Shown here piece after piece: positions 1 to 64,000 of a stretch of DNA of 64,000 nt. The stretch lies in NCBI RefSeq assembly GCF_026151205.1, contig NC_087082.1, positions 4,588,908 through 4,652,907 of the forward strand, given 5' to 3'. How positions within the stretch are numbered: the stretch's first letter is position 1; each line of letters opens with the position of its first letter. A program made the translations under genes and the position numbers. The notes below the pieces were generated by a model. That model was not told the origin of the DNA. It searched no databases and was given only the letters and a program-made list of their open reading frames with translations. Source of the stretch: Bolinopsis microptera. Taxonomy: Eukaryota; Ctenophora; Tentaculata; Lobata; Bolinopsidae.

Positions 1-1217
1 TGTCAGCATTACTGCTTCTTGACTTCTCCAAGGCGTTTGACCTAGTAGATAGTGAGATACTGCTACATAAGCTGGAGCACTATGGTGTAAGAGGCCTTAG
101 CTTATCCTGGTTTGAGTCTTATCTAACTAACCGGAAACAGTATGTTCACGTCAACGGTTGCAGTTCAGAAAAAATGGGATTGGAACATGGAGTTCCTCAA
201 GGGTCCATTCTTGGTCCTATATTGTTCATTATTTACATAAACGACCTTGCAAATGTAAGCGATATAGCCCGTTATATTTTCTTCGCTGATGATGCAAACA
301 TCATCGTTTCTGCCGACACGTACACTGAACTGAACATGCGTGCAAACAGAGTTTTAAATACTGTACAGACATGGGTTAAAAACAACGGTCTTAAACTTAA
401 TGTAGGAAAAACTAAATACATGATATTCACTAACAGATTACCAGAGGATATAAATATTAGTATAGAAGGACAGCGACTAGTGAAAAGTGAACATGAACGT
501 TTTTTAGGTGTCATTATTGACTCAAAACTTAGCTGGAGCCAGCACATTAAACAGTTAAAGACTAAAATATCCAGAAATGCAGGCGTAATGATGAAACTTA
601 AAAGTTCCATTCCGAATAAAGCTCAAAAAATGCTATACAATAGTTTAATTCAATCTCACCTGTATTACTGCGCTACTGTTTGGGGTACTAAATCTTTAAA
701 TTCCATTCAGTCTTTATTCTCTGCTCAAAAGAAAGCTATTCGCGCCACTGATTCAGAATATCATAACTATTTTTACGACAAAGAAAAACGTAAACTACCA
801 TCTCACACAAAATCCATCTTCAACAAAATAGGAATTTTAGCTCTTCCTAATCTCATTGCTAAAAGCTGTCTAACTTTGATGCACAAGGTTTATATGGGAG
901 TAGCACCATCGAGTATCTGTAGTATATTTGAAAAATCACCGCTTAGACAAACGGAAAGGAGAAATCCAAAGTATTTTGAAATTAAGTTCAACAGATTACG
1001 GATCACCGATTATAGCATCTCTAACGTAGGACCACGATTATATAACAACACGATAAACGAAATAAATAAAATCCTTCCCTTCAACGTACCTAAGTTACAA
1101 GATAAGTTTATTAATTCATACAAGGACAACATTGTACGTTACTTACAGGACAAACAAAAACTTGACCTAGAAAACCTTTCGTGGACGGACAAGAACTTTG
1201 TCCTTTACAACTTTTAA
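1..1217 (+). CDS. LINE ORF2, reverse-transcriptase part, cut by window start
   Basis: Open from base 3 to a TAA at 1215-1217, so the 5' end lies outside the window. The frame starts in RT motif A (LLDFSKAFD, about 18-45), continues through VPQGSILGP (about 190-215) and the catalytic FADDANI (about 282-300), and then a long C-terminal tail. Non-LTR retrotransposon RTs copy their RNA at a nicked target in the nucleus. The visible part has no stops or frameshifts, so it is better preserved than several neighbours. Motif spacing and the 'GVRG' after motif A fit the CR1/Jockey-like assemblage; the exact clade is not assigned. The endonuclease and any ORF1 would be upstream of the window. Confidence 0.9.
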   Translation, partial: SALLLLDFSKAFDLVDSEILLHKLEHYGVRGLSLSWFESYLTNRKQYVHVNGCSSEKMGLEHGVPQGSILGPILFIIYINDLANVSDIARYIFFADDANIIVSADTYTELNMRANRVLNTVQTWVKNNGLKLNVGKTKYMIFTNRLPEDINISIEGQRLVKSEHERFLGVIIDSKLSWSQHIKQLKTKISRNAGVMMKLKSSIPNKAQKMLYNSLIQSHLYYCATVWGTKSLNSIQSLFSAQKKAIRATDSEYHNYFYDKEKRKLPSHTKSIFNKIGILALPNLIAKSCLTLMHKVYMGVAPSSICSIFEKSPLRQTERRNPKYFEIKFNRLRITDYSISNVGPRLYNNTINEINKILPFNVPKLQDKFINSYKDNIVRYLQDKQKLDLENLSWTDKNFVLYNF

Positions 1218-2139
1218 ACAAAATATTAGCAAAATATAACAGCTGTAAGAATCCTAAACGTTAGTGCAGTCAAATAAATGAACTGCGATAATGCATTTGA
1301 CAGTCAGTCACTGCAATTTATTCTGCAACTTATTTTTCAATTTTCACTGCCACACTTAGGCTTATCTTGCCTACACATTTTTTAAAACGAAATTCCTTGC
1401 GCACCGCGTACTAAAATTACTTGGATTTCTACCGCTTTGATAAATGACTACAAGAAGATGGGGAGTTAATATTGTTGATTTATATAATATAGATTATTTA
1501 TTCTTTAGTGTAGATTAACTTTATTTTTATATATTTTACCAAGTGTGAAGGATCAACCATACGTTATTGATATATTTTTGAAATATTTAACGATAAATTG
1601 ATATAATAATAAATGATTGTAATATTTTTATTGAGGCACATGCCACCCCATCGCGGGTTTACTACTACTATACATGTATATTTAGTCATGTGCACGCCAT
1701 TCATTACAAATGTTAGGTGTAAAACTGTTAACACAATAAACTGTAAACAAGGCTTTTTATTCATATTGTGTAAAATTAGTTATTAAATATTGAACACATT
1801 AGAAATATGTTACAAAAGGGACCAGCCTTGAAAACAGCTATAATATCGTTCCTTCTGTCGTATAACATGAGGAATAGGCCTGGAAACCCGAGGGTAAGGG
1901 TGAGGGCGAGGGAGCTAGAAGTTAGTAACTTTAGTAACTTTAGTAACTTAGCCTCATACTGTTAACGTTATACTTACAATCTTGCAGTTCATAAGACCAG
2001 ACGTGACGATATTGCCACATTCAGTGAGTAAGCGCTATTGTATTTAGTGGTACTGCCCGATATAAAGCAGCTGTCGGAAGACGAACACGTTTGAAAATAT
2101 CGGAAAGTTGAATGGCGCTGTATTACCGAGATTTAAAAG
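1218..2139. other. non-coding, probable LINE 3' region then unique sequence
   Basis: No supported gene. AT-rich DNA after the LINE stop is probably its 3' UTR, but no tail repeat or target duplication was found. A G-rich stretch lies at 1889-1915, and a short AACTTTAGT tandem repeat at about 1925-1950. The G-rich motif recurs in reverse complement near 32679-32717. Confidence 0.5.
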
Positions 2140-2211
2140 CTCCCCGACAAGGAATTGAACCCTGGTCGTCCGCGTGACAGGCGGAAATAATCACCACTAT
2201 ACTATTGAGGA
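2140..2211 (-). tRNA. tRNA-Asp(GUC)-like, degenerate
   Basis: Read on the minus strand, the sequence matches metazoan tRNA-Asp along its whole length: the D-arm GTATAGTGGT, a perfect five-pair anticodon stem (TCCGC/GCGGA) around loop CTGTCAC with anticodon GTC, and the T-loop GTTCAAT. A TTTT run follows directly and could end Pol III transcription. Against function, the acceptor stem has an A-C mismatch and the T-stem pairs poorly (CCAGG against TCCTT). I infer a tRNA pseudogene or a tRNA-derived SINE head rather than a working gene. No SINE body or tail was recognised. Confidence 0.72.
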
Positions 2212-2974
2212 GACGGTCCACATTTATTGCTAAATTTTATCAAATTCGAATAAGTCATCTCCAACCGGCTGTGGTATTTATCAAATATTTTCATTATTGT
2301 TTCTTTTTCTCTTAAAACTGGTACGATGTACATTGTACATGTACCTACAATTACATGTTTATAAAGTATGTAACACAACATGTACCATAATGTTATCAGC
2401 AACGCATTTAGCCAATGCTATTTTGATACCAAACCACTACTGTCTGTAATTTCTGCGACTAAAAATAGCTTACACACGCAAATACAGCGTGCTAGGAAAC
2501 GTCCTGTCTGTACTATTTAATGCAAACTGCAGGCAAAATACTGGGCTCTCCTAACGTATCACATTAGAGAAAATGTAAAACATGCTGTGTACTGTAGCCT
2601 CGTTATAATTGGGAAGCTTTGAGACTTAGCACACATTAACATATTATCATTAACTGACATAATGCAGGAGACTAAGGATGTATGTAGAAAGACTAAGGAT
2701 GTGTGTAGAATGGTTGTACAAGTTAACAATGTGTGTTCAATGAATCAGGCGACTATTCAATTGTCGTAGAAATTTGCAGCCAATATTTAAGTCAATATAA
2801 GAATATAACAGTCAATAGAGTCATAATCACAGAATCCAAATATCTACATATATACCGAATCTTTCATCCGACAAATCTTTTGTCACTTATCCCTACATAT
2901 AGAAATCATACATTCAACTATTGAAGTGATAAGTGATAACCAGAGTATCCACATAGAAAGCCAGATATATCGAG
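2212..2974. other. non-coding stretch
   Basis: AT-rich DNA without a supportable gene. The only structure noted is a small direct repeat of GACTAAGGATGTRTGTAGAA near 2670-2710. Short open frames here have no recognisable protein features. Confidence 0.5.
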
Positions 2975-3494
2975 GTTTTTTGATTGAAATAAATTTTCGT
3001 GCACATACAGAATGAATGGTTAATAATTTAATATATATGTAGACCAAGCTCTGTGCACGGGATGCTTCCTGGAAGAATCCAGTTCTTTTAGCGGGGCACC
3101 CTACCTAAAGCCAAATTGAGATATAATAACTACATTCCTAGAGAAATAATCAGAAATCGAATACCAATCAAATAATATGATATATATGAGTAGTAACCAT
3201 ATTTACTATGCAAAATGCCCCAACCACATAGTGTAAATTTATATAGAATTCAAATTCCATATCATCATTAAACCTCAATACCTAGTCAATATAATAGCCC
3301 AAGCAAAATTAAATAACTTCTTATATACCTTACTGTCATACTACAAATTAATTAAACATTTGAAATCTGTTGACCAGAGAATAAATTTCTAAGCCTAATG
3401 CAAGTGAAATAATTTAGATGCAATAATGAATGCCTAATGTGAGTATCATTTGTCAATGTCCTTGTAAAAAAGTCTGTACAAGAGATATGAGTAA
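2975..3494 (-). mobile_element. 3' UTR and tail of the minus-strand LINE
   Basis: This region lies downstream (minus sense) of the 3495-6497 frame. About 130 bp at 2975-3112 recur in the opposite orientation at 34902-35036, ending in the same TTTCAATCAAAAA tail. The shared end marks the 3' terminus of the LINE near 2975. A related box (a GGATG start and a CCACCCTA end) is also in the fragment inserted at 23632-23976. The shared tail suggests template recognition by the RT; that is inference. Confidence 0.75.
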
Positions 3495-6400
3495 CTAATA
3501 TAGAAGAAAAAACAGGAAGTTGTCGTCTGTTGTTATAGATGATAGTAGCTGTTTCTTATACGAATCACTAAAGCTTTTAACATCGGGCAGATTTCGTAGA
3601 TCTGTTGGAACATTATTCCAACATTTTGCCCCCAAGTATTGAAAGTTTTTATGTGATGTTGATCTATTGACATAAAGGTTGCAGCTTTCGCCGCTCCTAC
3701 TACCTCCTGATATGTAACTAAATTTGTTCATAAAGTTTGTAGGACAATTGTCATGGATGATTCTAAACATATAATTTGACAGATGGAGTTGTCGTCTAAG
3801 ATGGAGTGGTAACCATTTCATGTCTCTATAAACATTAAGGCTGCTCTCTGTTTTTGGAACGTTGAGAGCTATTTTGGCTACCTTTTTGTACAGAGTGTCA
3901 AGTTCAGCAAGTTTTGTCTTGCCAGCTCTACAATAGATCGTGTCTAAATAATCGAATTGTGGCAACATGAGTGCATTGGCAAACATTTTCCTATATTTAA
4001 TGGGTAGCAGTGCTTTACTTCTATACATGGCACCAATTCTCTTCATGACCTTCCTAATAATATAATCTACATGGCTTTTGAAGTTTAATTTACTATCTAG
4101 AATGAGGCCAAGATATTTTGTCTCTTTGCACTCCTTGATTGTGAAAGTTACCTCATTACAATCAATGGTTATTTCATCATGTTGGTCAACAGAATCAAAC
4201 AATAGGAATTCAGTCTTCTTTTCATTGAGTGATAATTTATTAACACTGAGCCATTTAAAGATTGTCATAAGTTCTATTTTCATGTTTATAAATGTGCTTC
4301 TGCAGGTTTGATCAAAGAATAGTGCACCATCATCTGCAAATAGAAAGGGCTTAGATAGGTTACAGGCATAAATGATGTCATTTATGAAGATACTAAATAA
4401 TATAGGCCCAATGATGCTTCCTTGTGGTACACCACTCAGAACTTCTAAAAATGAGCTTAGATTGCCATTGATCCTAGTGCATTGATATCTACAAGATAAG
4501 AAGTTCTTAAACCAGGTTAAAGCAATGCCACCAATTCCATAATATGCCAATTTTTGAAGCAATATTTCATGATTCACTGTGTCAAAGGCCTTCTTAAGAT
4601 CAAGAAAGATGATTCCTGGTTTATAAGACTTAGATTTACTCATATATATTTCGTCCATCAGATCGTACATCAGATAAGTTGTGGAGTGATTTTTCCGAAA
4701 GCCATATTGATGCCGGATGAAAAGTTTGTTCTCTTCCATGTAATCAGTGAGTTGCTTGCCGACAAAGTGTTCTATAAGTTTTCCTACAAGTGGAAGGATG
4801 GATATTGGCCTGTAATTATTAGGATCATCTTTCATTCCTGCCTTATGGATGGGAGTTACTCTAGCTTTTTTACAAAGGGTTGGTACAACACCTGTATTAA
4901 GGCTCAGATTGACAATGTGGGTCAGTGGCTCAACTATGTGTGGTACAGCTTGCTTAAGTAAAAATAGAGGCACATTGTCATATGAGGCCTTGTCATTCTT
5001 GAGCGTTTCGACATACATTAGGATATCAGTTTCATTTATTTCTTGGAATCTATCAAATGAGATATTAGAAGTTCTAGGAGGTAAAAAATCTGTAAAACTA
5101 ACTCTTTCAATATTGGGGGCCTGATTTTGTAATCTTGATCCAACATTTGCAAAATGAAAGTTAAATAGCTCAGGATCATTCTCATTGATAGTTTGACAAT
5201 TAGTTGTACCAGGGGTCATATTTGATGCCAGTTTGATAGTTTTCCATATCCCTTTAAGATCATTCTTGGCACTTTTAACTTGTAGATCATCGATTACATT
5301 AGCCTTTTTGCAGGTTTTAGCTAATTTATTTCTAATATTTCTCTGAATCTTGTAGCAATCCCAGGCCTCATTACACTTTATACATTTGCTACATGTACCA
5401 CATTTATTGCAATTTCCATTGTCTCTCTTATCCTTCTTTTTACGGAATTTCTTTAGAAGAAAATGTGTATGATTAATGGCATATAAAAGTTCAGTAGAAG
5501 GTTTATGTATGAACTTTTCATGCCTTTCTATGGTCTTGCAAGGGAAGAAGGTTGCATATGCCTGTTCAATATGATGACAAAGGCCAGCTGTGATAGCTTC
5601 AACATCTGTACTTTCCAATAGTGGACTGTAATCAGAACAGGTGTCTAGATAGTCTAAGAATTGTTTAACATTACGTTTACAATGATTTCTAATTTCAACC
5701 TTCTCAAATTTAGGAGCTATAGGTACTTTACAATCTATCTCACACATAATAGCTTGATGATCTCCAATACGTTCATCAAGAACAGAAGATTGGACAAAAT
5801 CTGCATAACAGTTAGTGAATATTACATCAATAGTAGTCTGGGTAACATTGTCTCCACGTTTAGCAACTCTAGTTATCCCTTGAATGGTTTGAACTAGATT
5901 GTAACATCTCAAGGTCATATCTAATTGTTTGTACTGGGTGGATGAGATATTATTCTGGTCAATGTTTATATCCCCAATCCAGATAACCTTTTTCCCATTC
6001 AATTTTTTCATGCAAAAATGAATGTATTCAATAAAGTTATCAACACTGCAATAATTTCCAGAGCGATAGAAGCAGCAAACATTGATCTTGCTATTCTTAA
6101 GCTTCACCCATAATGCTTCAATGTTATCAAGCTTACTATCCATAACTAATTCTGTGTAAGCTAGTTTTTTGTTTATCATTAAGCCACAACCACCCCTAGA
6201 ACTGTTTGGCCTGTCGCATCGCATAAGGTTGAAGGAGGAAGGAATATTTATGGTGTCTGTGTCAATAGTATCATTAAGATTCATCTCATTTAGGGAAAGT
6301 ATGTCTAATTTATGATCTCTAATAAGTTGGGAAAGTTCATTACTTTTAGCTAAATTGAGAAGCCCTCCTTGAATGTTACAATGACCAATGCAGAGGTTGT

Positions 6401-6497
6401 GAAACCTATCAGCTGCATTATTAAAATTTGTCATCTTGTGACCCGGTATAGAGAGGCACGGTATATAGCGGTTTGAATGAATTATACATGTTCCCAC
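3495..6497 (-). CDS. LINE ORF2, uninterrupted endonuclease plus reverse transcriptase
   Basis: A single 1000-residue frame. Residues about 33-255 form an APE-type endonuclease: GHCNIQGG, the acidic SLNEMNL, WIGDINID, and the C-terminal GDHQAIM corresponding to the SDH motif. Residues about 360-385 carry a cysteine cluster (CNKCGTCSKCIKC) between the endonuclease and RT. The RT follows: NYRPISILPLVGK (about 565), FLDLKKAFDTVNH (about 640), SGVPQGSIIGPILF (about 695) and FLFADDGALFF (about 725), then a C-terminal domain. No stop or frameshift is seen and all catalytic boxes look intact, so the copy may be young or recently active. Two starts are possible: the ATG at 6497, or the one 21 codons in. 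No ORF1 is found upstream on the minus strand, so the copy is either 5'-truncated or lacks one. CR1/Jockey-like; clade not assigned. Confidence 0.93.
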   Translation of the reverse strand: MGTCIIHSNRYIPCLSIPGHKMTNFNNAADRFHNLCIGHCNIQGGLLNLAKSNELSQLIRDHKLDILSLNEMNLNDTIDTDTINIPSSFNLMRCDRPNSSRGGCGLMINKKLAYTELVMDSKLDNIEALWVKLKNSKINVCCFYRSGNYCSVDNFIEYIHFCMKKLNGKKVIWIGDINIDQNNISSTQYKQLDMTLRCYNLVQTIQGITRVAKRGDNVTQTTIDVIFTNCYADFVQSSVLDERIGDHQAIMCEIDCKVPIAPKFEKVEIRNHCKRNVKQFLDYLDTCSDYSPLLESTDVEAITAGLCHHIEQAYATFFPCKTIERHEKFIHKPSTELLYAINHTHFLLKKFRKKKDKRDNGNCNKCGTCSKCIKCNEAWDCYKIQRNIRNKLAKTCKKANVIDDLQVKSAKNDLKGIWKTIKLASNMTPGTTNCQTINENDPELFNFHFANVGSRLQNQAPNIERVSFTDFLPPRTSNISFDRFQEINETDILMYVETLKNDKASYDNVPLFLLKQAVPHIVEPLTHIVNLSLNTGVVPTLCKKARVTPIHKAGMKDDPNNYRPISILPLVGKLIEHFVGKQLTDYMEENKLFIRHQYGFRKNHSTTYLMYDLMDEIYMSKSKSYKPGIIFLDLKKAFDTVNHEILLQKLAYYGIGGIALTWFKNFLSCRYQCTRINGNLSSFLEVLSGVPQGSIIGPILFSIFINDIIYACNLSKPFLFADDGALFFDQTCRSTFINMKIELMTIFKWLSVNKLSLNEKKTEFLLFDSVDQHDEITIDCNEVTFTIKECKETKYLGLILDSKLNFKSHVDYIIRKVMKRIGAMYRSKALLPIKYRKMFANALMLPQFDYLDTIYCRAGKTKLAELDTLYKKVAKIALNVPKTESSLNVYRDMKWLPLHLRRQLHLSNYMFRIIHDNCPTNFMNKFSYISGGSRSGESCNLYVNRSTSHKNFQYLGAKCWNNVPTDLRNLPDVKSFSDSYKKQLLSSITTDDNFLFFLLY

Positions 6498-7218
6498 TTA
6501 TATACAGATCAGGCAATGTACAAGTTAAAACGAATTATGTAAATAGATTACAGATTTGTCAAATTACCTGGATATTTATTTTTGTCTACATTGTACATGA
6601 ATTAAAAACACTGAGCACATTATCAGATCTATTAAACACTTACCAAGAGCATAGAGCACATTGTCGTCTTCAGTCCCATCCAGGAGGGGAGCAGCTAGGC
6701 CATGTCCACGTCCTTTCTGTGGAGGCTGGAGAGAAGGGAAAACCCAGGCACATGGAATCCACTGGAAAACCCATCGCCAGTCCATAAAACTAGGGAATGA
6801 TGGGGACATTATACTCTTAAACATTATATCAAAAGTTTGTTCGCCATGACACCTGATGTGTCCACATCCCGATTTACCACAAACCCCAACTTACTGCCGC
6901 CACTTCCTTCCCCAAATCAGGAATTAACATGTGAACAATCAAAACCCTGTCTACCGAGGCTCCATTGTTCCCACCGTATTCCAAACCATACTTTAGACAC
7001 GGAAATTTTATCCCTAACTTAATAGATATTATTATCAGCCATTGGTATATTTATTCGACTGAGTTTTTAGTGTGGTGACTTGGATTGCTTAAATAGAACA
7101 ATACAAAACAACACAAGCTGGTCAACCAAGAATAGTGATAGAGGTAGCCCTGGTGGTTGCATAATCCTTACGGTCTGCCCTCTCCAAAATCAGCCTGCTT
7201 ACCCATTGTACCATTTAG
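6498..7218. other. non-coding, with a short GC-rich island
   Basis: No gene supported. Bases about 6650-6790 are richer in GC than their surroundings and open in two frames, but neither product shows a known motif. No ORF1 for the adjoining minus-strand LINE was recognised here. Confidence 0.4.
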
Positions 7219-8828
7219 CTTGTTATAAGTAAGCTTAATAATAGCAAGGGTACGTATTATTCTCCTAGGGTCCTCAAACTTTTAGCTACCACTTTAAGTC
7301 CTTTACTGGCTGATATTTTTAATAAATGTGCAAATGAAGGTTATTTTCCGAAAGAATTAAAAGCAGCAAAAATAATTCCTTTGTATAAGAATAAAGGATC
7401 TATTTCTGATATAAGCAATTATCGTCCTATTTCAATGTTACCTTTTTTTGCTAAGATTTTCGAGAAGTTAATACATAAAAACGTATCTGATTTCTTTAAT
7501 AAGCACAATCTTTTCTGTGATAATCAGTTTGGTTTCTGCAGTAAGCACTCAACCTTTCATGCACTTGTTTCAGCAGTAGAAAATCTTCATGATGCTATCG
7601 ATAATAAGAATTTTACATTAGGTATATTTATAGATTTTTCCAAAGCTTTCGATACAGTGCGGCATAATATCTTGTTAGAAAAGCTGGAGAACTATGGTAT
7701 TCGAGGAAATGTCATTAAATTATTAAACAGTTATTTATCAGATCGGTTTCAGTATGTTAGCTATTATATGGGGGATTCGAAAGTTGTCTCTTGAAAATAA
7801 CCTGTGGTATTCCACAGGGGTCAGTGTTAGGCCCCCTGCTCTTCATTATTTTTATCAATGATTTGGCAAATATTTGTGAGTTAGCTAAATTTATCCTCTT
7901 TGCAGATGATTTAAACCTTTTTCTTCAAAATAAAGACCGAAATTTACTCTACAAAAATGCTAATGAGGTATTATCAAAGATTCACGACTATTGCTGCTTA
8001 AATAGGTTAATCATTAATTTTGAAAAATGCTGTTTTATGGAATTCGGAAGTAGTAAAGTTCCTAAGAATCAAAAGTTTGTTGGAATGCTTAACAACCAGT
8101 TTAATCAAGTGAATAAGTGTAAATTTTTGGGAGTCATTATTAATTCTAATTTAACGTGGAATGATCATATTACCAATGTAATAACGCAAGTTTCAAAATC
8201 TTGCGGATCACTCTACTCCATAAGTTCTATAGTGCCAGCCAAAGTGTTAAGACAAGTATATATTTCACTTGTTCAACCATATTTAATGTATTGTATACCA
8301 CTGTGGGGTGCTGTTTTTCACCATCCTTTGCTGCAAAAACTGTTTGTGTTGCAGAAAAAATGTATTCGTATTGTGAGTAGAAAAACAATAAAGATTGATC
8401 ACAAGTTTCAACATACGAAACCAATGTTCTTTCGTTTGAAATTATTAACCTTGTTTAACTTATTTACATACTTTACTGGATGTATTGCAATGAGGCTACT
8501 TAAAGAACAAATTCCTGTTGATGTTTATCGCCGGTTTAGCAAGTCAAGTAGATCATGCAGACTTCTATATCCTAAATTCTCAATGTCTAAGACCAAGAAT
8601 AGTAATTTTGTTTTTAATGCATCCAAAATTTTAAATTATCTCCTTGATCATGATGTACCGTATCATATTTTGTCAATTTCACTATTTAAAAAGAGATTTA
8701 AGAACCATTTGCTTCATATACAAAACCTAGGGCTAAATGGGGATCATGGATGGCTACCATGTAATCACGATATCTTCTCGAATGTATCAATTTCATTTTT
8801 TTTATTTTTTGTGTTATTTTTTACTTGA
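7219..8828 (+). pseudogene. 5'-truncated LINE, RT domain with one frameshift
   Basis: Similarity to LINE RTs begins near 7255 (PRVLKLLATTLSPLLADIF). The RT motifs are NYRPISMLPFFAK (about 7418), FIDFSKAFDTV (about 7630), CGIPQGSVLGPLLF (about 7803) and FILFADDLNLF (about 7890). The first part is in frame 1 and the rest in frame 3; the switch falls at 7785-7800, just before the PQGS motif, so the copy cannot make a full RT. The endonuclease is absent, which fits normal 5' truncation during insertion. The C-terminal domain runs to a stop near 8828. CR1/Jockey-like, distinct from the minus-strand copy at 3495-6497. Confidence 0.88.
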
Positions 8829-9216
8829 GATCTCATATCATAAAATTTTACCATCGCGATACGGGTATTAATTTACCTCCCAGCGGTGAGACACCGCTTC
8901 CCTCCATCGCCATGTTTGAAGCTCTCCCATCATCTGTTCTACTTCAGAGGGAAGTGATTTATTTTATATTTTAAAATTGTTATTATTCCAGTATAACAAA
9001 TAAATTTTCTAATCGTGTAAAATCGTGTAAATCGTGCTTGATTTCAGAGGTGGCTATTGAGGGTGTCTAGGCGTCCCTGGATGCCCTCAAATTATTATCT
9101 GGTGGCTGGTGCTTGAAAATAGAAATAGTAATAGTATTTGGAAATATCTAATCGTGATATAAAGCTTCTTATTCTACTCAAAGGTTTGAATGTAAGCGCT
9201 TGCATGATCTTTGTGA
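8829..9216 (+). mobile_element. 3' UTR and short-repeat tail of the preceding LINE
   Basis: After the RT stop comes an AT-rich 3' region. Near 9010-9040 it ends in short direct repeats of AATCGTGTAA, typical of the microsatellite-like tails of CR1-type LINEs. From there to 9216 the sequence has frequent stops in all plus-strand frames. Target duplications were not identified. Confidence 0.55.
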
Positions 9217-12200
9217 AATCATGTTGTAGGGTGTCCAATCCTCGTTTGGACACCTCAGTCACGCACCAAGACCGCAGCAACCCCCAACCGTACAGCAAAG
9301 GATATAGCAAAGGACCCAGCCAAAAAGGCCCCGAAGAAAGCCACCAAATCAGGAGAAACCTCGAAACCGGACATCAGGTATGATAAATGTCCCTGTGGAA
9401 CTAGTGATAAAACCTCATGGATTATTGATTGTACCTCTTGCCCTCAAACCTGGCACAGCAATTGTTGTAATCTAAAAGGTATTTCCGAACAGTTTGTTAC
9501 ACAGATAGAGGATTGGCTCTGTCCGCTTTGTTTCAGTGCCCCTGGCGTGACCATCCGTAACAACCAACAGATCGAGACTTTACTTCTCAATATGTCTAAT
9601 CTGAGGAATAAAAACATTGATCTTGAAGAAACTGTCATGAAAATGGAGGAGAAACTAACTTCGCTGATATCCAACACAAACGATCTCGGAGCTACCACCA
9701 AGACCATTTCTGAGAGAATACTCAAGCTAGGAGACATTGAGCTACATATTCAACATCGGACCCTCCAAGAAGGTCAGGTTGATGAGAAACTTAAAACTAT
9801 GAAAAATCAGATCACTGAGCTTCAGTCTAGTATGGATGACCTTAAGAAATCAACTGCCTCCTCAAGCAGCCCTCAAATCACCCAAGCACCATCAAGCTCT
9901 CAGCCCTGGGTCCATCCTAGTCGTGTCACACCACCCACCCACCCACTCACCCACCCACCCACAGTTGTCCCTGAACCCACAACTACCATAGAGCACAATC
10001 AGAAAAGCTTCACCGACCTCAAACTAGAATTCATCAATGAAGATACAGCCTCAAATATCACCACATCACTAGAGTCATTGTCATTTGTGTCTGAATCAGG
10101 CCGCTCAACTGTTGCATTCGGAGCTCCTTACACGTATACAGGTTCCAAATCTGGTGCCGATGCAACCCCAATCCCCCTGGTGCTTCAGCCGATACTGGAG
10201 AAAATCAATGTCCTACAAAAGGAATTATTCTACGAACAGCACCCCACCTTCAAGTCACATCCTGAGAGGCATCCTTCACCTCCTGTCATCAATTCATGTC
10301 TCATAAATAGGTACGAAGGCCCTAATAGTTCACTTCCCAGCCACTCAGACGACGAGCCCACTAGTATAGATGTCGAATCATCCATTTTCACACTGTCCCT
10401 CGGCCAAGAATGCTCCATCCAGTTCCTTGACAAAAAGTCTGGTGTCAAGTCTGACCTAACATCCACCCACCGATCACTCTATCATATGACAAGAAAATCA
10501 CAAGACTTTTTCACTCATTCAATTCCAGAAGGTAACGTCACCCAGGACATCAGATATAGCCTCACGTTCAGATCAGTTAACTGGAAGAACAAAAACTCTA
10601 CAATCTTGATAGGAGATTCAAATACAGGAATGCTCAAGTTTGGGACTAATAAACGTAATACATTTGGTGAACTCATGCCTGGCCTTAAAGAATGGGCGCC
10701 TATAATCAACAACATTGACCCTTACAGCTGTCAATCCTACAGCAATGTTGTTATCATGTGCGGGATAAATGATATAAAGCAACCTCAAAGTAACGTCAGA
10801 AGTGTATGTAGTTCGCTGTTAACAAAAATAAAAGAAATTAAGCTGCTGAACCCTAAATGTTTTGTTTATGTTTGCCCGCTGCTTCCTACTAAAATTGCTG
10901 ATTTGAATAGAAAAGTTAACTTGTTTAATGAACTGCTGACGAACGGTCTTACATCTATGAGTTCTGGTGTTCAGAGTGTGCAAGGTTTTAATGGCTTTGC
11001 TGATCATTATGGCATGTTGGTCCATCAATTGTCCAAGACAGTTGATCGACAAAACAGGCCTGACACGCTTCACCTTAACGAACTAGGTGCTAGGGTCCTT
11101 GCTGGCCTAATTAAACAAACCATATTTTCCAGGCTCCACCGAGGAGTTGATAAACGAAGAGGACCGACTAGCAGAGCTGACGGAAAGACCCTTCAGTTCA
11201 GTTGCCAGAGGAGGAGGCGGGTACAGTTACCAGGTATGGTAACTTTCTCAAATAAGGAAAAATGCAGTCACTGCCTTAAGAGCTTATGTTTAGGTCAAAA
11301 ATTTGTTGAATGTTTTAAATGTAATTGCATTATACATGAAAAATGTTTCAAAAACTCTGAAGCAACCGTGATCAACTCAAATTACTTTTGTAATCAGTGC
11401 AAAGCGCTAATCCTTAAACAGTACAACCCGTTTAAAGATATGATTAGTAAGTCGGATAACAATAACAACGACCCCTTGATTCTGAAAATGTCACAAGTTC
11501 TAGAATATTGTAAGCCTTACTCCACCAACAAATTTAATAACGAACTTAGTGCCGATCTTCATAAAAATGGTGGCTCTTTCTTCCTGAATATCGACGGCAA
11601 TAAAAGCAACTTCGACCATCTCATATCTGAATTAGAGTGCCTCAAACACAATTTCCCTATCATAGGCCTTGCCGAAACCAATATTAGCCCAGAAGAGAGT
11701 TCCGTTTACCCTATTAATGGATTCAATAGTTTCTACCAGACTACAATGCATAACAAATCGAAAGGAACGGGCGTTGCAGTTTATGTTCACAATGCTTTTA
11801 ATGCAGTCGTTAATGTAGATGTATCAAACGTCACCAGTAATTTAGAAAGCCTCTTTGTGACTATTCATCAAGAATCTAAAACTATAAACGTAGGAGTAAT
11901 CTATAGACCCCCTAGTGGAGACATTGACGAGTTTCTCGCTGAGCTACAAGTAATTATGGGTAAACTCCCAAAGTTAAATGTACATGTAATGGGTGATTTT
12001 AATATTAACCTCCATAACGGCAATAGAAGATGCACACAAGAATTAGAAAACATAATGCTCGGATTAGGGTACTCACCAACGATATCTATCCAAACACACG
12101 AAAAGCCTGGATGTAAACCATCCTGTATTGATAATATTTTCACTAATGAAATCGAAAGCACGTTGTTTACAGGAACGTTGCAACTCAATGTTTCTCACCA

Positions 12201-14052
12201 CCATGCCATCTTTCAAATCAATAGTTGTCTTAATTTTGTAGCTGATGAACCTAAACTTAAACACGCACAATATTACGACTATAGCACCTCAAATGTAGAC
12301 GCCTTTCTCACATCAATTGATAATGAACTACATACCAATCCTCCTGAAAACTTCAGTAGTTTCTGCACTACTTTTCAGAAGCACCTAGACGAGGCATTCA
12401 AACTTGACAAACCGAAATTATCTAAACGTAACGCTTTGAACAACCCATGGATTACTAGTGGTATTGTTACCTCAATTCGAACGAAAGACTCGCTCTATGA
12501 TTTGTGGAAAAAGTCTCAGAAGAAAAAATGTTTATTGCTAACTAATAATAATAATATTAAACGCGAGGAGTGTAATTGCCTCACTTGTATGAATATAGCA
12601 AAAAAATACCTTGAATATAAGGATTACAGGAAGCATCTCAAGGTACTTATTGACCGTGTCAAGAAGAATCATTATGCAGGTAAATTAACTGACTGCTCTG
12701 GTGATAGTAAGAAAACGTGGGAAATCATAAACACTATTCGTGGAAAATCCAGGCGTGAAATAAAGCCATGTTTTATCCTTAACGATAAAAAAATAATAAA
12801 TCGTAGGATGATTGCTAATGAATTCAATAAATATTTTCAGTCGATTGCATCCAAACTAAATGAAAATTATTCTGAAGATTATATAACCCTGGATGCAATT
12901 CCCTCATTCTCAAACTTCTTACCTAAAACCTGTGAGTCAAGTATATATCTAAGTGATTGTACACAGTATGAAATTATAGATATTATTAATGAGTTCACAA
13001 ATGGTAAATCTAGTGACATTCCAATTCACGTTATAAAAAAGTCTGCTAGAATAATATCTCCCTTTTTAGCCAAGCACTTTAACCATTGCATGCAACAGGG
13101 GATATTCCCAGATGAACTTAAATTAGGAAAGATAAGTCCCATCTATAAAAAAGATAATCAGGAACTATTTGAAAACTATAGGCCAATATCAACCTTACCA
13201 GTATTTGGAAAAATTTTAGAGAAACTTATTTATAAACGTATGTACAGCTTCCTAATTGCTAAAAGAATCATTTATGAGAACCAATTTGGATTTAGAAAGG
13301 GTCACTCAACAAGCCACGCACTGAACTTATCTGTTAGCCATATCGAATCACACTTAAAAGACAGGAAACACGTTCTTGGCATTTTCATTGATTTAAGTAA
13401 GGCTTTCGACACGATATCTCACGAGAAGCTTTTATTCAAATTAAATAATTACGGAATTAGGGGCAACGCACTGAATTTGATAAAAAGTTACCTGTCAAAC
13501 CGGAGCCAATATGTTCACGTCTTAAATGAAAACTCCGATAAACTTCCTGTTGAGTGGGGAGTTCCCCAAGGCTCTGTTCTTGGTCCCTTACTATTCCTCC
13601 TGTATATAAATGACCTATGCAACGTATCTAATAAAGGCAAGTTTATCTTATTTGCTGACGACACTAACCTATTCGTTTCTGCAGACTCGAAAAAAGACGT
13701 TTATAATGTAGCTAACGATATTCTTTCGTCTATTTCTAGATACATGAAATGTAATCTACTACATATTAACGCTAAGAAGAGCTGTTATATGTATTTCTCC
13801 CCAAACAAACGTGTAAATGAATCGTCTACATGCAGTACACCTGATGATTTAAATCTCTCCATAGACGGCTCCATAATAATACGTGTTAAAACAACTAAGT
13901 TTCTAGGTGTGCTGATTGATGATAAACTGAACTGGAAACCTCACATCGAATCACTAAATAAGAAACTAAGAAGTGCTTGTGGACGTATTTACCGCATAAA
14001 AAAACTGTCTACCTATAAAACTGCACAAGCAGATATACCACACACTATTTGA
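9217..14052 (+). CDS. single-frame PHD / SGNH esterase / zinc finger / endonuclease / RT polyprotein
   Basis: About 1611 residues without a stop. Domains in order: a C4HC3 PHD finger at 9391-9534 (CPCG, DCTSC, TWHSNC, LCPLC); a charged coiled-coil-like region at 9547-9850; a Pro/Ser/Thr-rich linker; an SGNH-hydrolase (esterase) domain at about 10600-11115 with ILIGDSNTG, VVIMCGIND and DTLHLNELG as the Ser, Asn and Asp/His blocks; a second zinc finger at about 11260-11403; an APE endonuclease at about 11577-12220 (GLAETN, IYRPP, MGDFNINL, SHHHAIF); and an RT with ENYRPISTLPVFGK, FIDLSKAFDT, WGVPQGSVLGP and FILFADDTNLF. PHD and esterase domains are known from ORF1 of CR1-like LINEs, where ORF1 and ORF2 are normally separate. 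Here the ORF1-type end runs straight into the ORF2 zinc finger. An ATG at about 11236 marks where ORF2 would start. No ATG is seen before the PHD finger. Confidence 0.88.
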   Translation, partial: NHVVGCPILVWTPQSRTKTAATPNRTAKDIAKDPAKKAPKKATKSGETSKPDIRYDKCPCGTSDKTSWIIDCTSCPQTWHSNCCNLKGISEQFVTQIEDWLCPLCFSAPGVTIRNNQQIETLLLNMSNLRNKNIDLEETVMKMEEKLTSLISNTNDLGATTKTISERILKLGDIELHIQHRTLQEGQVDEKLKTMKNQITELQSSMDDLKKSTASSSSPQITQAPSSSQPWVHPSRVTPPTHPLTHPPTVVPEPTTTIEHNQKSFTDLKLEFINEDTASNITTSLESLSFVSESGRSTVAFGAPYTYTGSKSGADATPIPLVLQPILEKINVLQKELFYEQHPTFKSHPERHPSPPVINSCLINRYEGPNSSLPSHSDDEPTSIDVESSIFTLSLGQECSIQFLDKKSGVKSDLTSTHRSLYHMTRKSQDFFTHSIPEGNVTQDIRYSLTFRSVNWKNKNSTILIGDSNTGMLKFGTNKRNTFGELMPGLKEWAPIINNIDPYSCQSYSNVVIMCGINDIKQPQSNVRSVCSSLLTKIKEIKLLNPKCFVYVCPLLPTKIADLNRKVNLFNELLTNGLTSMSSGVQSVQGFNGFADHYGMLVHQLSKTVDRQNRPDTLHLNELGARVLAGLIKQTIFSRLHRGVDKRRGPTSRADGKTLQFSCQRRRRVQLPGMVTFSNKEKCSHCLKSLCLGQKFVECFKCNCIIHEKCFKNSEATVINSNYFCNQCKALILKQYNPFKDMISKSDNNNNDPLILKMSQVLEYCKPYSTNKFNNELSADLHKNGGSFFLNIDGNKSNFDHLISELECLKHNFPIIGLAETNISPEESSVYPINGFNSFYQTTMHNKSKGTGVAVYVHNAFNAVVNVDVSNVTSNLESLFVTIHQESKTINVGVIYRPPSGDIDEFLAELQVIMGKLPKLNVHVMGDFNINLHNGNRRCTQELENIMLGLGYSPTISIQTHEKPGCKPSCIDNIFTNEIESTLFTGTLQLNVSHHHAIFQINSCLNFVADEPKLKHAQYYDYSTSNVDAFLTSIDNELHTNPPENFSSFCTTFQKHLDEAFKLDKPKLSKRNALNNPWITSGIVTSIRTKDSLYDLWKKSQKKKCLLLTNNNNIKREECNCLTCMNIAKKYLEYKDYRKHLKVLIDRVKKNHYAGKLTDCSGDSKKTWEIINTIRGKSRREIKPCFILNDKKIINRRMIANEFNKYFQSIASKLNENYSEDYITLDAIPSFSNFLPKTCESSIYLSDCTQYEIIDIINEFTNGKSSDIPIHVIKKSARIISPFLAKHFNHCMQQGIFPDELKLGKISPIYKKDNQELFENYRPISTLPVFGKILEKLIYKRMYSFLIAKRIIYENQFGFRKGHSTSHALNLSVSHIESHLKDRKHVLGIFIDLSKAFDTISHEKLLFKLNNYGIRGNALNLIKSYLSNRSQYVHVLNENSDKLPVEWGVPQGSVLGPLLFLLYINDLCNVSNKGKFILFADDTNLFVSADSKKDVYNVANDILSSISRYMKCNLLHINAKKSCYMYFSPNKRVNESSTCSTPDDLNLSIDGSIIIRVKTTKFLGVLIDDKLNWKPHIESLNKKLRSACGRIYRIKKLSTYKTAQADIPHTI

Positions 14053-14151
14053 ATCACACCTTACGTTCGCCATCTCAGTATGGGGTGGTGTCTCTAACCA
14101 AGTTATCAACCCTGTATTCTTAACACAGAAGAGATGTATTAGAATAATTTT

Positions 14152-15033
14152 TTTCCCTACTCTTGCCGAAGGCAAAAAGATCGTAGGGAATAAGTAATCG
14201 GGTTTGGATATATGAGGTGGCCCGGCGGTCCTACGATGTCGACAAAAGTCTGCTCCTTCGCAATATAGACCGCTCCCCTATAATTATGTGTATAAAAGGA
14301 GTCTATTTTGCGCGCGCGACGCCAGTTATGTGTTATTTAATTACAGGCATAGCAACCAGTTTTTGGTGCTTGACGACTGTTACACACGGATCAATCATAA
14401 ATTTAAGTGTTATTTTGGTGAGACAAGCTTAATTAATTACCGAGTGATAAAATTCAGCAAGTCAAAACAAATAAAATTATGATATCAGCTGATAAACTCG
14501 TGGCTGATTATTATACAGTTAATCGACACTGAATGGTAAAAAGCATAGAAATACATAGTTGAGAACAGATGTTACTTTACATTTACATTCAAGGAGCTAA
14601 TATCAAGATTGCGGTATGCTTTTAAAGAATCGTATATCAAATAAAAGGCTCGAAAATCAATGGTGCTATAAGTATAGATGTGTCGAGTAAGCATTATAAT
14701 GTATTAGTTTATATTAGATAAAAATAATAACTAATACGAGGCAGAATATTTTATTACAGTCACAAGTCAATAAAGTTGGCATACGATGCAGTAATATGAC
14801 GTGACCGGTGACATGATACGCATCGTTATTGCTATTAACACGAAACAAAACCGCGCAAAGTATGAAATGATCTACAACCAAACCACATACACAGATCGAC
14901 GGCGACACCTCAGATGCGCGCAGAATTTTTCAAGTTCTGCACGCCTAATATAATATAAACGATTATCACGTGCGCCAAACACCACTCTGGGATACAATAA
15001 AGTAGAACAATAACATTGTAGGCAGTAGGGAAA
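14152..15033. mobile_element. non-autonomous DNA element nested in the LINE
   Basis: About 880 bp separating two in-frame halves of the LINE C-terminal coding sequence. The ends are inverted: TTTCCCTACT at 14152-14161 and AGTAGGGAAA at 15024-15033. Removing it restores the LINE frame, with FESHL...CIRII joining the tail that starts at 15034. The duplicated target cannot be fixed because the site is a T-run; 2 or 3 T's fit. The interior has no coding frame of note. Superfamily not assigned. Confidence 0.78.
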
Positions 15034-15657
15034 TTTGATCGTGCGTGGTGTTACCGCGGCGAAATTCTTGTTGGAGATGCAAACTCATACCAAAACAAAT
15101 TCAAAACATGTGCTCGTTCTAGACCTATTCAATGTAAAATACTGGGTAAATATGAGTCTAATGTTAATAACTCTGTTAATCCATGTATTAAACCATGTGC
15201 AAAGTGTGTCCGCTCTAAATCGGTAGTTCATAATAAACTTGTTAGACCCTTATGTTGTCAAAAACTAGGAGCTGAATTCTATTCCAAGGAATCAACCAAA
15301 CCATTATTTAACAGTCATAAACTCCTTACTGTTCATAATCTTTACAAACTTCGTACTATAACTGAACTTTTTAAAATAGTGAAATATAGGGTACCCATAT
15401 CTCTCTACTCTTTACTTAACATGTCTGAACTGAGGGATGACCGTCTAATACCACCAAAGCCAAGCCATAACTTTATTTATAAATCTTCTTGGCTTTGGAA
15501 TCAATTCAAGGACTCCAATCCACAGAATAAACCTGACTTTGTGAACACATCCTGTAACTCAATCAAATCAAGGCTAAACCGATCTCTTCTAGATGCCCAA
15601 AGCAGGTTCGATAATGAGTGGCATAATGACAACTTTAACAGTTTTGGACCATGCTAG

Positions 15658-17462
15658 ATTATTGATAAAAACGTGGAATTTATGTAAACAAATACTTAAT
15701 TACTTAAATATTGCCGTTTCCGTACGGCGCTATACGTAATATATGTTAAAAGCGCGCCGCAGCTACTCCCTACCTCAACATTTGCGCGGGTTTCTTAAGC
15801 GCGCACGTACGTTTATTCTTGGCCGTTAATCAGACCCATGACATAACGCTATAGGTGGCAGTGACTGTAATTTTCTTCAACAATTACTGAATTATCCATC
15901 CATAAAGTGATTTACAAAATGACACCTAAACCTCGTGTTTCGGTGTTCACTTAAACGGTACTTGGCGGCTGAACTGTGGTGTCTGACGTTTGCAGCTAGA
16001 TCGGACTCTGCATGATATTGTATTAGCAAATTTGTATAGTGTATAATTGTTTAGTGTTTATAATACTCTGCAACCTGGTAGCACGGCTGACACAAAAACA
16101 AAATGTTGGCCTGGCTTGTGCATAACCAAGTAAATAACACGCACTCCGATAAAAGCCGTCTGGAGAAACTCTGCAAAATGTTCATTGTAGTCAACGGGCA
16201 CAAAGAAGCACTACTAGCAATTGTGTCCTTTACCCTCCTACATAATTTGAACATTTTTGTGGCTAACTCATTGAACAACATCTGAATTAAAATGTGTCTA
16301 GTATTAAAAGATTCAGCAAGTAATTTTTTCATGTACGCTGTACACTGTAGTTAGTAAATCAAATCAAACTTTTTCGATCAGCCGCTGTACTGAACCAGTG
16401 TTGCACTATAGGTAAAAATTGTGTATATTTTGTTCATTTTTGAGTGTAAATTAATTTATTAATTTATCACAAATTATTTTATTATAATATGACCACTTAT
16501 GTGAAATGGTTATTTTGACTTTAAATATTTGAACTAAATATGAATTGATTGTGGGTATAAAATAAAATTTGTTTTACTAAAAATTTGTTTTACTAGTTTT
16601 AACTTTTAACACACAGATAATTGCAAATGCTACAAAGCACATCATTGCATCAACGTACTGTAAATTTATACGATCAGGGTGTCATACTGCACGGCTGAGA
16701 TTGTACACGTGTGTTGTCCTATTTCACTCATTTTGTAAGGTTCCATCTTTGTTTGTTGTATGTTGTTACACATTGCATACGCAACATGTGGGCGTATGCC
16801 AGTATATGCATGGTAAGTAAGTAAGTAAGTAAGTAAGTAAAGATTATGACATAACATCATCACAAGTGTCTACAAAATATCATTGCACTAAATAGAAAAA
16901 TAATTTAAATAAATATATTTTTCCATCAACATTAATAATTTATTAAATTCAATTCTATTAATTAATAAAATCTAATGCATTATCTATAAATAATTCATTA
17001 ATACTTCCCAGTGGAATAAAGATTTACAAAACGCTTCTTCGCCACAAAAGGATGGAACCAAAGATATTCATTATGTTTCTCCTTATTGCTTAAATAACTA
17101 GGTCCTTCAATTTTCCCTAAAACTTCATTCGTTCAAACATTCCAAAAATAAAATCTAGGTAAACTATAGGTAAAAATATAATATTAATCATAAGTTAAAA
17201 TGTACTAATCTTTGTATTCTAAATGGGGAAAAAGAAGAAACATTGTCAGTCAGTCGAGAAAATTGTCAGTCAGGCTATATGGCAGCTTTGTAGATGTTGT
17301 GACTATGCTAGTAGTGGTCCCAGGCTTGCGACTGGAATTGCGGTGTTAAATCGATTTAAAGGTATACCAACGATCCACCTCCCACTTGTTGTTTGGTACT
17401 TAGCATTAATAGTGTCAGCTGTAGCCATTTCTAAAATCATTTACACTGTTTTTAGAAATCAT
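15658..17462. other. non-coding stretch with a TAAG microsatellite
   Basis: The first part is probably the 3' UTR of the LINE. No gene is supported. A (TAAG)n run lies at about 16814-16840. A GC-richer patch with GCGCGC motifs lies near 15750-15810. A 92-residue open frame at 17223-17501 has no recognisable motif. Confidence 0.5.
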
Positions 17463-20101
17463 TTATTTCTTAAATCCTTCCAATCTAACTTTAAAGCTTA
17501 AAACTGTCGAGCAGTTCTTGACATCTGAAGGGAGTTTGTTCCAATAAGGAATGACTCGCTCCGAAAAAAAAGAAGACTGGAGATTCTTTACTTTAGTTAC
17601 ACTCTTACTACATCTATTGGTTGAAACAAGAGTAAGACCAGTCACCAGATCTGCTCATTCTGAACAAACCCGATCCATATTCAGTCAAACCACTTGCACT
17701 AGTTACTTTAAAAGCTTTAATAAGGTCCCCACGTATTCGCCGCTCTGCCAGCGTTGTCAAATTGAGAATATCCAGTCTACGGCTGTATGGAAGAGTACCC
17801 ACCTCATTAATAAGATGGGTAAACCGCCTCTGGACGCTCTCCAGCTCCAAAACAGTCCCCCAACTTCCATGAGCCGCAACTGGATTCCACAATTGGACAC
17901 AATACTCAAGATGAGGTCTTATCAAAGCTTCATAAATAGCTATCATTACAACCTGTTCTCTAATAACTAAGTTCCTTACAATCCAGCAGATCATCGATTT
18001 GCTTTAGAAATACATGCTTTTATCTGTTCATTCCAAAGCAAAGAGCTATGGGTAATAACCCCCAAATCCTTTTCCTGTGCAGATACTTTTAGTTCTACTC
18101 CATTAACAATATAGTATAAGTTAGGATTATTATTCAGATTAATATGAACTACTTTACACTTGGCATGATTGAAGTTTAAGTGCCAAATACTCTCCCAATT
18201 TTCGAGTTCTAAAATATCATCAGATACACTTCCATGGTTAGCTGCATTACAAACTAACTTGAGATCATCTGCAAATAATTTAATCTTATTTTTAACAATG
18301 TCAGGTAAATCGTTTATATATAAAGAATAAATAGCAAAGGACCCAATACTGACCGCTGGGGAACACCAGATAACACGTGTTTCACCTCAGACCATTGTAC
18401 TTCTACACAAACCCTCATGGTTCTGTCTGTCAGAAAGTCTTTTATAACATCTAAAACTTTTCCCTTGACCCCAAACCCCTCCAATTTAGATAGAAGTCTA
18501 AAGTGGGGGACTGCCGACTGTGTCAAAAGCCTTACTAAAATCAAAATACAAAAGATCGACAGGAGCACATTCGTCTAAAATATCAAGAATATAATTATCA
18601 AATGTCTCTAAGAGATTAGATAGACAAGATTTACCCTTCACAAATCCATGCTGATGCTTTGAAATTCGTTCTTCTAAAAACGTTAGTAAATGTGCCCTCA
18701 CCAACTTTTCATACACTTTGCACAAAATACAAGTTAATGAGACAGGTCTATTATTTAAGGGATCAGATTTCACACCCTTTTTAAACAATGCTACAACAGA
18801 TGCTGTCTTCCAAATGTCAGGCAGGACTCCTTAACAAATAATTTAGTTACAGCTTCAACAAACTTTTCATCGTATGCTAAGGATTTCAACAACTTTGGAC
18901 GAACGCCATCCGGACCAGAACTCTTAAAAACATTAAGCTTTAAAAGCTGCTTCTTGATATCAGAACTGCTAATTTCCATATTATCAATGACCTCTTTGTT
19001 ATAACTTAAACTCTCATTTTGAGGAAGAGGGCCAGGTGGTTCACGCACAAACACAGAACTTAAGGCACTAGCATGTACATCAGCTGACTCAGATGAACTA
19101 TCTGTGCGTGTACCATCCCCTCTATCTAAAGAAACAACACTTGATTTAACTTGACGTTTATTACGCAAATACGAGTAAAAAGATTTACAATTCTGTTTTA
19201 AATTAGACGTAATCTCCTTTTCATATTTTACTTTAGCTTTAATTTCTGCCACCTCAAAAATACGCTGCTTGCTATTTGCACACCTCAAGTTAATATCCGA
19301 AGGATTAATATCAATTATATTGTTATGTATCATATGATTTTGTAAACATTGGCCGGTGTACCAAAAACCGGTCCCCAAACGAAGCAGCTGGGACAGCTGC
19401 AGCAACAGACTCCAATTTACCATGAAGTTCAACCCACATATCTTGAACATTATTTGTACAACTATAATCCCAGTCAATATTATTCATACTAAAGTTAAAT
19501 AACTCTTCTGAGGAAATCTTACCCCAAATAGGCTTCAAAATCTTTTGTCTGGGACTTTTGTTAGTATTGGGCGAAACAACCAGTTCGACAAGTATCCCAA
19601 CATGATCACTTTTGCCAAGCGGAGAAACGATCTTACAACCGTTGACAAGAGCATCATTTGTATACAAAACATGATCAAGAAGACTCTCCTGGAGAGTATC
19701 TTTCAAAAGCCGTCTTCTGGTTGTTTCGATAGTAAAGTACCACGTCAAACCACTGTCATTAAATAAATCAATATACTTTTTTTGAATCATTAAAACCTGA
19801 CTCTTACTAGAAATACCACTATTTACACTACCAGTTTCCCAAGATACATTAGGTAGGTTAAAATCTCCAATGATAATGGTTTCAAAAACATTCTTTTCAC
19901 TAGACATGTTCTTGATGCAAGATAATAACACATTTTTCTGTTCTAAATTCAAAGAAGTAGACCTATAAATACAACAAATACTAATCAATCCACCAGAGGT
20001 ATTGACATTAATAGCTAAAGAATCTGGTGCTTTTAAAAATGAGCTCACTAATGAAGCATTACAACTGTTTTTAATATAAATAATAGAACCTCCACCTCCA
20101 C
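17463..20101 (-). pseudogene. decayed L2/CR1-like LINE, 5'-truncated in the endonuclease
   Basis: Read on the minus strand, the copy starts abruptly at about 20101 inside the endonuclease (GGGGSIIYIK), then ICCIYRS, IIIGDFNLPNVSW (about 19880-19860) and GKSDHVGI (about 19600). The RT follows with NNRPVSLTCILCKVYEKLV, HQHGFVKGKSC, LLYFDFSKAFDTV, SGVPQRSVLGPLLF and KLFADDLKLV. The C-terminus has EYCVQLWNP, SVQRRFTHLI and TLAERRIRGDLI, a pattern typical of L2/CR1 ORF2 ends. Several frame changes (near 19400, 18790, 18510, 18310, 17990 and 17630) and stops make it non-functional. The RT box reads GVPQRS where GVPQGS is usual. Its 5' truncation point directly abuts the esterase fragment at 20102. 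Confidence 0.88.
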
Positions 20102-20557
20102 TTCAGCAATGTTGTTATCGTTTGTGGTACCAATGACCTCCGGGTAGAAAACCTTAGAGGAGAGAATGAAATCCATCAGCTGGTTGACATTCTCCACTTA
20201 AAGATTCAACAGATAAGAAAGCTCTGCCCTAGTACCAAAATATTTGTCGCAGCAGTCCTCCCATCCAGATTGCCTCAAATGAACAAAAACATTATGACCT
20301 TCAATCGGCTTGTTGGAGAAATGTTGAGTGTCAACTTCAACCAGAGTGTGTGGCACCTTGGAGTTGGTCACTTCTTAGATAGTAGGGGACTCCTTGCCAC
20401 CAACCTGACCAGAGGTGGTGATGATATTCATTTAGGAGTTTATGGTATTACTAAATTTGTGAGATGTGTGAAGCATTGGGTGTACGTGAGAGAGAGGCAA
20501 GAGCGGACAAGACGTGGAAAACACAACCAGTCAGTGGGGTCTAACAACCCCACTTAG
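20102..20557 (+). pseudogene. LINE ORF1 remnant, SGNH-esterase domain
   Basis: An open frame that starts without an ATG at a hard junction with the minus-strand LINE. It encodes the second half of an SGNH-esterase domain: FSNVVIVCGTNDL corresponds to YSNVVIMCGINDI in the 9217 copy, and DDIHLGVYGITKF holds the Asp and His of the catalytic pair. The N-terminal GDS block and any PHD finger are missing. It stops with TAG at 20555-20557. The ORF2 start follows five bases later, a spacing that suggests coupled reinitiation. Confidence 0.8.
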
Positions 20558-20562
20558 TAAAA

Positions 20563-23500
20563 ATGATTATGAAAATGATTAAAGATGTGTGTGAGCCATG
20601 TAGTAGATCTATTAACATCGGACAACCCTTACTAGAGTGTGAAAACTGTAATAATGCCATCCATACTAAGTGTTTCAAAGCAGCTAAATATTCATGCAAA
20701 AATGGACTATGGATGTGCTGCGAGTGTGCCAGTTCTGCAGAGGAACGGTACTGTCCATTTCCATCTGATGAGGAATCTATTGATTCTGATAGATTCTATG
20801 ATAACAGAAACCAGGAGGATGCCTTAATTGCATCATATGCCCTTGTACTTGAACGTTGCCGTCGCTACTCTAAATCCGAATTCTTAAATGCAATCAAGCA
20901 GCTCAATTCCTCAAAAAAATCTATGTTATCAACTTTATTCTACAATATAGATGGAAATGCATCTAACTTTGATAGCTTCCTAATTGAACTCAAAAGTATA
21001 GGGCACTCGTTTGATATGATTGGTCTTGCTGAAACCAATACTGATCCTGCACAGCAGGGCCTGTACCAAATTCCAGCATACACAGGATTCTATCAAGAAA
21101 CATTGGCAGGTAAGAAAAAAGGCACAGGCGTTGCACTCTATGTATCTGACCATTTAAACACTGTGGTTTTAGAAAACGTGTCACTCTGTACTACAAATAT
21201 TGAGAGCCTCTTTGTTGAAACCACAGATAGTGCAGGCTGCAAAATTGTTCATGGAGTCATTTACCGACCCCCCCCCCCAATGGCTGCTTTGATAGCTTTT
21301 GTGAAACCCTTGAATTACTTGCAAAGCAGCTAAATGGGAAAACTGTCAATTTGTTGGGAGACTTTAACTCAAACATACTTAATATTTCTACCAGTTCCCA
21401 GCTCTTTGAGGATACATTCTACAGAAATGGCTTTTACCCGACTATCTCCATTGCAACACATTTTCGTCAAAACTGTAAAAGTTCCTGCATCGATAACATT
21501 TTAACAAATAAAATTGAGAATATAGTCTTATCAGGTGTTATTGAGGAACGGCTTGGTGAGCATGCCCCTATATTTACCTTCACTTCAGTAGAGACCCCTC
21601 GCAATACAGAACCTCAGAAACATGTCCGCTATTATGATTACTCGAGTTCCAAATTAAAAAGCTTTGTAACTGAACTTGAAGTGAAGGTAAACCAGCTCAC
21701 TCCTTCAATAGAATTTGATGAGTTTACGGCATGTTTTGACCAGACACTTGACAAACACTGCAAACTGGAGGTACCAAAAGTGACAAAAAGAACTCCCAAA
21801 CTTAACCCATGGATTACAGACAGTATCATCCAGTCTGTAGAAAGGAAGCATGAACTGCGTAAGGATTGGTCTGACACTGTTACTAATAAGAACCCTGGTG
21901 GTAATATATTGCTCTACCAAGTATTTAGTGATTATCGTAGGATGCTCAAAGCTATCATTAAAGCTGCCAAACGTTGGCATTACTGTAACGAAATTCTAAA
22001 CAACTGTGAAAACAGCAAGAAAACCTGGCAAATTATTAACGAACTCAGGGGCAAAAAGAAGAGGCAAACCAAGCCCCCATTTATCATTGATAACCAAAGA
22101 ATAGTTGATAGAAGAGCAATTGCTAATGGATTCAATGCTTGGTTTGTCTCTATTGCACCAAAGCTTAATGAGACACTGAATAATCTATCTAATGGCCTGC
22201 ATATATTACCCATGAAAACTTTCTATGACTTCCTGAACCCAAAAAATGAAAAAAATATTAGGCTAGAAGATTGCTCCTCGAACGAAATATTGAAAATCAT
22301 AAGCGAGTTCGAAAATGGTAAAGCCAGTGACATTCCCATATAAGTGTAGTAAAAAAGTCATCTCATGTAATTGCACCTGTATTGTCGAATTACATCAATA
22401 TCCTTATGACCCAAGGTATATTTCCTGATGTCCTGAAAACTGGTAAAATAACACCTGTATATAAGAAAGGTAACCCAGAAGAAATCGAGAACTACCGTCC
22501 TATCTCCACACTGCCCGTCTTCGGTAAGATCTTTGAAAAGCTCATATATTCTAGAATATACGGATTTGTTAGCTCCCAGGGAGTTATATCGAAGACACAG
22601 TTTGGATTTAGGAAATCTCACTCTACATCTCATGCAGTTAATTACTCTGTAGATTTAATTACGAAATCTCTTAAACTTAAGAATCATGTTTTAGGAATAT
22701 TCATTGACCTAAGCAAAGCTTTTGACACCATCGATCATTCAACACTTCTTATAAAATAAGAGGGATGTGGAGTGAGAGGAGTTGCAAATAACCTCATAAA
22801 AAGCTACTTGACAAACAGGCAACAATACACCGAAGTTGTAGGAGAAAAATCAGATACCCTATCTATTCAATTTGGTGTCCCGCAGGGTTCAATTCTTGGA
22901 CCTCTCCTATTTCTTCTTTATATGAACGACATCACAAACAGTTCTAAACTAGGATCATTTGTTACCTTTGCTGATGATACCAATATATTTGTTGTCGGCA
23001 AAACAAAACGTGAGGCATATGAACGAGGAAATGAGCTTCTGTCATCATTACAGTCTTATATGAGAGCGAATGAGTTACATATAAACATGTCCAAGTGCTG
23101 CTACATACACTTCAAACCCACCATGGCAGGTTCTAAATCAGAGATTTTATCACACCCTGAAGTTGTACTAACTATAGACAACTTTCCAATCAAAAAGGTT
23201 TCATCCGCAAAATTTCTGGGTGTTATAATTGACGAGAACCTATCATGGGAAGATCACATCAAAGCTCTTAAGCGAACTCTAAATCATTCCACATCCACTT
23301 TATGTAGACTCCGCTGCTCCCTTCCAGAATTTCTACACCAACAATTATATTATACCCTGTTCGAATCACATCTTTCCTACTGTATATCTGTATGGGGTGG
23401 GGCAGCGAAGCAACGTATTTAAAGCTCATTATTTACTGCTCAGAAGTACTGTCTCAGAGTACTATTTGGTGATAGACTGGCGTACCTTGATAAGTTTAAG

Positions 23501-24290
23501 ACTTGTGCACGTACTAGGCCTATAGGACAACAGAAACTAGACCAAAAATTCTTCATAAAAGAGCACACCAAACCGATATTCAAGCATAATAATATTCTAG
23601 CTATACAAAATCTATATACATACCACAGTTAAATAAATAAATAAATAAATAAAGTCAATTTTTACAGCACAGCAATATATATCTAAATATCAGATCCTCT
23701 GTAATCATAATGTATAAAAAAAGGAGCTTTTTTCTGTGCTGAAGGATGAATCAAGGCAGATCATGGTTCTGTTAGCAGGCCACCCTAGTTATGGACAATA
23801 CATATATATAAAATAATTAAATTATAATTTTAAAATTGTGTCAAGATTGAACTAAAACATAACTCAGGGTAAAATAGACGTATTCCATTCGTCAAATTAA
23901 CTATTTACAATACTAAACTTAAACGAACTCCGGGTAAAATAAACGTAATCCCTTTGTCAAACTTGCTATTTACAATACAGTTACCTCGAGCTCTACAAGA
24001 TAATGAAATTCCGTGCTCCAATATCCTTACATAAGGGTTACACATGTTCATCAAGGAAACCCTGCCTTCTAATCTGTCAGGCAGACCCACCTGACAATCA
24101 CAACACTAGATCAACCAAAATTTTTAACATCTTAACCCCAAAGTTCAGAATGACTGATTTTACTACTAGTGTAATGTGCTTGCGAGGAAAGCTAAAACGT
24201 GCGCTACTAGCTAATCAACATAACCACGCCCTGCTTGATTGGACCGTAAAAGACTTTGACTGCACAAATATTATTTTCCAAACATTATAA
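20563..24290 (+). pseudogene. LINE ORF2: zinc finger, endonuclease, RT, with several lesions
   Basis: Starts at ATG 20563, five bases after the ORF1 stop. Order: a Cys/His finger (CEPCSR, CENCNNAIHTKC, WMCCEC) at 20590-20735; the endonuclease from about 20935 (TLFYNIDGN, GLAETN, IYRPP, LLGDFNSN, SCIDNILTN, GEHAPIF); then the RT (ENYRPISTLPVFGK, FIDLSKAFDTIDH, FGVPQGSILGP, VTFADDTNIF). Lesions: a frameshift in an 11-C run at 21268-21278; a frameshift near 22341; in-frame TAA stops at 22757-22759 and 23420-23422; and an insertion at 23632-23976. The tail resumes at 23984 and ends near 24290. It has the same domain layout as the 9217 copy but is clearly diverged from it. Confidence 0.88.
23632..23976 (-). 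mobile_element. LINE 3' fragment nested in the 20.5 kb LINE, with 7-bp target duplication
   Basis: Flanked by ACAGTTA on both sides (23625-23631 and 23977-23983). Joining the two copies restores the host LINE frame. The insert begins with a (TAAA)n run, then a box resembling the 3' tail of the minus-strand LINE at 2975. Its right half is an imperfect tandem duplication of about 64 bp (about 23850-23912 and 23913-23976, each ending in CTATTTACAAT). It is best read as a 5'-truncated LINE 3' end in minus orientation. Confidence 0.75.
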
Positions 24291-25627
24291 CTGGCTGGTC
24301 ACACACATCTAAATTAAATTACCCTAGGCTACTGTTTTCCAAGTCTTGTCCTGTGAGTAAAGTACGTGTGAGAAAGTTTTAATGGGGGGGGGGGGGGGGG
24401 GGGGGGTGTCATGTCCGTCTATGTCCGCCTATGTCCTGTCCTTTTTGGATTCTATGAGACAACGGACGTGTTTTTTGGGACATTGGCGGACACGGACGGA
24501 CATTGGCGGACTCGGACGGACATTGGCGGACTCGGACGGACATTTGCGGACCCGGACGGACATTGGCGGACTCGGACGGACATTGGTGGACATTAGCGGA
24601 CATTGGTGGACATTAGCGGACAAACATTTTGAGAATTTTTCCCAGAAGGAGGAACTAGGTGGAGGAGGAGGAGAACTGAGGAGGATGACTGAGGAGGAGG
24701 AGGACTCAGGAGGAGGACTGAAGAGGACTGAGAAGGAGGAGGACTGAGGAGGATGGCTGAGGAGGATGGCTGAGGAGGATGACTGAGAGGGAGGAGGAGG
24801 AGGACTCAGGAGGAAGAGGAGGAGGAGGACTCAGGAGGAGGACTTAGGAGAAATGAGAAGGAGGACTGAGGAGAACTGAGGAGGAGGAGGAGGAGGAGGA
24901 CTGAATAGGAGGAGGAGAAGGAGGGGGACTGGGAGAGGACTGAGGAGGAGGAGGACTGATGAGAAGGATGAGGAGGAGGACTGAGGAGGAGGACTGAGGA
25001 CCGAGGAGGAAGAGGAGGAGGATGAACAGGAGGAGGAGGACCCAGGAGGAGGAGGACTGAGGAGGAGGACTGAGGAGGACTGAGGAGGATGGCTGAGGAG
25101 GATGACCGAGAGGGAAGAGGAGGAGGAGGAGGACTCAGGAGGAGAAGGAGGAGGACTAAGGAGGACTGAGAAGGAGGAGGGGGACTGGGAGAGGACTGAG
25201 GAGGAGGAGGACTGATGAGAAGGATGAGGAGGACTGAGGAGGAGGACTGAGGACCGAGGAGGAAGAGGAGGAGGATGAAGAGGATGAGGACCCAGGAGGA
25301 GGAGGACTGAGGAGGAGGACCCAGGAGGACTGAGGAGGATGGCCGAGGAGGATGACTGAGAGGGAAGAGGAGGAGGAGGAGGAGGAGGAGGACTCAGGAG
25401 GACTGAGAAGGAGGAGGACTGAGGAGGAGGAGGAGGAGGACTGAATAGGAGGAGGATGAGGGGGACTGGGGGAGGACTGAGGAGGAGGATGAAGGACTGA
25501 GGAGAAGGATGAGGAGGAGGACTGAGGAGGACTGAGGAGGACTGAGGACTGAGGAGGAAGAGGAGGAGGATGAAGAGGAGGAAGAGTAGGAGGAGGATTG
25601 AGGAAGCACCTAAATGTTATTTCCATT

Positions 25628-25712
25628 TTTGTCCGTTTTTGTCCATTTTTGTCCGTTTTTGTCCGCTCTATTTTTTGTCCGTTTTGAAAATATAGGGTAC
25701 CGAACAGTGGAG
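25628..25712 (+). repeat. copy 1 of an internal 85-bp spacer unit
   Basis: A TTTTTGTCCG-rich unit ending in GAAAATATAGGGTACCGAAC. It recurs almost unchanged at 26632-26716, with its last part again at 27029-27065. The spacing of about 1.0 kb then 0.4 kb shows that the GA-rich interior grew by block duplication. Confidence 0.8.
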
Positions 25713-26631
25713 GAGGACTGAGGAGGGGAGCCGGGAGGAGGAAGAGGACTGGGGAGGATCGGGAAGACCCAGGAGGAGGACCGAGGAGGAGGAGGACCCA
25801 GGAGGAGGAGGAGGACTGAGGAGGACTGACGAGGAAGACTGACGATGACTGAGAAGGAGGAGGACTGAGGAGTACTGAGGAGGATGGCTGAGGAGGATGG
25901 CTGAGGAGGATGGCTGAGGAGGATGACTGAGAGGGAGGAGGAGGACTCAGGAGGAGGACTTAGGAGAAATGAGAAGGAGGACTGAGGAGAACTGAGGAGG
26001 AGGAGGAGGAGGAGGACTTAGGAGAAATGAGAAGGAGGACTGAGGAGAACTGAGGAGGAGGAGGAGGAGGAGGACTGAATAGGAGGAGGAGAAGGAGGGG
26101 GACTGGGAGAGGACTGAGGAGGAGGAGGACTGATGAGAAGGATGAGGAGGACTGAGGAGGAGGAGGACTGAGGAGGATGGCTGAGGAGGATGACTGAGAG
26201 GGAAGAGGAGGAGGAGGAGGAGGAGGAGGACTCAGGAGGAGGAGGAGGAGGACTGAGGAGGATTGAGAAGGAGGAGGACTGAGGAGGAGGAGGAGGACTG
26301 AATAGGAGGAGGAGGAGGGGGACTGGGGGAGGACTGAGGAGGAGGATGGAGGACTGAGGAGAAGGATGAGGAGGACTGAGGAGGACTGAGAACTGAGGAG
26401 GAAGAGGAGGAGGATGAAGAGGAGGAGGAGGACCCAGGAGGAGGATTCAGGAGGAGGAGGACGACTGGGGAGGAGGAGGACTGTTGAGGACTGATGAGGA
26501 GGACTGAGGACGAGGAGGAGGAGTAGTAGGATGACTGAGGAGGGAAGGAGGAAGAGGACTGAGGAAGATCAGGAAGAACCAGGAGGAAGAGTAGGAGGAG
26601 GATTGAGGAAGCACCTAAATGTTATTTCTAT

Positions 26632-26716
26632 TTTTGTCCGTTTTTGTCCATTTTTGTCCGTTTTTGTCCGCTCTATTTTGTGTCCGTTTTGAAAATATAG
26701 GGTACCGAACGGTGGA
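26632..26716 (+). repeat. copy 2 of the internal 85-bp spacer unit
   Basis: Nearly identical to 25628-25712. It is preceded by the same AAGCACCTAAATGTTATTTC lead-in, so the duplicated block extends left of the unit. Confidence 0.8.
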
Positions 26717-27285
26717 GGAGGACTGAGGAGGGGAGGAGGAAGAGGACCGGGAAGACCCAGGAGGAGGAGGAGGACTGAGGAGGACTGACGAGGAGGACTG
26801 ACGATGACTGAGAAGGAGGAGGACTGAGGAGTACTGAGGAGGATGGCTGAGGAGGATGGCTGAGGAGGATGGCTGAGGAGGATGACTGAGAGGGAGGAGG
26901 AGGAGGACTCAGGAGTAAGAGGAGGAGGAGGACTCAGGAGGAGGACTTAGGAGAAATGAGAAGGAGGACTGAGGAGAACTGAGGAGGAGGAGGAGGAGGA
27001 GGACTGAATAGGAGGAGGAAAATATAGCTTTTTTTGTCCGTTTTGAAAATATAGGGTACCGAACGGACAAAAAACATGATTCCCCCCTATAACAGCAAAA
27101 ATTGAACATTTTATTTAGCAATTTAGGTGTCCATTAATGTCCGCTAATGTCCGCTAATGTCCGTCTATGTCCGTCTATGTCCGTCTATGTCCGCCTATGT
27201 CCGCCTATGTCCGTCTATGTCCTGTCCTTTTTGGATTCTATGAGACAAGCGGACATAGACGGACGTGACACCCCCCCCCTTTAAT

Positions 27286-27906
27286 AAAATGAATGTATAT
27301 TTTTGAATTTTTAAATTTTAATTTGAGAATGAAGTATAAAGAAATTTTTAATTAGCATTGTATAGTTTAAAATATTTATAGCTTATTATAACCATTGATA
27401 AATTTAAGCCATAATCTTTCGCCTGCTCTCCAATATCCACCTTGAAGGTGCATTTTTAATCCTTGAACTACACAATATAAAATCAAGCATGTTTTAGTGT
27501 AGACTTTTTGTCACAACAAGACTGCAACCTAGATAGTAAAAACTTTAAACAGAACTCCTAATGTCTGCTAACAATTTTTCGTATAGTCCTAATGTGAGCC
27601 TTGTCTCTAAAAACTTAACTGAACTAGCGTTTTGGTGTGTGCAAAAGCTCCCAGGCACGCGCATTCCTTGCCCCGTTAGTTACCTGTCCTTCCAAAACCA
27701 AACAAGCAGTCAAGGACAAAAAGTCATACACCAAATGGGCATTATATTTTATGAATTGTTTTACATCTTTTTATTCTGTAAAATGTGCTAAAATTAAATT
27801 TCTTGTTTCATTGAAAAAATTTCTTGTTTCATTGACTTAAATAAATGTTGCTAGTGGAGTTATTGGTTTTAAATCTCTGTCTTTTCTAAACATACTAAAA
27901 CCTTAA
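27286..27906. other. AT-rich non-coding stretch
   Basis: Unique-looking DNA between two mobile elements. An open frame at 27561-27791 shows no recognisable family. Ends in the TTAA (27903-27906) used by the next element. Confidence 0.5.
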
Positions 27907-30587
27907 CCCATTAGGGACGACGAGTTTTAAAGTTTGCCGATTTTGATGCCGTTTAACACACTAGGTCACTTTACAGCAAAAATGAGATATCCAAAAAAGC
28001 TAATCTGTATCTCGTTTACTTTAAAAGATACAGCTATGGTCGCATACGACCCACTCGTCCGGGTCGCAAACGACCCATCACGGTTTTTCGGCTTTAACTT
28101 CTGAAACAACAGACGTTAGGATAAAATAAAATAAAAAGCATAAGTTAAAAACATATGGTCAATACTGTGTGACTCTAACTTTTTAAAAATAAAGAATTTG
28201 GGTCATTAACGACCCACTCGGCTCACTTGCTTATTACTACATATGTCCATGTAACTTCTTGAATTCAGCCTAAAGCATGACATCATAAGTTCAAAATCGC
28301 CTCTCAGCAAGTGATAACCATCATAAACTGCAAAAAATCGGTTAAATGGGTCATTAGCGACCCACTAAGACCACAAAATCGATTAATTAAATATAATGTT
28401 GTCAAACTTTTACAAATATTAGTATAAAAACATGTTATATCTTGGTCATTACTCCTGTACCTTGATTTAAATTTTAAAATCGATCAACTGGGTCAATAAC
28501 GACCCACTCGGAAGTTGAACCACGACATTAATTATCAGTATCATGTTGTTCTACCATCAAGAAAGACACTCGTAGGTCTTAATTCCACGCAAACCACGGG
28601 TGGCTGACTACTAGCCCTTCTGAGATCTGGAGTCTCACGGTAATCTGCAGATCACGTCACCCAATGACTGACGAATAATGGGCAGAATTGGATTGATAGG
28701 TAGGTGAGTTTATCAGCTGTTAGTACACGACCGTAATGTCGTGAGACAGCAAACAACATGCCTATCTTTTCCCGATTCCTAGAACGTCCAAGAAGAACTA
28801 TACAACTGCTGGATTCAGATTTCAGATGGCTGCATCTACTCTCTTCGCAGCTCCCTTTCTTTACTTCTTAGGGGCCGTTCATATATTACGTAATCACTTA
28901 TTGGACAATTTTTACGCCCCCCCCCCCCCCCCCCCCCACCACATATAGCTATTATGTCAAAATTACACAAGCTTAATCATTTGGAAACTCCCCTCCCTCT
29001 CGGCCGATTACGTAATACTTGTTTTCGTTTTGAAAGCTGCTTCGTTGTTGCGGGGTTTGTTACCCAAAACGAGGTAGTTGTCTGAGAGATTGCAGGTTGC
29101 AGCACCGCCAGCCAAATGGGGGGGGGGGGGGGGGCTTTTTCCTTGTCCTTCTTCACAGAGCTGTAGATGTAGCCATCTGAATGCAGCAGTTGTTTAGTTA
29201 TTCTCGTACTTTCTAGGAATGAAAAAAACATATTGGCATGTTGGATTAGAATATGCAATTTGACCACTCGTCTTTCAGTATTTACCCAAGGTTACATGAT
29301 ATCTCGTATACTTCGTTCAGGGGATTTTTCTTGAGTGACATGATCTGATCACCGTGGGACCCTGGGTCTCAAGCGGTGGGTTGTAGCAGGTCGTTTACCA
29401 AGATTCGAAATTGACGAAAAAGGTAACAGAATCTAATAAGCAACAACAACAGCATGGCTATTACCTAGCAAGTTAGGAACGAGGGCCGATTCCTTTTCTT
29501 TTGCGGCACGGCCACGGTCCTTTCGGTACAGATTTCCACGCACCATAGTATTATAGTCAGGACGCAACTCCAGGCATATGCAGTAGTGTTATTCTCGCAG
29601 CTCTTTGATGAGTGATGACGGCCCTTCAGTTGGCCCTGGATCTCAGAAGGGCTAGTAGTCAGCCACCCGTGGTTTGCGTGGAATTAAGACCTACGAGTGT
29701 CTTTCTTGATGGTGGAACAGCATGATACTGATAATAATTGATGAGGTGGTTCAACTTCCGAGTGGGTCGTTATTGACCCAGTTGATCGATTTTAAAATTT
29801 AAATCAACGTACAGGAGTAATGACCAAGATATAACATGTTTTTATACTAATATTTGTAAAAGTTTGACAACATTATATTTAATTAATCAATTTTGTGGTC
29901 CTAGTGGGTCGCTAATGACCCATTTAACCGATTTTTCGCAGTTTATGATGATTATCACTTGCTGAGAGGCGATTTTGAACTTATGATGTCATGCTTTAGG
30001 CTGAATTCAAGAAGTTACATGGACATATGTAGTAATAAGCAAGTGAGCCGAGTGGGTCGTTAATGACCCAAATTCTTTATTTTTAAAAGGTTAGAGTTAC
30101 ACAGTATTGACCATATGTTTTTAACTTATGCTACAGTTTTTCTTTTATCCTAACGTCTTTGTTTCAGAAGTTAAAGCCGGAAAACCGTGATGGGTCGTTT
30201 GCGACCCGGACGAGTGGGTCGTATGCGACCGCAGTTAGTAAACAGCGTCTAGCTCTGTTTGTGAACATCTGATTATCACGGGCTTTTCATATGTCTCAAG
30301 GAAATCGTTGCCCGCAACTATTTTGTCCTCAACAAAATAAGCCTACATAAAGTTTTAATGTCCCAATCAAGGCAAGAAGTAAAGTGAAATATTTTCCAAT
30401 TATGACGACTAATTAGCCTAATTATTTAGTTGTTAGTAATTAATTGGGTCTCGACTGGAAAGTCAATAATGTAGCCCAATAAATTTTGAGCATATGTGCG
30501 AAAGATTCGTTGCGTTTAGTATTATGGTTTGTCCACTATAGCCTCTAGAAAAGGTGGGTCGTAAACGACCCTATCGTCCCTAATGGG
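27907..30587. mobile_element. piggyBac-like non-autonomous foldback element
   Basis: Flanked by TTAA (27903-27906 and 30588-30591). The terminal inverted repeats CCCATTAGGGACGA / TCGTCCCTAATGGG fit the TTAA-CCC signature of piggyBac transposons. Inside are long, nearly identical inverted arms (28039-28627 and 29639-30230) around a loop of about 1 kb. Each arm carries 16-bp palindromes of the form GGGTC-N6-GACCC: 28039, 28061, 28200, 28348 and 28490 on the left; 29764, 29906, 30054, 30192, 30216 and a terminal one at 30556 on the right. Spacing between the main units is about 139-148 bp. No transposase frame is seen. The palindromes may be transposase-binding sites; that is inference. Confidence 0.82.
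28868..29020. mobile_element. small MITE nested in the foldback loop
   Basis: Starts with GGGGCCGTTCATATATTACG and ends near GATTACGTAATACTTG. A homologous copy of about 155 bp is at 53388-53545, sharing ATATAGCTATT and AAAATTACAC inside. The start motif recurs alone at 54839, 61558 and, inverted, near 37092. A poly-C run sits in the middle. Confidence 0.6.
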
Positions 30588-30768
30588 TTAAATAAAAATT
30601 TCAGCATCTAAAATATAACTATTCAAATGAGTTTCTGTAATGCAGATTACATGTGAATGGATTTATAAACTGATAGAATACATTTTAGTTCAACAATTTT
30701 ATTAAATAGTCCATTAGCATTAGTGTAAAAAATATTTATGGGCTGACTACATTCTTTGTTACTGCTAT

Positions 30769-31002
30769 TTACTTCTTCTCCACCTTCTTCTCTGTCTTTT
30801 TCTTCTCTGCTTCTTCCTGCCTCTTCTTCCTCTCTTCTCTGGCTAAAAAACGGATCTCTCGGTCTGCTCTGCAGAGATCCAGATTTATCCAGTATGATGA
30901 CTCTTTCCAGCCCTTGCCATGGTTGGGATAATAGTTAACTGATTCCTCGTCAGCTGTCTGGATGATCAATGGCCGACAGGAATCTAGCTTATCTGAATCC
31001 AC
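30769..31002 (-). CDS. unrecognised charged C-terminal fragment
   Basis: The minus-strand frame ends with a long Lys/Glu/Arg helix (REERKKRQEEAEKKK) preceded by a Trp/Tyr-containing segment (YYPNHGKGWKESSYW). Upstream codons in the same direction read sensibly for about 30 more residues (VPESKKANSKLCQEEDSKFC) after one stop, which suggests a decayed coding sequence, perhaps the end of a LINE ORF1. I do not recognise the family. It could also be chance. Confidence 0.3.
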   Translation of the reverse strand: MDSDKLDSCRPLIIQTADEESVNYYPNHGKGWKESSYWINLDLCRADREIRFLAREERKKRQEEAEKKKTEKKVEKK

Positions 31003-32570
31003 TTTACCTGCCCGATGGCAACTGATTTAAAAGTCAATTTTTTCAATCTTAAGTGTCTCCTTGCAGAACTTCGAGTCCTCTTCCTGGCATAGCTTGGAGT
31101 TAGCTTTCTTGCTCTCTGGTACATTCAAAACACACAGTGCAACAAATTTTTAGTGAAACAAATTTAAAATTTTATCCTTTATTTTACAATCATAATATAA
31201 TAATATTTATAAGCCTCCGTTTTGAAAGTTTTAAATTTTAATATATTTACATTTCTATTTAAAATTCAATTTAATGTATAAGTCAATAACTGGCCGCCAA
31301 AGCCGCGCATTCTTGAAAACAGGATTAAATTGTTTATGATTATACGATAAATAGAAATAAATTTAAACTATCCGTGGTTTTTTTTAATGAACTATAATCT
31401 TACCTAAATCCAAAGCCAGCTTTGTAAAATTTACTATTAGATCATAATATATCGTCAATTCTCAATATTTACAATGCAACATTTCATTAATCTACATACA
31501 AGCGTACTCCAGCCCCTGCACGCATCCGTTCTTATGCGGCGCGGCTCAAGCCGCGCACGCACGTATTATTTTATACTTTTTGCTTTCTAATAAATATCGT
31601 GTCAATGTGTACGTCTAAATGTTCATGTTTTGTGTAAACCGAATCCAATTGAGATTAGTGACAAGGATAAGGACCCAAGTGCCTGTACGGCTTTTTCGGA
31701 CCCCTGTGGACCACTACTCTTGAAATCGCTCTACAACTATTGAACATTTATAACTGTTATATAATATATAACGTCATTTGACAATTATTATCATTAATCT
31801 ACAATCTAACTGTCTTGCTGAGGGGGAGGAGTAAACGCTTCACAAACTAAAATATAATACTTACAACATACAAAATTTAAAACCATCAACACGGTTATAG
31901 TTAATATCAAGGGCCAATTTGGTATACCGCTATTTCGTTGTAATATCTAGTATATCTTTACATTTTAATACAATAATGAAATACAATAGGATACATGTTT
32001 CGAGAAAGAAAGGTTGGTCCGATTATTAACAAAAGTAAACAAAAGTCCATCAGGGACTCCACGGAGTCGAAAAAGGTACACGGCTGCTGTCTGGTGCTGC
32101 TAGGCATTTATTGATCAAGATGTTTTATTGTATTGGTTTTTGATGATTCTATTGTTCGTGACTAATCAAGTTCTAAATGAGGGGTATAAAGTGCTGCTTA
32201 AGATACTTCGTCATCTCATGTCCAGTATAATGAATAAGATAGTAAACAATACAGTTTCAGTAGTTGACCCATACAGTTAAGTCCGTCATAACTCACAATT
32301 GTTTAATCATCTGTCAATTGTCACACAGATTGAGCTTTCTTAAATTTCGCTCATATGCATCAGTGTGCATCTTTGTCTATTTACCTCCTTTTCTGCTGCA
32401 GCACCAGTTTTCTCTGGACTTTTCTCGACATTTCGTTTCCGTGTCGTTTCTCCTCGTGTCATACCTCAAATTATTTGTTATATAGTAGTGTTGAAAGTAT
32501 TAAAACTAAGTTCTAGCTTTGTTATAATATTGGAAATCCTGCCTTATCTATTTTAACAATCCCAATAAAT

Positions 32571-32594
32571 GTGTCTGTCTGTCTGTCTGTCTGT
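32571..32594 (+). repeat. (TGTC)n microsatellite
   Basis: About six uninterrupted TGTC units in AT-rich non-coding DNA. Confidence 0.9.
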
Positions 32595-34344
32595 AATTTA
32601 CGAACGGTTTAATCAAGGAAACGGTAAGAGATATGGGATTGGTTTTTCGATATAGTGCCAACAAAACTTTGACGAAGCCCTCGCTCTCGCCCTCACCCTT
32701 ACCCTCGCCCTTACCCTGTCCTTGCCCTTGCTCTCGGCAGGGGACCTCAAGATTCAAGATATACTATCAAGTATTACTATTAGATACCTGATGGGCATTT
32801 ATAATTAAATTACAGTGGGTTTGAACTGAGAGAGTCCCACCAGCCGCCTGTGCTTGATTTCTACTTCTAGTTTGTTCTATTTAAACTATGCACTCAACAC
32901 AGTAAATTGAATTAAACTTTTGCACGATGAATCAGCCCTGCCGAAAGATCCTGAATGAGTAGAAAACTGGATAGAGAAATGGCTCTTTCTGTTTTGTAAA
33001 TGTGCTACAGTGTTTCACTCGAAAATTAAGCATTTCAGAGTATATTTTGCTTCATGGGTTGTCTATAAACTATTACAGGAATTTTGCACTCATGTAGAAG
33101 CTTCTAGGACCTCCACAGCCCAAAATACCACATGTGTGACTTCTCACTCTATATGCAAAACCAAAAATTGTATATTCCATGTAACTTTAACATTTAATTG
33201 GAAGGGAAATATTTTAGGGTATATTTTTTGTTATTTTATAACTTTGGAGGACTTCGCCGCTTCGACGCGCCGCGCAAACTAGCATTCTTGCTTCGCAGAG
33301 CAACGATCTCGACGGATTGACATCGTCAATCAATTTATAACTCAAATATAAATGTGCAAGTCACATTCTTCCTGAAGTTCCTCGCACAAATTTTTTAAAT
33401 CGTAAATTGAAAAAACAATGGTGGTTGGACACATTTTTTACCATTATAGTAGAGGCTCTTACGGGCTTTGTCTGCTAGATACACTAAAATCACCAGACCC
33501 ATCTTAAAAGACGTATTTTTGACCGTAGAATCGATTAAAAGTAGTTAGAAGTGTTTAAAATGGGGGGTTACCTGGTTTTATTTTGAAAAAAACGATTTTT
33601 GGCCCCAAAAATGGCCATTTTTTGAGGTTTTTTAGAAATTTCGACAGGTTAATTCAATCGAAAAGCTTAGATATTTTGGGTTCTTGCACATTTTTATTTG
33701 CCGCACTAGTTAATACCAATATAATAGGCATACACAAGAGTTTACCTGGTCAAAATTTTAAAAAACCTCCCAAAAAAAATGTTTTTTTGCGCGCTAAATT
33801 TTTTCTGCTCTTTACACACCCACAATGAAATATTTTTGCCCACAAAGTGTTTTAATACTGTTCAACAATACTATTTGATAGTTTTTCAGCGTAAAAACAA
33901 GTTTTGAAAGCGGAAGAAAAAATTATATTTTTCGTGGTGCTGAGCACTTTGAAATTTTTTGAATAAAATCGAGCGCTACCGTAAAATTTTAGTAACCCTT
34001 CCCTGAAACTCATTTAAGTTTTTGTACCGGTAGTGTTTTGTCCTTTTCTGAAGTTCATGCCTTCTCTGGCTTAATTTCATATAATATTGTTTAAAACAGC
34101 ACAGTAAAGTGTTTTATAATAGTAGAGTGCCATTTCTAATACTTCAATGTTATATTGTTGAGATACCTTTACTTGGCTGATTACCTTTTGTTAATACAAT
34201 TTCACCAATTTAGTATTGCATTGCTTATATGACTATTTGGATTTATAATTTATCGATTGTGGGTATGAATTAACTTTTGGTTCACAATCAACAATAAAAT
34301 GTCTACTGTATGGTACCCTTACAAGATTAATTATAGATCTTTTG

Positions 34345-34762
34345 ACAGGAATGCCTGACTTAAACCCCCTCATCCATCACTCATTCTGTGTTACCTGTTG
34401 GATGTGGAGGAACCCTACCACAAACTGAAATATTGTAAAGGTACCCTTCAGTACATAAATAGAGCACTGTAAATAATATAGATTAGTTACTGCTATCTTC
34501 TCAATGCAATTTTGAATACATGTCAGGAACACCTGACTTAAACCCCCTCATCCATCACTCATTCAGTGTTGCCTGTTGGATATGGAGGAAATCTACACCA
34601 CAAAGTGGAATATTGTAAAGGCACTCTTCAGTACACATAAAATAGAGCACTGTAAATAATATAGATTAGTTGCTGCTATCTTCTTAACATGATTTTGAAT
34701 TTATAAATAGTAGTAGAGTAAATGTCAGGAATGCCTGACTTAAACCCCCTCATCCATCACTA
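34345..34762 (+). repeat. tandem repeat, about 180-200 bp unit, 2.3 copies
   Basis: Units start at 34345, 34524 and 34726 with CAGGAAYRCCTGACTTAAAC and continue through a shared block containing GAGCACTGTAAATAATATAG. The copies differ at scattered bases, so the duplication is not very recent. It lies just upstream of a LINE 3' tail (34902-35036) and may be part of that element's 3' UTR. Confidence 0.85.
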
Positions 34763-34901
34763 ATTTCGAATAAATGTATAGATGCTGCATTGAATTCATG
34801 AAGATATCATTCGTTTTGAGCAATCATTCCCTTAGCTCCCCCATTCTTTGATTGTTTCAAAGAAGTAGTCAAACTACAATATGTATTGTTTAGTTACATC
34901 T

Positions 34902-35036
34902 TTAGGTAGGGTGCCCCGCTTAAAGAACTGGATTCTTCCAGGAAGCATCCCGTGCACAGACCTTGGTCTACATATATATTAAATTATTAACCATTCATTC
35001 TGTATATTGTGCACGAAAATTTATTTCAATCAAAAA
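34902..35036 (+). mobile_element. solo LINE 3' end, same family as 2975-6497
   Basis: Reverse complement of 2975-3112, from the box GGTAGGGTGCCCCGCTTAAA through to TTTCAATCAAAAA. The orientation here is plus. No RT coding sequence is recognised upstream, so it is a 3' fragment, possibly with the tandem repeat at 34345-34762 as part of its 3' UTR. Confidence 0.72.
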
Positions 35037-35659
35037 CATCTATTGCTTGTTATTTAAGCCATTTCATCTCTAGTAGATTCAAATAATTTCTGCAATTCTG
35101 AATTATGTTGCTGAACAAACTTGACAATCACCATTAGAAAGAAGGTGACATGTTTATGGACCCAGAACTAGCTAAGACAGCTAAGACTCTGTGTACATGC
35201 GAATCACTTCAAGAATCTTCTTGATGAAAGAAGCTTGTGTGGTTTGTTAAAAGACTTCGATCCGCTCACAGCCATGCAGATTAAGACGAATTTAGATCGA
35301 CATTATTTTGATAACAATGAAAACTCAAATGGTTTGATTTTTAGCTAAATTACCATAATTATTATAATTAATTAAATACAGGCTGACAATGTTTCATTTC
35401 ACAAAATGTATCTGAATAATGTAATTTTAACTGAATCTTAAGCTGTTCAAAAAGCTTTGTTAGATGATGTTATCGATGCTGTATAAGTTGAAACCTTTTG
35501 ATGATGAGAGGTACATGAACAAACCTACACTAAACAATACTACATTCCAGCTTGAAACGAAATGAGTGGAGTTGAACGACGCCTGTTTATCGAAACTACA
35601 TCAATCAACTTTTCAACTATGCAGGTTATTAATGAAATGAAATGAAATACTACTACTTT
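35037..35659. other. non-coding stretch
   Basis: AT-rich sequence with no supportable gene or repeat. Confidence 0.5.
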
Positions 35660-35920
35660 GTCGGAACTAAGTCCGATCTACGCCAGATAACCCCCTCCAT
35701 ATATCCCTGTCCCGCATCAGAGTTCACAGTTCCTCTTTTGAGTTTGTCCCAATTTCCTTCAGTAACATAGACAAGTAGCTTTGTCTTGGTCGGCCTTGCT
35801 GTGCTCTACAATGCATAGGTTTCCATTAGACTAAATCACTGGCAAGTAGCTCAGGATGTCTGATGCAGTGTCCTGCCATTTTTAGTCTCCTGCTTCGTAA
35901 CTTGATTGACAGCCTTGGTA
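35660..35920 (-). pseudogene. LINE ORF2 C-terminal fragment
   Basis: On the minus strand the frame reads LRSRRLKMAGHCIRHPELLA, then QQGRPRQSYLSMLLKEIG and RDRDIWRGLSGVDRT. The Arg-rich GHCIRHPE ... GRPR ... RDRDIWR pattern is typical of the C-terminal end of many invertebrate LINE ORF2 proteins. Two in-frame stops interrupt it (after ASDLV, and after KEEL). It lies downstream, in the same orientation, of an ORF1-like fragment (36070-36684), so the two may be the ends of one internally deleted LINE. Confidence 0.62.
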
Positions 35921-36014
35921 GACTACCATACAAAATTATATTACTGATTAAAAATTATATCACACATTTTTGTGTGAACATTTTCAAATCGTTTGGGTGG
36001 GTGCAACACCCTTT

Positions 36015-36034
36015 GGGTGGGTGCGCACCCACCC
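36015..36034. repeat. perfect 20-bp GC-rich palindrome
   Basis: GGGTGGGTGCGCACCCACCC is its own reverse complement and is the only GC-rich patch between two LINE fragments. It could be a hairpin or the scar of a foldback insertion; no flanking duplication is clear. Confidence 0.7.
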
Positions 36035-36069
36035 GAACCTACACGGTGGAGCCATGCCTGCTTTGGCTA

Positions 36070-36684
36070 TATGTTTCATTTCCAAGACCAACCGCTGATG
36101 GATAACTCGATCTTCAGGTGATCGATCTGGAGAGATGAAAACAGTCTTAGGATCTTCACACAGTCTCAGCTTTTTGGCATTTACTAATATCTGATGAACG
36201 GTAAGTTAGAATTATCTAGCGAAACTTTGACTGGTCTAGTCTTGTTGGCTGATTTTCTCCCAACCCAGATAGCTTCAAAACGTGGTTTTTCTTCAATCTG
36301 CTGAAAAATCACGGTAACTTTATTGCACAGTTCCTCTTCATCAGTCTCCTTCAAACCAAAGATGAGCACATTCCTACTGCGATCCTCTTCCGATACACCA
36401 TTCTGTACAACCTTTTTTAAATTCTCTTCTGCAAGCACAGGTGCATTTTTAGTCACAGCTTGACTGTATGACTTCATCTCAGCTTGGACAGTGTCTTGAA
36501 CGGCGGTCTTGACGGTGGAGTGCATGGATTCCAACTGCTTCGATTTAGTTTCCAGAAGTTCAGCCTGCAGCTTGATAACAGTACTTTGCGATCGGATAAG
36601 ATCGCTCTTCAACTCCTCCATATCTTTCTTGTTATCCAGAAACGTACTTACATGATTATCGGTAGTCTGATACGCAGAATACAA
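36070..36684 (-). pseudogene. LINE ORF1 protein fragment (coiled coil plus RRM-like)
   Basis: Minus-strand frame from an ATG at 36684: a coiled-coil region (DMEELKSDLIRSQSTVIKLQ and on), then DRSRNVLIFGLKE, the start of an RRM-like fold common in LINE ORF1 proteins, then AIWVGRKSANKTRPVKVSL. A +1 frameshift near 36190 is needed to continue into VNAKKLRLCEDPKTVFISPD and RSPEDRVIHQRLVLEMK, which matches the usual C-terminal domain. ORF1 proteins bind the element's RNA. The frameshift makes this copy a pseudogene. Confidence 0.65.
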
Positions 36685-37603
36685 ATTATAAATGTTTTAC
36701 TGAAACTGACTTCACTGGCTTTTTGAACGTTTCAACTGAAAACTCAGATTTATTGTCACAGTTCGTAGCTTCCGCGAGTTCAGTGATCCAACCGTTATAG
36801 ACCTCATACTCTTCAGTAATGTAGCTAGGTAGAATAAACTGACAATCTTTGAAGAGTATCCATTTCCTCCATCGATTACTTGTACTTGTATAAAGTAAAA
36901 ACACAGTACCAGCAAAATGGCAGTTGTAATGTAGCGATAAAATAGAGATATGAGCTAGATTATCAACACGTAAAAAAAAACTGTAAAACTGTATCATAAT
37001 ATTATTATGCTTTTAACATCATCTGTTGTGATATACATGACAAAGGGTTGGAAATGTACAGTAACCTTACTATATTGCAATTACACAATATTATGTGAAC
37101 GACCCCTAACCCCTTATCTAAGGCTCTATAAGTATTGAATAATGATAACTGCAGGATTTCAAAATGTACAAGGCATCATATCAAAGATTGCATATGCCCG
37201 AAAGAAGGACAAATCCAATTTGGCTCTCTGGATGTATGGAAAGCTCTCAACCTTCCAGAAAAGGACTGGTTAACGGAACACTTAAATCCCTCCGACAGGT
37301 AATTATTATAAATAATAATTTAGTCTACACTTCATTATGTCAAATCACCTACCATAATGAAGAACTAAAATTGTTGTGTTACGTAACCAAGTTACGTAAC
37401 CAAGTTTAATGTGACTCAATTTTGGTGGAACTTTAGAATTTGGACGTTATATCTATCATGTTCATCTTAAATCTCATATTATATACTCAATATTCAATTA
37501 AACAGACAAAGATAACCTCTCTAGGCCCTCTGGTGGTGACGTATAAGTGCTTTCTCAGTACTTTCTCTCGCTTTTGGACAAATCCAGTGAGTTAACTTTT
37601 TAT

Positions 37604-37770
37604 CAGTGGTCGACCGGGGGCAGGATTCTGACCGGGGCCGGGGAGCCCCAATATAGCCGGGGCCGGGGCTGACCACTGAGAATTGGCCGGGGCCAGGGTT
37701 TACCCCCGGAGAATTGCCAATCTTTGGCTGGGGGTTGTGATTTTGGCCAGGGGGCACCGGGCGACCACTG
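37604..37770. mobile_element. hAT-like MITE, 167 bp
   Basis: The ends are CAGTGGTCGACCGG and CCGGGCGACCACTG, flanked by the exact 8-bp duplication CTTTTTAT (37596-37603 and 37771-37778). The 8-bp duplication and CAG/CTG ends fit hAT elements. The interior is rich in CCGGGGCC. Confidence 0.85.
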
Positions 37771-38030
37771 CTTTTTATGTCACGATTTTAAAACTTTATT
37801 CATAAGTTTATGAAACATCAAAACTCTGCATGCTCTGCATTATGTAAAGTCAGTCATGCACTAGAGCACAGTTCACATATAATAACATAATCCAGCCTAG
37901 GGGAGGGGGTTTGAAATCGCTTGTGCTAGAGTGATTTATACTCAATAGCTATGTGAAAAGTGGCTCAAGGAGGGGAGACCGACGTAAACAATTTTGAATT
38001 GGTAGAAGTTAAGTTTAGGCTTTAATAAAA
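37771..38030. other. short non-coding stretch
   Basis: No supported feature. Confidence 0.5.
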
Positions 38031-39295
38031 AACTTCACCGGACCGTTCCAAGCTGCCTACAAAGCTGGCAGGAGCTGTGCCGACCTAGTTTGGGCACAGA
38101 GCATGCTCATATCTGTAGTAATGAAGAAGGAGTTTGAATGGAACAAAGTGAGTATTGACATGTCAGCTGCCTTCAATACCATCCGCAGAGGTACAACAAT
38201 CAGACTACTAGAAGCTGCAGGATGCTCCAGAGACGACCTGAGGCTTGTACAATACCTCATGGCTAACACCACTCTAGTAGTCAGAGTGTGTTCTACTGAC
38301 TCAGAGATGTTCTCTTTCAACATAGGAGCCTCCCAAGGAGACAGCACAGCTGGTAAATTGTTTACCCTCAATCTAGCTGGAGCTGTAGTGCACATAAGAG
38401 CAGTCCTCCCCTCAACCCCCAACCCTCCGATAGCCGATAACCACATGCCTCTTGAGTCCGGCTATTCAGACGATGTAGAGGAGATTGGTGAAGATATGGA
38501 GGAGTTACAGGATATCTTTCAGATCTCCAAGAATATTCTCAGTGAATGGAGTCTCTTTGTCAATGACACAAAGACAAAGTTTACCAGAGTGTATTTAGAA
38601 GAAGTTGGTGCATGTGACGAGTGGGATAATGAACTAAGAGGAAAAGAGGAGTGGAGAAACGAGACGCTTCTTGGTACTAAGCTTGGATCAGAGCAGGATG
38701 CTACTAATAGAATGAATAAAGCTAACACCGCCTTCTGGTCATTTGACAAGCTGTGGTGCCAGGGATCAGAGAGGAGTCAGATAACTGAGAAGAGAAAGAT
38801 CAAATCTACGACTCACTAGTAGTATCAGTGCTCCTGTACAACTGCTGCTGCTGGGCCGTACCTCAGCATGTTCTAGAGTCTGTTGATGTTGTTCAGAGGA
38901 AGCACCTCAAGCGCATCCTACACATCTATTGGCCTAGCTCAATATCTAACAAGGCCCTCTACGCTCGTACCCAGACCAGGCCCCTTTCCGAGAGAGTGGA
39001 AAAGGCACGGTGGACAATGCTAGGTCATGTTCTACGCATTGACAACGACACGCCTGCCTACCAGTCTCTGTTATTTGCTTCACTAGGATGTCAAACACTA
39101 AAGGGACGAGTGGGTAGACACAGGACTAATTTGTATGATATTATTGTGAAAAAGGACCTATTTAAGAGACAAATTTATTTGAAAAATGAAGATGATTTTA
39201 CCAACTTAGTGAACTTAGCAAGAGATAGAGTAGGATGGAGGAGTTTATTTACTTTGAGACATATTGAACGAATGAGTCTTCGTAAGCGTAAATAG
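38031..39295 (+). pseudogene. RTE-like LINE RT fragment with one frameshift
   Basis: The frame from 38031 gives PFQAAYKAGRSCADLVWAQ, then the motif-A-like VSIDMSAAFNTI (about 38145), a B-like block GASQGDSTAGKLFTL (about 38325) and the catalytic YSDDVEEI (about 38462). A one-base shift near 38800 moves to the next frame, which carries LLYNCCCWAV and the C-terminal GHVLRIDNDTP, a pattern common in RTE-type LINEs. The B block is unusual: QGDSTAGKLF replaces the usual PQGS or QGD-LSP-LF. There is no endonuclease upstream, so it is 5'-truncated. Clade assignment is tentative. Confidence 0.75.
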
Positions 39296-39675
39296 GCCAG
39301 CACTTTGCTGAGCCTCTTTAGGTGCTCTTTTGTTTATAGATGTTATTATATATTTAAAGAATATCATTCTTTTACCACATACATAAGACTTTGCCGTAGG
39401 GTATACAAAAATGTGACCATTCATCAATTTTCAGAGTGCTGTATCTGTACCCGAATAGAAATAAAGGATTTTAATGACACAGTTTTCTTCCGCTCTGAAA
39501 GTGAACGAATTACAAAACAGTCTAGAGAATTCCTCGCCCTGCTGCAGAAGATCAATCCTGGGTTGTGCTCACCAAAGCAAACCTCTTTTTTTGTGTATTC
39601 AGTGTCTTAACTATGTAAAAGACAACTATAACAGGGTGAGTGGTTTCCTCCTGTTTTACTAACATTTAAAAACAT

Positions 39676-40219
39676 CAGGAGGTGACCGGGATTCCCGGTA
39701 CCGGGATTGGCAATTTTGAGCTATCCCGGTCCCGGTCCCGGTCAAATGCTGATTTATTTATTTATGATCCCGGTCCCAGTCCCGGTCCCGGTTAATTCGG
39801 GATTCTTGGTCCCGGTCCCGGTCCTGGTCCCGGTCAATCACTCAAATTTGCCGGGATTTTGACCGGGATCTTTTACATAATTTCATTCACTGTGATTTTA
39901 AGTTTTTCCTTTCATTCATTGTGAATTTCATCTTTAAATATCCTCTGAGCCAAATACAACAATGTTTAAAATTGCTTAACAAGTTTGAGTAATAAATTAT
40001 GATCATGAATTAACCAGTAATCGACCGGAATTCCCGGTACCGGGAATCCCGGTACCGGGATTGGCAATTTTGAGCTATCCCGGTCCCGGTCCGGTAAATT
40101 GATAATCTCAATTTTGAGCTGTCCCGGTCCCGGTCCCGGTCCCGGTCCCGGTCCCGGTCAAGTCACATTTTGTATCCCAGTCCCGGTCAGGCCTGAAATC
40201 ATGTCCCGGTCACCTCCTG
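39676..40219. mobile_element. hAT-like MITE, 544 bp, CCCGGT-rich
   Basis: Inverted ends CAGGAGGTGACCGGGA and TCCCGGTCACCTCCTG, flanked by the exact 8-bp duplication AAAAACAT (39668-39675 and 40220-40227). The interior holds many CCCGGT repeats and two copies of an approximately 60-bp block starting CCCGGTACCGGGATTGGCAA (39690 and 40047). No coding capacity. Confidence 0.87.
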
Positions 40220-40782
40220 AAAAACATTATTATTCAAAGGTAAATAGACAGCGAGTAGTAATTTTTAATCCATTTCTATCGGATTTGCAAACTTTTAAAA
40301 TGATATAACACTTGTACGATCTCAAACTTATGTGATATGATACTGTTGATATAAATGTGGGAAGTAATAAAGTATTTGCAGGTGTACAGTGCTGTTTCTG
40401 AAATTGACGAATCCTCTTGTGATGAAGATTGAAGAAGCTATTGCCATCCAAGTGGAAAAAGTCCCGCCTTTGTCACCCTCCTCGAATAGAACTAAGAAAA
40501 TGTGGAGACTTTCTTCATTTAGTTCCAAATCAAGTGGACCAGATGTTGATTTGTTTGAAATGGACTGAGACTTGTGTTTCATATGCCAGGTTGAACAGGT
40601 TTGTGTGAAACTTTTGCTCGCAAATATAATTATTATACATATTATCTCGATTTAATTTTAAGAGTATGAGAGGTTATTCTTCTTTAACAATACGAATTTC
40701 CCTAGACGTTAGAAACGAAAAAGGATAGTCTGATTCAAGGAAAAGATAATAGTTTCTTCGTCGATTTCGCAACATACTATCT

Positions 40783-41136
40783 GTGGACATCTACAGAAAT
40801 CGTCAGGATCTGTGCAACATCGATGTTAATCCTGATTCGCACATGAACAAGTGCCCTGTTCTTAACCCTGAGAGTCTCGGAAAATATCTCTATAGCAAGC
40901 TAGGTAGATATCACAAAACATGTCGTTTGAGGTACAGCAACTCGAGGGTGAAACAATTGAAGGGTAAATTATCTGAAGCTGTAAGTTTAAAACCTGTCTC
41001 TAAGGCAGGTTTTAAAATGGAAAGACACGTGTCCACGCACGACAACACCAATGCTGCATTAATGAGTGCAGGTATTGATACGGACCTTTTAACTGGAGCA
41101 GGAGAATGTTTTACCAGAACTGTACCTCGTGTCTGA
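40783..41136 (+). CDS. unrecognised Cys/His-containing frame
   Basis: 117 codons in which KYLYSKLGRYHKTCRLRYSN resembles the Y-H-x2-C...Y/F pattern seen in repeat-encoded zinc-finger-like leaders of some invertebrate mobile elements. No domain can be named. The first codon of the open frame is not ATG; the first ATG lies about 20 codons in. May be a decayed transposon exon or chance. Confidence 0.3.
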   Translation: MDIYRNRQDLCNIDVNPDSHMNKCPVLNPESLGKYLYSKLGRYHKTCRLRYSNSRVKQLKGKLSEAVSLKPVSKAGFKMERHVSTHDNTNAALMSAGIDTDLLTGAGECFTRTVPRV

Positions 41137-41201
41137 CCTGAAGCTTAAGTACAATGACTATGTGACGTCTAATTTATCTGAGAACGCTGCAAACTCCAGC
41201 A

Positions 41202-41444
41202 ATGTTTAATCTGATCACATCAGTTTTCAGAAAGACAATGTCGGTAAGACGAGTTTGTTTCGACAGCAGGATCGTATCTAATCTTGCCGCAACAATAGAT
41301 GCGGATAGAGATGATAACACTTTAACAAAGACAGCACTCTTAAAGGAGATTAGAAAAGAAATCTTTCAATGTAGAAACGAATTCTATCAGAAGATTTATC
41401 TTCAAAAACATGTTCGATTTACTGATCGGACTGTAGAAATATAG
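41202..41444 (+). CDS. unrecognised short frame
   Basis: 80 codons with a charged helical C-terminal half (TALLKEIRKEIFQCRNEFYQ). No family recognised and no splice or promoter support. It follows the previous weak frame on the same strand, so they could be parts of one degraded element. Confidence 0.22.
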   Translation: MFNLITSVFRKTMSVRRVCFDSRIVSNLAATIDADRDDNTLTKTALLKEIRKEIFQCRNEFYQKIYLQKHVRFTDRTVEI

Positions 41445-42013
41445 TGTTTATGTGGATTAATCTGTTAAAGCAGGGCTATTGTATCATTTTAACATTAACT
41501 TTGCATAGTGATGATACGTTTATTGTGTCTCTTGTGATTATCTATTTCTACAGTGTTACGGTACCACGAGGTTTCTGGCGCAGTGACGCGCTTTCGAGCA
41601 AATATCGTGCTAGATACGTCACGCGCCGCAACCGAATCAGATTTAAGTGCACTTTTTCCATTGTAAACACTACATACGACGCGCAACACGTTCTACGAGG
41701 TCGAAATTTTCGAGGTCTCTAACACCGGAATGGAGCAATATTTAGACGATCTGACACTTTCTAGGGCTTAAGCAACCTAAGAGAAATTAGGGGAACAACT
41801 CAGAAAAAATTTTTAGTCGATATTCCGGTGTCTGTAGATGTCCGAAGTTTTGGCAGTAAAGTGCTCACAACACAGCTTCTGAAGGCTCTAGAAGGTTCCC
41901 GATACCGTCAGAGTGTTCAGTACACTCCATTCTATCATATAAGAACCCTAAAAGAAGTCCCAGGGCTCTAGCAAAGAAGCGTGATATTTGCCCGTAAGAG
42001 CCTCTACTATTAA

Positions 42014-42826
42014 CGGGTGATACTCGTAAAATATTTGTTTTAAATATTACTCGTCGACAGGACAGTCGACAAGTCCAACTCGGCGCGCGTCCTGGTAGGT
42101 AATAAACCTAAAACACATTTTCAACTTTATTCCAAATATAAGACCATTACACCAAAACCGTCAAAAAAATGTTGACGGATGTTACTCGTCTACATTTCTT
42201 CGAATTAGCGCGCACCGCTTTCTTCTCAAAATGACCGATGGCAAGTGCTAGGAAGCTAGTAGCGCGCGCCGGGCCAGACCATTAACAATGGTTAACAAAG
42301 AATTCAACTCAGAGCGCATCTTGGTAGGATTGTAATTGACGGATGTTACTCGTCTAAATTTCTTCGAAGTAGCGCGCGCCGGACCAGATCATTAACAATA
42401 GTCAAAATTGTAAGCCTACCGATTTTCGAAACATCGAAACTGAATCTGCAGAATTTCAAGAACATGAACAATTGTTTACTGGGCCGGGCCGCGCTCAGCC
42501 TGTCATTCCGCCTAATCTCTATTTAATGTTGTTTACAACATTAAAGCCTGGGGTCCTCAGGTAAAAAGCAACCTGTCAAATTTTTTGAGCGCGCACAAGG
42601 ATTTAATAAAGTTTTGTAGGTTTATAACCTACCTTGTATCACGTTGCGACCCCCACGGTCGTTTCACCCTTTATCGTCCTGACGATACAGGGGAGCCGCG
42701 CACTTCGTGCGGGTCAACGTATGACAAAACCTACCAGGACGCGCGCCGAGTTAATTGGACTCGTCGACGGTCCTCGTCGACGGTAATATTTGGAACAAAT
42801 ATTTTACGAGTATCACCCGTCACCCG
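42014..42826. mobile_element. TTAA-flanked inverted-repeat element
   Basis: Flanked by TTAA (42010-42013 and 42827-42830). The ends match in inverse orientation: CGGGTGATACTCGTAAAATA on the left, with its complement on the right preceded by an extra CGGGTGA. Similarity continues about 90 bp inward through GGCGCGCGTCCTGGTAGGT. The TTAA target suggests a piggyBac-like non-autonomous element. A motif GACGGATGTTACTCGTCTA recurs inside (42173 and 42340), with a relative just outside at 42905. Confidence 0.75.
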
Positions 42827-42830
42827 TTAA

Positions 42831-43218
42831 ATAAAGTTTAGCTAAAGCACTTCTGACACAATAGCTTCTTCAAATTAATGTAATTTGAATGTTTAATTTT
42901 TGTTTGACGGATCTGATACTCGTCTACATTTTTTAAAAATAGCGCGCTCCGCTTTTTAAAAAAAAATTTTTTCCGAGGAAAGTGCTACGAATTCATATTT
43001 TACTTTATTTATCACTGTGATCAGAAATATGTCAGTTCATATTTGAACATTGAAGACTTTTCATTGTTGAGTGTCAGAGAAGCCAGCAAGAAGTTATAAT
43101 TCCATTGTCATACCACAAAAGTAAAGCTGTCAAATCGTTTTTTATTTAACTCATGATTCCACTGCTATCAGGTACAAAGTAGATATGTGTAATTTAATGA
43201 CACATCATTCAGTACAGA
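42831..43218. other. non-coding stretch
   Basis: AT-rich, with one diverged copy of the GACGGAT...ACTCGTCTA motif near 42905. No gene seen. Confidence 0.5.
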
Positions 43219-43540
43219 GCAGTGGCGTAACGTTAATGGCTGATTTAACTTGGCGCCCCCCGGCGGCTCGAAAAAGTTGCCCAAATTTTTTGAGTTCCTA
43301 AAAATAAAAAATTTAAAAAAAAAAGGTCGGGTACCTTTTTTTGGCGCCCCCTACAGCTTTTTTTTTGCCCCTGGAGCAAAAAAGGACCCCACAAGTTTGT
43401 TTCACACCGACTGAGCGCTAAATTGGACAGGGGGATACACCAGGGGCGACTTTTCGTTGAGAAAGGGCGCCTTTTTGGCGCCCCCTGAGGGTGGCGCCCC
43501 CCGGCGTAGCCGGGGTGGCCGGGGCAGCGTTACGCCACTG
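43219..43540. mobile_element. hAT-like MITE, 322 bp
   Basis: Ends CAGTGGCGTAACG and CGTTACGCCACTG, flanked by the exact duplication GTACAGAG (43211-43218 and 43541-43548). The interior has several GGCGCCCCC blocks. A related right end, GGCGTCCCCCG...TTTCGCCACTG, lies at about 45178-45230, so the family is present more than once. Confidence 0.9.
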
Positions 43541-43548
43541 GTACAGAG

Positions 43549-44236
43549 TAGTTTTACTGGTACAGAGTAGTTTTATATATATATATATCTAGCCCTTTGG
43601 CTAGAGAATACTTTCTTGAATATTTTCGATAGTTTTTAATATTGGTAATATTTATGAATTGTAATTGATTGATATGTAATATTTAGGCCCTTGGCCAGTT
43701 TTCACAATAATATCTCCAAAAAAAATATTCCCGCTGCTAATTGCAAGTGGCCAGAGAAATTTAATCCGATTCTTTGTTTGATATATTTGCACAACATATA
43801 TCTTAATAATATCAGATTTAGGTTCATATCAATGGGATGGCCTTGTTTAATTAAATTTCAACTCTAGTACCCATTTTGAGTCACATTAAGTTGGACTGAA
43901 GAATGTGATATGTTTATATCAATCTTCCTTTTGTTTCACTTCAGTCATCAATCACGTTCTAGTTAGCTTTTTCATTTCTATATCTGCCGCCCAGACTACG
44001 ATTGTGTTCCGTCAAATATTCTCTCAACCTGTTCTTTTTTTAATGTCCAATATCACAATCTTATATCGAACGCCTGATCTAAAAATCGTTTGCGCAATAC
44101 AATTACACACAGTTAGTGGTCACCTTTCCTGGCTATCTCTGCCCTGTGTCAGAAACAACTGTAAAGTCAATTTCGAGATAATTTTCGAGAGACCCCCCCC
44201 CCCCCGGCCCCCTTAAGGGGTAAGATTAAGGAGTAA
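43549..44236. other. non-coding stretch
   Basis: A TA microsatellite near 43574-43588. The segment at about 44145-44200 (AAACAACTGTAAAGTCAATT and on) resembles the inverse of about 54110-54165. That suggests another dispersed repeat family, whose ends were not defined. Confidence 0.45.
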
Positions 44237-44501
44237 GATTAAGGAGTAAGATTCAAGCCAAATAAGCTTAGAGAAACCCTCCTTCCTTTGTTACATGAGT
44301 TCCCTCAGCCCCCCTCTAATCTGCATACGTAAGGGCTTACAACAAATTTACCAGAAGCATATCATTATAAAATTATTCAAACAATATACACATAAAATAG
44401 CAATGACCCTATATAAAATCTACCCTTTAAGAATTAAAAAGTTTCCTAAACAATCAAAAATTACCCTTGGCCTTATGGCTCCAAGTTAAGATCTAGACTG
44501 T

Positions 44502-44770
44502 TTATATCAACAATGTTTTTCTCGCACCTCTGTCTCCACGGAGAGAAATCACTGTTGTTCTTAGGATTTCAAAGCAAAGGCGCTTTCTAATGTATCCTAC
44601 AGCATCCGAGTACCTCTGGCCAGTGTGGTACTCCATCTTACTGGCCAGCTTCTTAACCAGTCTTTCAGCTTCACCACTCATTCCACCAGAAGTCGAGAAA
44701 ACTAAAGGTGTGAAGCTTCCTTTCTCCACTTCAAGAACCCTTGTGTTGTAACATCGCTAACATCGCTTTT
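44502..44770 (-). pseudogene. repeat-derived coding fragment with FSTSGGM motif
   Basis: On the minus strand the frame reads NTRVLEVEKGSFTPLVFSTS then GGM, a basic helix, and RKRLCFEILRTTVISLRGDR. This motif order (GSFTPLVFS-x-GGM ... R-L-F-LLR-x-LRG) recurs in repeat-encoded frames of many cnidarian and sponge genomes as I recall, usually at a protein C-terminus. I take it as a mobile-element remnant. No upstream catalytic domain is visible. Confidence 0.5.
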
Positions 44771-44815
44771 TATCATTTTCATGGGACTGGTACATCGCTG
44801 GGATCGATTTGCTTG

Positions 44816-44820
<5 letters not shown>

Positions 44821-44854
<34 letters not shown>
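44821..44854 (+). repeat. 34-base G homopolymer
   Basis: An uninterrupted G-run. Runs of this length often signal assembly uncertainty, and several more occur in the window (24384, 29119, 61317, 63580). Confidence 0.95.
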
Positions 44855-45829
44855 CTGGGGCATGAAATACCCTTACATCAAAAAATGCCCTCTCTGAAGC
44901 ATTCCAAATCGATCTTGCAGAAATGTCCAGCCTAGCTTGGTCTCCTAGGACTGTTCCCTTATAACAATAGCCATTTTCGTATTTGAGACTTGTTACTTAT
45001 GACAGACACACTTATATTGTGTGATAGACACCCCAGTTGGATGATTTTAGAGGATACGCCTACAAAATCTCTAAAAAAGTGTGTTTCTAGAGCAAAACGC
45101 GCAGTTTTGCAAGTACTGTAGTTAAGTTTTTCAAAATTGTCCCACATTCAAACAACGATTTTGCGCCCCCCTAAGATGGCGTCCCCCGCACAGCAGGGTT
45201 GGCGGGGCCCTTTGTTTCGCCACTGCCACCCCCACTCCCCCTGTTTTGACCTTATATACAATACTCATGATACTGTACTTGTTCAGCATGGTAAGCTTAA
45301 AGTATTATTATGAGTATCTATGGTGTGCAGAAGTTTTGAACATTAGTCAAATATCTATAACTAGAGGCTAGGGACTGGGTGGCTGTTAAATCCCACTGTC
45401 CCCTAATCTAGGGAGATAGCTTAGGATCCGTTATATCTGTGCAAAGTGACACATCTGTGTAATGTCTCATGAATTTTCATAAAGCCCCCCTAGGTGTACT
45501 TGATTCAAGCCAAATTAGCTTTAGGAACCCCCCCCCTCAGTCTGCAAATGTAAGGGCTTGCGTCACAATAGCCATTCTTCGTGACAGACACACTGAAAGT
45601 TGGGGTTTCTACACAATTCGCTTAGTGCACATCTAGTGTACTGTATATTAAATTGGGCACTCAGTGGCCGGGTTATAAGCCCAAATTATGTATGTAACTG
45701 ATTCCCCGCCCCCCCCCCCCCCTGCGGCCCCTCCCCAGTCCCCCCTTTTTGTTATTGTGACCTTAAATACAATACTTATGATAAATTGCATTTATTCAGC
45801 ATGCTAAGCTTAAAGATGAAACCCCTGTA

Positions 45830-46924
45830 ATGGACCACCAAAAAATTCTTGCATTCTTACTCATCACACTTTTTACATCTAGGTACATCTATATCTCTCT
45901 GAAAGGTATCATGGGAGAGTATGATGAAGAGTTTGTACCGAATGAGGATCTCTCAAATGTTATCCAGAGAATGTGGACAGAAGATGACAACAGAGCTGTG
46001 GTTGGCGACGATCTCGTAATCAACATGGGGAAGCGCACTTTCACCCGGGATCAGTCAGAAGATAGGTCATCAGAGCCTCTTATTGAGTATGTCAATGAAG
46101 AATTGTTCCAGAGAGAAAGCTACAAAAGATTCTATGATTTGCTTGATAACTATGAAAGTGCTGTTGGGGTTGAAGAGGTCATGACTCATATGGAGATCAT
46201 TGAAATGAAGAAGTTTGTTGATGTAGTTGTCAGTAGTCGACCTATGAAAATAGCTCAGGAGTATCTGGTGGAGAAGAATTGGGCACCAGCTGACGAAGAA
46301 AAGTTCAAAGATTGGTTGTGGGATGTTTGGTTCACATTGTACAAGCGTGGTCGAGGAAGAGGAAGATCCACTGGAGATTCATCTGGTTTTGAGCATGTTT
46401 TTGTTGGGGAGATCCGAAATGGCTCAGTCATTGGGTTCCACAATTGGGTTCAATTCTACAGGTTTGTTAATTGTCTCTGTATTTACGCAGTATACACCCA
46501 TACTTGTTATCAACCGTTTTACACTTGAATTCCAGCAAATGAGTATGTTTTGAATTGTGATTAGAATTTCTTTTATTTCAGACTAGAGCAGATGGGCAAA
46601 GTCGATTATCGTGGCTTTATTGGAGGGAAACGAAAGCAAGATGAAGAATTTATGATCACAATACAATTCTCTTGGGACGAAGATCTTGCTGATAATGATG
46701 ATGGGGCCGTTAAGGCAGTGGGTGGAACCATGCTTGGCACATCTCCAGAATTCGAGATGGCAATGTATACCTTGGCATGGGTTTATGGAAAGGAGAATGA
46801 TGTGGTCAATATTCCAGTTGCTATCGAGGATCAAGAGTTTTACTTGATTGCTCATACTTTCAAGGGGAAATACCTGGGTACATGTTTCACCTCCCGTACA
46901 CCCCAGGTGGATAGAAGAAGATAA
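45830..46924 (+). CDS. ENDOU: EndoU-type uridylate-specific endoribonuclease
   Basis: Two exons join cleanly: 45830-46461 (donor GTTTGT) and 46582-46924 (acceptor TTTATTTCAG). The product is 324 residues, or about 297 if the start is the ATG at 45911 ([14 protein letters not shown]). EndoU enzymes cut RNA at uridylates, leaving 2',3'-cyclic phosphate ends, usually with Mn2+ or Ca2+. The family signatures are present: [29 protein letters not shown] (His189), GFHNWVQFY (His204), DYRGF, and [13 protein letters not shown] (Lys307 with the following Thr/Ser), matching the His-His-Lys catalytic set of XendoU. The N-terminal hydrophobic run ([19 protein letters not shown]) could be a signal sequence. 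It could also be intron, because a polypyrimidine tract and TAG precede 45883, so the true start is unresolved. A polyadenylation signal lies at 47316-47321. Confidence 0.92.
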
Positions 46925-48141
46925 TATCCCTATCAGTGAAACCAGATGGTATCTCCTGCTTTAAATCATTTAAAGGAATGGTCCGTCTTGAGATCTATGA
47001 ACTTAAAAAATGCATGCATTTGTTAAGAGTTTTAATTGATAAATTTTAGCATATTGGGTTGTAGATATGTTTATTTTGTTACTTTTAAAGTTAGCTTAAA
47101 GATTGTCGAGTATTGTCTATGTTTAGTACAATTTTAAGAGCATCATTAAAATTGAGTACCTAATCAGTAATCATGATAAAGTAATTTATGTGTTATTGTA
47201 CTGCCTGTAATACAGTAAGTGTTGTTGGGCAGTGCCTTGTTCCACTTGTAGTACCAGTTGGATCTAAATTAACAAGAATTGTCACGATCCTGATCTCCCT
47301 TATCAACTCTTTTTCAATAAACAGCACTTTCACAGTATATATATAGCAAATAAAGTAAATTTCTCTGAAACAGAAATTAAACTTTCACTGAATTAAATGT
47401 AAAAACAAACACAAATTATAGATTTCTTGAACTGGTCTACTGGAACGAGGTTGGCCCTTGCCAGGGCCTCAAGACTAACCTTTTATAAGCTTACGTTTGA
47501 TTTATAAGACGGATAAAAGATTTATTATACTACGTTAAATGTTTCTGATATCAGTTTTTCCTGTCCATGATGCTGTAATTTTATTTTAAAATATAAATCC
47601 TTCAGTTTGAGATAATATAAACTATATGATGTAAAAGATTTTTTTGCTTTTTTCAATTCAATGATTACAGTTCAGCCATATTTTCAAGTTTATACAGGAT
47701 ATAAAACACTTTCTACCGATTGGTTATAAATCATAGTAAATAATCTAAGATGATCCTAAATTGTACATATTATGATAATGACGTTTTCTATAAATATTAA
47801 TGGGTTGGCAGTTTTTAACTATAAGAATATTTTACTACCGCACACATTTCGATGTTGAGATAATTTTGTAGATTATTTTAGATTATGATTACGTTTGCAT
47901 TTGTAGTTGAAGTTATTAAGTTTACAGTGTAATATGTAAAACTATATTGCAAAAATTTTATTTCAACCGAAATATAATTGTCTTACTCTAATATATACTT
48001 GATGGTGTCCCAGCTAAAGCTGAAATATATTCAGCTAAAGATCTTTATCGATATTACATACCATACTGTCTATAAAAATTACAAGGCTGAACCATTTATT
48101 GTTATGTTTATTATCCTCCAATAACAATTGACACCACTAGG
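46925..48141. other. intergenic region between EndoU and SRRM1
   Basis: Contains the EndoU 3' UTR and presumably the SRRM1 promoter and 5' UTR. AT-rich, with no TATA box or motif that I would commit to. Confidence 0.5.
47316..47321 (+). terminator. AATAAA polyadenylation signal, EndoU
   Basis: First consensus AATAAA after the EndoU stop, 392 bases downstream. Another AATAAA-like signal lies near 47348. Confidence 0.5.
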
Positions 48142-51100
48142 ATGGGTGATGGAGGATTCTTCAGAGGCACTAGTGCAAACCAAGATGCCAGGTTTCTTGA
48201 CAAGCAAAAGAAGCTCAAGGCTCAGATGAAGTTTGATCCTGTTTTGGAGACCAAGGTGATCAATTTTCTCCATACCCGTTGGGACATTTTTATTTTTATT
48301 GTTACCCTACCCACCTATAATTTATATAACTAGCAACCGGAGACTGACAGACTGTCAAGTAGATAAACAATAGCGAAACTTAGTGAAACTTAGATAAACA
48401 ATAGTGAAACTTGAAACGGTTAAACAAGTCAATACAGGTCGTTAGTAGGTTTCTTAAATGTAATCCCTTTAGATCGATATGGAGAAAGTCTCTGTGGATA
48501 CTGTCAAGCCTTGGATTAACCAAAGGATTAATGAGATTCTTGGATTTGAAGACGAAGTGGTGATAGACTTCGTTTTTAACATGCTGGAGACTGAACGGGT
48601 ATGGTGAAACTTTGGATCAATATAATTTGCTTTTGAAAGATTTTTAAAAGATTCTGAGAGCAATTGTCATTCATGTCGTTTACAAGTTCAGTTTATGGAT
48701 AGCAAAACAATCAATTTGGATTCCTCATCGCTCCTATTAAAATAAATATGGTGAATCTAGAAACATATCGCTAATTTCAAGCATACTCTATAAGATCAAA
48801 CCACTCTTTCAGCACCCAGATCCTAAAGAACTTCAAATTAACTTGACGGGATTTCTTCAAGCTCGACCTTCCAGAGAGTTTATGGGTGAGCTGTGGACCA
48901 TGCTGAAATCGGCTCAGGAAAACATTGCTGGTCAGTAGAAGATTGTTGGCTTTTTTGTGATTTTTATCACATTTTGATTTCGATTTTATAGCTTGACCGT
49001 ATTCAACATGTTACAGGGATTGATAACATTATGTGACAAAATTTGGCCCATCAGTTTTTTCTCCATAAATATTCTCGAACAAATTCTCTTTTTAAATGTG
49101 GACAAAATCTCAAAACATGGAGTCCAGAGTCGAGAAACACTTGTTAACACTTCATTAAAAAAACTTAATCAGGAATACCGACTGCCCTGTTGGAGAAGAA
49201 AAAGGCAGAGATCCAGCAGAGGAAAGAAGAGAAGAGCCGTATCGAGGAGAAGTTGGCAGAGAAGGGTGTCCCCCAGGACCCCAAGATCTCAACTACAACA
49301 TCTGATTCGCTTCAGGAACAAGCTAAAAGAGACAGGATGTCGAAGTGAGTACGAAATTTTGTTTAAAAGATAGTAATCCTTGGTGGCTTTATTGACTGGC
49401 TTTTATTATTATTATTGGCTTTATTAATAACTTTATTTATCTGGCTTCATGTTAGCCGATTTATTTTAGTGAACAGAAAGTGTAGAAGTATTAACCTTCT
49501 CTCTTGTTTCTGAAGAAAAAAACCCTAAATTTCAGAACCCCCTCCCCGGAGCCACGTCGCAAATCCTCACCCAGTCGACGAAGGACTCGCTCTCCTCGCC
49601 GGCGGTCCCGAAGATCTAGGTCAAGAGACAAGTCGCGCCGTGATAGAAGCAAAGATAGAAGGCGGCGGCGCAGTCGTTCCAAAGATCGCGAACGACGGCG
49701 GCGACACGACAAAAAGGATAACCCGAAATCAGAAGGTCTTACTGTGGACGCCAAACTACCAATCAGTGCTGAATATCAATCATCCCCCGACAACAAACAA
49801 GGCACATGCTTTTATTTTGAGAATTTATAAATAATTAACTCACGAACAATTAAAACTGGGTTTCGGATTTTTTTATCCAATAAATATTTAACTGTTCACA
49901 AAATAATAGGTGACCCAGTAAGAAAAGAAAAGACACCATCCCCAAGTCCAGATGTGGAGAGATCAGATAAGAAATCTGACCCCGACAAAACCAAACGCAT
50001 AACCCCGACTAAAGAAAACGAAATTCAGAAATCTCTTCTCTCGCTTGCCTCTAGGTAAATGTCAACGTGGATTATTGAAAATTTCCATGGGGAATTTAAT
50101 TAGTTCCAACGTTACAACTATCCTTTGTGAATTGAGATACGTATTCTGTATTGTTTAAGCCACATATCAGATACTAGAACTTCTTCAGTTTTCACGTTTA
50201 ATCTGGTATTATACGTCAGCGGCGAAACGGTCTGTCTCGCATAAATAAAAAGCCAATCTATTTTCGCGTGAACAATCTTCCGCATTGCGCGCACTGTGGA
50301 CCAACCACGCATGCACTCTTACAAGGATCTTTCCGACTGCTCTCTGTTTTTCCTACAACATGCAACAAGGGCTCAGGCTAATTACAAAATAAACTAGTAC
50401 GACCTCTTTCTGTAATGATCGTTCCCCTTCAAAGTTCGTAACTATGCTATACCCATATCAGCAAGAAGGAGGAGGGATCGGATAAGAAGCGTTATAGGAA
50501 GCGAGAGAGTGCCAGCAGCAGTGACGACAATAAGAGCCCACCACCACGTGACCGAAGTAAAGACAGGAGATTGGAACGAAGACGAAGGTAGATAAGATGC
50601 ATTTTAATAGATGTATTTTGTAATTCTGTATCCTCACATCACAAAATAGCTGATTTTTTTACTAAGAAAATTTTACTCACCTAACATTATTTCCAGATCA
50701 CCGTCTCCCAGACGGAGATCGCCCAGAAGAAGGTCCCCCTACCGCCGCCCAGCACCTCGATACCCCAGCCCTGCTCGCAGACCTCGCCGGAGAACACCTA
50801 CTCCTCCTCGAAAGGAGAGGAGGAAAGAAAGAAGTGAATCTCCTGAACGTCCTACAGGTTTCTACCTGCTGATATTAAACCGACCTCTTTTTTCTACAAA
50901 GCGTTTGGTATTTTGTCTCAGATTTGGGAAATGCTTTTCAACACTGCGGATGTTAAACAAGTTTTCTTTTCGCAGAGAAGAGTGAAGACGAAACTGGTAA
51001 AGAAAGGAAAAAGAAGAATAAAAAGAAAAAGTCCAGGAAGAGATCGCCGGTTGTTAAATCAGCGTCAGAAAGTCCAGAGCCTAAGAAGAAATCCAAAAAG

Positions 51101-52362
51101 GTTTATATAATTCGCCTACCTTTTATTGTTCGTACATGTACCCAACCTCGACTTTCCTCCGATACATTATTGATAGTAATCAGTTATCACCTTGATACGA
51201 ATTATTATTTATTCATAAGTGATTTCATATAGTCAGACTTAACATATCAATCTATCATTAGGATAAAAAGGATAAGAAGAAAAAGAAGAAGAAACGAGTT
51301 GTGAAACCGGCAAGTGACAGCGAATCAGAAGCTAAAGCGTCTTCAGATGAGGTAGCTTATTATTGTTGGAAAGATTTACTATCCATTTAGGATATATTAA
51401 CTCGGATGCATTCAAACCTTCTGTACTTATGGTTAACTGTGTGTGTTAACTGTTAATATTAATTTAATGTTTATCAGAGTGAAGAATCGGAGCCTGAGCC
51501 AAAGCCAAAGAAGAAAGTGAAGAAAACGCGAACACCGACTCCTCCTGTGGAATCTTCTAGTTCTTCGGATGAGGAAGTCGTGAAGGAGAGATCCAAGGAG
51601 AGATCCAAGAAGAAGAAGAAGAAAAGTTCTTCTTCTTCTGAGGAAGCGAAGATAGATTCAGGTTTGCAAATCGGATGACGCACTTTTAGTGTCTACATTT
51701 GTTTTTCTCGATAAACCATGGGCATTCAAAAATTGAAATTAAATGACCAAAATCTTTTTTCAGTGTTATTTTGTATAAATCATTTTGTTGATTAACTAAG
51801 ACTGATAGTTCCGATTGCAGTATCGGGAGTAAGTGATAAAGTCAATATATTGACGGTATGTTCTGCTGAGTGTAAAAGTGCTGCTCAGGGCAACCAATTA
51901 ATAAGATTTTGTCAATTAGCCAGAGTCTAAGGCACTTGCCATTTTGTCGCCGTAGTAATTATCGAATATTGATGCTATGCCAATGCTATAGGTTGCATTA
52001 ATTTCTTGTAGTTATAGTGCAGTGGTTACATAGCTTAATGGGAAAATAATCTTTAAGATTGTAAAGAAAATCAATCTTCAGAATCGTCTGGATCTGACTC
52101 AGAGCCTCCTTCTCCCGAACCAAAAAGGAAGAAAACGTCAGAGCCCTCTCCCAGAAAGTCATCATCATCATCTGATAGCTCTGAAGAAGAACCTCCCAAA
52201 AGGGCATCCAGGAAGAAAAAAGGAAGCAGTTCTTCGGAAGAAGTGAAAAAGAAGAAAAGGAAGCCGAAAAAAGAATCTTCTTCTGATTCTGGGTCGTCCT
52301 CAAGTGACTCAGACGAGGCAAAATTGCGAAGGAAGGCATTACAAACCTTAAAGAAGCGATAG
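48142..52362 (+). CDS. SRRM1: SRRM1, PWI-domain serine/arginine repetitive matrix protein
   Basis: Twelve coding exons with GT-AG introns and consistent phases: 48142-48255, 48473-48598, 48813-48930, 49173-49344, 49536-49735, 49910-50054, 50462-50587, 50697-50857, 50976-51100, 51262-51351, 51478-51661 and 52067-52362. They encode about 618 residues. The N-terminus GFFRGTSANQDARFLDKQKK and the PWI domain (about 27-126; VKPWI, GFEDEVVIDFVFN, QINLTGF, EFMGELW, SAQENIAGIP) match animal SRRM1, a nuclear splicing coactivator that links SR proteins and RNA. After a KKKAEIQQRKEEK helix come RS/RRR-rich segments, a Pro/Arg block (SPSPRRRSPRRR) and Lys/Ser/Glu-rich tails. It is shorter than the human protein (about 900). 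The last acceptor is a tandem site: AG ends at 52057 and 52066 differ by exactly nine bases. Introns at 48256 and 49345 retain stops if unspliced. Confidence 0.96.
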
Positions 52363-52840
52363 CAGGAATTTGTTGTTTATTTATCGATATCACAGGGCAT
52401 CAGCCCTGCTTAAATAGCTGGCTGATCGTACAACAGCGTGGTCGGGGAGGGTGCAGGATAAGCGAACATTAATATTTGATATCTGTTGTCTATTAATAAT
52501 ATTATAATAGGTAAGGTTAAGCGCATAGTACACGTTAGTTTTTCATCTTTACTTGACGGCTGTGATGATATTTTCAATAGATCATTTATTTTCATTTATA
52601 ATCTGACGAATAAAGTTTCGATTTTCAGCTGTTTTATCATTACATTTACATCTCATGTACCCGGAAAAAAACTAAATTTTATTGGTCTTTTGATCACTGT
52701 TCAAACATAATAATACGCAAAAATATCAACTTATTTTAACTTACTATAATTTATTTCTACTTATTTCAACTGCCAATTCCGACTCTACTAGCAAGGCATA
52801 TCAATGATATCACCGTTGTAAAATTAAAATTCTCGTAGCA
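52363..52840. other. SRRM1 3' UTR and intergenic DNA
   Basis: Contains the AATAAA at 52609-52614. No other feature. Confidence 0.6.
52609..52614 (+). terminator. AATAAA polyadenylation signal, SRRM1
   Basis: 247 bases after the SRRM1 stop and the first consensus signal there; followed by T-rich DNA. Confidence 0.55.
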
Positions 52841-52987
52841 ATGAAACGAAGACAAGAATCCCACACCATTTTAGAATAAGTAATAAAGAGGAGATCTGGA
52901 GAAGAAGAAAAGGATTCTTCCTTCGAAAGCGTTGGGAATAAAACACTTTAAATTACAAGTGTAAAACGTCTCATGAGTAAGATGAAG
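52841..52987 (+). pseudogene. duplicated EFG1 exon 1, broken
   Basis: Closely similar to the first coding exon of the gene at 61037 (ATGAAACGA start, GATTCTTC, AAAGCGTTGGGAA, GTAAAACGTCTCATGAGTA) and even keeps the splice donor (AAG then GTAGGT at 52988). An in-frame TAA follows 12 codons after the ATG, and small indels disrupt the rest. Because the donor and flanking intron start are kept, this was a DNA-level duplication and not a processed copy. Confidence 0.85.
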
Positions 52988-54763
52988 GTAGGTTCTGTTT
53001 TTATATTGTACTTATCAGGGGAATGTTTAATTTGGAGTTGGGAGAATATACCTGGCACTGGCAGTCTCAATTAAATATAGACTGAATTTTACTCGTGGGG
53101 CTGAGTAGGTAAATATGATATGAGACGCCATCATTGATTGGGAAATTTAGCGGCCGCTCACATAGGGAATGCGGCCGCATTTATTATTTTCTTATGAATG
53201 TCCGACATATCTTTATTTCGTATAATATAAACAACAGCGTGACGAAAACAGACATGACTTCACATATTATTGTGTTTTTGATTGCTGAACAAATACTATA
53301 CGATGAATCTTTCGTGCAAATCGTTATGGCTGCATAACAATTTGTCCCATACTAGGCTATTTGCCACAGCCCGTCTCCAGTTATTGGCTCAGGGTCGTTC
53401 ATATAATTATATTACGTTATCACTTTTTGGCCAATTTTAATCACCCCTCCGTTATCAGTTTTACATGATATAGCTATTGTGTTAAAATTACACTAGCGTA
53501 GTTCAAAAACCTCTTCACTCCTCCTCAGTGATGACGTAATACTAATCTGCAAACGATTCCTTAACACACATGATTATCAACCTATAGATACTACCTTTCT
53601 ACACATATAATAGTCATAAACATCCAGTTTTGTTGTTTTACTTAAGCATGTCTCTCAGTCCAAACATCCTCATATTGAATAAGTTGTATATCTGCTCTGC
53701 CTTTAGTTTAGTTGTCTATAAATTAATGTGTAAAATTGTCGTTATTTATATTAGACAGAGGCCACAACTTACCTGCATGAAGGGAACATTGCTGTGATAA
53801 GAAAAACAAAGATGCTAAAGATGAAGTTATTGAAATTGTTGCCTTTATCTGTATTGTACGTTTGGTAAAAGTATAAAGTCAAAATTAACAAATCATGAGA
53901 CAAAATACTATTAAATATTCCATAATATTTTTGCACTTATTATCGTTTAACTTAGCTAATGTACAAACAAATAACGCCTACGTTTACTGTTAACGTTTAA
54001 ATTGGACATAAATACAGAAAGAATGATAGTATAGTTTAAAGATAAGGGTAATGATACCGAAATTTTCCCTAAAAACTATCGAAATAAGGGGGATGAGGGG
54101 CGGGGGCCGGGGGTCTTCATCAAAATTATCTCGAAATTGATTTTATAGTTGTTTCTGATAGAGGGGAGTGATATCTATCAGCTACTTTTGGCCCCATGGA
54201 AAAATATTGTTTCAAGCCGAAATAATCGCCGGTCAAAGGTCAGCTCTTATATGTAATTCAAATTGTATTGCGCGTGCCCTGAAAATCGAGTCTAAAAATC
54301 CATCTTCTACAATTTTTAAGCAATCACACTGAAACTTTCAGGATATGTTCTAAGGATCATATGGCTGAGTTATGAATCAAAAACCATATGCCCATATTTG
54401 GGAATATGTACCAAATTTGATACATATATTTTGGCCCATTTATTGGTCAAGTATTAATATCTTTGAACAAGACCAAATTTACATGAAGGTAAAGCTAATC
54501 TATGCATTATCTGAGATTTATAGCTTGATATCTATAGAAATGTGGAAACTAAGGCCAAAAATGAACAAAATTGCCAATATCTCAGTTCCTGATTTTCGGG
54601 AAAGTGACTTCACCAAAAAGCCTAAGGCTTCTTCATTTTTCCAAATTGTCCTATGAAATTTTCAGGATAGGCGTAGAATCGTGTGAGGACCTTATTTATC
54701 GAGCCGAATCTTTGAGTAATAGGCCTTTAAAGAAATTTAGCGGCCAATATTTGAATCGAAATA
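52988..54763. other. non-coding with a MITE copy and dispersed repeat
   Basis: No gene recognised. Holds a MITE at 53388-53545 and a segment near 54110-54165 resembling the inverse of about 44145-44200. A 94-codon frame at 54372-54656 has no recognisable features. Confidence 0.45.
53388..53545. mobile_element. MITE related to 28868-29020
   Basis: Shares the start GGGTCGTTCATATA...ATTACG, the inner ATAGCTATTGTG and AAAATTACAC, and the end GATGACGTAATACT with the copy in the piggyBac-like loop. Diverged, with no clear target duplication. Confidence 0.55.
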
Positions 54764-54980
54764 TAGGTATATTAAAATATATTTAAGTATATTTAAGTAT
54801 ATCAAAATATATTAATAGATAGATAATAAAGTATATTAAGGGGTCGTTCACATATTACGTAAGTGTATTAAAGTATATTAAAGTATATCGAAGGCGCAAA
54901 ATTGGGAAAACCATCTACATTTCACTATACTTCAATATTAAAATATATTAAAGTACTATATATTAACTTAGTATATTGAA
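54764..54980 (+). repeat. AT-rich short tandem repeat (TATATTAAAGTA type)
   Basis: Irregular repeats of TATATTAAAGTATAT. The MITE-type motif GGGGTCGTTCACATATTACG is embedded at 54839. A few more units follow the next element at about 55738-55755, so that element may have inserted within this array. Confidence 0.7.
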
Positions 54981-54989
54981 ATATATTAA

Positions 54990-55723
54990 GTCAGTGGACA
55001 TACGTTGGCCTCAATAGCTCAGTTACTGAGTGCCCAATTTTCTGGTATGACTTACTACCACCACTGGTTCGAGGAATTCGTCAAATCGAAAATATTCGAG
55101 TTCATGTTTTTCGAATGAAGGTTCATTTTTGCATTTATTTGATAGTTCGGCTAGTCGGATGGAGCTGAATTTTATTGACTTGTGTTTGGCTATTCGAATT
55201 ACGTTTGTCCTGACAAAATTAGAACTGTAGCTTCTCAGATGACCGAGATATGAAGCATAACGAGTTTATTCATTACGTGTGATCAGGTGATTTACCTAAT
55301 CACGTGATTAGGTGACCCCGTTAACCACCCAGTTAAACGTTATGGGAATTGTTAACTGTTAAGGGTGCCCAATTAAGGTGTCGTGTCACGGTGTCACATA
55401 ATCACCCAGTCAATTTTGTTAACGAGATACAGAAAATGCTTGACAACTTCGTCATTTATAATCCGTTTTGCCTCATGTTTTCAGATCATATGCAACATTT
55501 AATAATAAAATACCGCCTCTGAAAAAATTAGGCGTTCAGCATGGTCAGAAAAAAACAATGTCTAGGTGTTTTAATATTGAATGGGCGTGGTCTAAAATAT
55601 TTGAATTTTCAAATTTTGACGACGGAATCCTCGAACCAGTAAGTACAGTATGCCATCTGCAAAGCAACAGCTCTCAAATATAAAACACGGCGGAGCTATT
55701 AAGGCCAACGTATGTCCACTGAC
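54990..55723. mobile_element. 734-bp inverted-repeat element
   Basis: 31-bp ends match in inverse orientation with one difference: GTCAGTGGACATACGTTGGC and on at 54990-55020, and the complement at 55693-55723. Further inward, ACTGGTTCGAGGAATTCGTC (55054) matches the complement of about 55615-55643 imperfectly, so the whole unit can fold back. No clear target duplication. No protein of note inside. Confidence 0.75.
55294..55313. promoter_or_regulatory. perfect 20-bp palindrome centred on CACGTG
   Basis: ACCTAATCACGTGATTAGGT is its own complement and contains an E-box core. It lies inside the 734-bp element, so it may be a transposase site and not a gene control element. Confidence 0.4.
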
Positions 55724-55780
55724 TTTTGGCCCACCCTGTATATTAAAGTATATCGCAGGCGGAAAATCGGAAAAAAACCT

Positions 55781-58700
55781 TTAATTGTAGTACATTTTAT
55801 TTGCTTTCAAGAGATCAAGCATCGGTTGAATTGTTTCTAGAATCGCTTTCCCATTTTCACCCAACGTTCGTATATCCCTCATGGCATCAGTAATTGCTGT
55901 TTCGATATTTTGTGCAACAGATTCAGCTATATTCTCGCCGCCTGAAAATAGGAATCGTGAATTTTAAAAGAACTGAAAATTGACTTAATTTGTGAGTAAA
56001 TATGTAGTAATATTAAGCAAGTTGTTAAAAGGTACCCTTTAACCGTAATGAGGCTGACACAATCATGTAATACTTGATGTGGGCCTAGTTAACGATTATG
56101 CTCAACATCGCCACACTTTTGCTACATGACCGATACCTATGCTTACGAGGCTTACTTCGATCGGAATTCAAAGTCGAAGAAGAAGAAAAAACAACAACAC
56201 TTCACAAAAAAAACAACAACACCGCACTTCATATGATTTATTCTTTAGTATTTTTGTTTTTTTAACAGCACGGCAGTTCATGTCATTGTCATCTAAAAAT
56301 TCAATATCCTTACCTCTATAATTATCTGCTCCGAATACATCTTTGTATTTAAATGTAAAATCAGATCTGTTGGCAACCAGCTGTAGTCTGATTACATTGG
56401 TCGTTGCGAGATCCGATCTTATCAACATATCGTTAGCCTTCTCGTACATATCCACTGTTTTCCTCATTGCATTTACTTGATCAGAATCATCAACAAATAA
56501 TGATGTGTCAGAGATGTATCGACAAACATCGCCAATCATTGTCAAATAAAATATCTGAAATATAATAACATTATACATACTGGGCTTATCATGAAACCTA
56601 TTTTTCCGTCCATGCCGGTTTTATGACCGTACTTGTAGGCCTTCCGTGAAACTTGAAAATTAATTGATACATGGCTTATTATATTTTATAGATTTAAATA
56701 AAAGAAACGGTTGTGGCCTTCAGTCCGTCAATACATGCAAAATGAATGGAAAATGAGTTTGTCTCACATCTGCCTCGATTGCGTCTCGACCTGTGTAGCT
56801 GGTGGCTAGTGTTGCTTGCTGACTTTTCACTTTTTGTTTCTGAGTTATTTGCTTATAATTATATTATAAACCATTTTACGTCACACTATAAATATAAATA
56901 ATCCGAACTAGCTTTAAAATTATCTGATTTTATCTGATCTTACCGATTTTAAGTAAGGCGTCAAAGACAAGAGACTACTCCGCAGTGATTGCTGTTTTTC
57001 ATTCAACATGATCTTGTAACCTGCTTCAATCACAATGCTGGCAAGCATGACCGTGCCTCTTATATTCACAATACTATTTACCCCCTTTACTATTTACCCC
57101 CTTTACTATTTACCCCCTTTACTTTTATAACCCTTTATTATTTTTCGGGCATTAAGACTCATCGAAAGTAGTTCAGCAGGTATATTTAAGTTCAAATCAT
57201 TCTAATTCAATGTTAAAGATGACAGGAACAAGAAATAGTTATGTGGAGGTTTTTAAGAAATTTGCGCAAAATACGCGCCAGCATGTTATACGAAATTCGG
57301 TAAAAAACCCAAAATTGCCATATTCAGGTGCCTTAAAAACCATGTTAAAATTGAGTTAGAGATCTGAAACTTTGCAGGGCGTCTAGACGTTGACCAAATC
57401 GACTGTAAAAAAATTCGTGTTTCAGGAGTATCGGTAAATGGGTTTTCTGGAACCCCTGTTTTACGATAGATTGTCGTGATACATATATTCAGGGATAGAC
57501 GCTTTGCCAGTCAAATGTAGTCAATTGTAGCCTGAATTTAAGTGTCCGGAGATTCAAAAGTATAAAAGATACAGCAATTTCCGACCACAGGTCTTAAAGA
57601 TAATTGTTTACACTTCAGTTTCAATTATATCAAAAAATAATTTAACGTCATCATCACCACTTGATGACGTCATCAAATTAAGTGTTTTTAAAACTTGATT
57701 TTTGACAAAATAACAGCTTTTCAAACTGATTTTACACCATTAAGGAGTAATTTTATTCAAAATCTGAGGACATTTTCATATTAGATAATTGTTCAAGCAT
57801 TCTGAAAATCTACCGGAAAGTTTCCCTACTTTGCTCCTTCATAAAGATATTTGCCATTGAAGTTAGTGCTTTTTTGAAGAATTATTTTAAAAACACGTCA
57901 ATTTTGCGATTTAGTATTCTCTGGTGTTGGGCTATCCCTTGGGTTGTGGAGCTCAGTTCTGCTTCCTATAGGTATAAATTGTGTATTAGGCTAGTTTTAA
58001 AGTTAAAAATCTAAAAGTTGCACACGTGGGGACACGCCCAAATTGATTAAAAATTGCTAAAATCACTGAAAATTGCTGTGTTTACCATTTTCTGTAAACG
58101 TTGGTGTGCCGTTGTGATTACAGTTCTTCTTGAAATACTTTGAAACTTTGCATGCTTATCAAACTATATATAAAACACCAACACGCAAAAATTTACGGCG
58201 ATTCAATATTGGATGCGCACGCAACGTCCGCTCATAGTTTGCACGTGCGAAAGGTGATAATTTTGCTCATTCGTGATTTCGATTAAATTCTGCTTTACCA
58301 CGACAATTCAATGTCATTATATATAAATTTAATGCCAACTTGAATGAGTATAAAGTGGCAAATTCAGTCAGTGATCGACCGATATGCTTACCCAAACACA
58401 AGGAAATGTTTTCAAAGGAAAAATTTCGAAATCGTTGAAACTTCCTCCTTATTAATGAAGATATCAGTTTATATTTCGACTTTATAAAGTACCCTGACAT
58501 TAATCAAAAAGCGATGATATTTGACCAAAACCCATAATCATGGGTAGAGTGGACCGCTGCCAGTGTCTCTCTTTCCCAAACAAAAGGAAATGATATTAAT
58601 TTGATTGACCGTTCTCAAATGCAAAATGATACCGAGAATGAAATCGGTCGCTCGCTTTTCCCATTCATTCACGGCTTACGAATTGTAATAAGTTTCGATT

Positions 58701-59595
58701 GATTACATCAATCAGATGCTGTAAAAATCTCTTTGGGTTGCGTTCGGGTCGATACCTAGTATTTCGGGGTAAGGGTGGTAGTTATTACTTATTGAATTAG
58801 CTGAAGTTTATCGAATCTTTTTTGCCGAGTACAGCTGCCTTTGGGTAGTTCTTCTTAATCTATTACAATTGTAAATGAATGGGAAAAGCGAGCGACCGAT
58901 TTCATTCTCGGTATCATTTTGCATTTGAGAACGGTCAATCAAATTAATATCATTTCCTTTTGTTTGGGAAAGAGAGACACTGGCAGCGGTCCACTCTACC
59001 CATGATTATGGGTTTTGGTCAAATTACAGCTACAACTTTATTGTATTCTGTGCCGTCGAGATCTTGCGAACAAGCTGCATCCATTACCTGACAAAAAGCA
59101 AGATATTTGTTTTAAATCCGTTCACAATCCCTCAGCAATCAGCAAAGTTTCAACCGCAACCCTAGTGGCCTAGCGGGTCTATGACGGACACATTGTAATA
59201 TATTAATACACATTTTAAAATAAACTCAGCCTCGTATTCTATTATGCGACATATTTTTCATCAAAAGTGAGATTTTAAACAAGATTGTTGAATCGTCTGT
59301 TACCTTATCCCTGGCGTCAAGCATGGCAAGGTAGGGCTTCAATGCATCTGAAACAAAAATATTTCACTTCGATTCACCACTATGTTGCCGAGGATTTATA
59401 TTTTATAATAACAACTATAACTTCTATCGAGATAATGTGGGTAAATATAGGATGGATATGCGGGTAATGAGATGCAATACATCTCATTTCTTAATACAAA
59501 ACACAAATAGACGACTTACCAAGATCAACAGCTGGTGTAGGTTGAGATCCAATGACTGCGACAGAGAGCAGGGTTATCACAAAACGGTTCATCAT
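55781..59595 (-). CDS. divergent 14-3-3-like protein with predicted signal peptide
   Basis: Exons on the minus strand: 59595-59520, 59347-59304, 59087-59028, one ending at 56944 (start unresolved, about 57030), 56554-56314 and 55941-55781. Exons 1-3 join in phase, and the last three join in phase. Exon 1 encodes MMNRFVITLLSVAVIGSQPT, a good signal peptide. Exon 3 ends DLDGTEYNKVVA, like the ELSNEERNLLSVA helix of 14-3-3. IFYLTMIGDVCRYISD matches VFYLKMKGDYYRYLAE. TNVIRLQLVANRSDF matches the PTHPIRLGLALNFSVF block, with Pro-His lost and Asn-Phe-Ser altered. The last exon resembles the C-terminal helices. The part equivalent to YKNV..RR.SWR, which binds phosphopeptides, is not found between 57080 and 58500: an exon is missing from this model or has diverged. 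Normal 14-3-3s are cytosolic phosphopeptide adaptors. A secreted form without the basic pocket would have another role. Confidence 0.7.
57061..57122 (+). repeat. 17-bp tandem repeat (CTATTTACCCCCTTTA)
   Basis: Three to four near-perfect units directly upstream (minus sense) of the fourth recognised 14-3-3-like exon. On the minus strand this is a purine-rich tract where a splice acceptor would be expected, so expansion here may have displaced or obscured the acceptor. Confidence 0.8.
57661..57676. promoter_or_regulatory. perfect palindrome containing TGACGTCA
   Basis: TTGATGACGTCATCAA is a full cAMP-response-element-type site within an intron of the 14-3-3-like gene. One site alone is weak evidence for regulation. 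Confidence 0.3.
58519..59024. mobile_element. 506-bp MITE with about 155-bp near-perfect inverted arms
   Basis: The arms at 58519-58670 and 58875-59024 are almost identical in inverse orientation, starting ATTTGACCAAAACCCATAAT, with a unique centre of about 200 bp. The high identity implies a recent insertion. It lies in the intron of the 14-3-3-like gene, only three bases past the splice donor of the third exon. No certain target duplication (flanks ATA and TTA, or TA). Confidence 0.85.
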
Positions 59596-60287
59596 TATAA
59601 CCTAATAACCTGGTTGTAACCTGATTATAACCTAAAGATAAAACAGTTATAATATAATTTCATCAAACTTTCAGCCTTAAAGAACGATATAAATTGAATT
59701 CAATATTCAGAATCTAAATATAATTTTGAACACCAAATAACAATTTTTGCCCTCCCCCCCCCCCCCCCCCCCCCGTATTTCGACCTTTAAAATTTTTCAG
59801 CTCAAACACAAGGGTCCCCCGGCCCCATGTATAAATTTTGTAAAATTGTACACATTTTTCGAAAACTTATTGTTCTTCAAATATCATAAAATCGGTACGA
59901 AACGTTTTGTCTCGCCAAGCTGATTGCGATCCTGTAAAAATAACGGATACTTTGAAGTTATATTCAACCAGACTAGAATAACAATTTTACTTCAATTGAG
60001 CATCATATCAAAGTCTACTGAATCATGGCCCTATTAGCTTGGTATGAGCTTTAAGTGGCCTGGTATGCGTAGATAAACATGTTAAGAAATCCAATTTTGT
60101 CACATATTTAATTAGATGACCAAAAATCATTATATAAATTAGTTGAAAATAAGCACCATCTCAGAGATGTGAGCTCGGGCGGAACAAGCTAAGAAACATG
60201 TTACATAGACCGAACTGAAGAGAGACGACGCAGTTAACTGAACTTCAATAAACTGATACAGTGTTGTGGAACAAACTGAACCTTTTT
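59596..60287. other. intergenic, with a poly-C run
   Basis: Would hold the 5' UTR and promoter of the 14-3-3-like gene (minus). A 21-base C-run lies at about 59754-59774. No promoter motif recognised. Confidence 0.5.
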
Positions 60288-60680
60288 AAAGGACTTGAAC
60301 ATTGTTACCTCAATTTAAATATTGAGAACAAAGCATGTGGAATGTGATGTAGGTATGAAGTGAGGGGTGTCCCGCCACTTTTATTAGAATGTGAGGAACG
60401 CAGGAATGTGAGAAATGAGGGAAACTGAAAGAAAAATTAGAAAATTTGGAACGTACTGTAGAGCTGTAGTTCCACACATTACCGAGCTATCAATTCTAAA
60501 GGACTCAACATTGTTACCTCAATTTAAATATTGAGAACAAAGCATGTGGAATGTGATGTAGATATAAAGTGAGGGGTGTCCCGCCACTTTTATTAGAATG
60601 TGAGGATTGCAGGAATGTGAGAAATGAGGGAAACTGAAAGAAAAATTAGAAAATTTGGAACGTACTGTAGTTCCACACAT
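60288..60680 (+). repeat. tandem duplication, 210-bp unit, two copies
   Basis: The units begin at 60288 and 60498 with AAAGGACT and share ATTGTTACCTCAATTTAAAT and GTGAGGGGTGTCCCGCCACT. Differences are few (a GAGCTGTA insertion in copy 1, a few substitutions), so the duplication is recent. Confidence 0.9.
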
Positions 60681-60732
60681 GATACTGTAGTTGGATCACA
60701 GCACAAGTAGAAAATAAAGTCTTCTACCTGGG

Positions 60733-60768
<36 letters not shown>
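60733..60768 (+). repeat. (CT)n microsatellite
   Basis: About 18 CT units with one TTT interruption. Confidence 0.9.
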
Positions 60769-61036
60769 GGGCTATAGTTCGACACGTACCGAAGTCTGAC
60801 AGGGGTGATTTCTGGCGAAAGTTGACGAACTAGAATACGTGTCGAACTAGAGTACATGAATCGTTTTACCATTATATATTACTTATTACCTATACTATTT
60901 ACTATTACCTATGACCTATCCTATACCTAAAAAAGTGAAATACTGTTCAAACTCCATAAAAATCCGCAACAACAATTAATTATTTCAGTTTGTGTTAATT
61001 AACTATGATATGACCCCTTTAACTGCTCCCTTAGCA

Positions 61037-61316
61037 ATGAAACGAACACATGAATCCCAGATCAATCTCAGAAGCAAAAATAAAGAGGAAGAAAATGGGA
61101 AACAGAAGAAAGATTCTTCTCTCCAAAGCGTTGGGAAGATAAAACGTGAAATAAGAAATGTAAAACGTCTCATGAGTAGAGTTGAGGTGGGTCATTGCTT
61201 TGATCATTTATATTTTAGATTACACTTTAAATTAAACGGGAACATATAATGGATTTCTTTCATCGTTATTTTCACATCTATAAAATTCGCTGTAACTAAA
61301 TTGTACTTCCAGAAAA

Positions 61317-61348
<32 letters not shown>

Positions 61349-62707
61349 ACAGTGTCGAGGAGTTATTTTTAGGAAAACATGGCTCCGTCTCAGCCATTAA
61401 TAATGGTAATAATTCCCAAAATGCTCAGAGTTTACCGCCGACTGTGGTTCAAGAAAACGAGAGAAGGCTGGAAATGTTGCAAAATAAATTGGTCAACACC
61501 CAGCAGTCAAAGATTTCTGACAAATACAAAATGGTTCGTTTTCCACTAATATATATATAAGGAGTCGTTCACATATTACGTAATCAGCCGATTACCCCTA
61601 ATGGTGACAATATTTCGCAGGGAATGTGTGTCTACTCTCCACCAACACTCACATTCCATTACCATATCGATATTTCCGCATTAATTGGTCTCAAAATTAA
61701 ATGAGCAATAAATCTTAAGTATCACACTGCTAGTTATATTTTCAAAACATGAATTCTAAGTGATTATATTCCTACTCTAGGTGCGATTCTTCGAAAAGAG
61801 GAAATTATTCAGAAAACTAAAGAGCGCCCGTAATGTCCACGGAGACGAGAGTCCTCAAGTCCAGAAAATTCGAGATCAGATCAATTATATAGTGGTAATG
61901 GCTATTTTAAATGAACGGTTTATTCCAAAATACATGCTATTGCCTGTTACGAATAAAATTCGATATCTTTCCACAGATTCCAAATATTCATTACGTGTCA
62001 TCGGTTTCACTTGTAATTAGTATTACCCTCATTATTATTACAGTACTTTCCGCTGGGTGAAAAGTACATATCTTTACTTCCCAAAGAACCGTACACAGAC
62101 GATAAAGTTATCGCCAGACAGGAGGAAATTCTTCAGTCCATCGCAGGTAATCTCCAAATAATTTCTTATTTTTTAACCCAATTTCCACGTGCCCACAGAA
62201 AGGGACATAAAAAATGTACTTTTTGTTTTAGTTTTCTTTTATACTATCCACTATTGTTTTAAGTTAAGATTTGGTTAATTAGGCAAGTATTCATTAATAA
62301 CTTGGTTACCAGGGAAAGTGTTGATTAAAGATCTGGAAGACGCGTCTCAAGCGTCTTGGAGTAAAGATAAAAACGTGCCTCTCTCTAGAATAAAATCACT
62401 TCAGGTAAAACTAAAAGCTTTACATAATTTCCCACTGTACATAATTTCCCACTTTTTATGCTAAAGTACTGTTGCAACTTTGAAATTAAATATTAGATAA
62501 TTGAATTTAATCTAACTTAAATATCGAAAATCTATGTTCAACAACAATGCATAATATAAGAACATCGACTCATTTTACTCACGGAAACTCAAACAAGCAC
62601 ATTACTCCCAGGCGCCAGATCTTAATCTAAAAGAGAGACGAATTCACAGCAAGCCAGCCCCAGTTCCCTCTTCCACAGACGACTTCTTCATCATTGACCG
62701 AGGTTAA
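61037..62707 (+). CDS. EFG1: EFG1-family rRNA-processing protein
   Basis: Six exons: 61037-61186, 61313-61533, 61781-61894, 62044-62146, 62313-62404 and 62612-62707. Yeast Efg1 is a nucleolar factor for small-subunit rRNA maturation. Matches in order: KIKREIRNVKRLM (Efg1 has KIKRRIRDLERLL), VVQENERRLEMLQNKL, SDKYKMVRFFEKRKLFRKLK (AKKYHMVRFFEKKKALRKY), QINYIVYFPLGEKYISLLP, and an acidic/aromatic end STDDFFIID. An in-frame ATG at 61010 is an alternative start. Exons 3-6 join in phase. Exon 2 begins with a 27-G run (61317-61343), which makes it two bases out of phase with exon 1. Either the run is miscounted or the acceptor lies elsewhere. Exon 1 is duplicated as a pseudogene at 52841. The polyadenylation signal is at 63190-63195. 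Confidence 0.87.
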
Positions 62708-63240
62708 CGGCAGTACCGTTTCCGTATCCGTGCTGATAAGGAACAGACAGTCTTTACAAGCGATTCAGACAGTTTCTCTGATTATTCTTTATTGTGCTCA
62801 GCATTAAAATATGGAATAGATCGGGGATATTTTAATTGAAGCTGGGCGGTATTTAAAATTGACATAGATTTTTTGCATAGATTGTCTTATTTTACATTCC
62901 GAGACTAAGTGGATTTCTTAGAATCACAAAGATATCTATCCATCTCTTATCAAGTTATCAGTTCTCATTTGGTTACTTGAACTAATTTAATTTATTGAGT
63001 TTTTTTGAACTAGTGTATAATTTCTATTGTTAAATATACGGTCATTTAACATTTTATTAGTCACATTTAACGAGTTTTGCTTGTGTAATGCATTACTTTG
63101 TTATCTCTTTCGTGGTCATTGATTGCATGACATCGAATGTGGTAGTTAGGTATTTCGTTTTAATATAAGAATTATCGGGGTTTATTTCCAATAAACGTCC
63201 TCGTATATATATTTATTTTACTTTTAATTAAATTGGTAAC
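62708..63240. other. EFG1 3' UTR and flank
   Basis: AT-rich sequence with no further gene. Confidence 0.55.
63190..63195 (+). terminator. AATAAA polyadenylation signal, EFG1
   Basis: A consensus AATAAA 483 bases after the stop; an ATTAAA at about 62803 is a nearer alternative. Confidence 0.45.
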
Positions 63241-63571
63241 TTATCATTTCTTGTTTAGGGCAGGGGTTGCTGATGGTTTGGGAGACTATTTGGTTGTTAA
63301 GGGTATTGTTCAGACGATAAAGGTGGGACTGATCGGTCAGGTTGTTGCAGGTGTGGTCTTTAGGGGAATATTTTTAGTGGGTTGGTGTTTGGGTGGGAGG
63401 GGGTGGGGGTGGTGGGTGGATAGGGGGATGGGGGAGAGGTGTGTGTTGGTAGGAGGTGATTGTAGATTTTAGGGGGTTATGTTTTTGATGGAGATGGTGT
63501 CGGGGATTAGTGAGTGGGGGGAGGTGTTTTGGGGGGGGGGGGTGGGGGTTTTTGTGGGTGGGGAGGGGATA

Positions 63572-63605
<34 letters not shown>

Positions 63606-63621
63606 CTTGGGGTGGGGGAGT

Positions 63622-63658
<37 letters not shown>

Positions 63659-64000
63659 GGTGGGGGGGGGGGTGTGTGTTAATTATATAATATTTATTTG
63701 GTTGGGGGGGGGGGGGGGGGTTGGTTTTGGTGATGGGGGTTTGGGGGGTTTTGGGGGCTTGGGGGGGGGGGTTTGGTTATTTGGGTGTTACTTTTTTTCA
63801 TGTTGTGGGATGGGGGGGGGTGGAATGGTGGTGACATAACTGGGGGGGGGGGGGGCCGTGGGGGTTTTTTGGGGGTTGTGTAAGGTGGGTTGTGTGTGCT
63901 TGGGGGGGGGTTGTCATGGGTGGGGGGGGGGTTCTTTTTTTTTTCTCCTTTTCTGATATTGGTTTGTTTTCTTGGTTGTTTTGGGGGGGGGGGGGTTTGT
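63241..64000. other. G-homopolymer-rich low-complexity end
   Basis: G/T-rich with many runs of 8-38 G. All open frames here read as poly-Gly/Val and are not genes. The sharp change from AT-rich DNA at about 63240 suggests degraded read or assembly quality toward a contig end, though a real G-rich satellite is possible. Confidence 0.7.

Follow-up and report, generated by a model that had tools for sequence, protein, structure and literature searches.

14-3-3 proteins are signalling proteins that normally work inside cells and are highly conserved in eukaryotes. A locus on the minus strand of a 64,000-nt stretch of Bolinopsis microptera DNA (hereafter the window, to which plain position numbers refer) had been described in a sequence-only reading as a secreted 14-3-3 gene with an altered binding pocket, which raises the question of what this gene encodes and how much of a 14-3-3 it still is. 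In order to answer it, the gene model, a second copy elsewhere in the genome, the similarity and intron positions shared with canonical 14-3-3 genes, the putative signal peptide and the pocket residues were considered together. Two copies of a gene that joins the back half of a 14-3-3 to a secretion signal seem to be present in the genome.

The minus-strand exons proposed earlier are present, and both peptides quoted for the conserved 14-3-3 blocks lie in a single one of them (56314-56554). The gene runs from 59595 down to 55781, limits that are exact, as a start codon stands at one end and a stop codon at the other. In the window copy the coding sequence is found in six pieces with standard splice sites, corresponding to five exons of which one is split (Table 1); the exons are labelled 1, 2, 3, 5, and 6, "exon 5" being the fourth coding exon of the intact copy. 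A separate exon 4 (57058-56944, GTVMLAS...) was considered and rejected, as its residues are transposon-derived and exon 3 is continuous in the other copy.

Table 1. Coding pieces of the gene and the inserted element in the window copy (positions within the 64,000-nt window)
Feature	Position	Strand	Remark
Exon 1: start codon, signal-peptide-like N-terminus MMNRFVITLLSVAVIGSQPTPAVDL, phase 1 end, GTAAGT donor	59520..59595	-	
Exon 2: DALKPYLAMLDARDK	59304..59347	-	Preferred reading: end = canonical intron 2, helix C-D loop, phase 0
Exon 3, left part, as far as the transposon	59024..59087	-	
Transposon, presumably Helitron-like, ~1,994 bp, inside coding exon 3	57030..59023	.	Uninterrupted site in L001
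Exon 3, right part, helix D equivalent	56944..57029	-	Phase 0 end directly before IFYL = canonical intron 3
Exon 5: helices E-F-G equivalent, significantly 14-3-3 part	56314..56554	-	
Exon 6 (last): helices H-I equivalent, stop codon	55781..55941	-	Phase 1 start, as after canonical intron 4

Protein searches recovered one near-identical second copy at C1:23054240-23056057, in which exon 3 is continuous. Its frame is open over 221 codons, while an open frame of 220 codons would arise by chance, at the local non-coding composition, with a probability of about 8e-8. Consensus tests on the splice sites were passed by all four donors and by 3 of the 4 acceptors, the failing one, ATTATATTTCAG, having 8 pyrimidines vs. 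the 9 required; the background pass rate in a 5.3-kb stretch was ~3.0 and 3.6 sites per kb. The codon score of the C1 copy (0.005 per codon) lies above that of non-coding sequence (mean -0.37, maximum -0.21 in 500 overlapping draws) and below that of ten known coding pieces (0.12-0.59), which also served as the training set. This intermediate score is that of a coding sequence that is fast-evolving or relaxed. The product of the C1 copy has 221 residues (about 199-204 once cleaved) and a pI of about 4.7.

The window copy does not read through, because the ~1,994-base transposon splits exon 3. The insertion lies between A and T and left no target duplication, and four further copies of the element are likewise placed between A and T (5/5 including the window, by eye). 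The element carries 154-nt inverted repeats and 16-nt tandem repeats, and from these features (A/T insertion, no duplication, repeats) we take it to be Helitron-like. A genome search with 1,401 bases from inside the element gave at least 67 matches (40 of 2,100 candidates scored), of which at least 20 other than the window copy span almost the full query with 97-99% identity, indicating that the element is young. Reading on from exon 3 meets a stop just inside the element, and skipping of exon 3 leaves the frame intact. Splicing of the transposon as an intron was not adopted after hand inspection: the GT donors close to the end of exon 3 are in phase 0 and no frame-restoring AG was seen near the right end of the element.

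The two copies are embedded in a larger duplicated block, reaching on C11 from window position 51777 to past the window end and on C1 over 23031002-23060411, with pieces 85-98% identical; this extent is a lower bound, as a neighbouring piece contains a run of N. The pair may be a real duplication or a misplaced haplotype. Further features were recorded in the window and genome. Several LINE-type reverse transcriptase frames occupy positions 3495-23422, two of which run to 1,000 and 1,611 codons (by eye), and a XendoU/EndoU endoribonuclease gene is found on the plus strand at 45785-46924 (PF09412, E 4.6e-56 for its first exon) with, by eye, a hydrophobic stretch near its start, possibly a secreted nuclease. 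An aequorin search of the genome gave 55 matches; open frames make up many of them and form tandem arrays (C13:11082451-11094340, C5:17012730-17026401, C1:21999412-22006929, and C3:3415490-3427363), in which the photoprotein-like frames have equal or nearly equal scores and a spacing of mostly about 940-1,030 bases; the one photoprotein taken was closest to the ctenophore photoproteins berovin (1.2e-121) and mnemiopsin (2.4e-121). The matches listed for aequorin and for the transposon all fall on contigs C1 to C13, and a COX1 search gave no match.

The kinship with 14-3-3 was borne out by the profile search of the assembled protein. The spliced C1-copy protein matched PF00244 with 42.1 bits (cut-off 33.2, E 9.6e-11) over residues 74-158 of 221, and 14-3-3 was the sole Pfam family matched; neither the first 88 residues nor the last exon, each scanned alone against Pfam, matched any family. 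In a whole-genome search with PF00244, exon 5 was one of 22 matches (E 4.1e-7), which were grouped by hand into 8 gene loci. Profile alignment with hhalign against six 14-3-3 sequences (five from the same genome and human zeta) covered 66 columns with E 7.4e-07; the query alignment consisted of the C1 protein plus a hypothetical exon-skip product, of which one sequence was used. Of the columns invariant across the six sequences, 10/15 are kept by the candidate in the aligned block (hand count). Against PDB chains, phmmer with an E limit of 1 listed 121 distinct sequences, and the best 60 of these 121 were all 14-3-3 (best E 8.8e-05); in 42 of these best 60 rows the best stretch extends to residue 198-199, into the last exon, the rows not being independent, because they are mostly near-identical human constructs. 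Identity to canonical 14-3-3 proteins is about 30% in the best region, the strong divergence noted earlier, and 31-33% over helices E-G in the comparison with the canonical gene C8b and its neighbouring D-I exon block C8c. When exons 2, 3, and 6 were tested singly with shuffle tests and pairwise comparisons, they were not clearly similar to their canonical counterparts and stayed near noise: exon 2 showed no significant similarity by its own sequence, and exon 6 reached its best p of 0.013 vs. zeta, compared with p 0.006 vs. a non-corresponding exon. By sequence, only the part around exon 5 is significantly 14-3-3; assigning the remainder depends on intron positions, reading frame, and splice sites.

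Of the candidate's four introns, three agree with C8b introns 2-4 both in their order and in their phase. The C8b introns fall at KK|VTE, TK|VM, and SQ|VFYL, all phase 0, with a fourth, placed by eye, after EIGG in phase 1; the candidate has ARDK|VM (phase 0), KS|IFYL (phase 0), and YRG| (phase 1), and its exon 3 measures 48 codons in the C1 copy vs. 49 in C8b. The first intron, after the signal-peptide exon, is in phase 1 and new relative to C8b. These matching introns equate exons 3, 5, and 6 with canonical exons 3, 4, and 5 (helices D to I), and in place of canonical exons 1-2 (helices A-C) stand the signal-peptide exon and a 15-residue stub. Introns 1 and 2 of C8b are both in phase 0 and shuffle tests could not decide between them; equating the exon 2/3 junction with intron 1 (KK|VTE) was set aside, as an extra internal deletion would be needed and intron 2 (TK|VM) fits the exon lengths. 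No helix A-C exon was found near either copy in the PF00244 search or in a search with the N-terminal part. The candidate and C8b thus share the last three introns, the helix E-G sequence, and a similar exon 3 length, but C8b has helices A-I, an intact THPVRL and basic pocket, and a model without a signal-peptide exon, while the candidate lacks helices A-C, has a new N-terminus, and carries about 9 extra residues in its helix G-H loop (hand count). The canonical C11 and C1 (epsilon-like) genes have other intron sets in their automatic models.

Just behind C8b lies a further locus, C8c (C8:512649-514277), with exons for helices D-I only. Its last two introns stand at the same places as those of C8b, and its exon 3 starts with VM in phase 0. 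Among PF00244 matches and by eye, neither a helix A-C exon nor a signal-peptide exon was seen in the 0.9 kb between C8b and C8c; one short ATG frame there has a donor-like site, but in the wrong phase. C8c may be a partial duplicate of C8b or its alternative 3' half. Since this block has the same exon set as the candidate, these exons can be copied or employed together. Two other 14-3-3 matches were noted, namely a full-length 14-3-3 at C8:507996-508658, in a single uninterrupted frame beside intron-bearing 14-3-3 exons, which looks like a retrocopy, and a weak match at L002:782-910 beside the C11 14-3-3 (E 0.69, stop codons inside), which was left as chance.

Both copies could be decaying pseudogenes of a once-functional 14-3-3-derived gene, an explanation that we consider unlikely while granting it real weight. 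In its favour are the transposon inside exon 3 of the window copy, the codon score lower than those of known coding pieces, and the divergence between the copies, which is equal in exons (7/664 aligned sites) and in non-coding sequence (24/2,533). Six of the 7 exon differences are non-synonymous (hand count), and relative to C1 the two halves of exon 3 in the window copy show a 6-base gap and a small cluster of changes. The comparison gave no signal of constraint between the two copies, with little power to see one, because copies only about 1% apart offer too few changes. Against decay, the frame of the C1 copy runs uninterrupted from its start codon to its stop codon, which is highly improbable by chance at this composition, and its splice sites are intact despite only about 30% identity to 14-3-3 in the best region.

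The first exon had been read as encoding a classic signal peptide, and its sequence looks like one. It has a positive start, a 13-residue stretch (residues 5-17) with a mean hydropathy of 2.39, and possible cleavage sites; later 17-residue windows reach at most 1.27, so that the protein has no second strongly hydrophobic segment. A rough signal-peptide rule, which asks for a positive start, a stretch of hydrophobic residues, and small residues where cleavage would occur, was passed by 8 ATGs out of the 616 that have 25 open codons, counted over both window strands; exon 1's own two ATGs are among these 8 and are the sole passes among the 281 on the minus strand. Exon 1 is identical between the copies (0/76 sites differ), which is uninformative because the intron behind it is identical too (0/172). 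That this exon belongs to another transcript, and that the 14-3-3-like exons encode a cytosolic protein started elsewhere, appears quite improbable. An in-frame ATG inside exon 2 would offer such a start, and the exon 1-exon 2 junction is itself predicted; yet exon 1 ends in phase 1 at its GTAAGT donor, a strong acceptor of fitting phase follows 172 bases on, the joined frame is open, and within the limits of both searches neither copy has a helix A-C exon nearby.

A 14-3-3-related protein outside the cell has precedent in animals. According to one study, 14-3-3 epsilon has no signal peptide and is released by unconventional routes (PMC11140979), and another reports binding of extracellular 14-3-3 to aminopeptidase N peptides that carry phosphate (PMC7939381). 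The candidate resembles such extracellular proteins in its predicted location and differs from epsilon in its predicted signal peptide and its truncation. Among the open-access papers listed, titles and abstract openings mentioned no 14-3-3 relative with a signal peptide and nothing on a secreted ctenophore 14-3-3, both being weak evidence of absence. Of the earlier label "secreted", it is the signal-peptide-like first exon that is supported, secretion itself being a prediction.

A full 14-3-3 consists of nine helices, of which A-C form the dimer face, and K49, R56, R127, and Y128 make up the phosphate clamp among the residues of the pocket. In the candidate's gene model the nine helices are incomplete, as no counterpart of canonical exons 1-2 was found beyond the 15-residue stub, and in the intron-anchored model only R127 and Y128 of the clamp are kept. 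With three MAFFT alignment modes and human zeta numbering, R127, Y128, R167, and N173 were retained throughout, while K120 is replaced by T and H164-P165 by N-V in all three modes, E180 by D or K, and N224 by M across the modes. Nothing in the intron-anchored model matches the helix C residues K49, R56, and R60; at these three positions the unconstrained alignments put K, D, and K, taken from residues that are assigned here to other parts. The suspected change in the Pro-His pair of the THPIRL block and the suspected change or loss of basic pocket residues are supported. Another strongly diverged 14-3-3 of the same genome (C3:11746194-11746837) resembles the candidate in being without the HPIR residues, but its helix A-C sequence is preserved, including the K, R, and R positions of helix C, and its automatic model has no signal-peptide exon. 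That the candidate is still a phosphopeptide-binding 14-3-3 in the secretory pathway, its missing basic residues supplied from elsewhere, is very improbable: R127, Y128, and N173 are kept in all three modes and extracellular 14-3-3 binds phosphorylated aminopeptidase N peptides (PMC7939381), but helices A-C with K49, R56, and R60 lack a counterpart and K120, E180, and N224 are changed in all three modes.

Judged from its sequence, the gene derives from 14-3-3 and falls short of a working 14-3-3. The name "14-3-3 gene" would overstate the case; "14-3-3-derived gene" is the better name, because helices A-C (dimer face and K49/R56/R60) are absent from the model, only the exon 5 stretch is significant, and the window copy is broken by a transposon. 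We propose that a duplicate of a C8-type intron-bearing 14-3-3 gene was stripped of its initial coding exons, which cover helices A, B, and most of C, and acquired a signal-peptide exon, a phase-1 intron, and the 15-residue stub. Its product would pass into the ER and leave the cell as a protein built largely of helices. With helices A-C absent, neither the 14-3-3 dimer nor the usual phosphopeptide clamp would be expected, and both were presumably lost, so that the role would most likely be that of a monomeric extracellular ligand or a binding scaffold acting through another surface. With a probability of roughly 0.55, the gene encodes a helical protein of 14-3-3 descent that is conventionally secreted and has ceased to read phosphopeptides, its splicing, secretion, and role being predicted. 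This reading is supported by the profile matches, the shared introns 2-4, the C8c block, the open C1 frame, the codon score, the splice sites, and the signal-peptide test; weighing against it are exons 2, 3, and 6 near noise, the codon score below known coding sequence, the missing constraint signal, and the one broken copy. A more tentative suggestion is that in a ctenophore the helix D-I exon block of a 14-3-3 gene became, through exon shuffling, a conventionally secreted monomer that does not read phosphate. If true, it would mean a new route to an extracellular 14-3-3 fold, with helices D-I viable without the dimer half; it would give a measure of how far the 14-3-3 fold is re-usable, and it would provide a natural test of whether the D-I half folds and binds without the dimer half.
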